A stretch of DNA of 64,000 nt from Catenulispora sp. EB89 (GTDB taxonomy: Bacteria > Actinomycetota > Actinomycetes > Streptomycetales > Catenulisporaceae): positions 496,001-560,000 of the forward strand of contig NZ_JBGCCU010000003.1 of NCBI RefSeq assembly GCF_041261445.1. Direction: 5' to 3'. Made by a program: the position numbers and the translations under genes. Shown one piece after another: positions 1 through 64,000 of this stretch (positions are counted from its first letter, which is position 1; each line of letters begins with the position of its first letter). Under the pieces are notes generated by a model. The model ran no database searches and had not been told where the DNA came from. It worked only from the letters and a program-made list of their open reading frames with translations.

Positions 1-1632
1 CAGGTTCGCCAGCACGGCCTTGGCCGGGAGCAGCAGCGAGCGGAAGGTCCGGGCCAGGACCAGGAACGTGAGGACGGCCAGCACGGCCAGAAGGATGGGG
101 AACTGGCCGTACATCTTGTGGATGTTGTCGATGTTGGCCAGTGCGCTGGAGGCCACGAGCGTGCCTGGGACGGCGTGCTCGAGGGTGGTGCGGGTGAGCT
201 TGGCGACGTGCTGGCCCTGGCTGGTCGCGGCCTCGTCGCTCGGAAGGACGACCGTCATCGGCCACCGGGTGGTGGGGGTCTTTTCCGTACCGGGTGGCGG
301 CGTGGTCACCGGTACCACCGCGTGGATGCCGTTGCCGGGCATCAGCACCGTGGGTTCGGTGTTCGGCGGGGTCAGGACCACGTAGGGATTGAGCACACCG
401 CTGGGGATGTCCGCCGCACGCAGCGCCACGAGCCCTTGGCGGGCGTCGCCGGACTTGGCGAGGGAATCGGTGGTCGGGTCGCCCTCGTGGATGCCGAGCG
501 CGGTGACGGCGAGCGTGACCAGCACGGCCAGCGCCAGGCCGGCGGCCACCCAGCGTCGTCGGACCACCCAGCGGGCCCATGCGGTCCAGGCGCGGCTGGG
601 TTTGTCCTCGTGCCGCAGGTGCGGCCAGTCCAGGCGGCGGCCGAAGCCGGTGAGCGCGATCGGCAGCAGGGTCAGCGTCACGGCCACGCTGACCACCGGG
701 ATCAGCATGCCGCCGATGCCGATGGAGCGCATGAACTGGATCGGGACCACGATCAGCGACAGCAGGCCCAGCGCCACGGTCAGTCCGCTGACCAGCACGG
801 CCCGGCCGGCGGTGGCCATCGCGCGGTGCACGGCGGTCTCGTTGTCGGCGCCGTGCGCCACCTCCTCGCGCCACCGGGTCACCAGCAGCAGCGAGTAGTC
901 GATGGCCACACCCAGGCCGATCAGGCCGACCATGTACTGCACCACGGCCTGCACCTTCATGAACTCGGTCAGGAGCAGCACGACGAGGTAGCTGGACAGG
1001 ATGGAGACCGCGGCGATCATCAGCGGCAGCAGCGCGAGGAAGGACCCGAACACGAAGGCCAGCACGATGAGCGCGCCGGCCCCGCCGAGCAGGGCCTCGG
1101 TGAGCACACCGTTGCCGCCGCCGCTGCCGTTGGAGGACAGCGGGGTGATGCCGGTGACGTGCACCTGGGTCCCGGCCGGTGCCGCGGCGGCGAGCCGGCG
1201 CGGCAGCACGCGGGCCGCGTCGGTCTGCGTCTTCGCGTCCTTGACCTGGTCCCCGACCGCGGGGGTGAAGACGAGGGCGAACATGGTCCGGCCGTCGGCC
1301 CCGAGGAAGGTGCGGTCGCCGGTGTTGTAGTAGTCGGCGACACGCCCGGGGATCGCGGCGAGCGCGGGCTCCAGCGCGGGCCGCGCCGCCTCCGGGCTCT
1401 GCCCCGGCGGCAGAACGAACACCGGCACCAGCGGATCGAAGCCGCCGCCGATGTGGTACTGGGCGACCAGGGCGTCGCTCGCGGCCACCGACGGCGTGCC
1501 GGCGATGGCGAAGCTCTGGTTCAGGTGCTTGGACAGGATGGAGGAGGACCAGCCGCCGGCCAGGAACAGCACCAGCCACACCGCGGCGATCGCACGCCGG
1601 TTGGCGAGGACGAATCTCGAGAATCGTTCCAT
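1..1632 (-). CDS. MMPL-family (RND) membrane transporter, 3' end outside window
   Basis: Runs open from an ATG at 1632 to the window edge, giving 544 residues without a stop, so the C-terminal part is missing. Reverse-strand translation starts MERFSRFVLANRRAIAAVW, a typical MMPL N-terminus: a short cytoplasmic stretch then the first membrane helix. A long extracytoplasmic domain follows, then a bundle of hydrophobic helices with the segment GVAIDYSLLLVTRWREE near residues 240-256. That Asp-Tyr pair is the proton-relay signature of MmpL-type pumps. Proteins of this family export lipids or small hydrophobic molecules using the proton gradient; the substrate cannot be told here. A purine-rich stretch (AAGGGGGGA) precedes the start. 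It is divergent from rpiB. The assignment to family is firm, the role is not. Confidence 0.9.
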   Translation of the reverse strand, partial: MERFSRFVLANRRAIAAVWLVLFLAGGWSSSILSKHLNQSFAIAGTPSVAASDALVAQYHIGGGFDPLVPVFVLPPGQSPEAARPALEPALAAIPGRVADYYNTGDRTFLGADGRTMFALVFTPAVGDQVKDAKTQTDAARVLPRRLAAAAPAGTQVHVTGITPLSSNGSGGGNGVLTEALLGGAGALIVLAFVFGSFLALLPLMIAAVSILSSYLVVLLLTEFMKVQAVVQYMVGLIGLGVAIDYSLLLVTRWREEVAHGADNETAVHRAMATAGRAVLVSGLTVALGLLSLIVVPIQFMRSIGIGGMLIPVVSVAVTLTLLPIALTGFGRRLDWPHLRHEDKPSRAWTAWARWVVRRRWVAAGLALAVLVTLAVTALGIHEGDPTTDSLAKSGDARQGLVALRAADIPSGVLNPYVVLTPPNTEPTVLMPGNGIHAVVPVTTPPPGTEKTPTTRWPMTVVLPSDEAATSQGQHVAKLTRTTLEHAVPGTLVASSALANIDNIHKMYGQFPILLAVLAVLTFLVLARTFRSLLLPAKAVLANL

Positions 1633-1780
1633 GGCTGTCCCCCCTTCGGTCGATTTCGGTCCGGTGCCACTCCGCTCACTCCACGATCATGATTGACTAC
1701 CAGAACAACAGTGCACCACCGCACCACGCATCGCAATCGGCCGAACGGGTGGCCGGCTCGGCCCGGCGGGCCCCGGATGG

Positions 1781-1786
1781 GATAAT
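1781..1786 (+). promoter_or_regulatory. -10 hexamer (GATAAT), possible leaderless start of rpiB
   Basis: GATAAT lies 7 nt before the rpiB ATG at 1794, so transcription would begin at or within a base or two of the start codon. There is no Shine-Dalgarno sequence in front of that ATG. No convincing -35 hexamer is seen 17 nt upstream. Leaderless mRNAs are common in actinobacteria. Confidence 0.4.
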
Positions 1787-1793
1787 CCTCCAT

Positions 1794-2273
1794 ATGCGCA
1801 TCTACCTCGGCAGCGACCACGCCGGCTACGACCTGAAGAACCACCTCGTGACCTGGCTGACGGCCGCCGGGCACGAAGCCGTCGACTGCGGCCCGCACGC
1901 CTTCGACGCCCAGGACGACTACCCGCCGTACGTGATGCTGGCGGCCAGCAAGACCGCCGGCGACCCGGACGCCCTCGGCATCGTCATCGGCGGCTCCGGC
2001 AACGGCGAGGCGATCGCCGCCAACAAGATCCCCGGCATCCGCGCCGCCCTCGCCTGGAGCGAGGAGACCGCGCGGCTGGGACGGGAGCACAACAACGCGA
2101 ACGTCGTCAGCATCGGCGCCCGCATGCACACCGAGGACGAGGCCACGCGCTTCGTCGAGGTCTTCGTCAGCACCCCCTTCTCCAACGAGGAGCGCCACGT
2201 CCGCCGCATCGAGATGATGAGCGAGTACGAGAAGAGCGGGGTGCTGCCGGCCCTGCCCGGTGCCGCCGGCTGA
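1794..2273 (+). CDS. rpiB: Ribose-5-phosphate isomerase B
   Basis: A 159-residue protein beginning MRIYLGSDHAGYDLKNHL, the classic RpiB/LacAB N-terminus, followed by IGGSGNGEAIAANKI, the phosphate- and substrate-binding loop. RpiB interconverts ribose-5-phosphate and ribulose-5-phosphate in the pentose phosphate pathway, in the cytosol. Length matches the family. An upstream in-frame ATG at 1689 would add 35 residues unrelated to the family, so the ATG at 1794 is preferred. In place of the usual catalytic Cys, the residue before the GNG loop region is Ser (GGSGNG), as in the actinobacterial RpiB type that uses Glu. Followed by a hairpin terminator. Confidence 0.93.
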   Translation: MRIYLGSDHAGYDLKNHLVTWLTAAGHEAVDCGPHAFDAQDDYPPYVMLAASKTAGDPDALGIVIGGSGNGEAIAANKIPGIRAALAWSEETARLGREHNNANVVSIGARMHTEDEATRFVEVFVSTPFSNEERHVRRIEMMSEYEKSGVLPALPGAAG

Positions 2274-2305
2274 GGCACGACGGTCGCAAGAAGGCTGAGA
2301 CGCGG

Positions 2306-2336
2306 AAGGGCCGCCCGGGGTGATCGGGTGGCCCTT
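2306..2336 (+). terminator. Hairpin terminator after rpiB
   Basis: AAGGGCCGCCCGG pairs with TCGGGTGGCCCTT (two G-T pairs) around a short loop and ends in TTT. It begins 33 nt after the rpiB stop codon. Confidence 0.7.
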
Positions 2337-2415
2337 TGTGCTGCTCGCGGCCGCTTCCGGGCGCTCCTGGTCGCCCCTGCTCGTTCCCGGTCTCTCCCGG
2401 TCCGCGGACTTTGGT

Positions 2416-2865
2416 CTACCTCTGACTCAACGCCCCGTGGTGATCCGCCTGCGCGTCACCTTGGCGATCCGCGATGAGTCGGTCAAAGGCCTCTTCAAGG
2501 ACGTCGCCATAGCTCTTGCTGTCCGAGTACTCGACCACGGATCCGCGGTGGTCGGCCTGGTGGATCATCGTCCCGGCCTGGGCGACCAGCGCCACCGGCA
2601 CCTTCAGCGCCTGCGCCAGCCCCAGCTCGTAGTAACAGCTGGGCCGCTCCAGACTCAGATCGGCGACGACACCGATCGAATGGGACAGCGCGGAGAGCGT
2701 CTCCTCCAGATCGAAATCCGCCCCGTGCGCCGAAAGATGATCCAAAGGGAAATGGACATCGATTCCCGCATGCACGGCAGCCGAGGAAAGAACCGCACGC
2801 TTCTCCTTGTAGTGCGGGTCAGACTGGACCGGCATGATGACGTACACATAAGGCGTCGTACTCAC
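2416..2865 (-). CDS. TIR / nucleoside-deoxyribosyltransferase-like protein of a two-gene GC-poor cassette
   Basis: A 149-residue soluble protein from a GTG at 2865 that overlaps the stop of the upstream gene by 4 bp (GTGA), so the two are translationally coupled. Motifs in order: a first beta strand YVYVIMPV (6-13), DPHYKEKR, VVADLS (66-71) and CYYELGLAQAL (77-87), then PVALVAQAG. The strand-Asp plus YELG Glu (E80) arrangement is that of the nucleoside 2-deoxyribosyltransferase/TIR-like superfamily, in which this Glu attacks N-glycosidic bonds of nucleotides or NAD. The substrate here is unknown. The partner gene encodes a membrane protein. Base composition is visibly lower in GC than all neighbours, suggesting transfer. 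Superfamily assignment is by motif only; a defence or signalling role is inference. Confidence 0.72.
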   Translation of the reverse strand: MSTTPYVYVIMPVQSDPHYKEKRAVLSSAAVHAGIDVHFPLDHLSAHGADFDLEETLSALSHSIGVVADLSLERPSCYYELGLAQALKVPVALVAQAGTMIHQADHRGSVVEYSDSKSYGDVLEEAFDRLIADRQGDAQADHHGALSQR

Positions 2866-3473
2866 TGTTCCACTCCGACCCGGACCGCGCTGAAAGGCGA
2901 AAGGTGGCGGGTGACATCGCCCCAGCTCGAGGCCGCAAACACACACGTACCACCGAATACCAGGAGGAATATGAACATCATCGCCCTCGGGATGAAGTAC
3001 TCGGCGGTCGACGAACTCAGCCCACGCACCGGAGCTATCCTACGCCGCCCCACCCGCTGCAGCGCCTGAAGCCGCTCCAGCTCCGCCCACTCCTTCTCGA
3101 AGCACCGGAACGAGACGACCCTGTCATCGTCCTCGTCGAATTTCACGAGCGGCGCCATGTCGTTGATTATCTTGAACTTCGCGGTGTTCAAAGCCTTGAA
3201 GTCGTCTATCTGCATTATCCACAAAGCACACATGAGCGTAGCCGTCCCGCTCAGGATAAGAACACCACAGATCCCCACGAACAAGAACGACTTGTGCGAC
3301 GAGCTCCACGTGATCACCCCACCGGTCGCCAACAGCGTCGCGACCAGCACAGAATAATTCCACCGGTTCATCGACAGCCTGCGCTCAGTAACCTTCTCCG
3401 CAGACTCGTAGTACAGCTTGTACTCTTCAAAAGAAACCCGCGGAGCTGAGACCCGATTCGAACGCTGAGCCAT
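2862..3473 (-). CDS. Three-TM membrane protein partnered with TIR-like protein (SLATT/RipA-like)
   Basis: 203 residues from an ATG at 3473 with a strong GGGGAGGGG ribosome site. A charged N-terminal helix (EEYKLYYESAEKVTERR, 16-32) leads into helix 1 (about 39-57) and helix 2 (63-87). A cytoplasmic segment follows, containing the conserved-looking LNTAKFKIINDMAP and a coiled-coil-like stretch EKEWAELERLQALQ (126-139). A third helix lies at about 160-182. This plan resembles SLATT-type pore/sensor proteins and what I recall as RipA-family membrane proteins; neither can be confirmed here. It overlaps and precedes the TIR-like gene in one transcription unit. GC content around 3150-3330 drops to roughly half, far below the surroundings. 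Likely forms an oligomeric membrane partner or effector. Confidence 0.7.
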   Translation of the reverse strand: MAQRSNRVSAPRVSFEEYKLYYESAEKVTERRLSMNRWNYSVLVATLLATGGVITWSSSHKSFLFVGICGVLILSGTATLMCALWIMQIDDFKALNTAKFKIINDMAPLVKFDEDDDRVVSFRCFEKEWAELERLQALQRVGRRRIAPVRGLSSSTAEYFIPRAMMFIFLLVFGGTCVFAASSWGDVTRHLSPFSAVRVGVEQ

Positions 3474-3560
3474 CGCCCCTCCCCAGGCCTGCCGATCTCG
3501 GATGCTCGCGAGGATAGCCGAAGATCAGAGCCCGTACGCCGGACGGCCCGCGAGACGCCG

Positions 3561-3598
3561 AGAGCCCAGCTCCGCCGCGAGGGCCTGAGCTGGGCTCT
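3561..3598 (-). terminator. 12-bp perfect hairpin downstream of tRNA-Gly
   Basis: AGAGCCCAGCTC at 3561-3572 pairs perfectly with GAGCTGGGCTCT at 3587-3598 around a 14-nt loop. It begins 11 nt past the 3' end of the minus-strand tRNA-Gly. There is no U-tract, as is usual in high-GC actinobacteria. Confidence 0.65.
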
Positions 3599-3608
3599 GG
3601 AAGTACAG

Positions 3609-3679
3609 AGCGGATGACCGGGATCGAACCGGCACAATCTGCTTGGAAGGCAGAGACTCTACCATTGAGCTACATCCGC
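3609..3679 (-). tRNA. tRNA-Gly (anticodon TCC)
   Basis: 71 nt on the minus strand. The acceptor arm GCGGATG/CATCCGC pairs fully, the D-arm contains TAGCTCAATGGTAGA, the anticodon loop reads CTTCCAA (anticodon TCC, decoding GGA), and the T-arm contains GGTTCGATCCC. No CCA is encoded. It borders the GC-poor two-gene cassette, which lies beyond its 3' end, the usual side for island integration at tRNA genes. Confidence 0.95.
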
Positions 3680-3822
3680 ACCCGCGGTGCCGAAGCATCG
3701 CGCGTGCCTCTATCTTGGCACACTCGGCGCCTCCTTCTCACCCCGGTTCCCGGTCCGATGCGGTGAGCGCCACGCCATGCCGCAGTCGCCTCGCGCCCGG
3801 ACCTCGCGGCGCGCGTCCGCCG

Positions 3823-5163
3823 CTAGGTGCGCCAGACCACTACGAGGGCGCGGTCGTCTTTGACGTTCGGGGCGACTTCGTTGATGAGGCGGTCGGCGCC
3901 GCCGGTGAAGCCGGGGGTGAGGCGGGTTTCGGCGGCGCCGAGGAGGCGGTCGAGGCCTTCGTCGAGGTCGCGGCCGGGGCGTTCTACGAGGCCGTCGGTG
4001 AAGAGGAGGAGGGCGTCGCCTCGGTCGAGGCAGCCTTCGGTGGCGGGGAATTCTGCGTCGTCGAGGATGCCCAGGAGGGGGCCTTCGGCTTCTTCGGTGG
4101 ACCAGCGGCCGGTTTTGGCTGTCAGGCGGGCGATTGGGGGGTGGCCTGCGCTGTGGAAGCGGTAGTGGCCGGTTTCCAGTTCGACGACCAGGTGGACGGC
4201 GGTGGCGAAGCCTTCGTCCCAGTCCTGGCGGAGGAGGTACTTGTTCGCCGAGGCCAGGAAGTCGCGGGAGGGGACGGTGCCCAGGAGGCCGCCGAAGGCT
4301 CCCGACAGCAGGAGGGCGCGGGTGCCCGCCGCCAGGCCCTTGCCGCTGACGTCGACGAGGCCGAGTTCCAGGGTCTGGCCTTGGGTCGGGGGTTCGTCGG
4401 GGTCGGGAGCCGGTGCGGCGTGGGCGTGGGAGCGGGGGTGGGAGCCGGGGTCGGGATCGGAGGCGACGGCGGCCGGCGCGGAGGCGGCGGCCTGGCTCGC
4501 AGCGGTCGACCCGCCGGGCACACTGCTCGTCCCGATCGCGGTCGTCGCGGGCTCGGGGCGGCGCTGGGCCGGGAACGCCGGGTGCGAGAGTGCGGCGATG
4601 AGGAAGTCGCCGGCGAAGGACTGGCCGCCGGCCGAGCGGATCGACATGTCGACATGCCAGTCGGGCGGCAGGCGCGGCACCAGGCCCTGGGCCCGGAGGC
4701 GCTCCCGGAGGTCCAGGAGCATCGCCTCGCCGCGGGTGCCCTGGACGCCGAGGCGGAGCCGGGAGCGGGAGGTCAGTATCACCAGTGCCGCGGTGGCGAA
4801 GACGGCCAGGGCCGAGCCGAAGGCCACGCCGGCGCGCTCGCGGTGCCAGGACACGGCCATCAGGACCGCGATGCAGATCACCAGCAGGAGCAGCTGGCCG
4901 CGCAGCTTCATCAGCAGGCCGCCGGCCAGGACCGGCAGGGCGAGCATGGCCGGGGTCCAGGCCTCGGGGAAGGCCACCGTCAGCATGCCGAAGCCGACCG
5001 CCACCATCCCGAGGGCGGGCAGCAGGTACAGGTCCGAGGCCATGGCGTGGTCGGTCAGCCAGCGACCGGTCCTGCCCTCGGCGAGTCGGCCGCCGGCGAA
5101 GCGCCGGCGTCGCTTGGTGGCCGTGCGTCTGCCGGACTGCCCATTCCCCGAGTCCGCGGTCAT
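3823..5163 (-). CDS. SpoIIE/PP2C-type serine phosphatase with membrane domain
   Basis: 446 residues from an ATG at 5163. A basic N-terminus (KRRRR) is followed by about four membrane helices (residues 45-130), a linker, and a C-terminal SpoIIE-like phosphatase domain. Its motifs include SFAGDFLIA, LVDVSGKGLAAG, HPPIARL and DALLLFTDGLVERPG, including the metal-binding Asp residues of the PP2C fold. An unusual Ala/Pro/His-rich insert of about 60 residues interrupts the domain between FAGDF and DVSGKG. Such phosphatases dephosphorylate anti-anti-sigma factors and so switch alternative sigma factors; the partner is not in this window. It reads in the same direction as the glycosylase upstream but is separated from it by about 90 bp. 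Confidence 0.85.
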   Translation of the reverse strand: MTADSGNGQSGRRTATKRRRRFAGGRLAEGRTGRWLTDHAMASDLYLLPALGMVAVGFGMLTVAFPEAWTPAMLALPVLAGGLLMKLRGQLLLLVICIAVLMAVSWHRERAGVAFGSALAVFATAALVILTSRSRLRLGVQGTRGEAMLLDLRERLRAQGLVPRLPPDWHVDMSIRSAGGQSFAGDFLIAALSHPAFPAQRRPEPATTAIGTSSVPGGSTAASQAAASAPAAVASDPDPGSHPRSHAHAAPAPDPDEPPTQGQTLELGLVDVSGKGLAAGTRALLLSGAFGGLLGTVPSRDFLASANKYLLRQDWDEGFATAVHLVVELETGHYRFHSAGHPPIARLTAKTGRWSTEEAEGPLLGILDDAEFPATEGCLDRGDALLLFTDGLVERPGRDLDEGLDRLLGAAETRLTPGFTGGADRLINEVAPNVKDDRALVVVWRT

Positions 5164-5255
5164 GCGCGAACCATATCGGGAGTACGGCCCCTTCGTCACC
5201 CTGCGATCACAAGCCCGCACGGTGTGCGGTCGATCATCGGGCTCGAAGATCGTTT

Positions 5256-6095
5256 TTACCCTCGGGCTGCGGCCTTCTGACACGTCGGGCACCAGAACAG
5301 GTTCCGGTCGCGCACCCCGGCGGTCGCCACCGGCGTGCCGCAGACCAGACACGGCTGGCCGTCGCGGCGGTAGACGTACACCTCGCCGCCGTGGTCGTCC
5401 TTGCGCGGCGGACGCCCCATCGCCTCCGGCGTGTGCTGCGGCCAGACGGTGTCGATGCGGCCGATGCGCGCGCCCTCGGCCATCAGCACCACCAGGTCGT
5501 CCCACATCCCGTCCCACTGCTCGCGGGTGAGGTCGCGGCCCTTGCGGTAGGGGTCGAGTCCGGCGCGGAACAGCACCTCGGCACGATAGACGTTGCCCAC
5601 GCCGGAGAGCACCGGCTGCTCCATCAGCAGCTCGGCGATGGTCAGGGAGCTGGCCGAGATCTTGCGCCAGGCCAGGTCCGGGTCGGCGTCGGCGCGCAGC
5701 GGGTCCGGGCCCAGGCGGCGCAGCAGGGCGGAGCGCTCGTCGGGGCCGTAGAGGTCGCACGCCGAGGCCCCGCGCAGGTCGGCGTGGCCGGACTTGCCCA
5801 CCATCCGCAGCCGCACCTGGCCCACCACCGGACCGGGCGGTTCCTCCGCGACGTGGAACTTGCCGTACAAACCCAGGTGGACGTGGATCCAACGGTCGGG
5901 GCCGAAACCGATGAACAAATGCTTCCCGTGCGCTTCCGAACCGGCATACGGAAGATCTGCCACCAGCCGCGCACCGGCTTCAAAACGCCCCTGCGGGCTG
6001 CTGACCTCGAACAACGGCGATTCGGAGGTATGTTCGGGGGTGAAGACCGAGTCGAGTTTGCCGGCAAGACGGTGAATCACGTGACCTTCGGGCAT
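5256..6095 (-). CDS. nei: Fpg/Nei-family DNA glycosylase/AP lyase (Nei1-like)
   Basis: 279 residues, beginning MPEGHVIHRLA. After Met removal, the N-terminal Pro is the Schiff-base nucleophile and the next Glu is catalytic. The PEGH start and the segment SSPQGRF match mycobacterial Nei1 rather than Fpg (PELPE). Central motifs KHLFIGF, HVHLGLYGKF and SGVGNVYRAEVLFRAG (helix-two-turn-helix) are intact. A C-terminal zinc finger is present as CLVCG...FWCPTC. It excises oxidised bases, mainly pyrimidines, and nicks the abasic site. The ATG at 6095 is chosen because catalysis requires Pro at position 2; longer in-frame starts are ruled out. Divergent from the Gln/Gly-rich protein. Confidence 0.92.
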   Translation of the reverse strand: MPEGHVIHRLAGKLDSVFTPEHTSESPLFEVSSPQGRFEAGARLVADLPYAGSEAHGKHLFIGFGPDRWIHVHLGLYGKFHVAEEPPGPVVGQVRLRMVGKSGHADLRGASACDLYGPDERSALLRRLGPDPLRADADPDLAWRKISASSLTIAELLMEQPVLSGVGNVYRAEVLFRAGLDPYRKGRDLTREQWDGMWDDLVVLMAEGARIGRIDTVWPQHTPEAMGRPPRKDDHGGEVYVYRRDGQPCLVCGTPVATAGVRDRNLFWCPTCQKAAARG

Positions 6096-6152
6096 ACCTA
6101 AGGACACTACCCGTCCCCACTGACACTCGATCGCGACGAAGGCGGCAGCCTG

Positions 6153-6743
6153 ATGACCATTGAGAGCCTCGGCCGCAAGAGCGGCCCCAAGCCCGGAGAC
6201 CTCGGCGCGACACCGCGCCACAGCCGACGTCCGCAGCCGGAGACGAGGGGTGTGCCCACCGCGCGCCCCAAGCCGGCGCCGCCGCGGACGCCTCCGGGTA
6301 TGGGAGAGGCGCGACGGGCCGTCCCGGCGCCGCCGACGCCGAGGGATCAGGGGCACCAGGGACCGCAGGCACAGCAGGGACAACAAGGGCAAGGCCAGGG
6401 ACAAGGACAGGGACAAGAACAGGCCCAGGGCCGAGGACCGGGAGCAGTACCGGCGTCACCCGCCCAGATGCACGCTCAGGCTCAGGCACAGGCCCAAGCG
6501 CAGCCGCAGACCCAGTCCCGCGTCGGCGACGGAAAGCCGGCCAGGCCCCCCGAAGCCCAGACCACCCGCGATCGAGGCCCCGGACAGGCACCGGGCCAGC
6601 AGAAACCCCGCGGTCGCGGCGACGGAAAGACCGAGAACCGCGGAGAACGCTCCCTCTACGACGGCGGCTCTCCCTCCGCGAACCGCCTCGGTCCGGCGAA
6701 GGCGATGCGCGCGCGAGACGTTTCACGACCGCGGGACTGGTGA
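6153..6743 (+). CDS. Gln/Gly/Pro-rich disordered protein with conserved-looking C-terminus
   Basis: 196 residues, no recognised domain. The middle is low complexity: GQ repeats (about residues 69-95) and AQ repeats (107-118), from near-repetitive CAAGGCCAGGGACAAGG DNA. The final segment AKAMRARDVSRPRDW looks like a tail motif I associate with small actinobacterial proteins, which is the main reason to believe the frame. The overlapping frame at 6160-6828 gives only Arg-rich translation and is less likely. It is divergent from nei and followed 26 bp later by a good terminator, consistent with a real transcript. Function unknown; a nucleic-acid or scaffold role would be guesswork. Confidence 0.6.
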   Translation: MTIESLGRKSGPKPGDLGATPRHSRRPQPETRGVPTARPKPAPPRTPPGMGEARRAVPAPPTPRDQGHQGPQAQQGQQGQGQGQGQGQEQAQGRGPGAVPASPAQMHAQAQAQAQAQPQTQSRVGDGKPARPPEAQTTRDRGPGQAPGQQKPRGRGDGKTENRGERSLYDGGSPSANRLGPAKAMRARDVSRPRDW

Positions 6744-6768
6744 TGGGGGGACACGGAGATATACGGCG

Positions 6769-6801
6769 AAGGCCCGGGACCGTCAGGTCACCGGGCCTTT
6801 T
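6769..6801 (+). terminator. Hairpin terminator with TTTT
   Basis: AAGGCCCGG (6769-6777) pairs with CCGGGCCTT (6791-6799), followed by TT. It ends the transcript of the Gln/Gly-rich gene. It lies 9 nt before the 3' end of the opposing tRNA-Pro and may serve both. Confidence 0.7.
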
Positions 6802-6809
6802 GCGTCATG

Positions 6810-6883
6810 TCGGGATGACAGGATTTGAACCTGCGACATCGTGCCCCCAAAGCACGCGCGCTACCAAGCTGCGCCACATCCCG
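6810..6883 (-). tRNA. tRNA-Pro (anticodon TGG)
   Basis: 74 nt on the minus strand. Acceptor CGGGATG pairs with CATCCCG; the anticodon stem-loop is CGTGC-TTTGGGG-GCACG with anticodon TGG (decodes CCA); the T-arm contains GGTTCAAATCC. CCA is not encoded. Confidence 0.94.
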
Positions 6884-7052
6884 CGGTCCTCGCGACAGCA
6901 GATTAGCACTGAGGTAGTCCTACAGTCCTGGCGCTTTTAGCGCTGGACGGCGGGAACCATGTAAGCGGTCCCCGCCGGTTGCGCACCTCTATAGCGCCCT
7001 CCCCATAGACGACCCCGCGCAGGGGCTACCCAGGGCGCTACCGAGCTCTTCG

Positions 7053-7688
7053 CTAGTCGAAGATCGGGCCCTGAGTCCGGGTCCGCTTGAGCTCGAAGAA
7101 CCCGGGGGTGGAGGCCACCAGGAGGCAGCCGTCCCACAGCTTGCCCGCGTCCTCGCCCTTCGGCGCCGGGGTCACGACCGGGCCGAAGAAGGCCACGCCG
7201 TTCACCGCGACGACCGGGGTGCCGACGTCCTGGCCGACCAGGGTGATGCCCTCGGAGTGGGACTTGCGCAGCGCCTCGTCGTAGCGGTCGGTGTCGGCGG
7301 CGTCGGCGAGGGAGGCCGGCAGGCCGACCTCCTCCAGCGCCTCGACGATCACCTCGCGGGTGTACTCGCGGCCGCCGGGGTGGTGCCGGGTGCCCAGCGC
7401 CGTGTAGAGCGGGAGCACGTACTCGTCGCCGTGCTCCTGCTGCGCGGCGGTGACCACGCGGACCGGGCCCCAGCCGCGGTCCATCATCTCGCGGTAGTTC
7501 TCGGGCAGGTCGTCGCGCTTCTCGTTGAGGACCGACAGCGACATGACGTGCCAGCGCACGTCGACCGGCCGGGACTTCTCCACTTCCAGCATCCAGCGGG
7601 AGGTCATCCAGGCCCAGGGGCACAGGGGGTCGAACCAGAAGTCGGCCACGGCGCGGGCGGCGGCCGTTTCGGGGGTAGGAGAGCTCAT
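7053..7688 (-). CDS. DsbA-family mycothiol-dependent nitroreductase-like protein
   Basis: 211 residues. The sequence [18 protein letters not shown] near the N-terminus, then [25 protein letters not shown] and the ending [15 protein letters not shown], follow Mycobacterium Rv2466c, a thioredoxin-fold reductase that uses mycothiol. In Rv2466c the active site is CPWC; here it is CPWA, so only the nucleophilic Cys remains and the enzyme should work by a monothiol mechanism. The start is uncertain: ATG at 7688 (chosen) or ATG at 7706; neither has a clear ribosome site. It is divergent from pepN, with a CCTGCGG/CCGCAGG palindrome (7711-7730) just upstream. Confidence 0.87.
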
Positions 7689-7710
7689 GTCCGATGCCAA
7701 CACCATCGGA

Positions 7711-7730
7711 CCTGCGGCTAATCCCGCAGG
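7711..7730. promoter_or_regulatory. Palindrome between dsbA-like gene and pepN
   Basis: CCTGCGG-6-CCGCAGG, a perfect 7-bp inverted repeat just upstream of the minus-strand start and about 70 bp before pepN. It could be an operator or a small RNA hairpin; no regulator is implicated. Confidence 0.3.
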
Positions 7731-7802
7731 CGCCCGCGAGGGCGATCGTGCGAGGATCGATGGCAGTTATTTCGACTCGAAGCGACAAGGAGCCGTGCAA
7801 GG

Positions 7803-10379
<2,577 letters not shown>

Positions 10380-10417
10380 ATCCGGTGAGCTGAGCCGGGA
10401 CACATCCGGCAGGCACG

Positions 10418-10456
10418 AAGCGGCCCGGGCGGGGAGAACCCGCCCGGGCCGCTTTC
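10418..10456. terminator. Strong 16-bp hairpin terminator after pepN
   Basis: AAGCGGCCCGGGCGGG (10418-10433) pairs perfectly with CCCGCCCGGGCCGCTT (10439-10454), followed by TT. It sits between pepN and the convergent DUF5130 gene and can act both ways. Confidence 0.85.
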
Positions 10457-10560
10457 TCACGTACTGACGTACTTGCTGCCGCATGCTCAGTGCTCGCGGA
10501 CGAGCGCCGGCACAGCCGCTTACAGCTGCCTGCCGCTGCTACTGCTACCCCTACCGCCGC

Positions 10561-10950
10561 TTACGGCTGGTCGGCGTGCAGCACCGGCGCCTTCTGCGCG
10601 TGCTCCATCAGCGACCCGAGGCCGTTGACGAGGCCGCCGGCGAGGTCGCCGAGCGCGAAGGTGGAGGCCATGGCGGCCGCGGCCAGGCCGGCGGCGCGGT
10701 CGTCGACCCGGCGCTTGGCGTCCACGCCGGTCACGATCCGCAGCTGGTTGCGGCGCGGGTCGACGACGACCAGCACGGCGCCGTCGGCGTCGGGCAGCTG
10801 CCGGTGCAGCCGGACCGCCTGGGCGTGCAGGTCGCCCTCGACGGAGCCGACGTAGACCGAGAACTTCAGGCCGGTCTGCTGCTCGGCGGTGGCGATCGCC
10901 TTGGCGATGTCCTGCTCCTGACCGGCGGTGAAAGCGTCACCAGCGGGCAC
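10561..10950 (-). CDS. DUF5130 / TPM-domain-like protein
   Basis: 129 residues from a GTG at 10950. It reads as a TPM-like domain: AIATAEQQTGLKFSVYVGSV, then DADGAVLVVVDPRRNQLRIVTG, ending in an Ala/Gly-rich helix. Matches my memory of the actinobacterial DUF5130 family, whose molecular role is unknown. No signal peptide. It overlaps the end of the upstream membrane-protein gene by 14 bp, so the two form an operon, and may act at the membrane with that partner. Confidence 0.8.
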   Translation of the reverse strand: MPAGDAFTAGQEQDIAKAIATAEQQTGLKFSVYVGSVEGDLHAQAVRLHRQLPDADGAVLVVVDPRRNQLRIVTGVDAKRRVDDRAAGLAAAAMASTFALGDLAGGLVNGLGSLMEHAQKAPVLHADQP

Positions 10951-11350
10951 TGGCGCCTCCTTCGGTCTGGGCCTCGGAGTAGGCCACGAGTTCCTTCAGC
11001 GAGGTGCCGGTCAGCGCGCGGTCGGCGGAGTCGCCGTGCTCGTCGCGCGGGCCGCCGAACCAGACCGGTGCCGCCCACCAGCTCAGCTGGTGCGGCCGGT
11101 ACCGGCTGCCGCGGGCGATCGACGGGGCCATCACCAGCAGCGCGATCACGCAGAAGATCGCAGCCGGGATGCCGATGTAGACGAGGATGGTGGCGACGGC
11201 GGACATGCCCGGGCCGGGGTCGTCGCCCGCGTCCCTGTGCAGGGCGAACGCCGGGGACGCCAGCAGCAGGGGGACCGCCGCCAGCGAGCCGAGGGTCGCC
11301 GTACGCAACGCCCGGCGCGTCCGCGCTTCGGGGGTGGTCGGTGGTTTCAC
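10937..11350 (-). CDS. Small conserved actinobacterial membrane protein
   Basis: 137 residues from a GTG at 11350. An N-terminal hydrophobic segment (about 18-36, ATLGSLAAVPLLLASPAFA) looks like a signal peptide with cleavage after AFA. A second helix (about 49-74) and a cytoplasmic tail with WWAAPVWFGGP follow. This is a widely conserved actinobacterial protein that I recall beside DUF5130 genes; its function is unknown. The 14-bp overlap with the downstream DUF5130 gene implies coupling. No catalytic motif is visible. Confidence 0.75.
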   Translation of the reverse strand: MKPPTTPEARTRRALRTATLGSLAAVPLLLASPAFALHRDAGDDPGPGMSAVATILVYIGIPAAIFCVIALLVMAPSIARGSRYRPHQLSWWAAPVWFGGPRDEHGDSADRALTGTSLKELVAYSEAQTEGGASARW

Positions 11351-11392
11351 ACTTCCACCGTATCTGACGTGGTCTCACGCCTGAAAAGCAGG

Positions 11393-11420
11393 GGCCGCCC
11401 CCGGCGAACCGGGGACGGCC
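11393..11420 (-). terminator. Hairpin after the HNH gene
   Basis: GGCCGCCCCCGG pairs with CCGGGGACGGCC around a CGAA loop with one mismatch. It starts about 30 nt beyond the HNH stop codon on the minus strand. Confidence 0.55.
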
Positions 11421-11450
11421 ACCACACGGTGTGCGGGTCAGAGATTCAGG

Positions 11451-11993
11451 TCAGGCGGCCGCGAACGCGCCGTCCAGCCCGGAGCCCTTGGGCTCACCGC
11501 CGTACGCCTCGAGATAAGGCGACCAGCGCGGGTCCTGTCTTCCTGAGGACAGGATCCGCCAAGCCGAACCGGCGGGCTGGGCCGGGGGCTTGCGCATGCG
11601 CCACCCCAGGTCCGGCAACGGACGGTCCGCCTTCACATGGTTGCAGCGCCGGCAGGCCGAGACGACGTTGTCCCAGGCGTGCTGTCCGCCGCGCGAGCGC
11701 GGGATCACATGGTCGATGCTGGTCGCGGGCGCGTCGCAGTAGACGCACCGGCCACCGTCGCGAGCGAAGATCGCACGCCGCGTGAGCGGCACCGCCCGGC
11801 GGTTCGGGACCCTGATGTAGCGGGTCAGACGGATCACCGAGGGCGCGGGCATCGACCAGGTGGCCGCGTGGAGCAGGTCGCCGGATCCCTCAAGGGTGAC
11901 GGCCTTGTCGCTGAGGATCAGAACCACTGCGCGGCGTTGGCTCACGACGCATAACGGCTCATATGAAGCGTTCAAAAGAAGTGCGTGCGGCAC
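11451..11993 (-). CDS. HNH endonuclease family protein
   Basis: 180 residues from a GTG at 11993. The N-terminus PHALLLNASYEPLCVV is typical of a conserved actinobacterial HNH protein. The nuclease core has CVYCD...IDHVIPRSRGG, N in WDNVVSACRRCNHVKAD: two CxxC pairs for zinc plus the His-Asn-His catalytic residues. It should cut DNA with a beta-beta-alpha metal site, but its cellular role is unknown; this family is chromosomal and not tied to a methylase here. A monocistronic unit with a hairpin after it. An overlapping shorter frame is a shadow. Confidence 0.88.
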   Translation of the reverse strand: MPHALLLNASYEPLCVVSQRRAVVLILSDKAVTLEGSGDLLHAATWSMPAPSVIRLTRYIRVPNRRAVPLTRRAIFARDGGRCVYCDAPATSIDHVIPRSRGGQHAWDNVVSACRRCNHVKADRPLPDLGWRMRKPPAQPAGSAWRILSSGRQDPRWSPYLEAYGGEPKGSGLDGAFAAA

Positions 11994-12218
11994 TGGTGCC
12001 TCCTGACCGAGTCCGACGCGTGGCTCGCGCCGGAGCTAACGTTTCCGCCCCGCTTCCAACGCACCCCTCGGTGCGGCTGATGCCTCAGCAGGCGCATCAT
12101 CGCACGTCGGAGCGCGTGTCCACGGATCGGCTCACGGGTAGATCCAGTCTGTCCGCTGTTGTGGTTCCCGCGCTACCAGATTTCACGCACATCTTCAAAA
12201 TCATGTGTCACGAGTGGG

Positions 12219-12246
12219 TTAACACAGATCGACCACAAGACATAGT
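12219..12246 (+). promoter_or_regulatory. Sigma70-like promoter for prolyl oligopeptidase gene
   Basis: TTAACA (12219-12224), a 16-nt spacer, and CATAGT (12241-12246) match the housekeeping consensus well in an otherwise GC-rich strand. The predicted start is about 12253, only a few bases before the ATG at 12257, and no Shine-Dalgarno precedes that ATG, so the mRNA would be near-leaderless. Confidence 0.55.
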
Positions 12247-12256
12247 CTTCTGAGGC

Positions 12257-14437
<2,181 letters not shown>

Positions 14438-14441
14438 CCGC

Positions 14442-15371
14442 ATGGATCTTCGAGTACTCACCGAGCCGCAGCAGGGTGCGACCTACGAGACCCTGCTGCG
14501 GGTCGCGCGCGCCGCCGAGGACCTGGGCTTCGACGGCTTCTTCCGGTCCGATCACTACCGGGCCGGCGGCGTGGCCGACGGCCTGCCGGGGCCCACCGAC
14601 TGCTGGACCACGCTGGCCGGGTTGGCGCGCGAGACGAAGCGGATCCGTCTGGGCTCCCTGGTGACGCCGGTGGCGTTCCGGCTCCCGGGGCCGCTGGCGA
14701 TCCAGGTCGCGCAGGTGGACCAGATGTCCGGCGGCCGGATCGAGCTGGGGCTGGGCACCGGCTGGGACGCCGCCGAGCACGCCGCGTACGGGATCCCGTT
14801 CCCGGAGCGCCGGTTCGACCTGCTCGAGGAGCAGCTGCGGATCGTCACCGGCCTGTGGCGGACGCCGCGCGGCGAGAAGTTCTCGTTCAAGGGCGAGCAC
14901 TACGAACTCACCGACTCCCCCGCGCTCCCCAAGGCGGCGCAGCGCCCGCATCCGCCGATCATCGTCGGCGGCCGCGGTCCGAAGCGGACGCCGCGGCTGG
15001 CCGCGATGTACGCGTCCGAGTACAACTCGAACTTTCGGCCGTCGGACCAGGTGGCGGAGAGTTATGTCCGGGTGCGGGAGGCTTGTGCGGCGGTCGGGCG
15101 CGATCCCGGCACCCTGACGCTGTCCGTGACCCTGGTCGTGGCCTGCGGACGGACCCCCGCGGAGATCGAGAAGCGGGCCGACGCGATCGCCGGCAAGGCG
15201 GCGGCGAACCAGGTCGTGCTGCGTTTGACGCCGGCGCAGCTCGTCGAAAAACTTGGCGAATATCACGCCGCCGGCGCGCGCCGCGTCTACCTGCGCACCT
15301 TCGACCTCGACGACCTGGACCACCTCGCGCTGATAGCGAACGACGTACTTCCGCTCATCCGCATCCTCTAA
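14442..15371 (+). CDS. LLM-class F420-dependent oxidoreductase
   Basis: 309 residues starting MDLRVLTEPQQGATYETLL. The bacterial-luciferase-like TIM barrel shows FDGFFRSDHY, RIRLGSLVTPVAFR, GGRIELGLGTGW and PHPPIIVGGRGPKRT, the typical flavin/F420-binding pattern (it resembles the TIGR03560 group). The substrate is unknown. It starts 4 bp after the prolyl oligopeptidase stop, which suggests one transcript, although the functions have no obvious link. Cytosolic. Confidence 0.88.
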   Translation: MDLRVLTEPQQGATYETLLRVARAAEDLGFDGFFRSDHYRAGGVADGLPGPTDCWTTLAGLARETKRIRLGSLVTPVAFRLPGPLAIQVAQVDQMSGGRIELGLGTGWDAAEHAAYGIPFPERRFDLLEEQLRIVTGLWRTPRGEKFSFKGEHYELTDSPALPKAAQRPHPPIIVGGRGPKRTPRLAAMYASEYNSNFRPSDQVAESYVRVREACAAVGRDPGTLTLSVTLVVACGRTPAEIEKRADAIAGKAAANQVVLRLTPAQLVEKLGEYHAAGARRVYLRTFDLDDLDHLALIANDVLPLIRIL

Positions 15372-15424
15372 TGTGGCGATGTTTTCGTACGTCTTCCCCA
15401 TGACCCCGTGAGGCCCCGAACCAC

Positions 15425-16483
15425 GTGTCCGTCGCAGTTTCCCCTCTCGCCGCCGCGCACAGGGCCCCGACGCCCGGAACACCCGGAACGCCCGGCGCGC
15501 CGTCGACCAGCCCGACCGACTCGATGACAACGAAGGTGGTGCATGTGAGCAACTGGTTCAGCGACCACTCGGGACTGATCGTCTCGGACACGATCGCGAT
15601 CGTGTCGATCATCGTCGTCTCGCTGATCATCCGGAAGGTCACCCTGACCTTCATCAGGCGGGCCGTGGACAAGGCCGCGATGCGCGCCGAGTCCAAGCCG
15701 GGGCGCTTCCTGGAGTCCGGGCTGCTGATGGGCGCCGAGCGGCGGATGCAGCGCACCCGGGCGCTGGGCGGCGTGCTCGGCAGCATCGCCAGCGTGACCA
15801 TCATGATCATCGCGGCCCTGATGATCATCGACCAGCTGCGCATCTCCACCGGGCCGATCCTGGCCTCGGTCGGCGGCCTGTCGGTGGCGATCGGCTTCGG
15901 CGCCCGGGACGTGGTCACCGACCTGCTCGCCGGGATATTCATGATCATGGAGGACCAGTACGGGGTCGGCGACTTCATCGACGCCGGCGACGCCAAGGGC
16001 ACCGTGGAGGAGGTCGGGCTGCGGGTCACGCAGCTGCGCGACATCGACGGCGTGGTCTGGTACGTCCGCAACGGCACGATCAAGCGGATCGGCAACCAGT
16101 CGCAGGGGCACGCGCGGGCCATCGTGGACGTGCCGGTCGCCTACACCGAGACCCCCAACCGGGTCCGCGACATCATGGTCGAGACCGCGCACCAGCTGTT
16201 CGAGGACCCGATGTGGAAGGACAGCTTCCTGTCCGAGGCGCCGACCGTGGCCGGCATCGAGTCCATCGAGGGCGACCACATGATGATGCGCGTCAGCATG
16301 CGCACCGCCCCGCGCGCCAGCTCCGAGGTGGCGCGGGAGTTGCGTTCGCGGCTGCTCCACGCGTTCGACGAGGCCGGGGTGAAGGTCGGCCTCACCGCCG
16401 CCAGCGGGACCAACGGCGCCGAGGACGCGGTCGCCGCGGCGCCGCACGTGCCGCAACCCCTGAAGAGTCCATCGAACGGTTGA
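15425..16483 (+). CDS. MscS-family mechanosensitive ion channel
   Basis: 352 residues from a GTG at 15425. A Pro/Thr-rich N-terminal tail precedes membrane helices at about 50-70 and 120-145. The pore-lining helix with ILASVGGLSVAIGFGARDVVTDLLAG is the MscS signature, followed by the beta domain (DFIDAGDAKGTVEEVGLR) and the C-terminal mixed domain. It releases solutes on hypo-osmotic shock. ATG at 15524 is an alternative start that would remove the poorly conserved tail. It lies in the same direction as the upstream oxidoreductase, with a 53-bp gap. Confidence 0.9.
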   Translation: MSVAVSPLAAAHRAPTPGTPGTPGAPSTSPTDSMTTKVVHVSNWFSDHSGLIVSDTIAIVSIIVVSLIIRKVTLTFIRRAVDKAAMRAESKPGRFLESGLLMGAERRMQRTRALGGVLGSIASVTIMIIAALMIIDQLRISTGPILASVGGLSVAIGFGARDVVTDLLAGIFMIMEDQYGVGDFIDAGDAKGTVEEVGLRVTQLRDIDGVVWYVRNGTIKRIGNQSQGHARAIVDVPVAYTETPNRVRDIMVETAHQLFEDPMWKDSFLSEAPTVAGIESIEGDHMMMRVSMRTAPRASSEVARELRSRLLHAFDEAGVKVGLTAASGTNGAEDAVAAAPHVPQPLKSPSNG

Positions 16484-16544
16484 CCCCGGGGTTCAACCGG
16501 TAGCACCTCATGCCGTGACCGCCTCCAGGGCCACCGTAGGAGGC

Positions 16545-17399
16545 ATGACCACAGCACTGCGCGTCAGGGGACTGCGCAAGAACTACGGGGACGCCGCGGC
16601 GCTCGCCGGCGTCGATCTGGACGTCGCCGCCGGCGAGGTCTTCGCACTGCTGGGACCGAACGGCGCGGGCAAGAGCACCGCCGTTGAGATCCTGGAGGGG
16701 TTGCGGGGGCGCGACGCGGGCGAGGTGTCGGTGCTGGGCGTGGACCCGGCCCAGGCGGACCACCGGTGGCGGGCCCGGATCGGGGTCGTGCTGCAGGAGG
16801 CCAAGGACTTCACGATGCTGCGGGTCGGGGAGGCCGTGCGGCAGTTCGGCGCCTACTACCCGGCGCCGCGCGACCCCGCCGAGGTGATCGCGGCCGTGGG
16901 GCTCACCGAGCAGACCCGGACCCTCACCTCGCGGCTGTCCGGGGGCCAGCGGCGGCGGCTGGACGTGGCGCTCGGCATCGTCGGCGGTCCGGAACTGCTG
17001 TTCCTGGACGAGCCGACGACCGGCTTCGACCCGGCCGCGCGGCGGCAGTTCTGGGAGCTCATCCGCTCGCTGCGCACCGCCGGGACCACCATCCTGCTCA
17101 CCACGCACTATCTGGACGAGGCCGAGGCGCTGGCCGACCGGGTCGGCGTGCTGTCCAAGGGACAGCTGGTCGAGGTGGACGCGCCGGAGCGGCTCGGCGG
17201 GCGGGACCGGGCCGCCGCGATCGTGTCCTGGGAGGAGGACGGCCGGCGCCGCGAGGAGCACACCGCGGAGCCGACGCGGTTCGTCGCAGAGCTCTCGACG
17301 CTGTTCCGGGGCGAGATCCCGGGGCTGTCGGTGGTGCGGCCGTCGCTGGAGGACATCTATCTGGGCCTGATCGGGGCGGACGAGGAGAGTGCGCGATGA
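16545..17399 (+). CDS. ABC-2 type exporter, ATP-binding subunit
   Basis: 284 residues. Walker A GPNGAGKST, Q-loop VLQEAKD, signature LSGGQRRR, Walker B ELLFLDEPTTGFDP and switch His in LLTTHYLDEAEAL are all intact. It belongs to the DrrA/CcmA-like daunorubicin-type exporters. The ATG at 16545 has an AGGAGG that is very close (one base away); a GTG at 16515 is the alternative. Its stop overlaps the permease start (ATGA), so the subunits are coupled. The co-transcribed sensor kinase and response regulator suggest an inducible efflux or cell-envelope stress module. Confidence 0.9.
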   Translation: MTTALRVRGLRKNYGDAAALAGVDLDVAAGEVFALLGPNGAGKSTAVEILEGLRGRDAGEVSVLGVDPAQADHRWRARIGVVLQEAKDFTMLRVGEAVRQFGAYYPAPRDPAEVIAAVGLTEQTRTLTSRLSGGQRRRLDVALGIVGGPELLFLDEPTTGFDPAARRQFWELIRSLRTAGTTILLTTHYLDEAEALADRVGVLSKGQLVEVDAPERLGGRDRAAAIVSWEEDGRRREEHTAEPTRFVAELSTLFRGEIPGLSVVRPSLEDIYLGLIGADEESAR

Positions 17400-18274
17400 G
17401 CGCGGTGACCGGGCAGACAGTCGAGTCGGTGGGGGCCGCGGTGGGGACGACTGAGGCCGTGGCCCGCCAGCGCGCCACGCTGAGCGAGGTCTGGCGGATC
17501 GGCCGGGTCCGGATGGCCGTCGAGGTGGTGCAGCTGACCCGCAACACCGGGCTGCTGATCTACACCTTCGCGCTGCCGGTGGTGATGCTGCTGCTGTTCG
17601 GCTCGATCTTCCGGGGGAAGATCGACGGGACCTCGGCGACCTACCAGCAGGTCTACGCGACCGGGATGATCGGGATGTGCGTCATCAACGGCGCGCTGCA
17701 GAACCTGGCGTTCCAGGTGGCCACCGAGCGCCACACCAAGGCGCTGAAACGGCTGCGGACCACCCCGATGCCGGCCGCGTCGTACTTCCTGGGCAAGGTG
17801 GCCTCGGTCCTGGCCTCGACGGTCGCGCAGGTCACCGTCATGCTGCTGGTCGGGGTGACGGTGATGGGGCTGAAGCTGCCCGCCTCGCCGGGGCCGTGGA
17901 TCACCTTCACCTGGGTGCTGATACTCGGCTGCACGGCGTGCAGCCTGCTGGGGATCGGGCTGAGCAGCCTGATCCGGTCGGAGAACGGCTCGGCGATCGT
18001 CTGGCTGCCGATCATGGTGTTGCAGTTCATCTCGGGGGTGTTCATCCTGTTCTCGCAGCTGCCCAAGCCGGTCCAGGAGATCGGCGCGATGTTCCCGATC
18101 AAGTGGCTGTGCCAGGGGATGCGCTCGGTGTTCCTGCCGGACTCGTTCAAGGCCGTCGAGCCCGCCGGGTCCTGGGAGCACGGGCGGCTCGCCCTGGTGC
18201 TGGCGGCCTGGTGTGTGATCGGCTTGGCGCTGTGCCTGAAGACGTTCAGCTGGCGGGGAAGGGACGACGGGTGA
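17396..18274 (+). CDS. ABC-2 type exporter, permease subunit
   Basis: 292 residues from an ATG overlapping the ATPase stop by 4 bp. About six membrane helices (first near 55-75, last near 262-282) and the ABC-2 family cytoplasmic motif ERHTKALKRLRTTPM between helices 2 and 3. It would form the pathway for drug or lipid export with the preceding ATPase. Its stop overlaps the kinase start by GTGA. Confidence 0.9.
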   Translation: MSAVTGQTVESVGAAVGTTEAVARQRATLSEVWRIGRVRMAVEVVQLTRNTGLLIYTFALPVVMLLLFGSIFRGKIDGTSATYQQVYATGMIGMCVINGALQNLAFQVATERHTKALKRLRTTPMPAASYFLGKVASVLASTVAQVTVMLLVGVTVMGLKLPASPGPWITFTWVLILGCTACSLLGIGLSSLIRSENGSAIVWLPIMVLQFISGVFILFSQLPKPVQEIGAMFPIKWLCQGMRSVFLPDSFKAVEPAGSWEHGRLALVLAAWCVIGLALCLKTFSWRGRDDG

Positions 18275-19668
18275 CCGAGCCCGCGGCGACGGCGGCTGGG
18301 CCCGAGGGCCCGGTCGCTGTCCCGGCGTCCGCACAGGCCGGTGTCGGGGCGGCGGCGAGCCGGGGCGGCGGTGACGGCGGTGACGGCGGTGGCGGCGACA
18401 CCAGCACCGGCACCGGCACCGGCGCTGGCGCTGGTGGCATCGCCGGCACCGACGGCGGCGCGGCACGGGCCGACCGTTCCGGGTCCGCGACCAGCCCGAC
18501 GGTGGCCGAGGACAGCCGCGAGTCCTTCCGCTCGTGGACGCGCATCGCCCGGCTGTGGGCCGTGGCCTGGCACTTCGCGCTGCTGGTCAGCGTGGTGCTG
18601 GTGGTCATCGGCAGGCAGCCGCTGTGGCTGCTGGTCCTGATCGCCGCGATGTCGGCCTCGTACCTGCTGCTGGAATACCCCTGGCTGCTCGACCGGGCGC
18701 CCCGCCGGGCGGTCTACTACCACCTGGCCATCGCCTCCGCGCTCTCCTTCGTCCTGGTCTGGGTCGATCCCAGCCTGACCTTCCTGGCGAGCATCGTCCT
18801 GTCCCAGTTCTCGCCGCTGACCGGGTTCCGGATCCGGGGTCTGGCGACCATGGCGGGCGTGGCGGCGGTGCTGACCCTGCCGATCCTGCTCCGAGGCGGC
18901 GTGAGCTGGGGCGGCCTGGCCGGCTGGGTCCTGACCGCCGGATCGGCGCTGCTGGTCAACCTGTTCATCGGCGGTTTCTTCGTGGAGATGCTGAACGACA
19001 ACGACCGGCGCGGCGCGCTCATCCGCGAGTTGGAGGACACCCGCGAGGAGCTGGAGCGGGCCCACCACGAGGCCGGGGTCCGCGAGGAGCGCGAGCGGCT
19101 GGCCCGCGAGATCCACGACACCCTGGCACAGGGGTTCACCAGCCTGCTGATGCTGATCCAGGCCGCCGACGCGACGCTGGACACCGACCCGGCCACCACC
19201 CGCCAACGCCTGGACCTGGCCGCCCGGACCGCCCGCGAAAACCTCGCCGAGGCCAGGGCCCTGATCGGCGGAGACCCGACCGCGGGACTCCCGCTGGACG
19301 CGGCGTTGCGGAGGGCGGCGGCGCGGATCGGCGAGGAGCTGGGCATGGCCACCTCGGTCGACATCGGCGGGAGCCCGCGCGCGCTGACCGCCAACGTCCA
19401 GGTGGTGACGCTGCGGATCGCGCAGGAGGCTCTGGCGAACGTCCGCAAGCACGCGCAGGCCGCGACGGTGACGGTCTGGCTGACCTACGGCGCCGAGCAG
19501 CTGACGCTGGCTGTGGAGGACGACGGGGTCGGCATGCCCGAGACCCCTTGCAAAGGCTTCGGCCTGCGCTCGATGCGCGAGCGCGTCGAGCAGGTCGGCG
19601 GAGCCCTGACCATCACCAGCGCGCCCGGCGCCGGGACCCGAGTGGGGGCGGAGGTGCCTTATGAGTGA
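18271..19668 (+). CDS. NarL-type two-component sensor histidine kinase (HisKA_3)
   Basis: 465 residues from a GTG overlapping the permease stop. The first about 85 residues are low complexity (Gly/Thr/Ala repeats from near-tandem GGCACC units). Five or six hydrophobic helices follow (95-245). The HisKA_3 dimerisation helix contains EERERLAREIHDTLAQG with phospho-acceptor His282. The ATPase has the N-box (QEALANVRKHA) and G-boxes (DDGVGM, GFGLRSMRERV). It resembles DesK/LiaS kinases that sense membrane state. The signal is unknown; it feeds the regulator encoded directly downstream. Confidence 0.9.
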   Translation: MTEPAATAAGPEGPVAVPASAQAGVGAAASRGGGDGGDGGGGDTSTGTGTGAGAGGIAGTDGGAARADRSGSATSPTVAEDSRESFRSWTRIARLWAVAWHFALLVSVVLVVIGRQPLWLLVLIAAMSASYLLLEYPWLLDRAPRRAVYYHLAIASALSFVLVWVDPSLTFLASIVLSQFSPLTGFRIRGLATMAGVAAVLTLPILLRGGVSWGGLAGWVLTAGSALLVNLFIGGFFVEMLNDNDRRGALIRELEDTREELERAHHEAGVREERERLAREIHDTLAQGFTSLLMLIQAADATLDTDPATTRQRLDLAARTARENLAEARALIGGDPTAGLPLDAALRRAAARIGEELGMATSVDIGGSPRALTANVQVVTLRIAQEALANVRKHAQAATVTVWLTYGAEQLTLAVEDDGVGMPETPCKGFGLRSMRERVEQVGGALTITSAPGAGTRVGAEVPYE

Positions 19669-20413
19669 CGGCGCGCGTGCGGAAGCTGCGGGATCGGCGA
19701 GGGCTGCGGGGCCGGCGGGATCGGCAGGATCCGCAGGCCCGACCGGCGCAGGAAGCTCAGCCCGACTTGAGTCCCCCTTCGGCTCCGCTCCCCCGAGTCT
19801 CCGGGTCCTGATCGTCGACGACCACCCGGTGGTCCGGGCCGGCCTGACCGGCATGCTGGCCGCCGAACCGGACCTGGACGTGGTCGCCGAGGCCGCCGAC
19901 GGCGCCGAGGCCGTGCGCCTGGCCCTGGAGCTGGCGCCCGACGTGGTCCTGATGGACCTGCGGATGGCCGGGATGGACGGCGTCGAGGCCACCGCCCGGC
20001 TGGCCGCCGAGGCCCCGGCGATCAAGGTGCTGATCCTGACCACCTACGACACGGACGCCGACATCGTCCGGGCCGTCGAGGCCGGGGCGACCGGCTACCT
20101 GCTCAAGGACACCCCGCGCGCGGACCTGGCCGAGGCCGTGCGGCTGGCCGCCCGCGGCGAGACGGTCCTGGCCCCCGCGGTGGCCGCCAAGCTGGTCAGC
20201 CGCATGCGCCAGCCCGCCGCGCAGCCGCTGACGCCGCGCGAGCGCGAGGTGCTGGCGCTCGTCGCCCGAGGCCTGGCCAACGCCGAGATCGGGCGCGAGC
20301 TGTTCATCAGCGAGGCCACGGTGAAGACCCACCTGGTCCGGGTCTTCGGCAAGCTCGGCGTGGACGACCGCACCGCCGCGGTGACGAAGGCGATGGCCCA
20401 GGGCCTGCTCTGA
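19661..20413 (+). CDS. LuxR/NarL-family response regulator
   Basis: 250 residues from an ATG that overlaps the kinase end by 8 bp. An Ala/Gly-rich tail of about 45 residues precedes the receiver domain (LRVLIVDDHPVVRAGL). The phospho-acceptor is Asp99 in VLMDLRMAGMDG, with Thr in LILTTYD and Lys in YLLKDT. The C-terminal LuxR helix-turn-helix runs from LTPREREVLALVARG to GKLGVDDRTAAV. It probably controls the linked ABC exporter operon. The N-terminal extension is unusual; an internal start would remove it but none is clearly better. Confidence 0.92.
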   Translation: MSDGARAEAAGSARAAGPAGSAGSAGPTGAGSSARLESPFGSAPPSLRVLIVDDHPVVRAGLTGMLAAEPDLDVVAEAADGAEAVRLALELAPDVVLMDLRMAGMDGVEATARLAAEAPAIKVLILTTYDTDADIVRAVEAGATGYLLKDTPRADLAEAVRLAARGETVLAPAVAAKLVSRMRQPAAQPLTPREREVLALVARGLANAEIGRELFISEATVKTHLVRVFGKLGVDDRTAAVTKAMAQGLL

Positions 20414-20420
20414 TGGGGGT

Positions 20421-20894
20421 ATGACCCCCGAGGAAGCCCGCACTGTTTTCCTGCGGCAGCCGCACGCGATCCTGGCCACCGCGGACGCTTCAGGCGTCCC
20501 TCACCTGGTCCCGGTAGTGTTCGCCGAGATCGGCGACGGCCTGGCGCTGGTGGTGGACCACAAGCCCAAGCGCAGCACGGATCTGAAGCGTTTGCGGAAC
20601 ATCGCGGCGAACCCACACGTCTCCTTATTGACGGAGCACTACGACGCCGACTGGGACGCCCTGTGGTGGGCCCGGGCCGACGGCACCGCGCGGGTCAGCC
20701 CGCTGACGCCCGACGTGCTCGCCGCGTTCCAGCGGAAGTACGCGCAGTACCGCGCGACGCCGCCGCAGGGGCCGGCGGTCGCGGTGGCCGTCGCGAGGTG
20801 GTCGGGGTGGTCAGCGTGGTCGGGGTGGTCAGCGCAGCAGCCGGAGCGGCCGTCGACGTGGCCGCGCCGGGGGGCTCGGGGGAAAGACTCTTGA
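20421..20894 (+). CDS. PPOX-class F420-dependent oxidoreductase (TIGR03668-like)
   Basis: 157 residues. The split-barrel flavoprotein pattern is seen in FLRQPHAILATADASGVPHLVPVVF, DHKPKRSTDLKRLRNI and NPHVSLLTEHYDADWDALWWARADG, matching the F420-binding pyridoxamine-oxidase-like group. The C-terminal strand carries WSGWSAWSGWSA, made by an exact 18-bp tandem duplication (20798-20833). It lies 7 bp after the response regulator gene. Substrate unknown. Confidence 0.85.
   Translation: MTPEEARTVFLRQPHAILATADASGVPHLVPVVFAEIGDGLALVVDHKPKRSTDLKRLRNIAANPHVSLLTEHYDADWDALWWARADGTARVSPLTPDVLAAFQRKYAQYRATPPQGPAVAVAVARWSGWSAWSGWSAQQPERPSTWPRRGARGKDS
20798..20833 (+). repeat. Exact 18-bp tandem duplication inside the F420 oxidoreductase gene
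   Basis: GTGGTCGGGGTGGTCAGC occurs twice without a mismatch. It is in frame and duplicates a WSGWSA-type hexapeptide at the end of the domain. Confidence 0.9.
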
Positions 20895-20919
20895 CGAGTG
20901 TGAGCAGGACCGCTAACCT
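20891..20919 (+). promoter_or_regulatory. Promoter of the ROK/GH4 sugar operon
   Basis: TTGACG (20891-20896), 17-nt spacer, TAACCT (20914-20919). The -35 overlaps the stop of the preceding gene. The predicted transcription start (about 20926) is immediately before the palindromic operator. Confidence 0.6.
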
Positions 20920-20928
20920 GCCTTTTCG

Positions 20929-20945
20929 TTAGTAAACTTTCCTAA
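20929..20945. promoter_or_regulatory. Palindromic ROK-type operator
   Basis: TTAGTAAACTTTCCTAA is an 8-1-8 inverted repeat with one mismatch. It resembles the AGGAAA/TTTCCT palindromes reported for actinobacterial ROK repressors such as CsnR. It sits just downstream of the predicted transcription start and 44 bp before the ROK gene, ideal for autorepression. Confidence 0.65.
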
Positions 20946-20988
20946 TAGATGCCCACCGGCACCGGGAAGCGGGGAGGAGAATGCCGCC

Positions 20989-22170
20989 GTGGCCAATCCT
21001 GACACCACCCCCGGCACCCCCCGCCTGTTGCGGTCCATCAACGACCGGTCGGCCCTGGAGCTGCTCCTGGAGCACGGACCGCTCACCCGCACCCGGATCG
21101 GCGCGCTGACCGGACTGTCCAAGCCCACCGCCAGCCAGCTGGTCGACCGGCTGCTGACCGCCGACCTGATCGTCCCGGCCGGCACCGCCGCCGGCGGCCC
21201 CGGACCCAGCGCGCAGCTGTACGCGGTGAACCCCAGCGCCGGCCACGCCGGCGGGGTCGACGTCACCCACACCCGGGTCACCGCCGCCGTCGCCGATCTG
21301 GCCGGCGAGGTGGTCGGCGAGTTCGAGGTGCCGGTGGTCGGGCGCAGCGCGGCCGGCAGCGTGGAGCGCGTGCGCGACGCCCTGCACGGCGCCGCCGAGG
21401 CCGCCGGGATCGCCCCGGAGGCGGTGCGGCACGTGGTGATCGGCGTCCCCGGCGCCCCGCACCCGCAGACCGGGCAGCTCGGGTTCGCCCGCGACCTGCC
21501 GGGCTGGCACGGCGGCAACCTGAGCCGGCTGCGCGAGCTGCTGGGGGTGCGGGTCGAGGTGGAGAACGACGTCAACCTCGCCGCCATCGCCGAGCAGCAC
21601 CTGGGCCAGGCCCGCGGCGCCGACGACTTCGTGGTGTTCTGGATGGGCAACGGCATCGGGCTGGCGATCGTGCAGGACGGCCGGTTCGTGCGCGGCGCGA
21701 CCGGCGGCGCGGGCGAGATCGGCTACATGCCGGTCGCCCTGGATCCGCAGGACCCGCTGGCCCGCTCGGCCAAACCGGTGAAGAACACCTTCCAGAACAT
21801 CGCCGGCCGCCCGGCCGTCCTGCTGCTGGCCCGCGACCACGGCATCCGCGTGGACGACCACGCCGAGGCCGTCCGGCGCGCGGTGGAGACCGGCAACACG
21901 GCGATGCTGACCACCCTGGCCCAGCGCACCGCGCGCGGGCTGGCCCCGGTCCTGGCCGTCCTGGACCCCTCGCTCGTCGTCCTGTCCGGCGGCACCCTGC
22001 GCGCCGGCGGCGACCTCCTCAAAGACCTGATCACGCACGAGCTGCACGCGGTGGCGGTTCCCCGCCCGACGCTCGCGGTGTCCACCGTGGAGGGCAACCC
22101 GGTCCTGGCCGGAGCCATCCACGCGGCACTGCGGACGGTGCGCGAAGACCTCTTCAACCGCGGGGTGTAG
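20989..22170 (+). CDS. ROK-family transcriptional repressor
   Basis: 393 residues from a GTG at 20989. N-terminal winged helix (LELLLEHGPLTRTRIGALTGLSKPTASQLVDRLL in two overlapping parts, about 20-55), then a ROK sugar-binding/kinase-like domain with ENDVNLAAIAEQHLG and GATGGAGEIGYMPV. The usual zinc-binding CxCGxxGC motif is not seen, so this is a degenerate ROK domain. It likely senses a sugar or sugar phosphate and controls the downstream GH4 glycosidase and kinase genes, which lie 40 bp further on in the same direction. Confidence 0.9.
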   Translation: MANPDTTPGTPRLLRSINDRSALELLLEHGPLTRTRIGALTGLSKPTASQLVDRLLTADLIVPAGTAAGGPGPSAQLYAVNPSAGHAGGVDVTHTRVTAAVADLAGEVVGEFEVPVVGRSAAGSVERVRDALHGAAEAAGIAPEAVRHVVIGVPGAPHPQTGQLGFARDLPGWHGGNLSRLRELLGVRVEVENDVNLAAIAEQHLGQARGADDFVVFWMGNGIGLAIVQDGRFVRGATGGAGEIGYMPVALDPQDPLARSAKPVKNTFQNIAGRPAVLLLARDHGIRVDDHAEAVRRAVETGNTAMLTTLAQRTARGLAPVLAVLDPSLVVLSGGTLRAGGDLLKDLITHELHAVAVPRPTLAVSTVEGNPVLAGAIHAALRTVREDLFNRGV

Positions 22171-22210
22171 CCGCGCGTATGGACGCCATGGACCGGGACA
22201 GGAGCCTGAT

Positions 22211-23479
22211 ATGAAACTCGCCGTCGTAGGCGGAGGATCGACGTACACGCCGGAGCTGGTGGACGGCTTCGCGCGGCTGCGCGACACCCTGCCGCTCACC
22301 GAACTCGCGCTGATAGACCCGGCCGCGGACCGGGTGGAGCTGATCGGCGGGCTGGCCCGCCGGATCTTCGCCAAGCAGGGGCACCCGGGCGTGGTCACCA
22401 CGCACACCGAGCTGGAGTCCGGCATCGAGGGCGCGGACGCGGTACTGCTCCAGCTGCGGGTCGGCGGGCAGACCATCCGGAACGTCGATGAGACCTTCCC
22501 GCTGGAGTTCTGCTGTGTCGGCCAGGAGACCACCGGGGCCGGCGGCTTCGCCAAGGCGCTGCGGACCGTGCCGGTGGTGCTGGACATCGCCGAGCGCGTC
22601 CGGCGAATAGCCCCGCAGGCCTGGATCATCGACTTCACCAACCCGGTCGGCATCGTCACCCGCGCGCTGCTGGACGCCGGGCACCGCGCGGTCGGGCTGT
22701 GCAACGTGGCCATCGGCTTCCAGCGCCGCGCCGCCGCGCACCTGGGGGTGGAGCCGTCGCGGATCAAGCTGGACCACGTCGGTCTCAACCACCTGACCTG
22801 GGAGCGCGGGTTCTACCTGGACGGCACGGACTTCCTGCCGAAGTACCTCGGCGAGGCGCTGGACGAGGTCGCGCACGACATCGAGCTGCCGGCCGAGCTG
22901 ATCAGCCGGCTCGGCGCGATCCCCTCCTACTACCTGCGCTACTTCTACGCCCACGACATCGTGGTCAAGGAGCAGATCGACCAGGTCGCCAAGGGCGAGA
23001 ACCGGGCCAAGGCGGTCGCGGCGGTGGAGGCCGAGCTGCTGGCGCAGTACGCCGACCCGACGCTGGACACCAAGCCGGAGGCGCTGAGCAAGCGCGGCGG
23101 CGCGTTCTACTCCGAGGCGGCGGTCGAGCTGCTCGCCTCGCTGCACGGCGACCTCGGCGAAGAACTGGTCGTCAACGTCCGCAACGCCGGCACCTTCCCG
23201 TTCCTGGCCGACGACGCGGTGATCGAGGTCCCCGCGATCGTGGACGCCTCCGGGGTCCGCCCGGCGCCGCTGCGCGCACCGATCGAGCCCTTGTACCGCG
23301 GCCTGATCGGACACGTTTCCGCCTACGAGGAGCTGGCCGTCGAGGCCGCGATCAAGGGCGGCGTGGACCGGGTCCGCACCGCGATGCTCGCGCACCCGCT
23401 GATCGGCCAGGCCGACCTGGCGGACAAGCTGGCCGACTCGCTGGTCGCCAAGAACCGCGACTTCCTGCCGTGGGCGTGA
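22211..23479 (+). CDS. Family 4 glycoside hydrolase (6-phospho-beta-glucosidase type)
   Basis: 422 residues. Rossmann start MKLAVVGGGSTYTPELVDG binds NAD; metal ligands are Cys164 in LCNVAIG and His194 in GLNHLTW; TNPVG lies near 142. GH4 enzymes hydrolyse 6-phospho-glycosides by an NAD- and metal-dependent oxidation/elimination mechanism. The ROK repressor upstream and BadF-type kinase downstream (4-bp GTGA overlap) mark a sugar catabolic unit, perhaps for chitobiose or cellobiose derivatives. No PTS genes are present, so the phosphorylated substrate may come from the linked kinase. Ribosome site GACAGGAG. Confidence 0.93.
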   Translation: MKLAVVGGGSTYTPELVDGFARLRDTLPLTELALIDPAADRVELIGGLARRIFAKQGHPGVVTTHTELESGIEGADAVLLQLRVGGQTIRNVDETFPLEFCCVGQETTGAGGFAKALRTVPVVLDIAERVRRIAPQAWIIDFTNPVGIVTRALLDAGHRAVGLCNVAIGFQRRAAAHLGVEPSRIKLDHVGLNHLTWERGFYLDGTDFLPKYLGEALDEVAHDIELPAELISRLGAIPSYYLRYFYAHDIVVKEQIDQVAKGENRAKAVAAVEAELLAQYADPTLDTKPEALSKRGGAFYSEAAVELLASLHGDLGEELVVNVRNAGTFPFLADDAVIEVPAIVDASGVRPAPLRAPIEPLYRGLIGHVSAYEELAVEAAIKGGVDRVRTAMLAHPLIGQADLADKLADSLVAKNRDFLPWA

Positions 23480-24417
23480 CCGGGGCGGCCGTCCTGGCGA
23501 TCGACGGCGGGAACAGCAAGACCGAGGTGGCGCTGGCAACGGCGGACGGCACGGTGCTGGCCTGCGTCCAGGTCGGCGGCTTCACGCCGCACCTGGACGG
23601 CATGGCCGGGGCGGTGTCGGTGGCCGGGCAAGGCGTGGCGCTGATCCGCGCCGAGCTGGGGCTGCCGGCCGACCGGCCGGTGGCCGAGCTGCTGGCCGCC
23701 TACGTCGCCGGAGCGGACTTCCCGGTCGAGGTCGAGGCGCTGACCGCGGAGTTCGCCGGGCGCGGCTGGGCCGAGCGCACCGTCGTCGACAACGACTCGT
23801 TCGCGCTGATGCGCTCGGGGACGTCGCGGCCCTGGGGTGTGGCCGTGGTCTGCGGGGCGGGCATGAACTGCGTCGGCATCGCCCCGGACGGCCGCCACGC
23901 GCGGTTCCCGGCGATCGGCACGGTCTCCGGCGACTGGGGCGGCGGCCCGGGCATCGGCGAGACCGCGCACTGGTTCGCGGTGCGCGCCGAGGACGGCCGG
24001 GGAGCCCCGACGGTGCTGCGCAAGGCGGTGGCCGAGTACTTCGGCTGCGCCTCGATGGCCGAGCTGGTGGAGGCCATCCACTTCGGCCGGATCGCCGACG
24101 ACCGCTTCGGCGAGCTGGCGCCGCTGGTGTTCGAGGTCGCCGGGCTCGGCGACGAGGTGGCGCTGTCGATCGTGGAGCGGCTGGCCGACGAGGTCTGCGC
24201 GCTGGCGTTCGCCGCGATGGGCCGGCTGGACCTGATGGACTCCGAGGTCGAGGTGGTGCTCGGCGGCGGGGTGCTGCGGGCCCGGCAGCCGCTGCTGACG
24301 GCCGGCATCGACCGGCGGTTCGCCAAGCGGGCGCCGCGCGCGGTGCTCACCGTGGCGGAGGAGCGGCCGATCCACGGCGCGGTGCTGCTGGGGCTCGACG
24401 AGCTGGCCCGGCGGTAG
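23476..24417 (+). CDS. BadF/BadG/BcrA/BcrD-type sugar kinase (N-acetylglucosamine kinase-like)
   Basis: 313 residues from a GTG overlapping the GH4 stop. ATPase motifs of the actin-like fold: LAIDGGNSKTEVALA (phosphate 1), VVDNDSFALMRSG, VVCGAGMNCVGI (phosphate 2), GDWGGGPGIGETA and VLGGGVLRARQ (adenosine). This is the N-acetylglucosamine/glucosamine kinase group. Probably phosphorylates the sugar released or handled by the GH4 enzyme. Last gene of the unit, followed by a strong hairpin. Confidence 0.88.
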   Translation: MTGAAVLAIDGGNSKTEVALATADGTVLACVQVGGFTPHLDGMAGAVSVAGQGVALIRAELGLPADRPVAELLAAYVAGADFPVEVEALTAEFAGRGWAERTVVDNDSFALMRSGTSRPWGVAVVCGAGMNCVGIAPDGRHARFPAIGTVSGDWGGGPGIGETAHWFAVRAEDGRGAPTVLRKAVAEYFGCASMAELVEAIHFGRIADDRFGELAPLVFEVAGLGDEVALSIVERLADEVCALAFAAMGRLDLMDSEVEVVLGGGVLRARQPLLTAGIDRRFAKRAPRAVLTVAEERPIHGAVLLGLDELARR

Positions 24418-24459
24418 ATGTACGGGCCCCGGTACGCCGGGGTTCGTCTCCTGAGATGG

Positions 24460-24492
24460 CTGGGGCCCCTGTCGTATCGACAGGGGCCCCAG
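24460..24492. terminator. 15-bp perfect bidirectional terminator
   Basis: CTGGGGCCCCTGTCG pairs perfectly with CGACAGGGGCCCCAG around a TAT loop. It lies between convergent genes (sugar kinase and OsmC) and should end both transcripts. Confidence 0.88.
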
Positions 24493-24558
24493 TCATTGGT
24501 GCGTTTCACAGACCGCTCGCTGCCCGGCGGGCTCGGCGGCCCGGCGGGCTCAGCGGGC

Positions 24559-24987
24559 TCAGACGAGCGCGGCGTCCAGCGTGATCGACGGGACGCCGGC
24601 CAGCGCCTTGGACACCGGGCAGTTCGCCTTGGCGTTCTCGGCGGCGGCCTGGAAGTCCTCGGCGCTCAGGCCGGGCACCGAGGCGCGGACCACGAGGCGG
24701 ATGCCGGTGATGCCCTCGCCGGGCTGGAAGTCGACCTCGGCGTGCGTGTCGACCTTCTCCGGCGGGGTGCCGGCGCCGGCCAGGCCGTGCGACAGCGCCA
24801 TCGAGTAGCAGGTGGCGTGCGCGGCCGCGATCAGCTCCTCGGGGCTGGTCTGGTCCGCCGCCTCGGTGGCGCGCGACGCCCAGGTGACGTCGAAGGTGCC
24901 GCTGTGCGACGAGGCCAGCGTGACGTTGCCCTTGCCGTCGAGGAGGCTGCCCTCCCAGTGCGTGTCGGCCTTGCGCGTAGTCGCCAT
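24559..24987 (-). CDS. OsmC/Ohr-family peroxiredoxin
   Basis: 142 residues from an ATG at 24987. It starts MATTRKADTHWEGSLLDGKG. The two redox Cys residues sit in HATCYSMALS and NCPVSKAL, with SPEELIAAAHA before the first, as in OsmC. It reduces organic hydroperoxides in the cytosol using thiol donors. It stands alone, 74 bp after the DUF2079 gene on the same strand and convergent with the sugar operon. Confidence 0.94.
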   Translation of the reverse strand: MATTRKADTHWEGSLLDGKGNVTLASSHSGTFDVTWASRATEAADQTSPEELIAAAHATCYSMALSHGLAGAGTPPEKVDTHAEVDFQPGEGITGIRLVVRASVPGLSAEDFQAAAENAKANCPVSKALAGVPSITLDAALV

Positions 24988-25061
24988 GGGTGTCCCTACC
25001 TTCTTCCTTGCAACAGTCGAAAGCTCCTGACGCGATCCTCTCACGCGGCCGTCGGGTGTGC

Positions 25062-26693
25062 TCAGCCGATCCGTTTGAACACGTAAACGTTGTTCACACT
25101 GTCGGCGAACACCTCTTCGTAGTCGTAGCTGGGGTGCCGTGTGCGGACGAATTCCAGCGGGGACGACTGCCCGTACCAGCCTGTGCGATCCAGGTCGAAG
25201 GCCTCGTACTCGGGCGGATCGATGATGTTCGGGTTGCCGATCCACAGCGTCTGCGTGCGCGCCGCCAGTGCGGGCAGCATCTCTATGGTGGTCTCCACAG
25301 TGACTCCTGAGGGGACCTTCGCTTCGGCACGCTTTATGGCCTGGGCACGTGCGCTGGGGAACCAGGTCTGGTGGTGCAGCAGGTCCTGGAGCGGAAAGGA
25401 CTGCGTCAGCGCCGCGGCGATCGCGAGCATGGCGACGGCGCCGTGCTTGAGTTGGGCGTCGCCTATGGTGCGGAGCCAGGTCTGCTTTCGCTCTTGCTCG
25501 CGGGACTCCTTCATCAGGATCAGACCGTGTATAGCCGCGGCAAAGACCACGACCATGGGGACGACGCTGTAGTGGAAGTCGGTGCCCCAGTAGGACGGCA
25601 TGACGTTCACGAAGCGAGCCACCAGCGCCGGGACCGCGAGCAGGACCAGCGGGGACCGGAGCGCGATGAAGGCGACCGGGACGAGCGTCATGAGGATCGT
25701 GCGCTCTTTGTCGCCGATGCCGTTCATGAATTGTTGGGGAACACATGTGAGGAGCTTGCCGACGCCGGCGTGGAGTCTGGGGTCGAGGCAGCCGCCCTCG
25801 TTCCAGTACTCGTAGACGCCGTTGGGGTTGAAGTGCGGTATGACGATCTTCACCAGGAAGGAGGTCGTCAGGACTCCCAGGGCGACGCCGGAGACGAGGG
25901 TCGCCCCTTGGGTGACGCGGCGTCCGCTGAAGCGGGTGCGGGCCACGACCATGGCGATGATGATCGGGACCAGTAGCGCGAGGTCTTCTTTGACGAACAG
26001 CAGCGGGAGCGCCCACAGGATGGTCTTGCGGTACTCGCCACGGATGTAGGCACAGAGGCTGAACGCTAAGGCGGGGACCGCGAAGGCCACCTCATGGAAG
26101 TCGAAGTTCGCCGCCTGGACGACGCCCCAGGACAGTCCGTAGGCGATACCTATGGCGTATCCCTGATAGCGGCCCACGAGGTCGATGGCGGTTCTGGTGA
26201 GCGGGACGGCTGCCACCGCGAGGAGGACGGACTGCGCCACGAGGAGGGTGATCGGCGTCGGGAAGACGCGGAAGAACGGGCCCAGGAGCATCAGGACCGG
26301 GTGCCAGTGGTCGCCGAGGAGGTTCATGTCCTGACCCCGGATGGCGGTCATGGGCGCCTGGAAGTGGGCGTAGTCGCGGACCGCTTCCGTGAAGATGCCG
26401 AGGTCCCAGGACATGGATTCGCGGCGTTCGTAACGGAGGATGGAGATCAGCGCATAGAGGGTGAAGGCCCCGGTTGCTATGAGCCAGGGAGCGAAGCGCG
26501 CGATCTTGGCCGGCGGCTCCTCCGACTGCGTGTCCGGCTGCTCTTCCGCTTCCGTTTCGAGGGGTTCTGGAGAGAGATCTTGGGGGCTCTGCAGGGGTTC
26601 TTCACGGGACGTCTGTGCCGGGAAATCCGCTCGATCAACCCCCCGCATCGGTTTTGCGAACCCCGTATCCAGCGCTTTTGACTCCCCCGGCAT
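25062..26693 (-). CDS. DUF2079 polytopic membrane protein
   Basis: 543 residues from an ATG at 26693; a TTG at 26732 would add 13 residues and is less likely. After an acidic Pro/Glu-rich cytoplasmic tail (about 60 residues) there are roughly ten membrane helices. Motifs [39 protein letters not shown] and [14 protein letters not shown] identify DUF2079. The family resembles GT-C glycosyltransferases with an Asp in the first periplasmic loop (WDLGIF), so a lipid-linked sugar transferase role is plausible but unproven. The C-terminal soluble part ends [11 protein letters not shown]. Divergent from the truncated haemoglobin. Confidence 0.87.
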
Positions 26694-26731
26694 GTATGAA
26701 GCATAGAACCCGGCCCTTGCGGGGTGGGACA

Positions 26732-27130
26732 ATGGGGCCCGTGAGTGATCGCGAGGAACCCGTCACGTTCTACGAGGCGGTCGGCGGCGCGCCGACCTTC
26801 CGGAAGCTGGTCGCGCGCTTCTACGAAGGCGTGGCGACCGACCCCCTGCTGCGGCCGATGTACCCGGAGGAGGACCTCGGACCTGCTGAGGAACGCCTGC
26901 GCATGTTCCTGGAGCAGTACTGGGGCGGACCGACCACGTATTCGGAACAGCGCGGGCATCCGCGCCTGCGCATGCGCCACTTCCCGTTCAAGGTCGACCC
27001 CGCGGCGCGCGACGCGTGGCTGGTCCACATGCGGGTCGCGGTGGACGAGCTGGAACTGCCGCCGCTGTACGCGGCGGAGCTGTGGGACTACCTGGTGCGC
27101 GCCGCGCACAGCATGGTCAACGCCGAGTAG
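26732..27130 (+). CDS. glbO: Truncated haemoglobin, group II (GlbO-like)
   Basis: 132 residues. TrHbII pattern: [68 protein letters not shown] in sequence, with the proximal His in LRMRHFPF and Trp near the distal side in DAWLVHM. It binds oxygen at haem and is linked to oxygen or NO chemistry in mycobacteria. ATG at 26732 is used; the GTG at 26741 (VSDREEP) is a good alternative. It is followed 56 bp later by a DUF6204 gene. Confidence 0.93.
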
Positions 27131-27186
27131 GAATCCACGTGGAAATCCACTCGTGGCGCCGGTCGGGGCGGGTTATCGTCGGCGCC

Positions 27187-27540
27187 ATGAGCGAACGCAC
27201 CTTCCGGGTCATGGTCCGCGGCTCCTTCGACGCCCTGACCGACGACCAGCGCGCGAAGCTGCTGGCCGCCGCGGCGGAGCACGACGTGCTGAACGCGGCG
27301 TTCACCGCGGAGGGGCAGCTGACGTACGACCTGGCGATGCGGCCGTTCTTCACGTTCCGCTACCTGGAACACGGGGAGCGCGAGGAGGACATCGTCGCGG
27401 CCGGCGAACGCGCGCAGGCGAAGGCCGAGCAGTGGCTCGGCGAGCGCGGGTACGCGTACAAGCGGCTGAAGGTCAGCGCGGAGGACATGGCGCTGATGCC
27501 TTTGGCGAAGCGGCAGCGGAAGGCTCAGGCGGCGGGTTAG
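27187..27540 (+). CDS. DUF6204 family protein
   Basis: 117 residues starting MSERTFRVMVRGSFDALTDDQ. Small alpha/beta protein with RPFFTFRYL and ending in a basic helix. Matches the actinobacterial DUF6204 family as I recall it; no function is known and no catalytic motif is visible. The ATG at 27187 is preferred to a frame extending upstream, which translates into low-quality sequence. Same direction as glbO. Confidence 0.8.
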   Translation: MSERTFRVMVRGSFDALTDDQRAKLLAAAAEHDVLNAAFTAEGQLTYDLAMRPFFTFRYLEHGEREEDIVAAGERAQAKAEQWLGERGYAYKRLKVSAEDMALMPLAKRQRKAQAAG

Positions 27541-27698
27541 CCCGGGGTCGGCGCGAGTTGGCTCACACCTGTTGTTCGGCGGGGGTGCGCGGCATTCATA
27601 GCGCGAGCTGGATCAGAGATGGTATTTAGCCAGCACAAATAACCTAGAGCACTCTCTTGGCTACTATCCGCCATGGATGTTTTGTCTAGGTTTGGTGG

Positions 27699-28412
27699 AT
27701 GTTCTCCGCTCGCCATCGCAAGCCCGGCCGATCTGACCGCCGCCGTCCGCTGTTCGTCGCCACCGGCGCCGGGACTCTGCTGGCGCTGGCCGCCGTCGCG
27801 ACGCCGGCTGCTGCGGCGCGTCCCGGCGCGCCGATCGCCGAGGCACATCAGGCCGCGGTCGGCGGTGCCGCGCCCGATCTGCTCGCCGCGCGGATGCATC
27901 CGGCGCAGGAGGCTGCCGCCGAGAAGGCTCCGGCGCCTGTCGCTGTGGCGGCGCCTGCTCCTGCCGCGGCTGCCGCGCCTGCTGCGGCTCCGGCTCCCGC
28001 CCCGGCCCGGAAGCCCACGCACGTCTCGCCGCTTCCCGGCGCGCGCGTGACGGCCACGTTCGGCGCCAGCGGCACCAACTGGAGCAGCGGCACGCACACC
28101 GGCCTGGACCTCGCGGCACCGTACGGCACATCGATCGCAGCGGTCGCCGACGGCACCGTCGTCTCCGCGGGCTGGGCCGGACCGTACGGCCTGCGCGTGG
28201 TCGTGAAGCACACCGACGGCACGTCCACGGCCTACAACCACATGTCGCGGATCGCCGTCTACGGCGGCAGGATCACGGCCGGCCAGACCGTCGGCCATCT
28301 CGGCTCCACCGGCAACTCCACCGGCCCGCACCTGCACTTCGAAGTCGCCGCCGGCAACGGCACGCTGGTGGACCCGCTGAGCTGGCTGCGTGGGAAGGGC
28401 GTCACGGTCTGA
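27699..28412 (+). CDS. Secreted M23 (LytM) metallopeptidase
   Basis: 237 residues. A basic start then hydrophobic core (LFVATGAGTLLALAAVATPAAA, about 18-39, quoted as two parts) ending in an AAA-type signal peptidase site. An Ala/Pro-rich linker (75-105) leads to the LytM domain: TGLDLAAPYGTSI with HxxxD (THTGLD), YNHMSRIAVY and HLHFE. Zinc ligands His, Asp and His are all present. It cleaves peptidoglycan cross-bridges or activates other hydrolases in the cell wall. No c-di-AMP riboswitch fits the 158-bp upstream gap. Confidence 0.9.
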   Translation: MFSARHRKPGRSDRRRPLFVATGAGTLLALAAVATPAAAARPGAPIAEAHQAAVGGAAPDLLAARMHPAQEAAAEKAPAPVAVAAPAPAAAAAPAAAPAPAPARKPTHVSPLPGARVTATFGASGTNWSSGTHTGLDLAAPYGTSIAAVADGTVVSAGWAGPYGLRVVVKHTDGTSTAYNHMSRIAVYGGRITAGQTVGHLGSTGNSTGPHLHFEVAAGNGTLVDPLSWLRGKGVTV

Positions 28413-28457
28413 GCGGGCACCCGGCCGAGTAGTTAGCTCAGCCGACTTCAACCCGCG

Positions 28458-28952
28458 TCAGCACTCCCCGCCGCCGCCCGGGTCCAACCCGACCACCGCC
28501 GTCACCAGTTCCGCGAACCCGTCCGGCCCCATCGGCTCGACCGCGCGCTCGCGCAGCGCCCCCAGGAACGTGCGGATCGCCTCGCTCGCGACCGTCATCC
28601 CGTGCTCGGTCAGCGTCACCAGGATCACCCGGCGGTCGGCCGCCGAGGGCCCGCGCTCGATCATCCCGGCCTCGGCGAGCCGGTCGGCGACCTTGGTCGT
28701 GCCGGCCGTCGAGAAGCCCAGGATCGCCGAGAGCTGGCTCATCTTCGCCGTGCGCTCCGGGCTGCCGACCAGGTACCAGAGCGCCTGGAACGCCGAGGGC
28801 GACACCCCCGTACTGGCCTCGACGTCGTCGAGCAGGCGGCCGTTCAGCCGCCGGAACGCCCCCTGGAGCTGGTTCCACTGCCGGAGCAGCGCCAGGTCCG
28901 CCATCGAGGGGCAGGCCCCGTCCCCGTCGCTGTGCCCATCAGTCCCGCTCAC
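28458..28952 (-). CDS. MarR-family transcriptional regulator
   Basis: 164 residues from a GTG at 28952. Winged-helix core: SPSAFQALWYLVGSPERTAKMSQLSAILGFSTAGTTKVAD in sequence (about 52-90) followed by the wing GPSAADRRVILVTLTEHG, the standard DxR signature of MarR proteins. It is divergent from a YceI gene with a 109-bp gap full of nested palindromes, and is expected to repress that gene and itself. The ligand is unknown. Confidence 0.92.
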   Translation of the reverse strand: MSGTDGHSDGDGACPSMADLALLRQWNQLQGAFRRLNGRLLDDVEASTGVSPSAFQALWYLVGSPERTAKMSQLSAILGFSTAGTTKVADRLAEAGMIERGPSAADRRVILVTLTEHGMTVASEAIRTFLGALRERAVEPMGPDGFAELVTAVVGLDPGGGGEC

Positions 28953-28953
28953 G

Positions 28954-28982
28954 TTGACCAGGATAGGTCACCGAGTTACTAT
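28954..28982 (+). promoter_or_regulatory. Promoter for the yceI-like gene
   Basis: TTGACC (28954-28959), 17-nt spacer, TACTAT (28977-28982). Start predicted near 28989, inside the inner palindrome, so MarR binding would block it. Confidence 0.6.
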
Positions 28983-29030
28983 CTCGCCAGCTAGTTAATT
29001 ACTGGCGAGAAGATTACGAGCTACCTATCC
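28961..29030. promoter_or_regulatory. Nested palindromic operator between marR and yceI genes
   Basis: The outer pair is GGATAGGT (28961-28968) and ACCTATCC (29023-29030); the inner pair is CTCGCCAG (28983-28990) and CTGGCGAG (29002-29009). Both are perfect 8-bp repeats and share nearly the same centre (about 28996). The AT-rich core is CTAGTTAATTA. This symmetry fits dimeric MarR sites for control of both genes. Confidence 0.6.
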
Positions 29031-29061
29031 TTCGTCCCACCGACCCCACTGGGAGCCCGCC

Positions 29062-29562
29062 ATGAGCGAGAACTGGACCCTCGACCCCTCCGGTCACGAG
29101 GTGGCCGTCCGGCACAAGACGTTCTGGGGCCTGGTCACGGTCCGCGGCGTGTTCCAGACCGTCCGGGCCGAGGGTGTGCTGAACGAGGACGGCACCGGCG
29201 CGGGCACCGTCACCGTCGAGTCCGCCTCCCTCGGCACCCGCCTGGGCAAGCGCGACTCCCACCTGCATTCCAAGGACTTCTTCGACGCCGAGCTGCACCC
29301 GACGTTCCAGTTCGTCGCCGACCGGATCGGCCCGGTCACCCCGGACAGCAGCGAGGTGCAGGTCGAGGGGACGCTGAAGGTCCGCGAGACCGTCAAGCCC
29401 CTGAAGTTCATCGCGCACGCCGACCGGCACGGCGACGCCGTCACGCTGACCGCGACGATCCCCTACGTCCGTGCGGACTTCGGGATGACGTGGAACCAGC
29501 TCGGGATGATCGCCGCCAAGGGGGAGATAGGCGTGAAGCTGCGGTTCACGCGGCAGGGCTGA
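29062..29562 (+). CDS. YceI-family (polyisoprenoid-binding-like) protein
   Basis: 166 residues: lipocalin-like beta barrel with WTLDPSGHEVAVRHKTFWGLVTVRGVF split around the SxxxFxVxH-like signature, SHLHSKDFFDAELHPTFQF, and a final repeat of strand-turn motifs. No signal peptide, so a cytosolic form. YceI proteins bind isoprenoid or fatty lipids. Actinobacteria often pair such genes with a MarR regulator, as here. It is preceded by a good promoter overlapping the regulator site. Confidence 0.9.
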   Translation: MSENWTLDPSGHEVAVRHKTFWGLVTVRGVFQTVRAEGVLNEDGTGAGTVTVESASLGTRLGKRDSHLHSKDFFDAELHPTFQFVADRIGPVTPDSSEVQVEGTLKVRETVKPLKFIAHADRHGDAVTLTATIPYVRADFGMTWNQLGMIAAKGEIGVKLRFTRQG

Positions 29563-29593
29563 GAAGGCCGGAGAGCCCGGACAAGACCGCCAG

Positions 29594-29662
29594 GCCGAGC
29601 CTCAAGCCAGAGCCTCGGGCCAGGTCCTCAGGCCAAGTCCACAGGCCAGAGCCTCAAGCCAG
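29594..29662. repeat. 13-bp degenerate tandem repeat
   Basis: About five copies of a CCAGAGCCTCAAG-like unit (CCAGAGCCTCGGG, CCAGGTCCTCAGG, CCAAGTCCACAGG, CCAGAGCCTCAAG). It fills the gap between the convergent yceI and the hypothetical gene on the minus strand, and runs into the latter's stop codon. Confidence 0.75.
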
Positions 29663-30325
29663 CAGACCGGAACCGGTCCGCACCACGACCGTCCCGAACG
29701 GCGCGTCCAGCCGCAGCCACCGCCCGGCCGTGCGCACCACCGCCGACGCGGACTGCGCCTGCCCGAGGAACGCCATCGCCCGGGCGGCGTGCGCGGCCCG
29801 CACCGGCAGCCCGAACGTCAGCGGCTGGTCCCAGATCTCGGCGGCGATGCGGTCGACGGCCGCCCGGGTCCGCCGCTGATCCGGAACCGCCTCGGCCCGC
29901 ACCTTGAAATCGGCGATGCCGGCCAGCGCGGCGGTCTCGACCTCCGCGACCGGCAGCTCGCCGACCGTCTGCCAGCCGGCGCGCGGCGGCAGGAAGCCGG
30001 TCCACGCGGTCGCCCCGGCCAGCGGACGCGGCAGGGCCAGCGAGCCGTCGTCGGCTATGGCGTGCAGCAGGTCGCCGGCCGAGACGGTGACGTCCACCTC
30101 CGCGGCCGGGTCCGTCTCGGCCACGGGCTCGCCGGGGCCCAGGGCCACCGTGCGCAGCGTCAGGACGTCGAACGGCGGCCGTCCGTACACCCCGATCGCC
30201 GAACCCGACGCCACCACCCGCACCGCCGCGGCCTTGTCGAACCGCAGCAGCCGGGTCAGGTATCCGCCCAGGTCCGCCGCCTCATCCGCGCCTGCCAGCA
30301 GCAGCGCCGACGCCTGCGTGTTCAC
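29654..30325 (-). CDS. Conserved hypothetical actinobacterial protein
   Basis: 223 residues from a GTG at 30325 overlapping the thioesterase stop by GTGA, third gene of the ettA operon. The first half holds LLLAGADEAADLGGYLTRLLRF and VASGSAIGVYGRPPFDVLTLR; the second half is Ala/Val-rich with PFGTVVVRTGSGLLA at the end. No signal peptide or membrane helix. I do not recognise a characterised family. Its position with a thioesterase suggests a metabolic link, but nothing more can be said. The stop lies inside a 13-bp tandem repeat. Confidence 0.75.
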   Translation of the reverse strand: MNTQASALLLAGADEAADLGGYLTRLLRFDKAAAVRVVASGSAIGVYGRPPFDVLTLRTVALGPGEPVAETDPAAEVDVTVSAGDLLHAIADDGSLALPRPLAGATAWTGFLPPRAGWQTVGELPVAEVETAALAGIADFKVRAEAVPDQRRTRAAVDRIAAEIWDQPLTFGLPVRAAHAARAMAFLGQAQSASAVVRTAGRWLRLDAPFGTVVVRTGSGLLA

Positions 30326-30833
30326 GCCTGCTCCGGGGTGTAGTACTCGGCGAGGTAGTCCTTCTCCACCGGCGACAGCCGCCGCAGGTGGTTCCCCGCG
30401 ATGTCGAACGGCACCAGCACCGAGCTGGCGGTCGCGTAGACGCCCTCGTCGTCGCGGACCTCGTAGGCCACGGTGAACTTGGCCGCGCGGATGTCGGTCA
30501 CCCAGACCTCGACCCGCACCGGCTCCGGGCGGTAGACCAGCGGGCGCCGGTATTCGATCTCGTGCTTGGCCACCACCGTGCCGAACGTCTCGAAGCCCTT
30601 CACCCCGGCCTCGGAGGCGCGGCGGAACATCCAGTCCACCCGCGCCTCCTCCAGGTACCGGAGGTAGACCACGTTGTTCACGTGCTGGTAGGCGTCCATG
30701 TCGGACCACCGCAGCGGGCACAGGTAGACGTGCCGCTTCCCCGGCCCCCGGTGCTCGGGAGCCGGGCCCGCGCCCGGGCGGGGGCGCGCGGAAGCGGTGT
30801 CCGTCGTCGTGCTCGTCTCGGCGGTGCCGGTCA

Positions 30834-30834
<1 letters not shown>
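30322..30834 (-). CDS. Acyl-CoA thioesterase (hot-dog fold, 4HBT-like)
   Basis: 170 residues from an ATG sharing one base with the ettA stop (TGATG). After a Thr/Pro-rich tail the hot-dog core reads RWSDMDAYQHVNNVVYLRYLEEARVDWM; the Asp/His-Asn-Asn pattern is the FcbC/YbgC-type thioesterase signature. It hydrolyses acyl-CoA thioesters; chain-length preference is unknown. Middle gene of the ettA operon, overlapping the next gene. Confidence 0.9.
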
Positions 30835-32498
<1,664 letters not shown>

Positions 32499-32636
32499 AA
32501 CCTAGAGCTTAGTTGCCGCGGGGTAATGGTTATGACGCCGTCACTCGGAAGGCGGGGATGTGACCGGGCTCACGCCTGCCCTTTTCAGCATCGCAGCATC
32601 CTGATTCCCACACCGCACCTCTCCGGTTGCGCCGTC

Positions 32637-33755
32637 TCAGCAGGCCAGCGGCGAAACGATGGTGTCGCCACCCGGCCGCGAACGCGGCGCCCCGGACGCG
32701 TCCACGCACCCACCCTGCGCACCGGCGGCGCGCGCGTAGACGGCGACGAAATCGCGGGCCGAGTGGCTGAAGTAGCGCTCGGCGGAACGCGGGTAGTCGC
32801 CCCACTTGTAGGGGCGCGGATCGCCAGGGTTGGCGGAGGCGTCATAGGCCATGAACGAGGGCCAGCTGATGTTGATGTCGAGCTCCATCGCCCGCACCGC
32901 CCCGGCCTGCTGCAGCGCGGTGGCCAGCGAGCGCGGCGACATCGTCGGGCCGAGCGCGAAGACAACATCGCCGCCGGCGGTGACACCGACCCCGGACCGG
33001 CGGACGTAGGTGGCCCCGCCATCGGTGACACCCCAGGTGAACAGCGAGTCGATGTCCCCGGCGATGCGCCCGCCGTCAATCATCAGCTGCCGCTGCTGCC
33101 GCACCCCGACGACATCGGAGTCGAGCTTGACGTCACGCCCCCACACCCCGACGGTAAAGGACCCATCCCGCCGGAACACCTCGGCCGCGACCCCGGGGAC
33201 GAGCGGACCGTACTGCTTGCCATCGAGGTAGAAGCCACCCTGCGAGTCCCCCATGAGGAAGCCACCGTTCCAGGTGGCGATGAGCCCATCCCGCCGATCA
33301 CGCGGCAGCATGTCGGGCTGCGACCAGCTCCCGCCGGGCTGCGCATAGCCAGGATGCAGCTCGAAGCGAGCGGCCGACTCCTTGATCCACGCGATCGCCA
33401 CCGGCGCCGACGTCCCGGCGGCCCGCAGGAGCGTCCCCTGCACGACGGGCTCGCCACGCGAGTCGGTGGCGAGAACGCGCCACTGCCCCTCGTTCGGGAA
33501 GGCGCGCGACGCGGGCGCGACAAGGGGCGCCTGGAGGGGGTCGAGGTGGGGCGCCGGGGCTGCTGCCGGCGGCGGGGTGACGGCGCTGGCACCCGCGCCA
33601 TGCTTCGCGCTATTTCGCAGCGCGGCCGACCCGGCGAGCGGCTGCGCGGACGCGGAACCCGACGAATGGTGCGCCCACACGGCACCGGTCACCGCTGCGG
33701 CCACGGCGGCGCTGACCGCCACTGCTGGAATCCATCGCGCTCGAGTGCGCTTCAT
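32637..33755 (-). CDS. Secreted phosphodiester glycosidase (NAGPA-domain)
   Basis: 372 residues from an ATG at 33755. An N-terminal signal anchor (WIPAVAVSAAVAAAVTGAVWA, two parts, about 8-28) is followed by an Ala/Pro linker and a NAGPA-like domain: TWNGGFLMGDSQGGFY, GVRQQRQLMIDGG, GVTAGGDVVFAL and AMELDINISWPSFM. The family includes mammalian N-acetylglucosamine-1-phosphodiester alpha-N-acetylglucosaminidase and bacterial cell-wall enzymes. Likely acts outside the membrane on cell-wall sugar phosphodiesters. Only two Cys residues are seen, near the end, perhaps a disulfide. Monocistronic, downstream of an unusual repeat field. Confidence 0.85.
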   Translation of the reverse strand: MKRTRARWIPAVAVSAAVAAAVTGAVWAHHSSGSASAQPLAGSAALRNSAKHGAGASAVTPPPAAAPAPHLDPLQAPLVAPASRAFPNEGQWRVLATDSRGEPVVQGTLLRAAGTSAPVAIAWIKESAARFELHPGYAQPGGSWSQPDMLPRDRRDGLIATWNGGFLMGDSQGGFYLDGKQYGPLVPGVAAEVFRRDGSFTVGVWGRDVKLDSDVVGVRQQRQLMIDGGRIAGDIDSLFTWGVTDGGATYVRRSGVGVTAGGDVVFALGPTMSPRSLATALQQAGAVRAMELDINISWPSFMAYDASANPGDPRPYKWGDYPRSAERYFSHSARDFVAVYARAAGAQGGCVDASGAPRSRPGGDTIVSPLAC

Positions 33756-34808
33756 GTCGCCCACTGCGGTGTTTTGCCCTGGGCGGCGGACGGGCAGACG
33801 ACGCCGAATGGCTGATGTGGGGCGGGGGGGCGCTGGCGCGGGCGGGCGGGGCTTGGGCACGAGCTGTGCTGGGCGGGCAGTGCGGTACGGCGCGGGCGGG
33901 CACGAGCAGAGCGGCGCGGGGACACGGGCAGTGCGGCGCCGGACGGGCTCGAGCGGCGCGGCAAGGACACGCGCGGCCGGGCACGAGCGGTGCGGTGCGG
34001 TGCGGGCGATGCGGTGCGGCGTGGCCACAAGCAGTGCGGCGCAGGCACCAGCGAGGCGGTGCGGACGCGATGCAGTGCGGCGGGGGCATTGCGCGGTGCG
34101 AGCACGAGCAGTGCGGTGCACGCGTGGCGCGGGCGCGATGCACTGCGGTGGGAGGCGGCGTGGCGGCGGCACATCAGCGAGGCAGCCTGCGAAGGCGGCC
34201 GGTGGACGGGTCCGTCGGCCAGTACGAGCTGCGTGGAAGCACGGCTCGTCGCACAGGCGTGGCACAAGCTTCCGCGGCGCCAAGCACCCCGACCATCCGG
34301 CGGCGCGCAAGGTCAAGCGTCGTGCGGCCAGCGCGCGGCAGGCATCTGCACTGGATGCGGCTGACACGCGAACCGATGCGGAAGCACGCGTCGTGCGCAC
34401 AGCCCTCCGGCAGACATCCGCGTGGTCCAGATATCCGAACTGGCTGCAGCGAGCGTGTGAGCCAGCGTGTACGTACATCTTGCGGCGAGCACCGGCAGGC
34501 ATCCGCGTAGTCCAGGCACCTTAACTGGCTGCGGTCGACACTCGAGCCGGCGCGAATGCGCGCGTCGTGCGGCCAGGCGTGAGCGGTGCGCGCGCCTCGG
34601 GGCATGGCGTGCTGACCGGTCGCGCGGCCGGGTTCGGGCGACTGGCACTTCTCTCCTTTCCCCCGCCCCCATCCCACCTGCCCGTTTGCGCGCGTGGGCG
34701 CGCTGCGAGGGGCGGTCGGTCCCCGCGACCGACCGCGTGCCTTGTGGGCGAGGGTGCTTGAGGGCGGTGTTGGGCGCGGGCTCAAGCGGTTGTGGTTTTG
34801 GTGTGCTG
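33756..34808. repeat. About 1 kb non-coding field of degenerate GC-rich repeats
   Basis: From about 33830 to 34150 a unit close to GGCACGAGCAGTGCGGTGC recurs a dozen or more times with variations and spacing. From 34336 to 34580 a second unit, CGGCAGGCATCCGCGTNGTCCAG, recurs near 34336, 34408 and 34493, with GAANGCGCGCGTCGTGCG nearby. Open frames across it (for example 33815-34510) translate to Ala/Arg/Gly/Cys-rich strings with no domain and are not called. The last 180 bp contains a CGGTCGGTCCCCGCGACCGACCG hairpin (34712-34735). It separates the glycosidase from ssb. Confidence 0.6.
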
Positions 34809-35366
34809 TCATGCGGCTGTGGGGAGGCTTGTCACCTCCGTCTCGGCGGGGGCGATGGCCAGCCTCGTCGGTGCTGTGGCGTCTGTTGCCGCTGCGCCGG
34901 AGGTTGCGGGCTCCAGTTCGGCGGGGGTGGGGGTTGGCGCGAGTGCTGCGGTTGCGGCCTCTTCTTCGCGGCGGCGGGTGGGGCCGGGGATGCGGGAGGT
35001 GCCGGGGCGGGCTGCTTGGCGGTAGACGGTGGTGCCCCAGCGGAGGTCGTGGCCGATGGCTTGGATGTCGAGTTCGGCGGTGACCACGTTCTCCTCGCCT
35101 CGGCGCCAGCGGCTGATGCGGAGGCGACCTGCGGCGACTACGGGGTCGCCTACGCCCATGCTGCTCGCTACGTGGTCGGCCAGGGTGCGCCAGCAGACCG
35201 CGCTGAAGTAGTTGGGGTCGCCGTCGGTCCAGGTGCCTGTGCGTTTGTCGTAACGGCGGGTGGTGTTGCGGATCTGGAAGCGGGCGATCGGGTTGCCGTC
35301 GGCGGACTGGCCGTAGCGGACTTCGCTGCAGACGGTGCCGACCACGGTGACGGTGGTTTCGTTCAT
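34809..35366 (-). CDS. ssbB: Single-stranded DNA-binding protein, SsbB-like paralogue
   Basis: 185 residues from an ATG at 35366 (MNETTVTVVG). The OB-fold shows FQIRNTTRRYDKRTGTW, DPNYFSAVCWRTLADHVASS and GDPVVAAGRLRISRW. The C-terminal tail is Ala/Pro/Thr-rich and ends TEVTSLPTAA, with no acidic DDDIPF tip. The tip recruits replication partners in the main SSB, so this is the SsbB-type paralogue that in Streptomyces is linked to chromosome segregation during sporulation. An in-frame start at 35510 would add unrelated residues. Divergent from the acyl-CoA synthetase; the 248-bp gap has TCTGGCTG repeats and no clear promoter. Confidence 0.88.
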   Translation of the reverse strand: MNETTVTVVGTVCSEVRYGQSADGNPIARFQIRNTTRRYDKRTGTWTDGDPNYFSAVCWRTLADHVASSMGVGDPVVAAGRLRISRWRRGEENVVTAELDIQAIGHDLRWGTTVYRQAARPGTSRIPGPTRRREEEAATAALAPTPTPAELEPATSGAAATDATAPTRLAIAPAETEVTSLPTAA

Positions 35367-35614
35367 CGGTGCATCCCCCTGGATGTGCTGATGTGCTTGT
35401 GCTCTGGCGGATCTGGCTGGTTCTGGCTGTTCTGGCTCTGTGGTGCTGGTGATCGCCGGCCCCCGGGTGGTTCTGGGACTATGCTCGCATTTTTCGCTAA
35501 TCGGGCACAAGGGTTCGAAGGCGGGTGCACTCGATCGGCCCAGTCAGGGCTCTTCCGTGGGGCGGTGGGCGGTTTTAGTGTTTGCCGAAACGAAGCCGAA
35601 GCAGGAGGTTCGTC

Positions 35615-37480
35615 GTGACCGGTACCCAGGAGAACGCTGCCGCTGAGGACTTCCACGCCGCGGTCGCGGGGCTGACCGTGCCCGCGCTGATCGAGCGCAA
35701 CGCGATCGAGCACGGGGAGCGGCCGGCGCTCACGAGCGCTCCGGATGCCGAGGGCAATACCAGTACCCTGACCTGGGCCGAGTTGCGGGAGCGGGCCGCG
35801 GAGTTCTCCGAGGGGCTGGTCGCGCTGGGGCTGGAGCCCGGGGACCGGCTGCTCACCATGATGTCCAGCCGGCCCGAGCACTGGATCGTCGACTACGGCG
35901 CTCAGCACGCCCGCGCCATTCCCTGCACCGCCTACGCCACCCTGTCCACCGACCAGATCGGCTACGTCGCCGCGCACAGCGCCGCGCCGATCGTGGTGCT
36001 GGAGGGCCGGCAGGAGATCGAGCGCTGGCAGCCGGTGCTGGCCGAGCTGCCCGCGCTGCGGCACGTCGTCGTGGTCGAGGAGGCCGACTCCGTCGTCACC
36101 GGCGAGGCCGCGCACGGCAAGCAGTTCCTGCCCTACAGCGCGGTGGTGGCCATCGGCCGCGAGCGCCTGGCCAGCAGCCCGAGCCTGTTCGAGCAGCGCT
36201 GGCGGCAGATCCGGGCGGAGGACCCGGTCGGCATGATGTACACCTCCGGCACCACCGGCGATCCCAAGGGTGTCGTGCTGACGCATCTCAACGTCCTGTA
36301 CGAGGCCGAGGTCGTGGACTCGATCACGCCTGTCGAGGACTTCCCCGACACCATCGCCTACCTGCCGCTCGCCCACATCGCAGAGCGCGAGCTCAGCCTT
36401 TACGGCTCCGTCATGAAGGTCGCGCACGTCCATCTGTGCCCCGACCCCCGGCAGATCGTCGGCGCGCTGGGCCGCGTCCACCCCGTCGGGCTGTTCGGCG
36501 TGCCGCGCATCTGGGAGAAGCTGGTCGCCGGGATCCAGGGCCTGCTGAAGGTGGCCCCGCCGGAACAGCGCGAGGCGTTCGAGAAGGCGCACGCCGTCAC
36601 GCTGGAGGCGTTCGACCTCCGCGCGGCCGGCAAGCACGTCCCTGAGGACTTGGCGCAGGCGGTCGAGGAGGCGGACCGGACAGTCCTGGCCCCGGCGCGC
36701 TCGCTGCTCGGCCTGGACAAGGTCACGCGCGCCACCAGCGGCGCCGCCCCGATCTCGGTGGAGACCCTGCGCTATCTCAACGGCCTGAACCTGCCGCTGA
36801 TGGAGCTCTGGGGGATGTCCGAGACCAGCGGCGCGGCGACGGTCTGCACGCCGGACGCCAACCGCGTCGGCACCGTCGGCCGGCCGATCCCGGGCGTGGA
36901 GCTGAAGCTCGGCGACGACGGCGAGGTGTTCGTCCGGGGCCCGATCGTGCTGGCCGGCTACCTCCAGCCGGACGGCAGCGTCCAGTCCCCGCTGGACGCC
37001 GAGGGCTGGCTGGCCACCGGGGACGTCGGCACGATCGACGCCGACGGCTTCCTGACCATCACCGACCGCAAGAAGGAGCTCATCATCACCTCCGGCGGCA
37101 AGAACATCGCCCCGACGCTGATCGAGAGCCACCTGACCACGCACCCGGCCGTCGGCTTCGCCGCCGCGATCGGCGACCGCCGCCCCTACGTCACGGCCCT
37201 GGTCGTCCTGGACCCCGACGTGTTCCCCGCAGAGGCCGTCCACTCCCCTGAAGCCCGCGCCGCGGTGGACCAGGCCGTGGCGAACGCCAACGCGAAGCTC
37301 TCCAGAGTCGAACAGGTGAAGAAGTACACGATCATCGCAGGGCCCTGGACGCCGGACACCGGTGAGGTCACGCCGAAGCTGAGCCTGCGCCGCCGGGTGA
37401 TCGTCGACCGCTACGCCGACGTCATCGACGAGATGTACACGCAGGTAGAGGGAGCCGGCGAAGAGGAGCTTCACGCATAA
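35615..37480 (+). CDS. Long-chain-fatty-acid-CoA ligase (FadD15-type)
   Basis: 621 residues from a GTG at 35615 with AGGAGG six bases upstream. AMP-binding motifs: MMYTSGTTGDPKGVVLTHLN (P-loop), LWGMSETSGAATV, EGWLATGDVGTID and DRKKELIITSGGKNIAP. Length and the YLPLAHIAERE segment fit the long-chain acyl-CoA synthetase group. It activates fatty acids with ATP and CoA, probably at the membrane. The final 10 bp overlap the end of the opposing MpaB-like gene. A TTG at 35582 is an unlikely earlier start. Confidence 0.93.
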   Translation: MTGTQENAAAEDFHAAVAGLTVPALIERNAIEHGERPALTSAPDAEGNTSTLTWAELRERAAEFSEGLVALGLEPGDRLLTMMSSRPEHWIVDYGAQHARAIPCTAYATLSTDQIGYVAAHSAAPIVVLEGRQEIERWQPVLAELPALRHVVVVEEADSVVTGEAAHGKQFLPYSAVVAIGRERLASSPSLFEQRWRQIRAEDPVGMMYTSGTTGDPKGVVLTHLNVLYEAEVVDSITPVEDFPDTIAYLPLAHIAERELSLYGSVMKVAHVHLCPDPRQIVGALGRVHPVGLFGVPRIWEKLVAGIQGLLKVAPPEQREAFEKAHAVTLEAFDLRAAGKHVPEDLAQAVEEADRTVLAPARSLLGLDKVTRATSGAAPISVETLRYLNGLNLPLMELWGMSETSGAATVCTPDANRVGTVGRPIPGVELKLGDDGEVFVRGPIVLAGYLQPDGSVQSPLDAEGWLATGDVGTIDADGFLTITDRKKELIITSGGKNIAPTLIESHLTTHPAVGFAAAIGDRRPYVTALVVLDPDVFPAEAVHSPEARAAVDQAVANANAKLSRVEQVKKYTIIAGPWTPDTGEVTPKLSLRRRVIVDRYADVIDEMYTQVEGAGEEELHA

Positions 37481-38253
37481 GCGCGGAAGCGCCTACGGAA
37501 GTACTGCATATAGAGCGTCATGGGCAGGCGACGTACCCGTCGGGGAACCCACGGGTACATCAGCCGCGCCATCCGCATCCCTGCGTGGAACAACCGCTCG
37601 CGGCGCGGACCCCACACGAGCCCGAACTGTTCCCGCACGTCCTCTGGCAGCAGGCCCGTAGTGATAAGCCGGTTCACCGGCAACAGCGGACGCAGGAGGA
37701 GCGGGATCGCCTTGCTGTAGAGCAGGTCATGGCAGATGCGCTTGGCCTCATCGGAGACCACCAGCGCCGCCAACGCGCTCTCCCAGTACTTCTCGAACTC
37801 CTCTACAGAGGACGGCCACAGGTCCTCAGGACAGCCAAGGAGAGTGCCGTATACGGAGCTCTCCCGACAGAACTCCTCCCGCATCGCAGTAGACATCGGC
37901 CCGAGCATCAACTCATAGATCTGAACGGCTGACTGGTAGAGCGTCGCGGCGACCCAGAGCTGGAGGTCTGGATCGTCGGCGGAGTAGCCCGGCCCTTTGA
38001 CGTAGGTATGGATCCGGTTCACATGACCGGAGACCCATGCGGACTCCTCAGGCGTGCCCAAAGTAGAGCTGTAGATGAAGTCCAGCGTCCCGCGTAGCCG
38101 CTTAAAGGGATGTTCCGTGAAGTTGCTGTGTTCGGCCACTCCCTGCGCAACCTTGGGATGCGCCACCTGCAGGAGGATCGCGCGGCCGGCACCGACCAGA
38201 ACACAAGCCTCGCTGACGACCCTCTGGATCGCGGTCTCATGCGACGTCCTCAC
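37471..38253 (-). CDS. MpaB/DUF2236-family oxygenase-like protein
   Basis: 260 residues from a GTG at 38253 overlapping the crcB stop (GTGA). Motifs RAILLQVAHPKVAQGVAEHSNF, with His residues near 32 and 42, DLQLWVAATLYQSAV and GLVWGPRRERLFHAGMRMARL. These match the rubber-oxygenase/MpaB DUF2236 group, which bind haem; activity is unproven here. It is co-transcribed with two CrcB genes, an unexpected pairing, and overlaps the acyl-CoA ligase tail by 10 bp in opposite orientation. Confidence 0.85.
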   Translation of the reverse strand: MRTSHETAIQRVVSEACVLVGAGRAILLQVAHPKVAQGVAEHSNFTEHPFKRLRGTLDFIYSSTLGTPEESAWVSGHVNRIHTYVKGPGYSADDPDLQLWVAATLYQSAVQIYELMLGPMSTAMREEFCRESSVYGTLLGCPEDLWPSSVEEFEKYWESALAALVVSDEAKRICHDLLYSKAIPLLLRPLLPVNRLITTGLLPEDVREQFGLVWGPRRERLFHAGMRMARLMYPWVPRRVRRLPMTLYMQYFRRRFRAYA

Positions 38254-38612
38254 TGCGCCAACCCCAATCCGGCCGCCCCCGCGAGCAGCCCGGCAGCCAG
38301 GCTCACACCGACGTTGGTCGCCGCTTTGGCGAACGCCCGCTCTTCCACCAGCCTCACCGTCTCCACACTGAAGGTCGAGAACGTCGTATAGGCCCCGCAG
38401 AAGCCGGTACCGAGGATCGCCACCGCCTGTTTGGACAGCCCATGATGGGCACCCATACCCACCAACACCCCCAGGATGAACGCCCCTGTGACGTTGATGA
38501 CGAGCGTTCCCCAGGGGAAAGCGCCCCGGTTCCGCGCCGCCACGAACCGGTCCACCAGGTACCGCGCGGGCGCCCCTACAGCGGAAGCGAGCGCAACAGC
38601 GAGAAGTGTCAT
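38250..38612 (-). CDS. crcB: Fluoride channel CrcB, second subunit
   Basis: 120 residues from an ATG at 38612 overlapping the first crcB stop by 4 bp. Four hydrophobic helices with GAPARYLVDRF near the start and the CrcB/Fluc signature GFCGAYTTFSTFSVETV. In dual-gene actinobacterial systems, two Fluc paralogues form a heterodimer that exports fluoride. Followed immediately by the MpaB-like gene. Confidence 0.93.
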   Translation of the reverse strand: MTLLAVALASAVGAPARYLVDRFVAARNRGAFPWGTLVINVTGAFILGVLVGMGAHHGLSKQAVAILGTGFCGAYTTFSTFSVETVRLVEERAFAKAATNVGVSLAAGLLAGAAGLGLAQ

Positions 38613-39214
38613 GCGCGGGACCATCCAGGGGAACGCCTGACGAGAACCGCGCGCGCCAGGAAGATGCCGAGGGCAGTAGCCGCCAACCCGGAGAACAGAC
38701 TGCCGAAGACGTTCAGAGCGGCGAACCCATAGCGTCCCGCAGCCATGAGCCGGTCCGTGTCGACCATCCATGTGGAGAACGTCGTATAGGCGCCCAAGAA
38801 CCCGACCGCCCCGAAGGGCCGCACATAGCGCGTCGGCGGCCACACCTCGATGACGCACACCAGTAGCACCGCCAGGATGAACGACCCGCTCACGTTGATG
38901 GCGAACGTCGTCACCGGGAAGGTGTGCGCCGCGGTCGGGAACGCCTGGCCGAGCAGGTAGCGCGCCGGCCCGCCGAGGAACCCGCCGGCCGCGATCACCG
39001 CGACCACCCGCGCAGGGCTCGGCGCCGGAGCCGCTGAGGCGCCTGTGGTGCCCGAGGACCCCGAGACTGCTGGGGACGTCGAACCCTCCGAAGGCGTCGC
39101 AGACAGGATCGGCGCCTCGACGCTGCTGCCCTCGGCCTCCGGCGGGATCTCGTGGTGCCAGGCGTGGTGCTGCCCGGAGCTGGAGGGCGGCTGTGACGGG
39201 TTCACGCGCCCCAT
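38609..39214 (-). CDS. crcB: Fluoride channel CrcB, first subunit, with N-terminal extension
   Basis: 201 residues from an ATG at 39214. A Ser/Pro/Glu-rich soluble tail of about 65 residues precedes the channel, unusual for CrcB. The channel reads GGFLGGPARYLLGQAFP, INVSGSFILAVLLV and FLGAYTTFSTWMVDTDRL, the Fluc signature. The tail may be real or may indicate an internal start; no better in-frame start with a ribosome site is evident. It overlaps the second crcB. A leader with a hairpin and TTTT tract lies 27 nt upstream. Confidence 0.9.
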   Translation of the reverse strand: MGRVNPSQPPSSSGQHHAWHHEIPPEAEGSSVEAPILSATPSEGSTSPAVSGSSGTTGASAAPAPSPARVVAVIAAGGFLGGPARYLLGQAFPTAAHTFPVTTFAINVSGSFILAVLLVCVIEVWPPTRYVRPFGAVGFLGAYTTFSTWMVDTDRLMAAGRYGFAALNVFGSLFSGLAATALGIFLARAVLVRRSPGWSRA

Positions 39215-39240
39215 GATCGCCTGCGCGGCCGTCCGGAGCC

Positions 39241-39266
39241 AAAAGCATCCGTCCCGGGCCGGATGC
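39241..39266 (-). terminator. Intrinsic-terminator-like hairpin in the crcB leader
   Basis: On the minus strand GCATCCG pairs with CGGATGC over an 8-nt loop and is followed by TTTT. It sits 27 nt before the first crcB start, where an attenuator or riboswitch expression platform would be. Upstream on the same strand GGCG/CGCC (39295-39277) could form another stem. No clear match to the fluoride riboswitch consensus could be made by eye. Confidence 0.5.
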
Positions 39267-39442
39267 GGGCATCACGGGCGTCCCCGTATTTCGCCATGGC
39301 GCGTATAGCCGAATCCGACCCCTGTCGATTGTTGACACGGTGGCCAGAGCCGCAGCGACGATGGCACCCGGATCCGGCGGGCGTTCCCTTGGAGTCTCCT
39401 CCACAGACGCTTGGATTTTGCCGTTACGCCGCAGATCGCGCA

Positions 39443-39472
39443 TTTACAAGCACTGCGATGCGCACCTACATT
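39443..39472 (+). promoter_or_regulatory. Promoter for the phospholipase C gene
   Basis: TTTACA (39443-39448), 18-nt spacer, TACATT (39467-39472). Predicted start near 39479 gives a leader of about 54 nt to the ATG at 39533. Confidence 0.5.
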
Positions 39473-39532
39473 CACAGGGCATCTCGCGCGAGCGCCACCC
39501 TCACCCGATCTCTCCCACACGCCTGGAGTGAG

Positions 39533-41953
39533 ATGTCTCCCCTTTCCAGACGCAAGTTCCTGTCCGCTTCCGCGGCGGCTGCCGCCGGTGCGGCCTTCCT
39601 GCCGGAAACGCTGCGCACCGCCATGGCCGCCACCGCGGGCATGTCCGGCTCGCTCAGCGACATCGGCCACATCGTGATCCTGATGCAGGAGAACCGCAGC
39701 TTCGACCACTACTTCGGCACCCTGGCCGGAGTCCGCGGGTTCAGCGACACCTCGCCGTACGTGTTCCAGAACGGCACCACGGTCTCCACCCAGCCCAACG
39801 GCAGCAAGACCATCCTGCCGTGGCACCTGAACACCGCGACCACCAGCGCGCAGTGCGTCCCTGATCTTGATCATGGCTGGAGCGGCACGCATAACGCCTG
39901 GGCCAGCGGCTCCTACAACGGCTGGGTCGCGGCCAAGGGCGTCGAGACCATGGGTTACTACACCCGGGCCGACATCCCGTTCCAGTACGCCCTCGCCGAC
40001 GCCTTCACCATCTGCGACGGCTACCACTGCTCCGTCATGGGCCCGACCAACCCGAACCGGCTCTACCTGTGGACCGGGATGATCGACCCCAACGGCACCG
40101 GCGGCGGCCCCGTCACGGACAACTCCGAGGCCGGATACACCTGGACCACCTACCCGGAGCGGCTGCAGGCCGCGGGCATCACCTGGAAGGTGTACCAGGA
40201 GACCGACAACTACGACGACAACGCGCTGGCCTGGTTCAACCAGTACAAGAACGCCGCGACCAGCAGCCCGCTCTACCAGCGCGGCATGGTGAAGTCCACG
40301 GACTCGGTCGCGGAGTTCCAGGCCGACGTCACCAACGGCACCCTGCCGCAGGTCTCCTGGATCGTCGCCCCGGCCGGCAAGTCCGAGCACCCCAACTACG
40401 CCCCCGCCCTGGGCGCGGACTACGTCTCGAAGATGCTCACCGCACTGGCGTCGAACCTGGACGTGTGGTCCAAGACCGTCTTCATCCTCAACTACGACGA
40501 GAACGACGGCTTCTTCGACCACGTCGTCCCGCCGACCCCGCCGGCCGGCACGGCCGACGAGTTCGTCGGCGGCCTGCCGATCGGCCTGGGCATCCGGGTC
40601 CCGCAGATCGTGATCTCGCCCTGGTCGCAGGGCGGCTGGGTGGACTCCACGATCTACGACCACACCTCCACGATCCGGCTGGTCGAGGCCTGGACCGGGG
40701 TGCAGGAGCCGAACATCTCGGCGTGGCGGCGCGCGGTCTGCGGCGACCTCACCACCGCGCTGAACTTCGCCAGCACGACCACCACGTTCCCCAGCCTGCC
40801 GGCCACCGGCCCGCTGGTGACCGCGGCGAACAACCAGTGCTCGACGCTGCCGACCCCGACCCCGCCGGCCACGCAGAGCATGCCGACCCAGGAGTCCGGC
40901 ACGAAGGGCCAGCGCGCCACGCTCTACCAGCCGAACGTCACCGGCCGCTACGACCTGGCCGCCGGCCGGTTCTGGACGGACTTCTCCAACGCCGGCGCGC
41001 AGGCCGTCCCGCTGCAGGCCTACACCACGGCCTACCGGACCTTCGCGAACTGGCAGTACCTCGTCTCGCCGAACTCCACGTCCTCCGACTACTGGAGCGC
41101 GCAGAGTGTCAGCGCCGGCAAGTACTCCCTCGACGTGCACGGCCCCAACGGCTTCCTGCGCACCTTCGTCGGCGACCTGACGACCATCAGCAACGCCTCG
41201 CTGGCGCACCTGGAAGTGAAGCCGAGCTACGACACCGCGAACAACGCGCTGGTGCTGACGATGACCAACACCGGCACCGCCTCCGCGGTGATCACCGTCA
41301 AGGCGAACCACTTCATCACCGGCGGGCCCTGGACCTTCACGGTCGGCGGCGGCGCGACCGTCACCCACTCCTGGTCCACGGCCGGCGGGTGGTACGACCT
41401 GACCGCCACCGCGAACGTCGGCGACAACTTCCTGCGCCGGTTCGCCGGGAAGATCGAGACCGGCCAGCCCGCGGCGCCCGGCACCAGCGGCGGGGGCGGC
41501 GGCACGCCGGCCGTCCTGGACCGGACCGGCTGGACGGTGAAGTACGTCGACAGCCAGGAGACGGCCGGCGAGAACGGCGCGGCGACCAACGCTATAGACG
41601 GCAGCACCTCTACGTACTGGCACACGCAGTGGTACAACGTCTCGCCGAACCCGCCGTGCCCGCACGAGATCCAGCTCGACATGACCGCCTCGCACTCCGT
41701 GTCCGGCTTCACGTACCTGCCGCGGCAGGACGGGAGCAACCACGGCTGGGTCGGCCAGTACGAGTTCTACGTCAGCGCCGACGGCACCAACTGGGGCACT
41801 GCGGTGGCGACCGGCACCTTTGCGAACGACAACACCCTGAAGACGGTGAACTTCACCGCCGCGACCGGTCGCTACGTACGCTTCCGCGCGCTGACGGAGG
41901 TCAACGGGAACCCGTGGACCTCCTGTGCGGAGCTGAACGTTATAGGGATCTGA
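39533..41953 (+). CDS. Tat-exported phospholipase C with C-terminal discoidin domain
   Basis: 806 residues from an ATG at 39533 (GGAG five bases before). The Tat signal SRRKFLSASAAAAAGAAFLP is at 5-24. The phosphoesterase domain has HIVILMQENRSFDHYFG, GPTNPNRLYLWTG, SEHPNYAPALGADYVS and NYDENDGFFDHVVPP, the PLC/acid-phosphatase (PF04185) pattern. DUF756-like beta domains follow, then a Gly-rich linker (near 657-662) and an F5/8 type C (discoidin) domain with NAIDGSTSTYWHTQW. It would cleave phospholipid head groups outside the cell, with the discoidin part binding sugars or lipids. Divergent from crcB. Ends in a hairpin shared with the GNAT gene. Confidence 0.92.
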   Translation: MSPLSRRKFLSASAAAAAGAAFLPETLRTAMAATAGMSGSLSDIGHIVILMQENRSFDHYFGTLAGVRGFSDTSPYVFQNGTTVSTQPNGSKTILPWHLNTATTSAQCVPDLDHGWSGTHNAWASGSYNGWVAAKGVETMGYYTRADIPFQYALADAFTICDGYHCSVMGPTNPNRLYLWTGMIDPNGTGGGPVTDNSEAGYTWTTYPERLQAAGITWKVYQETDNYDDNALAWFNQYKNAATSSPLYQRGMVKSTDSVAEFQADVTNGTLPQVSWIVAPAGKSEHPNYAPALGADYVSKMLTALASNLDVWSKTVFILNYDENDGFFDHVVPPTPPAGTADEFVGGLPIGLGIRVPQIVISPWSQGGWVDSTIYDHTSTIRLVEAWTGVQEPNISAWRRAVCGDLTTALNFASTTTTFPSLPATGPLVTAANNQCSTLPTPTPPATQSMPTQESGTKGQRATLYQPNVTGRYDLAAGRFWTDFSNAGAQAVPLQAYTTAYRTFANWQYLVSPNSTSSDYWSAQSVSAGKYSLDVHGPNGFLRTFVGDLTTISNASLAHLEVKPSYDTANNALVLTMTNTGTASAVITVKANHFITGGPWTFTVGGGATVTHSWSTAGGWYDLTATANVGDNFLRRFAGKIETGQPAAPGTSGGGGGTPAVLDRTGWTVKYVDSQETAGENGAATNAIDGSTSTYWHTQWYNVSPNPPCPHEIQLDMTASHSVSGFTYLPRQDGSNHGWVGQYEFYVSADGTNWGTAVATGTFANDNTLKTVNFTAATGRYVRFRALTEVNGNPWTSCAELNVIGI

Positions 41954-41971
41954 TCCACAGAGCCCTATAAG

Positions 41972-42031
41972 CACGACCTCTATAGAGGTGCGCTACCGGA
42001 AGGACTCGTAGCGCATCTCTATAAGGTCGTG
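41972..42031. terminator. Long imperfect inverted repeat between convergent genes
   Basis: CACGACCTCTATAGAGGTGCGCTAC (41972-41996, given as 25 bases in two parts: CACGACCTCTATAGAGG then TGCGCTAC) pairs with 42008-42031 across an 11-nt loop with one bulge and one mismatch. The right arm lies in the last codons of the GNAT gene. It can terminate both the phospholipase and GNAT transcripts. Confidence 0.65.
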
Positions 42032-42505
42032 GGAGGGGTCGAGGTTGTGCGGCTGAGAACCGCCGGTCAGCACGAACCCCTCCCGTTCGTAGAAGCGGCG
42101 GCCGCGCTCGTTGTCGTCCCGGACCAGCAGGACGAGTTCCTTGGCCTCCGTGGTGCGCGCGAAGTCGATGACGGCCCGGTTCAGGCGGCGCGCGACGTCG
42201 GTTCCGCGCGCCTCGGGACGGACGTACACGCCGAGGACGATCCACGAGCCCGGACGGTTGAAGTGCGGCGCCGCGCTCCACATGCCGACGAGCCGGCCGG
42301 TCGCGTCGTCGACGGCGACGTAGAAGGCCATCTCAGCGGACGTGGCGTTGATCCGCGCGCGCTCCTGCCACTCCTCATCCGGAATGGCTAGGGCCTGCTC
42401 GTGGGTCTGGCCGAAGTTGGTCGGCGAATCAAGCAGCGCTTCCAAGCGCAGCTCCCTGAAATCCCGCCACTCATCCGCAGTGGTGCGGCGCACGGTGTAA
42501 GCCAT
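41993..42505 (-). CDS. GNAT-family N-acetyltransferase
   Basis: 170 residues from an ATG at 42505 (MAYTVRRTTADEWRDFREL). Acetyl-CoA-binding motif A VYVRPEARGTDVARRLNRAVIDFA, with the shortened Gly loop EARGTDVA, then LLVRDDNERGRRFYEREGFV (motif B). Substrate unknown. An in-frame ATG at 42520 is less likely. The C-terminus is encoded within the inverted repeat shared with the neighbouring gene. Confidence 0.9.
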   Translation of the reverse strand: MAYTVRRTTADEWRDFRELRLEALLDSPTNFGQTHEQALAIPDEEWQERARINATSAEMAFYVAVDDATGRLVGMWSAAPHFNRPGSWIVLGVYVRPEARGTDVARRLNRAVIDFARTTEAKELVLLVRDDNERGRRFYEREGFVLTGGSQPHNLDPSHDLIEMRYESFR

Positions 42506-42603
42506 GCAGCGCATCTTCACAGGTGTACAGAGCCCAACGCCAGCGAGTTCCGCGGGGCAGCCGATCAGGGAAGTCGGTCAGGCCGTCGCATCAGGCCGTC
42601 AAG

Positions 42604-42942
42604 TCAGGCGACCAGCCCGACGAACCCGGCGAGGAACGCCGGCGCCCCCAACCCCACCAGGCCCCAGCCGACCACCTCCAGCAGTCCTTCCCGCTTGCAC
42701 TGCCGGTGGTGCTCCGCCCGGCCGCTGCTCAGCCGGGCCGTGGACTCGTGCAGCCACTTCGCGCTGTGCACCGACAGGTCGGCGCGCTTGGAGGCGAGGA
42801 GTCTGAGCACGTCCAACGCCATCACCAGGCCGAGGGCGAGGAACAGCAGTCCGACCGCCACCGCGCCGGCGTCCCCCCAGGTGCCGTGCAGGGCACCGGA
42901 GTGGTCGGCGAGGCGAGCGCCCAAAGACCTCGAAGCGGTCAT
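42604..42942 (-). CDS. Small two-helix membrane protein, hypothetical
   Basis: 112 residues from an ATG at 42942. A helix at about 26-48 (GAVAVGLLFLALGLVMALDV) and another at about 91-111 (GWGLVGLGAPAFLAGFVGLV) flank a charged cytoplasmic loop with HHRQCKREG. No family recognised. Divergent from an MFS transporter. The 206-bp region between the starts has a TATAGA near 43018 but no convincing promoter pair. Confidence 0.6.
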   Translation of the reverse strand: MTASRSLGARLADHSGALHGTWGDAGAVAVGLLFLALGLVMALDVLRLLASKRADLSVHSAKWLHESTARLSSGRAEHHRQCKREGLLEVVGWGLVGLGAPAFLAGFVGLVA

Positions 42943-43148
42943 TCCGTGACTCCCAAAGAGTGAATCCGGGACATAGCCGACGGGGGCGGCGGCCAGTCCT
43001 CCAGCAAGAGTCTCACCTATAGATCTGATAGTCGCGACATGTGGGACGAACGTGAGCAACGTTTCGATTAATTCACGGAAACCGGCGGTGACACCCGCCC
43101 GGCCGTCCCAGCAGGCGCACCAGTCCCACAAGGGGCGACCATCGCCGT

Positions 43149-44348
43149 ATGGTGGCCAAGCACTACGCCGCGATCTTCAGGGCGCCGGGGTCGAAGGGCT
43201 TCTCCTCCGCCGCGTTCGTGGGCCGGCTGCCGCTGTCGATGCTCGGCCTGGGCATCATTCTGATGATCAAGGAGTCGACCGGGAAGTACGCGCTGGCCGG
43301 CGTGGTCTCCGGGACGATGGCGCTGGTGCAGGCGTTCTTCGGGCCGTTCCTGGCCCGGCTGATCGACCGGCGGGGACAGGCCGAGGTCGGGTTCCCGTCG
43401 CTGGCCGTCTCCACCGCCGCGTTGATCTCGCTCATGCTCTGCGTGCGTTTCAAGGAGCCGACCTGGTCGTGGTTCGCCTCGGCCGCGCTCGCCGGGGCGT
43501 TCATGCCGAACGTCGGGGCGCTGGTGCGGGCCCGCTGGACCAAGCTCTACACCGGCACGCCGTCCCTGCACACCGCCTACTCCTTCGAGGCGGTCATGGA
43601 CGAGGTCGTCTTCATGATCGGGCCGATCCTGGTCACCTTCCTGACCCTGGAGGTGCACCACGAGGCCGGCGTCGGCCTGGCCACCGGATTCCTGGCGGTC
43701 GGTACCTCGGCGTTCCTGATCCAGCGCCGCAGCCAGCCGCCGCCGCATCCGCCGGAGCACCACACGGGACCTGCGGCCATCGCGATCCCCGGCATGCGCG
43801 TGGTGCTGGTCTGCGCAATCGCGATCGGCCTGATGTTCGGCTCGATCGAGGTGGTGACCGTGGCCTTCGCCGAGGAGCACGGGCACAGCGACTGGGCCGG
43901 GCTGCTGCTGGCGGTCTACGCCGGCGGCAGCTTCATCGCCGGTCTGATATTCGGTGCGACGCACTGGGACGCCCCGCTGGCCAAGCGGGCCCTGATCCTG
44001 CTGACCGCGGTGCTGGTCACCTCGACGCCGATGACGCTGGCGCCGAACATCGGCGTGCTGGCCCTGGTGCTGCTGCTGGCCGGGTTCGCCATCTCCCCGA
44101 CCCTGATCACGCTGGTCGCGCTGGTCGAGTACCTGGTCCCGGCGGCCCGGCTGACCGAGGGCATGGTGATCGAGACCACCGGGGCGGCCGTCGGGATCAC
44201 CGCCGGGTCGGCGGTCTCGGGCTGGCTCATCGACCGTTCCGGGGCGCACACCGCATATCTGGTCCCAGTGGCAGGAAGCGCCCTCGCCCTCTTGACTGCG
44301 CTGCTCGGCTCGCGTTGGCTACGTCCGGGGGATCCGGCGATCGAGTGA
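43149..44348 (+). CDS. MFS transporter
   Basis: 399 residues, about twelve membrane helices. The MFS loop motif ARLIDRRGQAEVGF lies between helices 2 and 3, and a second copy GWLIDRSGAHTAY in the C-terminal half. A short His/Pro-rich loop (PPPHPPEHH) separates the halves. Substrate unknown; small-molecule efflux is likely. It is followed 47 bp later by a FAD-linked lactone oxidase, possibly in the same transcript. Confidence 0.9.
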   Translation: MVAKHYAAIFRAPGSKGFSSAAFVGRLPLSMLGLGIILMIKESTGKYALAGVVSGTMALVQAFFGPFLARLIDRRGQAEVGFPSLAVSTAALISLMLCVRFKEPTWSWFASAALAGAFMPNVGALVRARWTKLYTGTPSLHTAYSFEAVMDEVVFMIGPILVTFLTLEVHHEAGVGLATGFLAVGTSAFLIQRRSQPPPHPPEHHTGPAAIAIPGMRVVLVCAIAIGLMFGSIEVVTVAFAEEHGHSDWAGLLLAVYAGGSFIAGLIFGATHWDAPLAKRALILLTAVLVTSTPMTLAPNIGVLALVLLLAGFAISPTLITLVALVEYLVPAARLTEGMVIETTGAAVGITAGSAVSGWLIDRSGAHTAYLVPVAGSALALLTALLGSRWLRPGDPAIE

Positions 44349-44395
44349 ACGGCGCGGCTCAGAGCTGGCGTGCCGGCGGAAGAATCGGGTGAGGC

Positions 44396-45700
44396 GTGGC
44401 GGGCGCGAACGAGTGGTCCAACTGGGCCGGCAACCAGACGGCGAAGGCGGCCAAGGTGGTCACCCCGCGATCCGCCTCCGAGGTCGTCGAGATCCTGCGC
44501 ACCGCCGATGACGACGGGATGACGGTCAAGGCCGTCGGCTCCGGCCACTCCTTCACCCCGGCCGCGGTGACCGACGGGATCCTGGTCAAGCCGGACGGCC
44601 TGACCCGCCTGAAGCAGATCGACCGGGAAGCCGGACTGGTCACCGTCGAGTCCGGGATGCCGCTGCACCAGCTCAACGCGCTGCTGGCGGAGAACGGCAT
44701 GGCGCTCACCAATATGGGTGATATCCAGGTGCAGACCGTCGCTGGCGCGATCGGCACCGGCACGCACGGCACCGGCCGTGTCTCCGGCTCGATCGCGGCC
44801 CAGGTGGCGGCGCTGGAGCTGGTCCTGGCCAACGGCGAGATCGTGATCTGCTCCCCGACCGAGAACGCCGAGCTGTTCCAGGCCGCGCGCCTCGGCGTCG
44901 GCGCGATCGGCTACGTGACCGCGGTGACCTTCCGCACCGAGCCGTCGTTCCTGCTCACCGCCCGCGAGGAGCCGATGAAGCTGGACGCGGTCCTGGACGG
45001 CTTCGACGACCTGGCCGACGGCAACGAGCACTTCGAGTTCTACTGGTTCCCCTACACGACCAGCACCAACATCAAGCGCAACAACCGGTCCTCGGGCCCG
45101 GCGGCCCCGCTGTCCGGCTTCCGGCACTGGGTGGACGACGAGTTCCTGTCGAACTCGGTCTTCGGCGCCGCGCAGCGCCTGGCGCGCACCGCCCCGCGGC
45201 TGACCAGGACGGTCTCGAAGGTCTCCGGCTCGGCGCTGTCCGCCCGCACCTACACTGACCGCTCGGACAAGGTGTTCACCTCGCCGCGGCGCGTGAAGTT
45301 CGTGGAGATGGAGTACGCGGTTCCGCGTACCGCGTTCGTGGCGGCCTTCCGCGAGGTCACGCAGCTGATCAACAACTCGACCTGGAACGTGAACTTCCCG
45401 ATCGAGGTGCGCGTGGTCCCGGGCGACGACCTGTGGCTGTCCACGGCGCACGGCCGCGACACCGCGTACATCGCCTGCCACATGTATCAGGGCACGCGGT
45501 TCGAGGAGTACTTCAAGGCCGTCGAGCAGGTGCTCGTCGGGCACGAGGGCCGCCCGCACTGGGGCAAGATGCACACCCGCGACGCCGAGTACCTGGGCAA
45601 GGCCTACCCGCGCTTCGAGGACTTCCTCGGGGTGCGCGACCGGGTCGACCCGAAGCGGTTGTTCGCCAACGAGTACACCCGGCGCGTGTTCGGGGACTGA
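44396..45700 (+). CDS. FAD-linked sugar-lactone oxidase (D-arabinono-1,4-lactone oxidase type)
   Basis: 434 residues from a GTG at 44396. N-terminal VAO-type FAD domain: AVGSGHSFTPAAVTDG, VESGMPLHQLNALL and GAIGTGTHGTG. C-terminal ALO domain ends in HWGKMHTRD and DRVDPKRLFANEYTRRVFG. The His of GTGTHG is near the position where covalent FAD is seen in some relatives. It oxidises aldonolactones or sugar alcohols (alditol oxidase group) with oxygen, giving hydrogen peroxide. No signal peptide. Confidence 0.9.
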   Translation: MAGANEWSNWAGNQTAKAAKVVTPRSASEVVEILRTADDDGMTVKAVGSGHSFTPAAVTDGILVKPDGLTRLKQIDREAGLVTVESGMPLHQLNALLAENGMALTNMGDIQVQTVAGAIGTGTHGTGRVSGSIAAQVAALELVLANGEIVICSPTENAELFQAARLGVGAIGYVTAVTFRTEPSFLLTAREEPMKLDAVLDGFDDLADGNEHFEFYWFPYTTSTNIKRNNRSSGPAAPLSGFRHWVDDEFLSNSVFGAAQRLARTAPRLTRTVSKVSGSALSARTYTDRSDKVFTSPRRVKFVEMEYAVPRTAFVAAFREVTQLINNSTWNVNFPIEVRVVPGDDLWLSTAHGRDTAYIACHMYQGTRFEEYFKAVEQVLVGHEGRPHWGKMHTRDAEYLGKAYPRFEDFLGVRDRVDPKRLFANEYTRRVFGD

Positions 45701-45742
45701 GGAGCGGGGCCGGACCGGGGCTCGCCCGGAGCCGGCCCGAGG

Positions 45743-45942
45743 CTAGGCAGCGACCGCGACGGGCGAACCCGCCGGGGACTCCGTGACCGCGGTGGTCGAG
45801 GCAGCCGCCGCGGGCTCCGCGCCGGCGACCGTCAGCTCGCCCTTGGGCGCGTCGTACACCGCGCGGTCCAGGATCCCCTCCCCGGCCGCCACCCCACAGG
45901 CACCAACGCCTGCCCCGCGACGTTGATCGCGGTGCGGCCCAT
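45743..45942 (-). pseudogene. Frameshifted C-terminal remnant of a dicarboxylate/amino acid:cation symporter
   Basis: Reading from 45942 gives MGRTAINVAGQALVPV, then a shift of frame continues VAAGEGILDRAVYDAP and KGELTVAGAEPAAAAS, ending at a TAG at 45743. The two parts together look like the C-terminal end of a DAACS (DctA/GltP-type) symporter, which normally has over 400 residues. The transmembrane part is missing and the frame is broken near 45890-45895. The surrounding 390-bp gap holds no other gene. Identification is by memory of the family's C-terminus. Confidence 0.5.
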
Positions 45943-46091
45943 GTCCTCACCCTCCCCAATTGATCGCATGATCCGACCAATGCATGTGACGGTCGACGCT
46001 CCCCCAAGCCCCCGCCTCCCCCATCTCGGGAAGCGCACCTCCTAGCATCGGCACGGAAAGTGAGGGTTCGATCACACTCGGGAGTTCTTCG

Positions 46092-47585
46092 GTGACGACG
46101 GATCAGGAAACCGGCACGAAACAGCGGCGCATGGCGGCGGTCCTCGGCGTGTCCGGGGCGGCGCTGGCCGCCGCGGCGCTGGCGGCGGTGAGCGCGGCCC
46201 AGGGCGCCGTCGGGCCGATCACCGGGACCTCGCCGCTCGCCCCGCCGCTGGGCGCCTGTATCGGCGCGCAGTGCCCGGGCACGTGGCCGATGCCGAACAA
46301 CGGGGACTTCGCCGGCCGCGACGCCGCGATCAACATCTTCACCGGCGTGGACTTCTCCGCGACCGGCCGGGCCGCGGAGGCCGAGGGCAAGATCGTGACG
46401 CTCGGCGACTTCACCGTGGACAAGGCCGGCGGCGGCCTGTTCAACGCCGGCGTGGTCGGGGTCGGCTCGCGGGTCCCGCCGCCGGACGGTACGGACTTCC
46501 TGACGGTCGGCGGGAACATCGACATCAAGAGCGGCAACCGGCTGGAAGTCGGCGGCAGCGACTCCAAGACCACGGCGTACGGGGACGTGCGCTACGCCGG
46601 GACGCTGAGCGGCCGGGTGGACGTGGTCGCGCCGGGCAAGACGGTCCACGACGCGCAGGCCGCCGCGCCGTACACGTCGCTGCGGAGCTACATCGAGGAC
46701 CGCTCCGCCTGCGCCGCCACGGCGGTGGCGACGGGCACCGTCACCGTGGACGGGCCGCAGGTGACGTTCCACGGCGACGGCAGCAGCGCGTTGCAGGTCT
46801 TCGACGTGCCCGGGGACATCGGCGGCGCGAGGGCCGCGGACCTGGTGTTCACCGGGATCCCGGCCGGGGCGAGCGTCCTGGTCAACATGACCGGGACCAG
46901 CCCGACGCTCAACACCAACACCGGCAGCGGCTTCCCCGGCGACCAGCTGACGGAGATGCGGCCGCGGCTGATGTGGAACTTCCCGAACGCCGCCGCGGCC
47001 GAGATCAAGGGCGGCGCGCAGTTCCAGGGGTCGATCCTCGGCGGCGCCCCGGGCGGGACGCTCACCATCTCGACGCCGGGCCAGAACGGCCGGGTGTACG
47101 TGGCCGGGAGCCTGGTGCTGACCAACGCCAGCGCCGGGTCGGAGATCCACGCGTACCCGTTCGACGGGGTGCTGCCGGAGTGCGGGTCGACGCCGAACTC
47201 GTCCTCGTCGACCTCTACAACCTCCACCTCTACAACCTCCACAACCTCCACGACTTCGACGAGTTCCTCTTCCAGCTCGTCGTCGAGCAGCAGTTCCTCG
47301 TCCAGCAGCAGCTCGTCGTCGCCGTCCGAGCCCACAGTGGGACCCTCGACCTCCACCACACCCAGCCGGCCCACTCCCACCACCCCCACCACCCCCACCG
47401 GCACGACGACCCTGCCCACCACGCCTTCCGGGACCTACCCGACGGCCTCGGCATCCGCCCGCAAGCGCGGTCTCGCGGCCACCGGCACCGCCTTCGCCCC
47501 GCTCCTCGGCCTGGCCGCGGCCGCCCTGTCCGTCGGGGCCGGCGTCCTGGGCTTCACCTCCCGCAAGAAGGGCAAGCACGCCTGA
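46092..47585 (+). CDS. Secreted choice-of-anchor A surface protein with LAxTG sorting signal
   Basis: 497 residues from a GTG at 46092. A signal peptide (about 14-38, VLGVSGAALAAAALAAV) leads to a choice-of-anchor A-type domain with NIFTGVDFSATGRAAEAEGK, TVGGNIDIKSGN, PRLMWNFPNA and GSILGGAPGG. A Ser/Thr stalk follows (about 376-440), containing more than 20 consecutive Ser residues in part. The C-terminus has LAATG (461-465), a hydrophobic helix and a basic tail SRKKGKHA, the layout of a class E sortase substrate. It is likely fixed to peptidoglycan as an adhesin or matrix protein. No sortase gene is in the window. A hairpin follows 18 nt after the stop. Confidence 0.87.
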   Translation: MTTDQETGTKQRRMAAVLGVSGAALAAAALAAVSAAQGAVGPITGTSPLAPPLGACIGAQCPGTWPMPNNGDFAGRDAAINIFTGVDFSATGRAAEAEGKIVTLGDFTVDKAGGGLFNAGVVGVGSRVPPPDGTDFLTVGGNIDIKSGNRLEVGGSDSKTTAYGDVRYAGTLSGRVDVVAPGKTVHDAQAAAPYTSLRSYIEDRSACAATAVATGTVTVDGPQVTFHGDGSSALQVFDVPGDIGGARAADLVFTGIPAGASVLVNMTGTSPTLNTNTGSGFPGDQLTEMRPRLMWNFPNAAAAEIKGGAQFQGSILGGAPGGTLTISTPGQNGRVYVAGSLVLTNASAGSEIHAYPFDGVLPECGSTPNSSSSTSTTSTSTTSTTSTTSTSSSSSSSSSSSSSSSSSSSSPSEPTVGPSTSTTPSRPTPTTPTTPTGTTTLPTTPSGTYPTASASARKRGLAATGTAFAPLLGLAAAALSVGAGVLGFTSRKKGKHA

Positions 47586-47602
47586 TGTGAGACGGCAGGT
47601 CC

Positions 47603-47636
47603 GCATCCCGGACGACAGTGGACGCGTCCGGGATGC
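47603..47636 (+). terminator. 12-bp hairpin after the surface-protein gene, upstream of leader peptide 1
   Basis: GCATCCCGGACG pairs perfectly with CGTCCGGGATGC around a 10-nt loop. It may end the upstream transcript, but it also lies in a block similar to the region before leader peptide 2 (shared GTCCGCATC and GGACGACAGTGGACG), so it may be regulatory. Confidence 0.6.
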
Positions 47637-47654
47637 GCTGCCAGGCTGATGACC

Positions 47655-47747
47655 ATGTCCCGTGCCGGAATCGCCCTCGTGAGTCGACGCCATGTCGACT
47701 ACGGACGTCTGTCCAGCATGGCCTGTACGGTCCGCACCGCGAACTGA
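47655..47747 (+). CDS. Cysteine-type leader peptide 1
   Basis: A 30-residue open frame: MSRAGIALVSRRHVDYGRL then SSMACTVRTAN. The RRHVD-GRLSSM-C pattern matches the small actinobacterial putative leader peptides that precede sulfur-assimilation genes. One Cys codon, TGT, occurs near the end; TGT is a minor codon in such GC-rich genomes. It ends 70 bp before sulfite reductase. Mycobacterial relatives act as cysteine-responsive attenuators; stalling at Cys when cysteine is scarce would raise expression. Mechanism here is inferred. Confidence 0.78.
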   Translation: MSRAGIALVSRRHVDYGRLSSMACTVRTAN

Positions 47748-47817
47748 CCGCGCTGCTCAGCGGCATCCCGCCGCCCTCCCACCGGCCGTATGACCCCTCG
47801 CTAAGGACACCTCCGCC

Positions 47818-49542
47818 ATGACCGCCACCCCGTCCACGCCTGCCCGCGTCGGCCGACCCCGCCAGCAGCGCGGCGAGGGCCAGTGGGCCAAAGGCTATTT
47901 CACCCCGCTGAACGGCAACGAACAGACCAAGAAGGACGATGACGGCCTGAACGTGCGGGCCCGCATCGAGAACATCTACGCCTACCGCGGGTTCGACGCC
48001 ATCGACGGCGGCGACCTGCGCGGCCGGTTCCGCTGGTGGGGCCTGTACACCCAGCGCCGCCCCGGCATCGACGGCGGCAAGACCGGCATCCTGGAGCCGG
48101 AGGACCTCGACGACAAGTACTTCATGCTCCGGGTGCGCATCGACGGCGGCCGGCTGAGCCTGGCCCAGCTGCGGGCCATCGCCGAGGTCTCGGAGAAGTA
48201 CGCGCGCGGCACCGCCGACGTCACCGACCGGCAGAACATCCAGCTGCACTGGGTGCGGATCGAGGACGTGCCGGCGATCTGGAAGACGCTGGAGGACGTC
48301 GGCCTGAGCACCGCCGAGGCCTGCGGCGACGTCCCGCGCGTGATCCTCGGCTCGCCGGTGGCCGGCATCTCCTCCGCCGAGATCATCGACGGCACCCCGG
48401 CGATCGAGGAGATCTCCCGGCGCTACATCGGCAACCCGGAGTTCTCCAACCTCCCGCGCAAGTTCAAGACCGCGATCAGCGGCCTGCAGGACGTGGTCCA
48501 CGAGATCAACGACATCTCGTTCGTCGGCGTGGTCCACCCCGAGCTCGGCCCGGGCTTCGACCTGTGGGTCGGCGGCGGCCTGTCGACGAACCCGCACTTC
48601 GCCAAGCGGCTCAACGCCTTCGTGCCGCTGGAGGAGGTCCCGGAGGTCTGGGCCGGCGTCTGCGGCATCTTCCGCGACTACGGCTACCGCCGCCTGCGCA
48701 GCCGCGCGCGCCTGAAGTTCCTGGTCGCGGACTGGGGCGCGGCGAAGTTCCGCGAGGTGCTGGAGACCGAGTACCTCAAGCGTCCGCTGACCGACGGCCC
48801 GGCCCCGGAGCCCGCTCCGGCCTACGAGCGCGACCACATCGGCGTGCACGTCCAGAAGGACGGCAACCACTACGTCGGCTTCGCCCCGCGCGTCGGCCGC
48901 GTCGACGGCGCGACCCTGGCCAAGATCGCGGACCTGGCCGAGGCCGCCGGCTCGGACCGGGTGCGCACCACCACCGAGCAGAAGCTGCTGATCCTGGACG
49001 TGGCCCAGGAGCGGGTCGAGGAGCTGGTCAGCGCCCTGGAGGCGCTGGACCTGCAGGTCCGCCCCTCGGTGTTCCGGCGCTCCACGATGGCCTGCACCGG
49101 CATCGAGTTCTGCAAGCTGGCGATCGTGGAGACCAAGAAGAGCGCGTCGAACCTGATCGACGAGCTCGAGCGTCGGCTGCCGGACTTCGACCAGCCGCTG
49201 ACCATCAACCTGAACGGTTGCCCCAACTCCTGCGCGCGCATCCAGGTCGCCGACATCGGCCTGAAGGGCCAGCTGGTCCTGGACGAGAACGGCGACCAGG
49301 TCGAGGGGTACCAGGTGCACCTCGGCGGCCACCTCGGTGCCCAGGTCAAGGAAGAAGCGGAGTCGAAGGGCACGGCGGGCGCGGACGGCGCCTTCGGCCG
49401 CAAGGTGCGCGGTCTGAAGGTGACGGCGGCGGCGCTGCCGGACTACGTCGAGCGTCTGGCGCGCCGGTTCCAGGAGCAGCGGACCGAGGACGAGACGTTC
49501 GCGCAGTGGACGGCGCGCGCCTCGGAGGCGGATCTGTCGTGA
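47818..49542 (+). CDS. sirA: Assimilatory sulfite reductase (ferredoxin), sirohaem/4Fe-4S
   Basis: 574 residues. Sirohaem-[4Fe-4S] ligands are Cys426, Cys432, Cys468 and Cys472 (TACTGIEFC and NGCPNSC). Tyr77 (GLYTQR) and Cys169 (AEACGD) are 92 residues apart, the same spacing as the cross-linked Tyr69-Cys161 pair in M. tuberculosis sulfite reductase, favouring sulfite over nitrite. Two ferrite-reductase repeats are complete. It reduces sulfite to sulfide with six electrons from ferredoxin. First enzyme of block 1, downstream of leader peptide 1. The sirohydrochlorin chelatase at 61.1 kb could supply its cofactor. Confidence 0.95.
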   Translation: MTATPSTPARVGRPRQQRGEGQWAKGYFTPLNGNEQTKKDDDGLNVRARIENIYAYRGFDAIDGGDLRGRFRWWGLYTQRRPGIDGGKTGILEPEDLDDKYFMLRVRIDGGRLSLAQLRAIAEVSEKYARGTADVTDRQNIQLHWVRIEDVPAIWKTLEDVGLSTAEACGDVPRVILGSPVAGISSAEIIDGTPAIEEISRRYIGNPEFSNLPRKFKTAISGLQDVVHEINDISFVGVVHPELGPGFDLWVGGGLSTNPHFAKRLNAFVPLEEVPEVWAGVCGIFRDYGYRRLRSRARLKFLVADWGAAKFREVLETEYLKRPLTDGPAPEPAPAYERDHIGVHVQKDGNHYVGFAPRVGRVDGATLAKIADLAEAAGSDRVRTTTEQKLLILDVAQERVEELVSALEALDLQVRPSVFRRSTMACTGIEFCKLAIVETKKSASNLIDELERRLPDFDQPLTINLNGCPNSCARIQVADIGLKGQLVLDENGDQVEGYQVHLGGHLGAQVKEEAESKGTAGADGAFGRKVRGLKVTAAALPDYVERLARRFQEQRTEDETFAQWTARASEADLS

Positions 49543-49579
49543 AGGTTCTCGGTGAGGCTCTCGTGAAGGCGGACCTGTC

Positions 49580-49762
49580 ATGAGCGAGCGCGCGGCCCCG
49601 GCGTACTGCCCGTACTGCGGCGACGAGGATCTGCGTCCTGAGGAGGGCGGCCACCGGCGGTGGTCGTGCCGCTCCTGCCGGCGGGTGTTCGAGGTCGCGT
49701 TCGTCGGCTTGCTGGCGCCCGGCGCCGGCCGGCCGGACGCATCGACGTCTGCTGCGGAATGA
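49580..49762 (+). CDS. Small zinc-ribbon protein linked to sulfite reductase
   Basis: 60 residues: YCPYCGDEDLRPEEGGHRRW then SCRSCRRVFEVAF. Two CxxC pairs 18-20 residues apart form a rubredoxin-like/zinc ribbon. Such tiny proteins commonly follow sulfite reductase in actinobacterial sulfur operons, from memory; function unknown. The 37-bp gap contains a partial direct repeat of the end of sirA (GTGAAGGCGGACCTGTCATGAG against GGAGGCGGATCTGTCGTGAAG). Confidence 0.8.
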   Translation: MSERAAPAYCPYCGDEDLRPEEGGHRRWSCRSCRRVFEVAFVGLLAPGAGRPDASTSAAE

Positions 49763-49832
49763 CAAGGGACAGGCAAGGGTTCCACCCCCGCACCGCAGGG
49801 TGAGCACCAAGGAAACCTTCGCTTAATCGTTT

Positions 49833-49862
49833 GAGGCCAACCCGTTGACCCGGGTTGGCCTC
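49833..49862 (+). terminator. 12-bp hairpin terminator after the sulfur block 1
   Basis: GAGGCCAACCCG pairs perfectly with CGGGTTGGCCTC over a 6-nt loop TTGACC. It is 70 bp past the zinc-ribbon gene. The loop is also the -35 of the next promoter. Confidence 0.75.
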
Positions 49863-49873
49863 ATTGCTAGTTT
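49845..49873 (+). promoter_or_regulatory. Promoter embedded in the terminator hairpin
   Basis: TTGACC (49845-49850), 17-nt spacer, TAGTTT (49868-49873). The -35 is the loop of the hairpin and the spacer is its right arm. Start near 49880 gives a leader of about 190 nt before the secreted-protein gene at 50072. Confidence 0.5.
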
Positions 49874-50071
49874 CCCCTTCGCAGACGATCTCAGGGACCG
49901 GGAGTCCCCGGGTTTCGTCGGGCGCTGACAGGCCCCATCGCATCGCACCACGGACGTTCACGGCGAGCGCGCGGTACCGCCGCGTGCCGATCCCGTGCGC
50001 CCGCTCACCAAACACGCCGCTGCGGCCAACCCCGGCCGGGCGGCGAGGTCCCAGCGAGAGGAAGCCACCAC

Positions 50072-51199
50072 ATGCTCCACACCCCCACGACCCGCCGTGG
50101 CAAGGCGCGTCTGGCCGCCACCGCCATCGGCGCCACCGCCGCGGTGCTCGCCGCGTTCGGCACCTCCGGGACGGCGCAGGCCGGCGCTCCGGCCCCGCAC
50201 CTGCGTACCGGCGTGTTGCCCACAGTCTCCGGCGCCGCAGCCATCCGCGCGCAGGCCGCCCACGAGGCCGGCCTCGCGAAGACGGCCGCGACCGGTCCGG
50301 AGACGCTGTCCTACGGCGGCGGCATAGACGGCATCGGTGTCATGGACCAGCACCCGAAGGTCTATGTCATCTTCTACGGGAGCCAGTGGGGCACCCAGAG
50401 CAAGGACGCCAACGGCAACCTGACCTTCTCCAACGACCCGCAGAAGGGCGCCGCGCCGGCGCAGATGCTCTTCAAGGGCGTGGGTACCGGCGGTGAGTCG
50501 TGGTCCGGGACCATGACGCAGTACTGCGACGGCTCGGGGGTCAAGACCGGCGCGACCAGCTGCCCGTCGGGCGCGCTGCACGTGCCCTACCCGACCGGCG
50601 GCGTGCTCGCCGGCGCCTGGTACGACAACTCCGCCAAGTCCCCGGCCGCCGCCACCGGCCACCAGCTCGGTGAGGAGGCGCTGAAGGCCGCGAAGCACTT
50701 CGGCAACACCACCGCGGCGAAGAACCGGGGCGCCTACTACGTGATCCTGTCCCCGCACGGCACCAACCCGGACAACTACCAGGGCCAGTACTGCGCCTGG
50801 CACGACTACAACGGCGACAGCACGCTGACCGGCGGCGCCGTCGCGTCCACCGTCGGCGACTTCGCCTTCTCCAACCAGCCCTACAACATGGACTCCGGCC
50901 AGGGCTGCGGCGTCAACTTCCTGAACTCCGGCAGCAAGGGCACCCTCGACGGCTGGACCATGACCCTGGGCCACGAGTACAGCGAGACCATCACCGACCA
51001 GAACCCGGCCGGCGGCTGGACCAACAACGTCGCGGGCTCGCCCTACCAGGGCCAGGAGAACGCCGACGAGTGCGCCTGGCTCAAGGGCGTGACCGGCGGC
51101 GCCGGCAACGTGAAGTTCGGCAACGGCACCTACACCTTCCAGGGCAGCTGGTCCAACGACACCAACGTCTGCGCGCTGACGCACGCGACGGTGAAGTGA
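50072..51199 (+). CDS. Secreted protein with HExxE motif, probable metalloprotein
   Basis: 375 residues. Signal peptide about 1-37 (ATAIGATAAVLAAFGTSGTAQA, two parts, Ala-Gln-Ala site). The mature part has HPKVYVIFYGSQW, a Cys-rich middle (YCDGSG, SCPSG, QYCAWHDY, GCGVNF) and GWTMTLGHEYSETITDQNP with GWTNN and ENADECAW. The H-E-x-x-E...TD..NP pattern and a later D/E-rich box recall exordium/PHI-1-like and related secreted proteins, and suggest a metal site. Six Cys residues may form disulfides. Function unknown; extracellular peptidase is only one possibility. Confidence 0.75.
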   Translation: MLHTPTTRRGKARLAATAIGATAAVLAAFGTSGTAQAGAPAPHLRTGVLPTVSGAAAIRAQAAHEAGLAKTAATGPETLSYGGGIDGIGVMDQHPKVYVIFYGSQWGTQSKDANGNLTFSNDPQKGAAPAQMLFKGVGTGGESWSGTMTQYCDGSGVKTGATSCPSGALHVPYPTGGVLAGAWYDNSAKSPAAATGHQLGEEALKAAKHFGNTTAAKNRGAYYVILSPHGTNPDNYQGQYCAWHDYNGDSTLTGGAVASTVGDFAFSNQPYNMDSGQGCGVNFLNSGSKGTLDGWTMTLGHEYSETITDQNPAGGWTNNVAGSPYQGQENADECAWLKGVTGGAGNVKFGNGTYTFQGSWSNDTNVCALTHATVK

Positions 51200-51263
51200 C
51201 CCTGTTCTAAGAAGGCTTCTCTAAGGAAGCTTCTCTAAGAAGTCTGCGGCTCCTGCCGAGTTC

Positions 51264-51965
51264 TCAGCCCTCTGGCTGGGGCTCGGCGGGGGTCCACAGG
51301 TCCTGACGCGGCGGCATCACCGAGGCGCCGGAAGCGCTCAGATTCTCCTGAGCCGGGTCCGACTGGGCCGGGAGCATGATCGTGGGCGCGTCGTCCGAAC
51401 CGACAGCCTCTTGGTGTGCGTTCTCGCCGTACACATCTACTCCATTCGCCCGCGCAGTAGTGACCAAACTCTGCCGCACTTGCGGCCAGGTCGCCATCAC
51501 CAGCGCCGCGAACACACCGGCCTGGAGAGTCTTCTCCCGTCCCAACGCACCGCGGTACACGACCTCGCTCACGACGTCGCCGCCGCGCGCCTTCGTCAGC
51601 CTCGGCGCCGCGAACTCCCCGAGCAGTGCCATCGCGTGGTCCACCACCCACTTGCGGCCCGGCACCGGCGGCAGCATGTGCCGGATCTTCTCCGCCTCGC
51701 GGGCCATCGCCGCGTCGGAGACCACCTCGACCACGTCCCGCACGATCACCCGGACGGCCTTGTCCCAGGGCACGTCCTCGCCGTCGAAGGCCATGTGGTC
51801 CGGTCCGACGGCGACCTCGCCGTAGCGGTCGAGCAGCCCCAGAGGTTTGAGGGCCAATGAGGGAAGGTCGGTGCGCCGCCGCAGATACGCCGCGAGGGAG
51901 ATCTCCCACAAAGCGCCGGCGGGCACGGACGGCATCGGGATCGTCGGCGTCTTCTGGTCCCCCAC
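51264..51965 (-). CDS. Conserved hypothetical actinobacterial protein
   Basis: 233 residues from a GTG at 51965 (VGDQKTPTIPMPSVP). The first part has AGALWEISLAAYLRRRTD and YGEVAVGPDHMAFDGEDVPWDKAVRV, resembling a PH-like beta sheet; the later part is helical (EKIRHMLPPVPGRKWVVDHAM) with a Pro/Gln-rich end. No signal peptide or membrane helix. No family recognised. Divergent from poxB-like gene 52 bp away. Downstream, between this gene and the secreted-protein gene, CTTCTCTAAG repeats occur near 51210-51240. Confidence 0.75.
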   Translation of the reverse strand: MGDQKTPTIPMPSVPAGALWEISLAAYLRRRTDLPSLALKPLGLLDRYGEVAVGPDHMAFDGEDVPWDKAVRVIVRDVVEVVSDAAMAREAEKIRHMLPPVPGRKWVVDHAMALLGEFAAPRLTKARGGDVVSEVVYRGALGREKTLQAGVFAALVMATWPQVRQSLVTTARANGVDVYGENAHQEAVGSDDAPTIMLPAQSDPAQENLSASGASVMPPRQDLWTPAEPQPEG

Positions 51966-52016
51966 GCGGCTCACTCTAGCGACCCCGGCTCTGGCCCCCT
52001 CCCCGAGACTGGCGGC

Positions 52017-53747
52017 ATGCCTACTGTCGCGGACGTGCTGTGGAAAATGCTCGCCGACGCCGGAGTGCGGCGCTGCTACGGGATCGTGGGCGACGCCCTG
52101 AACCCGGCGATCGACGCGCTGCGGCGGGCCGGCGGCATCGACTTCGTGCACGTCCGGCACGAGGAGTGGGGCGTGTTCGCGGCGGTCGCGGAGGCGAAGA
52201 TGTCCGGGCGTCCGGTCGCGGTGTGCGGGACTGCCGGCCCCGGCGTGAGCCACCTGATCAACGGTCTGATCGACGCCCGCAAGGAGGGCGCCCCGGTGAT
52301 CGCGATCGCCGGCGACGTCGAGACCGCCATCATGGACACCGACGGTCTGGAAGAGCTGAACCCTTATACGTTCTTCAATGTGGCGTCGCTCTATACGGGA
52401 CGCCTGGTAGACCCCAAACAGCTGCGCCCCATAGTCACCTCCGCCATCACCACCGCGCTGACCGAGCACGGCCCGACGGTGATCTCGTTGCCGGGCGACG
52501 TCGCAGCCGCGGACGCCCCGGATGTGGCGACACATATAACAGTTCCCAACACTGTCGCGGGCCCCGCACCCGATGTGGACATCGCCAAGCTCGCGGACAT
52601 CATCAACAGCGCGAAGACGGTCACCATCTTCGGCGGCGAGGGCTGCCAGAACGCCAGGGACCAGGTCCGTGCGCTCGCGGACAAGCTGAACGCACCGGTC
52701 GGCTACAGTTTCAAGGGCAAGCAGTGGCTGGAGTACGACAACCCCCACGCCGTCGGCATGACCGGACTGCTGGGCTACGGCGGCTGCTGGGAGGCGGCGA
52801 ACCACGCCGACGTACTCCTGATGTTGGGTACTGACTTCCCGTTCCCGCAGTTCCTCCCGCACAAGGGCGTGAAGGTGGTCCAGGTGGACCGGGACGGACG
52901 CCGCCTGGGCCGCCGGGTACCGCTGGCGCACGGACTGGTCGGCGATGTCGGAGCCACCCTGGACCGACTACTGCCGCAGGTGACTCCTAAGTCCGACGAC
53001 GCCTTCCTGCGGAAGTGTCTAAAGAAGACGGAAGAGTTCGACAAACAACTACAGCACTACGTCGAACACGGTCCGGCGCTCAAGCAGATCCGACCCGAGT
53101 ACCTGACAGCGACCCTCGACAGACTCGCCCCGGAGGAGGCGGTGTTCACCGTCGACACCGGTACCGCGTGCATCTGGGCCGCGCACTATCTGCACTTCGG
53201 CCCTAAGCGCCACATGTTCGGCAGCCTCACGTGGGCCTCCATGGCCAGCGCCTCCCCCAACGCCTTCGGCGCCAAGATGGCCTTCCCGGACCGCGCGGCG
53301 ATCGCGCTGTGCGGGGACGGCGGCTTCACGATGCTCGGCCTCGGCGACCTCCTCACGGAGGTACAGCGCAAGGCCGAGATCGTCCACGTGATCCTGAACA
53401 ACGGCAAGCTCGACTTCGTCTGGATCGAGATGCAGGAAGCCGGGCTCACCCCGTGGGGCGTCGACTTCCAGAACCCGGACTTCGCGAAGGTCGGCGAGGC
53501 GATGGGTGCCAGGGGCATCCGGATCGAGCGCCCCGCCGACCTGGAGCAGGGTCTGAAGGAAGCGTTGAGCCACCGCGGCGGACCCGTGGTGGTCGACGTG
53601 GTCGTCGATCCCTATGCCTTGGCCCTACCGGCGCACACTCCGGCGGCCACCGTTAAGGGCTTCACGCTCAGCGTCGCCAAGCAGGCGTTGACCGGGCACC
53701 TCGGAGACGTCGTCAAGGAGGCGACGCATAACGTGCGCCTGCTTTAG
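52017..53747 (+). CDS. Thiamine-diphosphate enzyme, pyruvate dehydrogenase (quinone)-like
   Basis: 576 residues. Pyruvate oxidase/POX-type ThDP enzyme: catalytic Glu in HVRHEEWGVFAAVAEA, FAD-binding middle domain (GEGCQNARDQV, LLMLGTDFPFPQFLP) and the ThDP motif CGDGGFTMLGLGDLLTEVQ... ending LNNGKLDFVW. Best match is PoxB: oxidises pyruvate to acetate and CO2 with electrons to quinone. The acetolactate synthase alternative is less likely, given LPHKGVKVVQVD and the absence of a regulatory partner. No typical C-terminal lipid-binding helix is obvious. Confidence 0.85.
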   Translation: MPTVADVLWKMLADAGVRRCYGIVGDALNPAIDALRRAGGIDFVHVRHEEWGVFAAVAEAKMSGRPVAVCGTAGPGVSHLINGLIDARKEGAPVIAIAGDVETAIMDTDGLEELNPYTFFNVASLYTGRLVDPKQLRPIVTSAITTALTEHGPTVISLPGDVAAADAPDVATHITVPNTVAGPAPDVDIAKLADIINSAKTVTIFGGEGCQNARDQVRALADKLNAPVGYSFKGKQWLEYDNPHAVGMTGLLGYGGCWEAANHADVLLMLGTDFPFPQFLPHKGVKVVQVDRDGRRLGRRVPLAHGLVGDVGATLDRLLPQVTPKSDDAFLRKCLKKTEEFDKQLQHYVEHGPALKQIRPEYLTATLDRLAPEEAVFTVDTGTACIWAAHYLHFGPKRHMFGSLTWASMASASPNAFGAKMAFPDRAAIALCGDGGFTMLGLGDLLTEVQRKAEIVHVILNNGKLDFVWIEMQEAGLTPWGVDFQNPDFAKVGEAMGARGIRIERPADLEQGLKEALSHRGGPVVVDVVVDPYALALPAHTPAATVKGFTLSVAKQALTGHLGDVVKEATHNVRLL

Positions 53748-53768
53748 AGCTCCGCACGTCCATAGAGC

Positions 53769-54617
53769 TCAGATCGCCTCCGCGAGCCGGTCCACCTGGC
53801 CCGGGTCGCGGCCGTAGCAGTAGAGCATCACCTCGTCGACGCCGAGATCCGCATACTGCGCGATGGTCTGCCGGATCGACGCAGGAGCGGTGAGCATCCC
53901 CTCGACCATCCGATCGGCCCTGCCGCCGGTGAACCGGTAGTACGCGGCCATGGCCGTCCGCGCGTCGTCGAGGACGTCCTCAGGACCGAGCGCGACGTTC
54001 GCCTGAGCCACGATCCGCGGCTCTCCGGACCGGCCGGCCTCGTCCCAACCGCGGCGCACCGTCTCGATCAGCGGCCCGATCCACGACGGTGCGGCGGCGG
54101 CGAGGAAGCCGTCGCCGAAGCGGGCCACGCGAGCCAGCGCCGCCGGACGGAACCCGCCGAACAGCACCTCGGGACCGTTCGCGCGGTGCGGACGCGGACC
54201 GATCGGTCCGACGGTGTCGCTGTAGGGGGCGCCGGACCAGACGCGCCGCATGACGCCCATCTGCCGGTCGAGCAGGCGTCCCCGGGTGTGCAGGTCCGTG
54301 CCGGCCGCCTCGTGGTCGTCCTCGCGACCGCCGACGCCCAGACCCAGGACGAAACGGCCGCCGCTGATCCGGTCCAGGGTGGCGGCTTGCTTGGCCAACA
54401 GGACGGGCTCGCGCAGCGGGGCCAGCAGCACCTCGGTCTGCAGGCGTACGCGGCTGGTCGCACCGGCCAGGACGGCCAGGGCGACCAGAGGCTCCGGATT
54501 GTCGTAGACAAGCCGGTCGAGCAGGCCGAGTGTGGTGAACGGTCCGGTGTCCGCGGCGCGGGCCCAGTCGAGCAGCAGCTCGGGGGCGCTGACGGGCAGA
54601 CCGATTCCGACTTCCAA
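53769..54617 (-). CDS. LLM-class F420-dependent oxidoreductase
   Basis: 282 residues from a TTG at 54617. That start is supported by GGAGG seven bases upstream. Luciferase-like barrel: MEVGIGLPVSAPELLLDWA (M for TTG), TTLGLLDRLVYDNPEPLVALA, GGRFVLGLGVGGREDD and EVLFGGFRPAALARV. F420 is the likely cofactor. Substrate unknown. It lies between poxB and the second sulfur block, opposite to both. Confidence 0.87.
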   Translation of the reverse strand: MEVGIGLPVSAPELLLDWARAADTGPFTTLGLLDRLVYDNPEPLVALAVLAGATSRVRLQTEVLLAPLREPVLLAKQAATLDRISGGRFVLGLGVGGREDDHEAAGTDLHTRGRLLDRQMGVMRRVWSGAPYSDTVGPIGPRPHRANGPEVLFGGFRPAALARVARFGDGFLAAAAPSWIGPLIETVRRGWDEAGRSGEPRIVAQANVALGPEDVLDDARTAMAAYYRFTGGRADRMVEGMLTAPASIRQTIAQYADLGVDEVMLYCYGRDPGQVDRLAEAI

Positions 54618-54796
54618 GGGAAAACCTCCGTGAGGGCACGACGAATCAGTGCCGCCCTCTCCAGGACTTCGACGAGGCGAAGCGTAGGGCTCCCGTTCTG
54701 CGGCGTTCGTGCTGAGGAGCTCCCTGTCGGAGTATTCGGCAGCCTAAAGCGCGATCCGGGGCCGGAACAAACCCATTTCGGCACCGCGAAGTGGCG

Positions 54797-54862
54797 TGAG
54801 ACACATAGTCCGCATCATGGACGACAGTGGACGACCCGCGGACCGCGTGCGACTCTCTAGTC
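54797..54862 (+). promoter_or_regulatory. Shared upstream element before leader peptide 2
   Basis: TGAGAC at 54797 is followed by AGTCCGCATC and GGACGACAGTGGACG. The same order occurs at 47588 before leader peptide 1 (TGAGAC, GGTCCGCATC, GGACGACAGTGGACG), ending 66 and 67 nt before the two start codons. A CATAGT at 54804-54809 may be a -10 box; no -35 is clear. The shared block probably holds the promoter and a regulatory hairpin. Confidence 0.55.
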
Positions 54863-54949
54863 ATGTCTCGTGCTGGAATCGCGCTCGTCGGTCGGCGTCA
54901 CGTCGACTTCGGACGGCTGTCCAGCATGGTCTGTATGCCGGTCCAGTAG
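54863..54949 (+). CDS. Cysteine-type leader peptide 2
   Basis: A 28-residue open frame: MSRAGIALVGRRHVDFGRL then SSMVCMPVQ. It matches leader peptide 1 at 22 of the first 24 positions or nearly so. The Cys codon is again TGT, near the end. It precedes cysH by 155 bp. Family and mechanism as for leader 1: cysteine-responsive attenuation is the expected role, by analogy with actinobacterial leader peptides before sulfur operons. Confidence 0.78.
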   Translation: MSRAGIALVGRRHVDFGRLSSMVCMPVQ

Positions 54950-55104
54950 ACCTCGCCCGCGATCTGCCGTTCAAGATCTTCCAGGGCCCACGGTCCGCCG
55001 GCACTCCCCCCACGCCGTCCGTGTGACGCCGCTTCCGCGCGGCTCCCGGCGCGTCGGGCGTCCGGCACGTCCGTGTGCCCGCCACTGTAAGGGGAAGCCC
55101 CGAA

Positions 55105-55836
55105 ATGTCAGCGGACACCACGCTCGCGTCGGTCGACCCGGCCTCGACGGGACGTACCGACCTGCGGGCGCTGGCCGAGCAGGCCAACGCGGAACTCGAA
55201 CACGCCCCGGCCGGGCGGATCGTCCAGTGGGCCCACGCCACCTTCGGCGCGGACCTGGTCGTCGCCTCGTCCATGGCCGACACCCACCTGGTGCACCTGG
55301 CGTCCACCGCGGCCCCGGGCATCGACGTCGCCTTCCTGGACACCGGCTACCACTTCGCGGAGACCATCGGCACGCGCGACGCGGTGGCCGAGGTCTACCC
55401 GGTGCGGCTGCTGAACATCACGCCGCTGCAGACCGTGGCCGAGCAGGACGCCGAGTTCGGCCCGCGGCTGCACGAGCGCGACCCCGACAAGTGTTGCGCG
55501 ATGCGCAAGGTCGAGCCGCTGGAGCGCGCGCTCAAGCCCTACGTCGCCTGGATCAACGGCATGCGCCGCGAGGAGTCCCCGACCCGCGCGGACATCCCGG
55601 TGATCGGCTACGACGCCAAGCGCGACATGGTCAAGATCTCGCCGCTGGCCGCCTGGACCCAGGACGACCTCGACGCCTACATCACCGACAACGGAGTCCT
55701 GACCAACCCCCTGTTCCTCGAGGGCTACACCTCGATCGGCTGCGAGCCCTGCACGCGCAAGCCCCTGCCGGGCGAGGACCCGCGGGCCGGGCGCTGGGCC
55801 GGCAACGCCAAGACCGAATGCGGACTGCACACCTGA
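55105..55836 (+). CDS. cysH: Adenylyl-sulfate (APS) reductase, 4Fe-4S type
   Basis: 243 residues from an ATG at 55105 with AAGGGG upstream. Cluster Cys are Cys130-Cys131 (KCCAMRK) and Cys213/Cys216 (GCEPCTRK); the catalytic Cys239 is in ECGLHT at the end. The CC...CxxC cluster marks APS reductase rather than PAPS reductase. ATP-pyrophosphatase-like core: VVASSMADTHLVHLAS. It reduces APS to sulfite with thioredoxin. First gene of block 2. cysD follows after 1 bp, so no APS kinase is inserted, in keeping with APS as the substrate. Confidence 0.94.
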   Translation: MSADTTLASVDPASTGRTDLRALAEQANAELEHAPAGRIVQWAHATFGADLVVASSMADTHLVHLASTAAPGIDVAFLDTGYHFAETIGTRDAVAEVYPVRLLNITPLQTVAEQDAEFGPRLHERDPDKCCAMRKVEPLERALKPYVAWINGMRREESPTRADIPVIGYDAKRDMVKISPLAAWTQDDLDAYITDNGVLTNPLFLEGYTSIGCEPCTRKPLPGEDPRAGRWAGNAKTECGLHT

Positions 55837-55837
55837 C

Positions 55838-56761
55838 ATGAGCACCCTGACCCACGACGAGACCGCCCCGGCGCACGACCATCTCCGGACGCTGGAGGCC
55901 GAGGCGGTCCACATCATCCGCGAGGTGGCAGCCGAGTTCGAGCGGCCGGTGCTGTTGTTCAGCGGCGGCAAGGACTCGATCGTCATGCTGCACCTGGCGC
56001 TGAAGGCGTTCGCGCCGGCGCCGGTGCCGTTCGGACTGCTGCACGTGGACACCGGCCACAACTTCCCCGAGGTGCTGGACGTGCGCGACCGCACCGTCGC
56101 CGAGCACGGTCTGCAGCTGTTCGTCGCGCACGTGCAGGACTACATCGACGACGGCCGCCTGGTCGAGCGCCCCGACGGCACCCGCAATCCGCTCCAGACA
56201 GTGCCGCTGGTGGACGCGATCCAATCCCACAAGTTCGACGCCGTCTTCGGAGGCGGTCGCCGCGACGAGGAGAAGGCCCGCGCGAAAGAGCGGGTCTTCT
56301 CGCTGCGTGACGACTTCGGGCAGTGGGACCCCAAGCGCCAGCGCCCGGAGCTGTGGCGGCTGTACAACGGCCGGCACCGCCCCGGGGAGCACGTGCGGGT
56401 GTTCCCGCTGTCCAACTGGACCGAACTGGATGTGTGGCAGTACATCGCCGAGCAGGAGATCGAGCTGCCGGAGATCTACTACGCGCACGAGCGCCAGGTG
56501 TTCGCCCGCGGCGGCATGTGGCTGTCCCCCGGCGACTGGGGCGGTCCGCGCGAGGGCGAGACGGTGCAGACCCGCATCGTGCGCTACCGCACCGTCGGGG
56601 ACATGTCGTGCACCGGCGCCGTCGACTCCGACGCCTCCGACGTCGCCGCGGTCATCGAAGAGATCACCGCCTCCCGGATCACCGAGCGCGGGTCTTCCCG
56701 CGCGGACGACCGCCTTTCCGAGGCCGCCATGGAGGACCGCAAGCGAGAGGGGTACTTCTAA
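55838..56761 (+). CDS. cysD: Sulfate adenylyltransferase, small subunit
   Basis: 307 residues. N-type ATP pyrophosphatase: PVLLFSGGKDSIVMLHLALKAF (SGGKDS P-loop), HVDTGHNFPEVLDVRD, AVFGGGRRDEEKARAKERV and NWTELDVWQYIAEQEIELP. It forms APS from sulfate and ATP together with CysN. The stop shares a base with the cysN start (TAATG), so the subunits are coupled. Confidence 0.96.
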   Translation: MSTLTHDETAPAHDHLRTLEAEAVHIIREVAAEFERPVLLFSGGKDSIVMLHLALKAFAPAPVPFGLLHVDTGHNFPEVLDVRDRTVAEHGLQLFVAHVQDYIDDGRLVERPDGTRNPLQTVPLVDAIQSHKFDAVFGGGRRDEEKARAKERVFSLRDDFGQWDPKRQRPELWRLYNGRHRPGEHVRVFPLSNWTELDVWQYIAEQEIELPEIYYAHERQVFARGGMWLSPGDWGGPREGETVQTRIVRYRTVGDMSCTGAVDSDASDVAAVIEEITASRITERGSSRADDRLSEAAMEDRKREGYF

Positions 56762-58122
56762 TGACTGTGCTGCTGGACGCGCCGACCGCGAAGGACACCC
56801 AGGTCGCAGGACTGCTGCGGCTGGCCACCGCCGGCTCGGTGGACGACGGGAAGTCGACCCTGGTGGGCCGGCTGCTCTACGACACCAAGTCGGTGCTGGC
56901 CGACCAGTACGAGGCGGTGGAGCGCACCTCGCGCAACCGCGGACTGGAGCAGGCCGACCTGGCGCTGCTCACCGACGGCCTGCGCTCGGAGCGCGAGCAG
57001 GGCATCACCATCGACGTCGCCTACCGCTACTTCGCCACGCCGCGCCGGCGGTTCATCCTGGCCGACACCCCCGGGCACGTGCAGTACACCCGCAACATGG
57101 TCACCGGCGCCTCCACCGCCGAGCTCGCGGTGATCCTGGTCGACGCCCGCAAGGGGCTGGCCGAGCAGACCCGCCGCCACACCGCCGTCTCCGCCCTCCT
57201 GCGGGTGCCGCGGGTGCTGCTGGCGGTGAACAAGATGGACCTGGTCGACTTCGACAAGGACCGGTTCGCCGAGATCGAGGCCGACTTCGCCGCCTACGCC
57301 ACGGCGCTGGGCATCGAGCACCACGCCGCGCTCCCGGTCTCCGCGCTGCGCGGCGACAACGTCGTGGAGCCCTCGGCGGATCTGGCCTGGTTCGAGGGCC
57401 CGACCCTGCTGGAGTTCCTGGAGAACGTGCCGGTGCAGACCGAGCGGCGCCCGGCCGGCCGGTTCCCGGTGCAGTACGTGATCCGGCACCAGAGCGCCGA
57501 CTACCGCGGCTACGCCGGCACCATCGCCTCCGGACACCTGGAGGTCGGCGACCCGATCGTGGTGCTGCCCTCGGGCCAGCGCTCGACCATCGCCGCCATA
57601 GACCTGCTGGGCCACCCGGCCGAGCGCGTCACCGCCGGCCAGGCCGCGACCCTGCTACTGGCCGACGAGCTGGACGTCTCGCGCGGCGACCTGATCGCCC
57701 CGGCCGAGGCCGCCCCGGCCGCTGTGCAGGACGTGGTGGCGACCGTGTGCCACCTTTCGGAGAAGCCGCTGAAGGTCGGCGACCGGGTGCTGCTGAAGCA
57801 CACCACCCGCACCGTCAAGGCGATCGTCAAGGAGATCTCCGCCAAGCTGGACATCTCCGACCCGCTGGCCGCCGCGTCCTCGACCGCCGCCGACGCCGCC
57901 AACGCCGAGGCCGACGAGTTCGCCTGGGACGACGACGCCCCCACCACGCACACCCTGCACGCCAACGACATCGGCCGCGTGGTCCTGCGCACCGCCTCGC
58001 CGATCCTGCTGGAGCCCTACGCCGCGGACCGCGAGACCGGCTCGTTCCTGCTGATCGACCCCGCCAGCGGCGACACCCTCACCGCCGGCATGTCCGGGGA
58101 CCCGCTGGGGGTCTTCTCGTGA
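56761..58122 (+). CDS. cysN: Sulfate adenylyltransferase, GTPase subunit
   Basis: 453 residues. GTPase motifs: GSVDDGKSTLVGRLL (G1), REQGITIDVAYRYF (G2), ADTPGHVQYTRNM (G3), NKMDLVDF (G4). Beta-barrel domains 2 and 3 follow, then a Glu/Asp/Ala-rich insert near 355-400 between barrels, unusual in length. Its GTP hydrolysis drives APS formation by CysD. No fused APS kinase domain (CysC) at the C-terminus, unlike mycobacterial CysNC, again pointing to APS as end product. 43 bp before the ABC transporter. Confidence 0.95.
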   Translation: MTVLLDAPTAKDTQVAGLLRLATAGSVDDGKSTLVGRLLYDTKSVLADQYEAVERTSRNRGLEQADLALLTDGLRSEREQGITIDVAYRYFATPRRRFILADTPGHVQYTRNMVTGASTAELAVILVDARKGLAEQTRRHTAVSALLRVPRVLLAVNKMDLVDFDKDRFAEIEADFAAYATALGIEHHAALPVSALRGDNVVEPSADLAWFEGPTLLEFLENVPVQTERRPAGRFPVQYVIRHQSADYRGYAGTIASGHLEVGDPIVVLPSGQRSTIAAIDLLGHPAERVTAGQAATLLLADELDVSRGDLIAPAEAAPAAVQDVVATVCHLSEKPLKVGDRVLLKHTTRTVKAIVKEISAKLDISDPLAAASSTAADAANAEADEFAWDDDAPTTHTLHANDIGRVVLRTASPILLEPYAADRETGSFLLIDPASGDTLTAGMSGDPLGVFS

Positions 58123-58165
58123 TCGAACGCGCTTTGTTCTCCCAGAACTTCACCGGGGACGTGCG

Positions 58166-59374
58166 ATGTCGGACCGCCGGGCAGCACCTCAGGCCCCTGT
58201 TCCGACATCGAAGATCCCCGTAGTCCCGCAGTCCCTGGAGCGTACGTTGATACGAAGGGCTTTCTCCGCCGTCGCCGCGACCGTCGCGGCCGGCTGGATG
58301 CTCGTGTCGCTGGTGATCGTCATCGCCGCGTACGTCTCCACCACGAACCACTCCTCCGGGCCGGCCACGGCCTCCTCCACCACCGCCGCGGGCAGCACGT
58401 CCACGGCGGCCGGGGAGCTGCGGCTGGGCTACTTCGCGAACGTCACGCACGCCACGGCCCTGGTCGGGGTCGCACACGGCGACTTCGCCAAGGCCCTGGG
58501 CGCCACCAAGCTGACCACCCAGATCTACAACGCCGGCCCCGCGGAGATGACCGCGCTGCTCGGCGGCCAGCTGGACGCCGCCTACGTCGGGCCCTCCTCG
58601 GCCCTGTCGGCCTTCGCCCAGTCGCACGGCCAGGCGCTGAAGATCGTCGCCGGCGCCACCAGCGGCGGCGCGGAGCTGGTGGTGCGGCCCGGGATCAGCA
58701 GCGCGGCCGACCTCAAGGGCAAGACCCTCGCGACTCCGCAGAAGGGCAACACCCAGGACGTCGCCCTGCGCGCCTGGCTGAAGCAGAACGGCCTGACCGC
58801 CAACGCGGACGGCACCGGCGACGTGTCGGTGAACCCGCAGGACAACGCCGCCACCCTGGACCAGTTCAAGGCCGGGCACATCGACGGCGCCTGGCTGCCG
58901 GAGCCCTGGGCCTCGCGCATGGTCCTGGAGGCCGGGGCCAAGGTGCTCGTCGACGAGCGCACCCTGTGGCCCGGCGGGCAGTTCGCGACCACCAACCTGG
59001 TGGTGTCCAGCACCTTCCTCGCCGCGCACCCGGACACCGTCAAGGCCCTGATCGACGGCCAGATCGCGGCCAACCAGTGGATCGCCTCGGCTCCCGCCGA
59101 CGCCCAGAAGCTGGTCAACGACCAGCTGAAGAAGCTCACCGGCAAGGCCCTCACCGCCGCCGAGATCCAGCGCGCGTTCAGCGAGCAGACGCCGACCGAC
59201 GACCCGCTGGCCGCCTCGCTCCAGACCTCGATGGATCACGCCGTGTCCACCGGGCTGCTCAAGAAGACAGACCTGCACGGCATCTTCGACCTGACGCTGC
59301 TGAACACCGAGCTGGCCAAGGACGGCCGGCCCGCGGTGTCCGACGCCGGGCTGGCCGAACCGTCCACCAAGTAG
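58166..59374 (+). CDS. ABC transporter substrate-binding protein, sulfonate/sulfate-ester type
   Basis: 402 residues. One hydrophobic N-terminal helix at about 32-57 with no lipobox Cys, so it is held by an uncleaved anchor or released; most actinobacterial relatives I know are lipoproteins. The binding domain: LRLGYFANVTHATALVGVA, GPAEMTALLGGQLDAAYVGPSS, GAWLPEPWASRMV. This is the SsuA/NrtA/TauA group. With cysH-cysDN and the SsuBC-like genes it probably brings in organosulfonate. An internal TTG near 58247 would leave a short anchor. Confidence 0.88.
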   Translation: MSDRRAAPQAPVPTSKIPVVPQSLERTLIRRAFSAVAATVAAGWMLVSLVIVIAAYVSTTNHSSGPATASSTTAAGSTSTAAGELRLGYFANVTHATALVGVAHGDFAKALGATKLTTQIYNAGPAEMTALLGGQLDAAYVGPSSALSAFAQSHGQALKIVAGATSGGAELVVRPGISSAADLKGKTLATPQKGNTQDVALRAWLKQNGLTANADGTGDVSVNPQDNAATLDQFKAGHIDGAWLPEPWASRMVLEAGAKVLVDERTLWPGGQFATTNLVVSSTFLAAHPDTVKALIDGQIAANQWIASAPADAQKLVNDQLKKLTGKALTAAEIQRAFSEQTPTDDPLAASLQTSMDHAVSTGLLKKTDLHGIFDLTLLNTELAKDGRPAVSDAGLAEPSTK

Positions 59375-59400
59375 CGCCAGAGACTTAAGGGGAGACCGCC

Positions 59401-60201
59401 ATGACCGCCGCCATTGCCGAAACCACCACGGACGCCATCGCCTCGGGCCACTCCCCCGAGTCCCAGCCGGCCGTCCGGCTGACCAAGGTCGGCAAGACCT
59501 TCCGGGGCGGGGCCCCGGTGCTCGACGGCATCGACCTGACCGTCGCGCCGGGCGAGTTCGTGTGCCTGCTCGGCGCTTCGGGCTGCGGCAAGTCCACGCT
59601 GCTGAACCTGGTCGCCGACCTGGACGCGCCGAGCGCCGGCACCGTCGAGGTGCCCTCCGGCCGCGCCGCGCTGATGTTCCAGGAGTCCGCGCTGTTCCCG
59701 TGGCTGACCGCCGGGGAGAACATCGACCTGGCGCTGCGGCTGCGCGGCCTGTCCGGCCGCCGCGACCGCCGCGCCGAGACCGAGCGGCTGCTGGACCTGG
59801 TCCGGCTGCGCGGCGCCTACGACAAGCGTCCACACCAGCTCTCCGGCGGCATGCGGCAGCGCGTCGCGCTGGCCCGCGCGCTGGCCCAGGACAGCCCGGT
59901 GCTGCTGATGGACGAGCCGTTCGCCGCGCTGGACGCCATCACCCGCGACGTGCTGCACGAGGAGCTCATCCGGCTGTGGGAGGCCACCGGGCTCGCGGTG
60001 CTGTTCGTCACGCACAACGTGCGCGAGGCGGTGCGCCTGGGCCAGCGGGTCGTGCTGCTGTCCTCGCGTCCCGGCCGGGTGGCGCGGGAGTGGCGCGTGG
60101 ACATCCCGCAGCCGCGGCGCATCGAGGACAAGGCGGTGGCGGACCTGTCGGTTGAGATCACCGATGACCTGCGCAAGGAGATCAGCCGCCATGGCCGCTG
60201 A
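59401..60201 (+). CDS. ssuB: ABC transporter ATP-binding protein (SsuB-type)
   Basis: 266 residues. Walker A GASGCGKST, Q-loop MFQESALFPWLTAGEN, signature LSGGMRQRVALARAL, Walker B LLMDEPFAALDAITRD and switch His in FVTHNVREAV. The PFAALD/ALFPWL pattern is that of nitrate/sulfonate/taurine importers. It starts 26 bp after the binding-protein gene and overlaps the permease by 11 bp. Confidence 0.93.
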   Translation: MTAAIAETTTDAIASGHSPESQPAVRLTKVGKTFRGGAPVLDGIDLTVAPGEFVCLLGASGCGKSTLLNLVADLDAPSAGTVEVPSGRAALMFQESALFPWLTAGENIDLALRLRGLSGRRDRRAETERLLDLVRLRGAYDKRPHQLSGGMRQRVALARALAQDSPVLLMDEPFAALDAITRDVLHEELIRLWEATGLAVLFVTHNVREAVRLGQRVVLLSSRPGRVAREWRVDIPQPRRIEDKAVADLSVEITDDLRKEISRHGR

Positions 60202-61072
60202 CACGGACACCGGCGGTCGGCCCGGCGACACTCTCGCACACATCGAAGCCGGGCTTGACGCACTGGAAACATCGGCGGAACCGGAGTCCAGCAGACTCAG
60301 GAGCGTGGCCGCCTCCGTCATCCCGCCGATCGTCGCCGTCGCACTGATCCTCGCCGTCTGGCAGGTCCTCTACGCGGCCAAGATCTGGCCGGACTGGAAG
60401 CTGCCCGGACCCTCTGAGGTCTTCTCCTCGCTCAAGGACACCTTCTCCGGCGGCGACGCCTGGGGCGCGGTCGGCCACAGCATCGCGCACGGCGCCGTCG
60501 GCTTCGGGGCCTCGGTCGCCATCGGCACCCCGCTGGGCATCCTGGTCAGCCGGTTCAAGACCATCCGCTCCGGCATCGGCCCGATCCTGTCCGGCCTGCA
60601 GTCGCTGCCCTCGGTCGCCTGGGTCCCGCCGGCCCTGATGTTCTTCGGACCGACCCCGGCCATGCTCTACACCGTCGTCCTGCTCGGCGCGGTGCCCTCC
60701 ATCTCCGTCGGCGTCGTCTCCGGACTGGACCAGGTACCGCCGCTGTACCTGCGCGTCGGCCACAACATCGGCGCCCGCGGCCTGGCCTCGGTACGGCACG
60801 TCCTGCTGCCGGCCGCGCTGCCCGGCTACCTCGCGGGGCTGCGGCAGGGCTGGGCCTTCGCCTGGCGCTCACTGCTGGCCTCGGAGATCATCGTGCAGTC
60901 CGCGAACCTCGGACACTCGCTGGGCTTCCTGCTGAAGAACTCGCAGGACGCCAACGACATGTCCGGGGCGTTCGCGGCGATCGTGCTCATCCTGGCCGTC
61001 GGGGTGGCGGTCAACCAGCTGCTCTTCGCGCCGCTGGAGCGGCGTGTGCTCAAGGCGAGGGGGTTGGCGTGA
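60191..61072 (+). CDS. ssuC: ABC transporter permease (SsuC-type)
   Basis: 293 residues from an ATG within the end of ssuB. A cytoplasmic N-terminal tail (about 45 residues), then about six membrane helices with the EAA-like loop PPLYLRVGHNIGARGLASVRHVLLPAALP. It pairs with the preceding ATPase and binding protein in sulfonate or sulfate-ester uptake. Its stop overlaps the chelatase start (GTGA). Confidence 0.92.
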   Translation: MAADTDTGGRPGDTLAHIEAGLDALETSAEPESSRLRSVAASVIPPIVAVALILAVWQVLYAAKIWPDWKLPGPSEVFSSLKDTFSGGDAWGAVGHSIAHGAVGFGASVAIGTPLGILVSRFKTIRSGIGPILSGLQSLPSVAWVPPALMFFGPTPAMLYTVVLLGAVPSISVGVVSGLDQVPPLYLRVGHNIGARGLASVRHVLLPAALPGYLAGLRQGWAFAWRSLLASEIIVQSANLGHSLGFLLKNSQDANDMSGAFAAIVLILAVGVAVNQLLFAPLERRVLKARGLA

Positions 61073-61830
61073 ACCAGGCGGGTGCGATGCTGGCGGTCGC
61101 CCACGGGAGCCGCGACCCGCGGCACCGCGAGGTCATCACAGGGCTCGTGGACGCGGTGCGCGAGCAGCGGCCGGGGCTGCGGGTCGAGACGGCCTTCCTC
61201 GACCACTGCGGCCCGACGGCCGCGCGCGCCCTGCACGGCCTGGTCCGGGACGGGTACCAGCAGGTGAAGGTGGTGCCGCTGCTGCTGAACACCGCCTACC
61301 ACGTGCGGCAGGACATCCCGGCGGCGGTGGCCGCGGCGCACGAGTCGCTGCCGCGGCGCTGGAAGGCCGGGGTGGCGCAGCCGATGGTGGCCGAGCCGCT
61401 GGGACCGCATCCGCTGCTGATGGCGGGTCTGGAGCGACGGCTGCGCGAGGCCGGGGTGTGGCCCGGCGACGAGGAGGCGTCCGTGGTGCTGGCCTGGGCC
61501 GGGTCCTCCGACCGGGTGGCCGCCGCGGCGGTGGACGAGCTGGCCGAGGACTGGCAGCGCAGCGGCTGGGAGCACGTGGTGCCGGTCCCGGCGGTCGGCG
61601 ACCAGGCCGGGGACGCCGTGCGGGCGCTGCGCGAGCGCGGGGCGCGGCGGGTCGTGGTGGCGCCGTACTTCCTGGCACCGGGGTTCCTGGCCGACCGGAT
61701 CCGGGGCTCGGCGCTGCGCGCCGGGGCGGACGCGGTGGCGGCCGAGCTCGGGAACGCGCCGGAGGTGGCCTCGGCCGTGCTGGCGCGGTTCGACGGGGCG
61801 ATGACGGGCTGCCTGGCGCACGTGGCCTGA
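61069..61830 (+). CDS. Sirohydrochlorin chelatase (SirB/CbiX-type)
   Basis: 253 residues from a GTG at 61069. Two CbiX-like halves: MLAVAHGSRDPRHREVI with active-site His, LLLNTAYHVRQDIP, then VVLAWAGSSD and VVVAPYFLAPGFLADRI. It inserts iron into sirohydrochlorin to make sirohaem, the cofactor of sulfite reductase (block 1, 47.8 kb), or cobalt for cobalamin. Its coupling to the sulfur transporter genes supports the iron/sirohaem role. Last gene of block 2. Confidence 0.9.
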   Translation: MNQAGAMLAVAHGSRDPRHREVITGLVDAVREQRPGLRVETAFLDHCGPTAARALHGLVRDGYQQVKVVPLLLNTAYHVRQDIPAAVAAAHESLPRRWKAGVAQPMVAEPLGPHPLLMAGLERRLREAGVWPGDEEASVVLAWAGSSDRVAAAAVDELAEDWQRSGWEHVVPVPAVGDQAGDAVRALRERGARRVVVAPYFLAPGFLADRIRGSALRAGADAVAAELGNAPEVASAVLARFDGAMTGCLAHVA

Positions 61831-61868
61831 GCCGTGGCGTGAGACAGGGTCTGAGCCGCCGGTTGAGC

Positions 61869-61895
61869 GATTCCGTCAATCGGGCAGGCGGAATC
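61869..61895 (+). terminator. Hairpin after the sulfur block 2
   Basis: GATTCCG (61869-61875) pairs with CGGAATC (61889-61895) over a 13-nt loop. Weak in length but perfect. A second stem AAGGTTGC (61910-61917)/GCAACCTT (61933-61940) follows, just before the ribosome site of the next gene, and could be a leader structure instead. Confidence 0.45.
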
Positions 61896-61955
61896 AAGAC
61901 GGCGGGGGCAAGGTTGCAAGCGGCGAACCACCGCAACCTTTGAAAGGATCCGTGT

Positions 61956-62933
61956 ATGCGCGCGATCGTCGTCGGCCAGACCGGCGGACCCGAGGTCCTG
62001 CAACTCTCCGAGGTCAACGACCCGAAGCCGGGGCCCGGTGAGCTGCTGGTGGAAGTCGGCGCCACCGGCGTGAACTTCATCGAGACCTACCAGCGCAGCG
62101 GCTTGTACGCCGTGAACCTGCCGTTCACGCCGGGGGCCGAGACGGCCGGGCACGTACTGGCGGTCGGCGAGGGCGTCACGGACTTCAAGCCCGGCGACCG
62201 GGTGGCGACCGTGGACGCCCGCGGCAGCTACGCCGAACAGGTGATCGTGCCGGCCGACCGGGCCGTGACGGTGCCGGACGGCGTGGACATCGAGACCGCC
62301 GCCGCCGTGATGCTGCAGGGCATGACCGCGCACTACCTGACACAGAGCACGTACCCGATCAAGGCCGGCGAGACCGCGCTGGTGCACGCCGCGGCCGGCG
62401 GCATGGGCCTGCTGCTGACCCAGCTGGTGAAGGCGGCCGGCGGCAAGGTGATCGGCACCGTCTCCAGCGAGGCCAAGGCCAAGCTGGCGACCGAGGCCGG
62501 CGCCGACGAGGTCATCCGCTACGACCAGGTGTCCGGCGAGGAGCTGGCCGAGGAGGTCCGCCACCGCAACGGCGGGCAGGGCGTGCACGTGGCCTACGAC
62601 GGCGTCGGCAAGGACACCTTCGAAGCCTCGCTCGGCGCACTGCGCATGCGCGGGATGCTGGTCAGCTTCGGCAACGCCTCCGGACCGGTCCCGCCGATCG
62701 CGCCGCTGCGGCTGTCGCAGGGCGGCTCGCTGTTCCTGACCCGGCCCACGCTGGGCAACTACATCGTGGCCCGCCAGGAGCTGGAGTGGCGCGCGAGCGA
62801 CCTGTTCCGGTGGATCCAGGAGGGTGAGCTGAACGTGCGGGTCGGCGCGACGTATCCGCTCGGCGAGGCCGGGCTGGCGCAGCAGGACCTGGAGTCGCGG
62901 AAGACGACGGGCAAGCTGCTGCTGATCCCGTAG
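61956..62933 (+). CDS. Quinone oxidoreductase (MDR superfamily)
   Basis: 325 residues starting MRAIVVGQTGGPEVLQLSEV, with AAAGGAT upstream. Medium-chain dehydrogenase fold: GVNFIETYQRSGLY, LPFTPGAETAGHV, HAAAGGMGLLLTQLVKAAGG (NADPH site AxxGxxG), GKVIGTVSS and HVAYDGVGKDTFEASL. The zinc-binding residues of alcohol dehydrogenases are lacking, so it is the quinone oxidoreductase (QOR) type. Reduces quinones with NADPH. It follows block 2 in the same direction but with a 125-bp gap and hairpins. Confidence 0.94.
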   Translation: MRAIVVGQTGGPEVLQLSEVNDPKPGPGELLVEVGATGVNFIETYQRSGLYAVNLPFTPGAETAGHVLAVGEGVTDFKPGDRVATVDARGSYAEQVIVPADRAVTVPDGVDIETAAAVMLQGMTAHYLTQSTYPIKAGETALVHAAAGGMGLLLTQLVKAAGGKVIGTVSSEAKAKLATEAGADEVIRYDQVSGEELAEEVRHRNGGQGVHVAYDGVGKDTFEASLGALRMRGMLVSFGNASGPVPPIAPLRLSQGGSLFLTRPTLGNYIVARQELEWRASDLFRWIQEGELNVRVGATYPLGEAGLAQQDLESRKTTGKLLLIP

Positions 62934-62955
62934 TTCCCCGTCTGGTTCGGAGAAG

Positions 62956-63360
62956 TCACGGCCGCGTCCCGGCTCGGGCCCGTTGGGCCGCCGGGCCGCG
63001 GCCGGCGGCGACCGCGCACAGCAGCGCGGCTGTCGCTGTGGCGATCGGCCCGGCGTGCAGGGTCGAACCGGGTGCGTCGAGGCACTGGACCGCCGCCAGC
63101 ACCGCGGATGCGGCCAGCCCGGTCGCCGCCGCCAGCGACAGCCACGCCAGCCGGACCGCCGGCACCGTCAGCCGCAGCGCCGACAGGACGATCAACCCGA
63201 CGCTCAGCCACCGCACCACGTGCAGGCAGTCCTGGCCGTGGCGCGCGGGCCAGGGGACGGCCAGCGATGCGAGAGTCAGCGCCGCGAACCCGAGGACGGC
63301 CAGCGTGTTGGCCTGAAAACGATCGGAACCGGACTGCGCCGCCGAGACCATGGCACCCAT
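62956..63360 (-). CDS. Small polytopic membrane protein, hypothetical
   Basis: 134 residues from an ATG at 63360 (a GTG at 63366 is equally possible). About four hydrophobic segments (near 18-36, 48-66, 71-91, 102-120) rich in Ala/Leu, and a basic C-terminal end RGPAAQRARAGTRP. No family recognised. Convergent with the oxidoreductase. Confidence 0.6.
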   Translation of the reverse strand: MGAMVSAAQSGSDRFQANTLAVLGFAALTLASLAVPWPARHGQDCLHVVRWLSVGLIVLSALRLTVPAVRLAWLSLAAATGLAASAVLAAVQCLDAPGSTLHAGPIATATAALLCAVAAGRGPAAQRARAGTRP

Positions 63361-63410
63361 GCTCACGCATATCGTCGGATGAAACAAGGGTCTTGATAAA
63401 GGCCGGAAGA

Positions 63411-63908
63411 TCAATCGAACTTCTGGTACATCACGTGGATCCCGACGTAGCCGTGGGCCCGGCTTTTGTACGCCCCCGGAACCGTCCCGATGATCTGAAA
63501 ACCGATCGACTGCCATAGGTGCACGGCGCGGGCGTTGCTCTCCACGACCGCGTTGAACTGCATCCCGTGATAGCCCTGCTCGCGAGCCCACTTCAGGGAG
63601 TACTCGCCGAGCGCCCGGCCGACGCCACGGCCCGCGGCCGCCGGGTCCACCATGTAGCTCGCGGTGGACACGTGCGCGCCGGGGCCGGGCCGGTTCGGGC
63701 CCATCTTGGCGGTGCCGAGGACCGTGCCCGCGTCGTCGACCGCGACCACGGTCAGCCCCGGCGGCCGCTCCATCCACAGCGCACGGCCTTCCTCTTCGGA
63801 GGGCTCGTAGGGGTAGACGTAGGTCTCCCCCTCGGCGCAGATGGTGCGGAAGAAGGGCCAGATGCGCGGCCAGTCCTCATCGGTGGCTTCGCGGATGTGC
63901 ACGGTCAT
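63411..63908 (-). CDS. GNAT-family N-acetyltransferase
   Basis: 165 residues from an ATG at 63908 (MTVHIREATDEDWPRIWPFF). Acetyl-CoA loop in ASYMVDPAAAGRGVGRALGEY and AVHLWQSIGFQIIGTVPGAY, both typical of phosphinothricin-type GNATs; the ending GYVGIHVMYQKFD fits as well. Substrate unknown. An in-frame ATG at 63977 would add an unrelated tail. The last 92 bp of the window hold no gene start that can be supported. Confidence 0.92.
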   Translation of the reverse strand: MTVHIREATDEDWPRIWPFFRTICAEGETYVYPYEPSEEEGRALWMERPPGLTVVAVDDAGTVLGTAKMGPNRPGPGAHVSTASYMVDPAAAGRGVGRALGEYSLKWAREQGYHGMQFNAVVESNARAVHLWQSIGFQIIGTVPGAYKSRAHGYVGIHVMYQKFD

Positions 63909-64000
63909 GGCGCGAGGATAGCGGCCGGCCGCGGTCCGGCAGCGGGCCGATCGGTCGACTTTCGCGTGGCCCTGCATAGCGGCTGAATCGGGTTCAGGCT

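What the first reader, a model, noticed from the sequence alone, without database searches (positions are those of the whole stretch)
47655..54949. Two near-identical cysteine leader peptides, each heading a sulfur block
Seen: the frames at 47655 and 54863 share MSRAGIALV-RRHVD-GRLSSM-C, both use TGT for Cys, and both have the same upstream TGAGAC / GTCCGCATC / GGACGACAGTGGACG order at 66-67 nt. Known: such peptides precede actinobacterial sulfur genes and cysteine-responsive attenuation is shown in mycobacteria. Inference: a duplicated sensor co-ordinates two separate transcripts.
Basis: partly seen in the sequence, partly recalled or inferred. Interest (0 to 1): 0.8.

Follow-up and report, generated by a model that had tools for sequence, protein, structure and literature searches.

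The report
Twin cysteine-sensing leaders for sulfur genes
Two tiny genes in front of sulfur-assimilation genes look like real, conserved cysteine-sensor leaders of a kind already known in actinobacteria, and the leaders of this kind examined keep one particular, normally avoided cysteine codon at one fixed place, which points to a testable sensing mechanism.

Summary
Two 28-30 codon frames (47655, 54863) share 21 residues and the same upstream DNA, and head sirA and cysH-cysD-cysN-transporter. Both sites occur in 10 of 10 genomes of the genus searched; 78 of 80 sirA loci of relatives carry such a leader.

The upstream triplet is best read as promoter DNA: an NdgR-type operator (GTCC-N7-GGAC), a -35 and a -10 placed so that transcription would start at the leader's ATG. 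Streptomyces coelicolor NdgR is reported to bind at this operon (PMC4340878).

They are not a unique pair: this genome has about 12 such leaders. The pair probably arose by duplication of a promoter-plus-leader cassette.

New: the conserved cysteine, nine codons after the Asp of R-R-x-V-D, is UGU in 174 of 175 distinct leaders, polycysteine ones included (the other has Ser), while other NNY codons in the same leaders end in U 15% of the time.

Cysteine-responsive attenuation remains inferred. The RNA pairing that would transmit it is weakly supported: significant in 7 of 11 genus sirA rows, but not in the window's copies, the genus cysH set or Streptomycetales. A generic sigma-70 scan does not flag the proposed promoters.

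The parts
47588..47593 (+). TGAGAC, part of a GTCTC/GAGAC-like element upstream of leader 1 (function unknown)
   Evidence: a loosely related inverted repeat in 46 of 77 Streptomycetales sirA promoters
47599..47613 (+). NdgR-type operator GTCCGCATCCCGGAC, leader 1
   Evidence: NdgR ChIP-seq motif table and target list, PMC4340878
47619..47624 (+). -35-like TGGACG, leader 1
   Evidence: not flagged by the generic scan
47642..47647 (+). -10-like CAGGCT, 17 nt after the -35 and 7 nt before the ATG
   Evidence: not flagged by the generic scan
47655..47747 (+). leader peptide 1 (30 aa), predicted leaderless
47724..47726 (+). key UGU Cys codon (D+9) of leader 1
47784..47792 (+). GGCCGTATG, complementary (with wobbles) to TGTACGGTC (47724-47732); candidate long-range pairing just before the sirA ribosome-binding site
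   Evidence: conserved in the genus; window copy p 0.42
47803..47807 (+). AAGGA, ribosome-binding site of sirA
   Evidence: sequence
47818..49542 (+). sirA, sulfite/nitrite reductase family
   Evidence: below the equivalog cut-offs; 80 homologous loci
49580..49762 (+). 60-aa Cys-rich ORF, in the position of SCO6101
   Evidence: position compared with PMC4340878 Table 2
49832..49863 (+). strong hairpin, probable end of the sirA unit
   Evidence: z -6.12
54797..54802 (+). TGAGAC upstream of leader 2
54808..54822 (+). NdgR-type operator GTCCGCATCATGGAC, leader 2
54828..54833 (+). -35-like TGGACG, leader 2
   Evidence: not flagged by the generic scan
54851..54856 (+). -10-like GACTCT, 17 nt after the -35 and 6 nt before the ATG
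   Evidence: not flagged by the generic scan
54863..54949 (+). leader peptide 2 (28 aa), predicted leaderless
54932..54934 (+). key UGU Cys codon (D+9) of leader 2
55062..55067 (+). CCGGCA, complementary to TGCCGG (54936-54941) of leader 2; candidate pairing
   Evidence: not above shuffles; in the window copy the best duplex uses another CCGGCA further upstream
55090..55099 (+). AGGGGAAGCC, cysH ribosome-binding site inside a possible GGGG/CCCC hairpin
   Evidence: sequence conserved; hairpin by eye, not in the consensus fold
55105..55836 (+). cysH (APS/PAPS reductase)
55838..56761 (+). cysD
56761..58122 (+). cysN
58166..61830 (+). SsuA-type binding protein, ABC ATPase, ABC permease, CbiX-family protein

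Best explanation
Each frame is the first gene of a leaderless mRNA. An NdgR-type operator and a -35/-10 promoter place the transcription start at or very near the leader's own ATG. Ribosomes read R-R-H-V-D and, nine codons later, a single UGU Cys codon. When Cys-tRNA is scarce the ribosome pauses there, covering the Cys-codon RNA and keeping it from folding onto the region upstream of the sirA or cysH ribosome-binding site (and/or shielding the C-rich gap from Rho), so the sulfur genes are expressed. With cysteine plentiful the ribosome finishes and leaves, and expression falls. The promoter-operator-leader cassette was duplicated in this genus so that sirA and the cysH operon, adjacent in Streptomyces, keep the same double control after being split. 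Shown here: the leaders, their conservation, the promoter layout in relatives, the duplication (moderate support), the invariant UGU. Inferred: NdgR binding here, the start site, stalling, and the downstream switch.
For: 78 of 80 sirA loci carry the leader 57-308 nt upstream (the misses are L051, which has one before cysH instead, and L081, with only 143 nt of upstream DNA held). In 77 Streptomycetales promoters GTCC-N7-GGAY starts at -56 in 69, TGGACN stands at -36 to -31 in 75, A at -11 in 76 and T at -7 in 77; anti-SD energy median -1.8 kcal/mol before the leader against -7.3 before sirA (the sirA value takes the best of the in-frame starts). PMC4340878 lists GTCCACATTTTGGAT for the NdgR peak at 6,701,783-6,704,095 and SCO6102 as a direct target; the same 15 bases stand in the S. 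tendae promoter (L104). An IclR-family homologue divergent from leuC is in this genome. Key Cys codon UGU in 174 of 175 distinct leaders against 99 of 652 other NNY codons ending in U; 55 of 55 in leaders placed by profile alone; 76 of 76 against 1.2% of 415 Cys codons in the sirA genes. Leaderless Cys ORFs before nirA/Msmeg_4527 (passages) and cysteine-responsive attenuation in M. smegmatis (passages in citing papers). Genus sirA and cysH cassettes 0.75 identical against 0.65-0.68 to the other groups; promoters alone, aligned, 0.61 against 0.50-0.57.
Against: No transcript, start-site or ribosome data. The generic sigma-70 scan finds no promoter at either leader and no terminator in the gaps. 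The leader/RBS-region pairing is not above shuffles in the window's own copies (p 0.42 and 0.77), in any of 9 genus cysH copies (window's included) or in any of 77 Streptomycetales copies; only 7 of 11 genus sirA rows have p<0.05, two of them the same sequence. Both peptides score below NCBIfam's curated cut-offs (18.3 and 20.4 against 27; 24.1 and 28.5 against 45). One relative (G023, L149) has Ser (AGT) for the only Cys of leader 1. The clade joining the two cassettes has support 0.805, and compared without gaps their promoters are only 0.27 identical because of a 1-nt shift. Exact GTCC-N7-GGAC boxes are no more frequent in the window than chance (3 found, 3.26 expected), and none lies in the 2.8 kb around the NdgR candidate.
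Confidence: 0.7

Rival explanations
1. The leader is a coupling device only: its translation delivers ribosomes and hides the C-rich gap, and cysteine control comes entirely from NdgR and the promoter, not from the Cys codon.
For: NdgR box at a fixed place in relatives and reported direct NdgR binding at this operon; one relative lacks the Cys codon; pairing evidence is weak.
Against: It gives no reason for a Cys codon that is UGU in 174 of 174 leaders with Cys at D+9, nor for the same leader type before other sulfur genes.
Confidence: 0.15
2. Transcription attenuation by Rho: a paused ribosome protects the C-rich gap; a finished one lets Rho terminate before sirA.
For: The gap is C-rich and G-poor in the 77 of 78 loci examined (median skew 0.25, against 0.07 in the 100 nt before the leader; median upper-tail share of windows 1.4%); window sirA gap 0.33 (2.3% of windows). 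Seliverstov et al. 2005 raised this, as a weak prediction, for mycobacterial cys operons (passages).
Against: The window's cysH gap is ordinary (0.17, 8.7% of windows); the share of windows reaches 22% in one locus; no conserved rut motif was tested.
Confidence: 0.3
3. The shared DNA and frames are an RNA element (riboswitch-like) in which the peptide is incidental.
For: Synonymous sites are constrained in the Streptomycetales sirA leader (TTG 73/76, GGA 74/76, AGT 67/68) and a leader hairpin is predicted.
Against: No Rfam match at gathering score other than two tRNAs; the shared upstream block lies before the predicted start site; the codons next to the UGU vary between leader families.
Confidence: 0.07

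Closest known systems
Mycobacterial leaderless polycysteine short ORFs (Ms4527A, Ms5788A; Canestrari et al. 2020)
   Same: Position before nirA/sirA-type and other cysteine genes, predicted leaderless, R-R-x-V-D core, Cys codon(s) near the stop; NCBIfam NF042936 (Ms4527A) is the better-scoring of the two models hit.
   Different: One Cys instead of a run; below NF042936's curated cut-off; NdgR-type box. The paper itself could not be read; its content is taken from passages in citing papers and partly recalled.
NCBIfam NF042934 'putative leader peptide'
   Same: Same core; orthologues from Streptomyces, Yinghuangia, Actinocrinis and a third genus of the family, and five other leaders of this genome, reach its cut-off (9 of 10 peptides given).
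   Different: The two window peptides score 18.3 and 20.4 against 27; the third MSR-type copy of this genome also fails (19.0).
NdgR regulon of Streptomyces coelicolor (IclR family; PMC4340878)
   Same: GTCC-N7-GGAC-type motif; the homologous operon is a listed direct target.
   Different: Binding in this genus not tested; the word 'leader' does not occur in that paper's main text.
Candidate cys-operon leader peptides of Seliverstov et al. 2005 (PMC1262725)
   Same: Leader ORF before cys genes without an obvious terminator (passages).
   Different: Runs of Cys codons; reported for Mycobacterium, Propionibacterium acnes and Bifidobacterium longum.
uORFC-8-2 motif before cysS in Rhodobacterales (PMC8632094)
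   Same: Cys-codon leader thought to act by ribosome-mediated attenuation (passages).
   Different: Two tandem Cys codons, mostly UGC, with an intrinsic terminator; another phylum.

Membership tests
NCBIfam NF042934 putative leader peptide | score at or above the curated cut-off (27 bits) | tested here: not met
   18.3 and 20.4 bits; 9 of 10 related peptides given pass
NCBIfam NF042936 Ms4527A Cys-rich leader | score at or above the curated cut-off (45 bits) | tested here: not met
   24.1 and 28.5 bits; none of 10 related peptides passes, best 43.1
Actinobacterial Cys leader peptides (by position and core) | short ORF before a sulfur or cysteine gene, R-R-x-V-D core and Cys near the stop, conserved across species | tested here: met
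Leaderless cysteine-responsive attenuators | mRNA starts at the leader's start codon | not testable with these tools
   promoter layout in relatives and lack of SD agree; generic scan does not; no start-site data
Leaderless cysteine-responsive attenuators | downstream expression falls with cysteine, depending on the Cys codon(s) | not testable with these tools
   needs reporter assays
Leaderless cysteine-responsive attenuators | leader RNA can pair with the region of the downstream ribosome-binding site | tested here: inconclusive
   genus sirA 7 of 11 rows p<0.05; window copies, 9 of 9 genus cysH rows and 77 of 77 Streptomycetales loci not
NdgR regulon | 15-bp GTCC-N7-GGAC box at the promoter | tested here: met
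   both window promoters; GTCC-N7-GGAY in 69 of 77 relatives
NdgR regulon | NdgR present in the genome | tested here: inconclusive
   IclR-family protein divergent from leuC, as ndgR-leuC in S. coelicolor, with 84-86% matches in 5 of 5 same-order genomes outside the family; no named NdgR sequence was compared

The most novel reading that the evidence does not exclude
The family is not a classical 'count the regulatory codons' attenuator but an arrest-peptide-type sensor: the nascent R-R-x-V-D-x-x-R segment, sitting in the upper exit tunnel, sets up a ribosome whose A-site then meets one wobble-decoded Cys codon, UGU, exactly nine codons after the Asp. UGU, not UGC, is required because its slower G-U decoding sets the sensitivity to Cys-tRNA. 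One Cys codon thus suffices, and the rule holds across the class, polycysteine leaders included.
Probability: 0.35. Interest if true: 0.8.

Novelty: new variant of a known kind. Interest (0 to 1): 0.55.

Why it matters
Cys leaders are spread through Actinomycetes (an Ms5788A-type match in 145 of 246 genomes of the class); NCBIfam's general model for them is named only 'putative leader peptide'. A position-fixed UGU in genomes that otherwise prefer UGC, at constant spacing from a conserved peptide motif, is a sharp clue to how one codon can sense cysteine, and a single synonymous change tests it. The NdgR-box layout would join two control layers of sulfur assimilation that the papers I saw describe separately, and the duplicated cassette suggests how an operon can be split while keeping both.

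Tried and rejected
Rejected or unsupported: (1) riboswitch or known RNA family: only two tRNAs in the window at gathering scores. (2) Upstream inverted repeat as an RNA hairpin: it lies before the predicted start site and matches an operator motif. (3) Intrinsic terminator in the gaps: none found by the scan. (4) Simple sequestration of the sirA ribosome-binding site by CTGTCC in the leader: not kept across the genus (CTGTCC, CTTTCC, CTCTCC against similar AAGGAC sites). (5) Long-range pairing as a general proof: RNAalifold shows it on 43 loci, but duplex energies reach p<0.05 in none of 77 Streptomycetales loci. (6) UGU explained by local pairing: neighbouring codons vary between families, though in the genus sirA leader UGU does lie in a candidate helix. 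(7) Literature on UGU in these leaders or on a Cys leader of this kind in Streptomyces: I saw none in the listings or in the passages opened; Canestrari et al. 2020 is not held, so prior mention cannot be excluded. The S. lividans reannotation lists eight leader peptides, none assigned to cysteine (passages).

Limits of the counts. Collection patterns: searches used patterns that require Cys 8-10 codons after the Asp (8-9) and either require or favour Arg at D-4 and D+3, so the presence of Cys and Arg there is partly by construction; none of them favours TGT over TGC. The genus set was collected by upstream DNA without a Cys requirement (that is how the Ser variant appeared), and 55 leaders placed by profile coordinates alone gave TGT at D+9 in 55. 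Rows dropped: L152 left out (same leader as L050, probably the same genome; it is); L150 gave no readable leader; L050 left out of the 77-promoter set and the Streptomycetales duplex test; one search used 77 of 78 loci (L060 too short); one search used 43 of 78 loci (short gaps, L050 included) and removed gap-rich columns; one search used 7 of 77 Streptomycetales loci (5 as 'Strep', 2 Yinghuangia); one search merged sequences identical from six codons before the Asp to the stop. Ms5788A-type codon numbers come from the 30 loci returned (29 distinct) of 145 matching genomes. The family set of 55 comes from this genome and four others of the 14 searched (G003, G013, G015, G017, G019 in part). 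Two 'main TGC' cases were a wrong choice of Cys by my pattern in CC pairs; the D+9 codon there is TGT. Downstream genes of the other leaders are the nearest GC3-rich ORFs of 150 aa or more on the leader's strand, some several hundred nt away, so a small gene between may be missed.
Full report
What is there. Two short frames, 47655-47747 and 54863-54949, encode MSRAGIALVSRRHVDYGRLSSMACTVRTAN and MSRAGIALVGRRHVDFGRLSSMVCMPVQ (21 shared columns). The first ends 70 nt before sirA; the second ends 155 nt before cysH, followed by cysD, cysN, an SsuA-type ABC system and a CbiX-family protein. After sirA come a 60-aa Cys-rich ORF and a strong hairpin at 49832-49863, so two units are likely. The genes between include a thiamine-diphosphate enzyme and, on the other strand, a luciferase-like monooxygenase.

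Upstream block. TGAGAC, GTCCGCATC and GGACGACAGTGGACG occur together twice in the window, nowhere else there; the 26-base core is found at no other place in the genome at up to 3 mismatches, and twice in each of 10 of 10 genomes of the genus searched. One of these, G003, has the length I recall for Catenulispora acidiphila; the nearest named SirA locus is from a 'Catenulisporales bacterium' (87%). In 77 Streptomycetales sirA promoters a like layout recurs: GTCC-N7-GGAY starting at -56 in 69, TGGACT at -36 in 67 (TGGACN in 75), and in the -12 to -7 hexamer A at -11 in 76 and T at -7 in 77. There is little Shine-Dalgarno before the leader (median -1.8, range -5.9 to 0.9, against -7.3 before the best sirA start). 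I read this as operator, -35, -10 and a start at the ATG. A generic sigma-70 scan does not flag these sites. The S. lividans reannotation reports TAnnnT and nTGACn promoter motifs and 17% leaderless transcripts (abstract and passages, PMC8079986).

The operator. PMC4340878 (section 5 and passages) gives NdgR's ChIP-seq motif as a 15-bp imperfect palindrome and lists GTCCACATTTTGGAT for the peak at 6,701,783-6,704,095 and SCO6102 as a direct target; that this peak is the SCO6102 one is my inference. The same 15 bases stand at this place in the S. tendae promoter (L104). This genome has an IclR-family protein divergent from leuC with one near-full match of 84% identity or more in each of the 14 other genomes searched: about 100% in 9 of the genus, 84-86% in 5 others. 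It was not compared with a named NdgR, and no exact box lies in the 2.8 kb around it. Exact GTCC-N7-GGAC by itself is at chance level in the window; the fixed position in relatives carries the argument.

Spread. SirA loci: 80 fetched (best 80 of 583), 78 with the leader. In Actinocrinis (L051; L190 looks like the same contig) the MSR-type leader stands before cysH instead. In a third genus of the family (L187, L188) there is one before cysH and a different one before sirA; L189 shows the same two leaders but its contig ends before cysH. Family-wide search: 14 of 14 genomes have 1-15 leader matches at E up to 0.05, 11 in this one, which also has an Ms5788A-type match. Of the 11, four stand before clear sulfur or cysteine genes (sirA, cysH, an SsuA-type protein, a cysteine synthase), four before plausible ones (two NMT1-type proteins, two NtaA/DmoA-type monooxygenases, one of these just under its cut-off), and three before genes of unclear relation (two ABC permeases, a protein with a pro-kumamolisin domain); the twelfth was not looked at. 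A cassette tree puts the genus sirA and cysH leaders together (support 0.805) with the ssuA copy next (0.851); identity 0.75 against 0.65-0.68 to the other groups. Promoters alone are 0.61 identical when aligned, against 0.50-0.57, but 0.27 without gaps because of a 1-nt shift.

The codon. In 76 equal-length sirA leaders Cys24 is TGT in 76, while TGT is 1.2% of 415 Cys codons in the sirA genes of the 78 loci. A class-wide pattern that allows TGT or TGC gave 22 matches in 18 of 118 genomes, all TGT; its control gave none. In 29 distinct Ms5788A-type leaders, mycobacterial-looking polycysteine ones included, the codon nine after the Asp is TGT in 29, while Cys at +2, +7 and +8 is TGC in 54 of 63; from +10 on the polycysteine runs mix both. 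Pooled: 174 of 175 distinct leaders have TGT at D+9; the exception is AGT (Ser) in leader 1 of G023. At the other positions listed, NNY codons of Cys, His, Asp, Phe, Tyr, Asn and Ile end in T in 99 of 652 (sums of the rows); in the window's genes 5 of 47 Cys codons are TGT. That Cys and the two Arg (D-4, D+3) are nearly always present is partly due to the collection patterns; which Cys codon is used is not. In 55 leaders placed by profile coordinates alone, TGT is at D+9 in 55, Arg at D-4 in 55 and at D+3 in 54. The stop lies 1-9 codons after the key Cys, so in the shortest leaders a ribosome at the Cys codon and one at the stop cover nearly the same RNA: dwell time rather than position should carry the signal (inference). 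For contrast, a Cys leader motif of Rhodobacterales uses mostly UGC (passage, PMC8632094).

RNA. Streptomycetales leaders are predicted to fold into a long hairpin with a second one around the Cys codon (68 distinct sequences), and a pairing of the Cys-codon region with CAGAGCCGC before the sirA ribosome-binding site is predicted in most of 43 loci. In the genus a complementary GGCCGTACGA-like block lies just before the sirA ribosome-binding site. Against dinucleotide shuffles the best duplex is significant in 7 of 11 genus sirA rows (two identical), but not in the window copies (p 0.42, 0.77), in none of 9 genus cysH rows and in none of 77 Streptomycetales loci. The gap is C-rich. The downstream switch is therefore open: translational, as citing papers report for M. 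smegmatis, or Rho-dependent.

Synonymous constraint elsewhere. In the Streptomycetales sirA leader TTG (73/76), GGA (74/76) and AGT (67/68) are kept although rare in sirA; this may reflect RNA folding of that leader. I did not test it as a rule in the other leader families. The UGU is what all sets examined share.

Verdict. Observation confirmed; interpretation partly supported. The leaders belong by position and core to the actinobacterial Cys-leader kind, although the two peptides miss NCBIfam's cut-offs. New, as far as my searches go, are the operator-promoter-leader layout across genera, the cassette duplication, and above all the fixed UGU at D+9, for which an arrest-peptide-like, wobble-codon sensor is the boldest reading left open.

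Noticed in passing
L149 (genome G023), leader 1: The only Cys codon of leader 1 is AGT (Ser) while the rest of the leader and promoter is nearly identical to the window's: a natural test of whether the Cys codon matters. Assembly error not excluded.
   Followed up: partly
55105-56761: No cysC between cysH and cysD (1 base apart), whereas PMC4340878 lists SCO6099 cysC between them in S. coelicolor; CysH has CC and CxxC motifs that I recall as typical of APS reductases.
   Followed up: no
47748-47810 and homologous gaps: C-rich, G-poor stretch between leader and sirA in the 77 of 78 loci examined (median skew 0.25), suited to Rho binding.
   Followed up: partly
L047 (G000:C9:50351-50404): A Cys-rich leader (..WSCSCCR) stands before a protein with a pro-kumamolisin activation domain, not an evident sulfur gene.
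   Followed up: no
G000:C8:239784-240389 and G000:C8:240707: An IclR-family gene lies beside another Cys leader that precedes an NMT1-type protein; an IclR-family match also lies beside the leader at G017:C20:179071.
   Followed up: no
55090-55104: The cysH ribosome-binding site lies in an AGGGGAAGCCCC stretch, well conserved in 9 genus copies, that could form its own hairpin.
   Followed up: partly
L048 (G000:C29:139520-140554): Two divergent Cys leaders about 1 kb apart, before a monooxygenase and an ABC permease; by eye some leaders (here and at C8) have an SD before the start and would not be leaderless.
   Followed up: no
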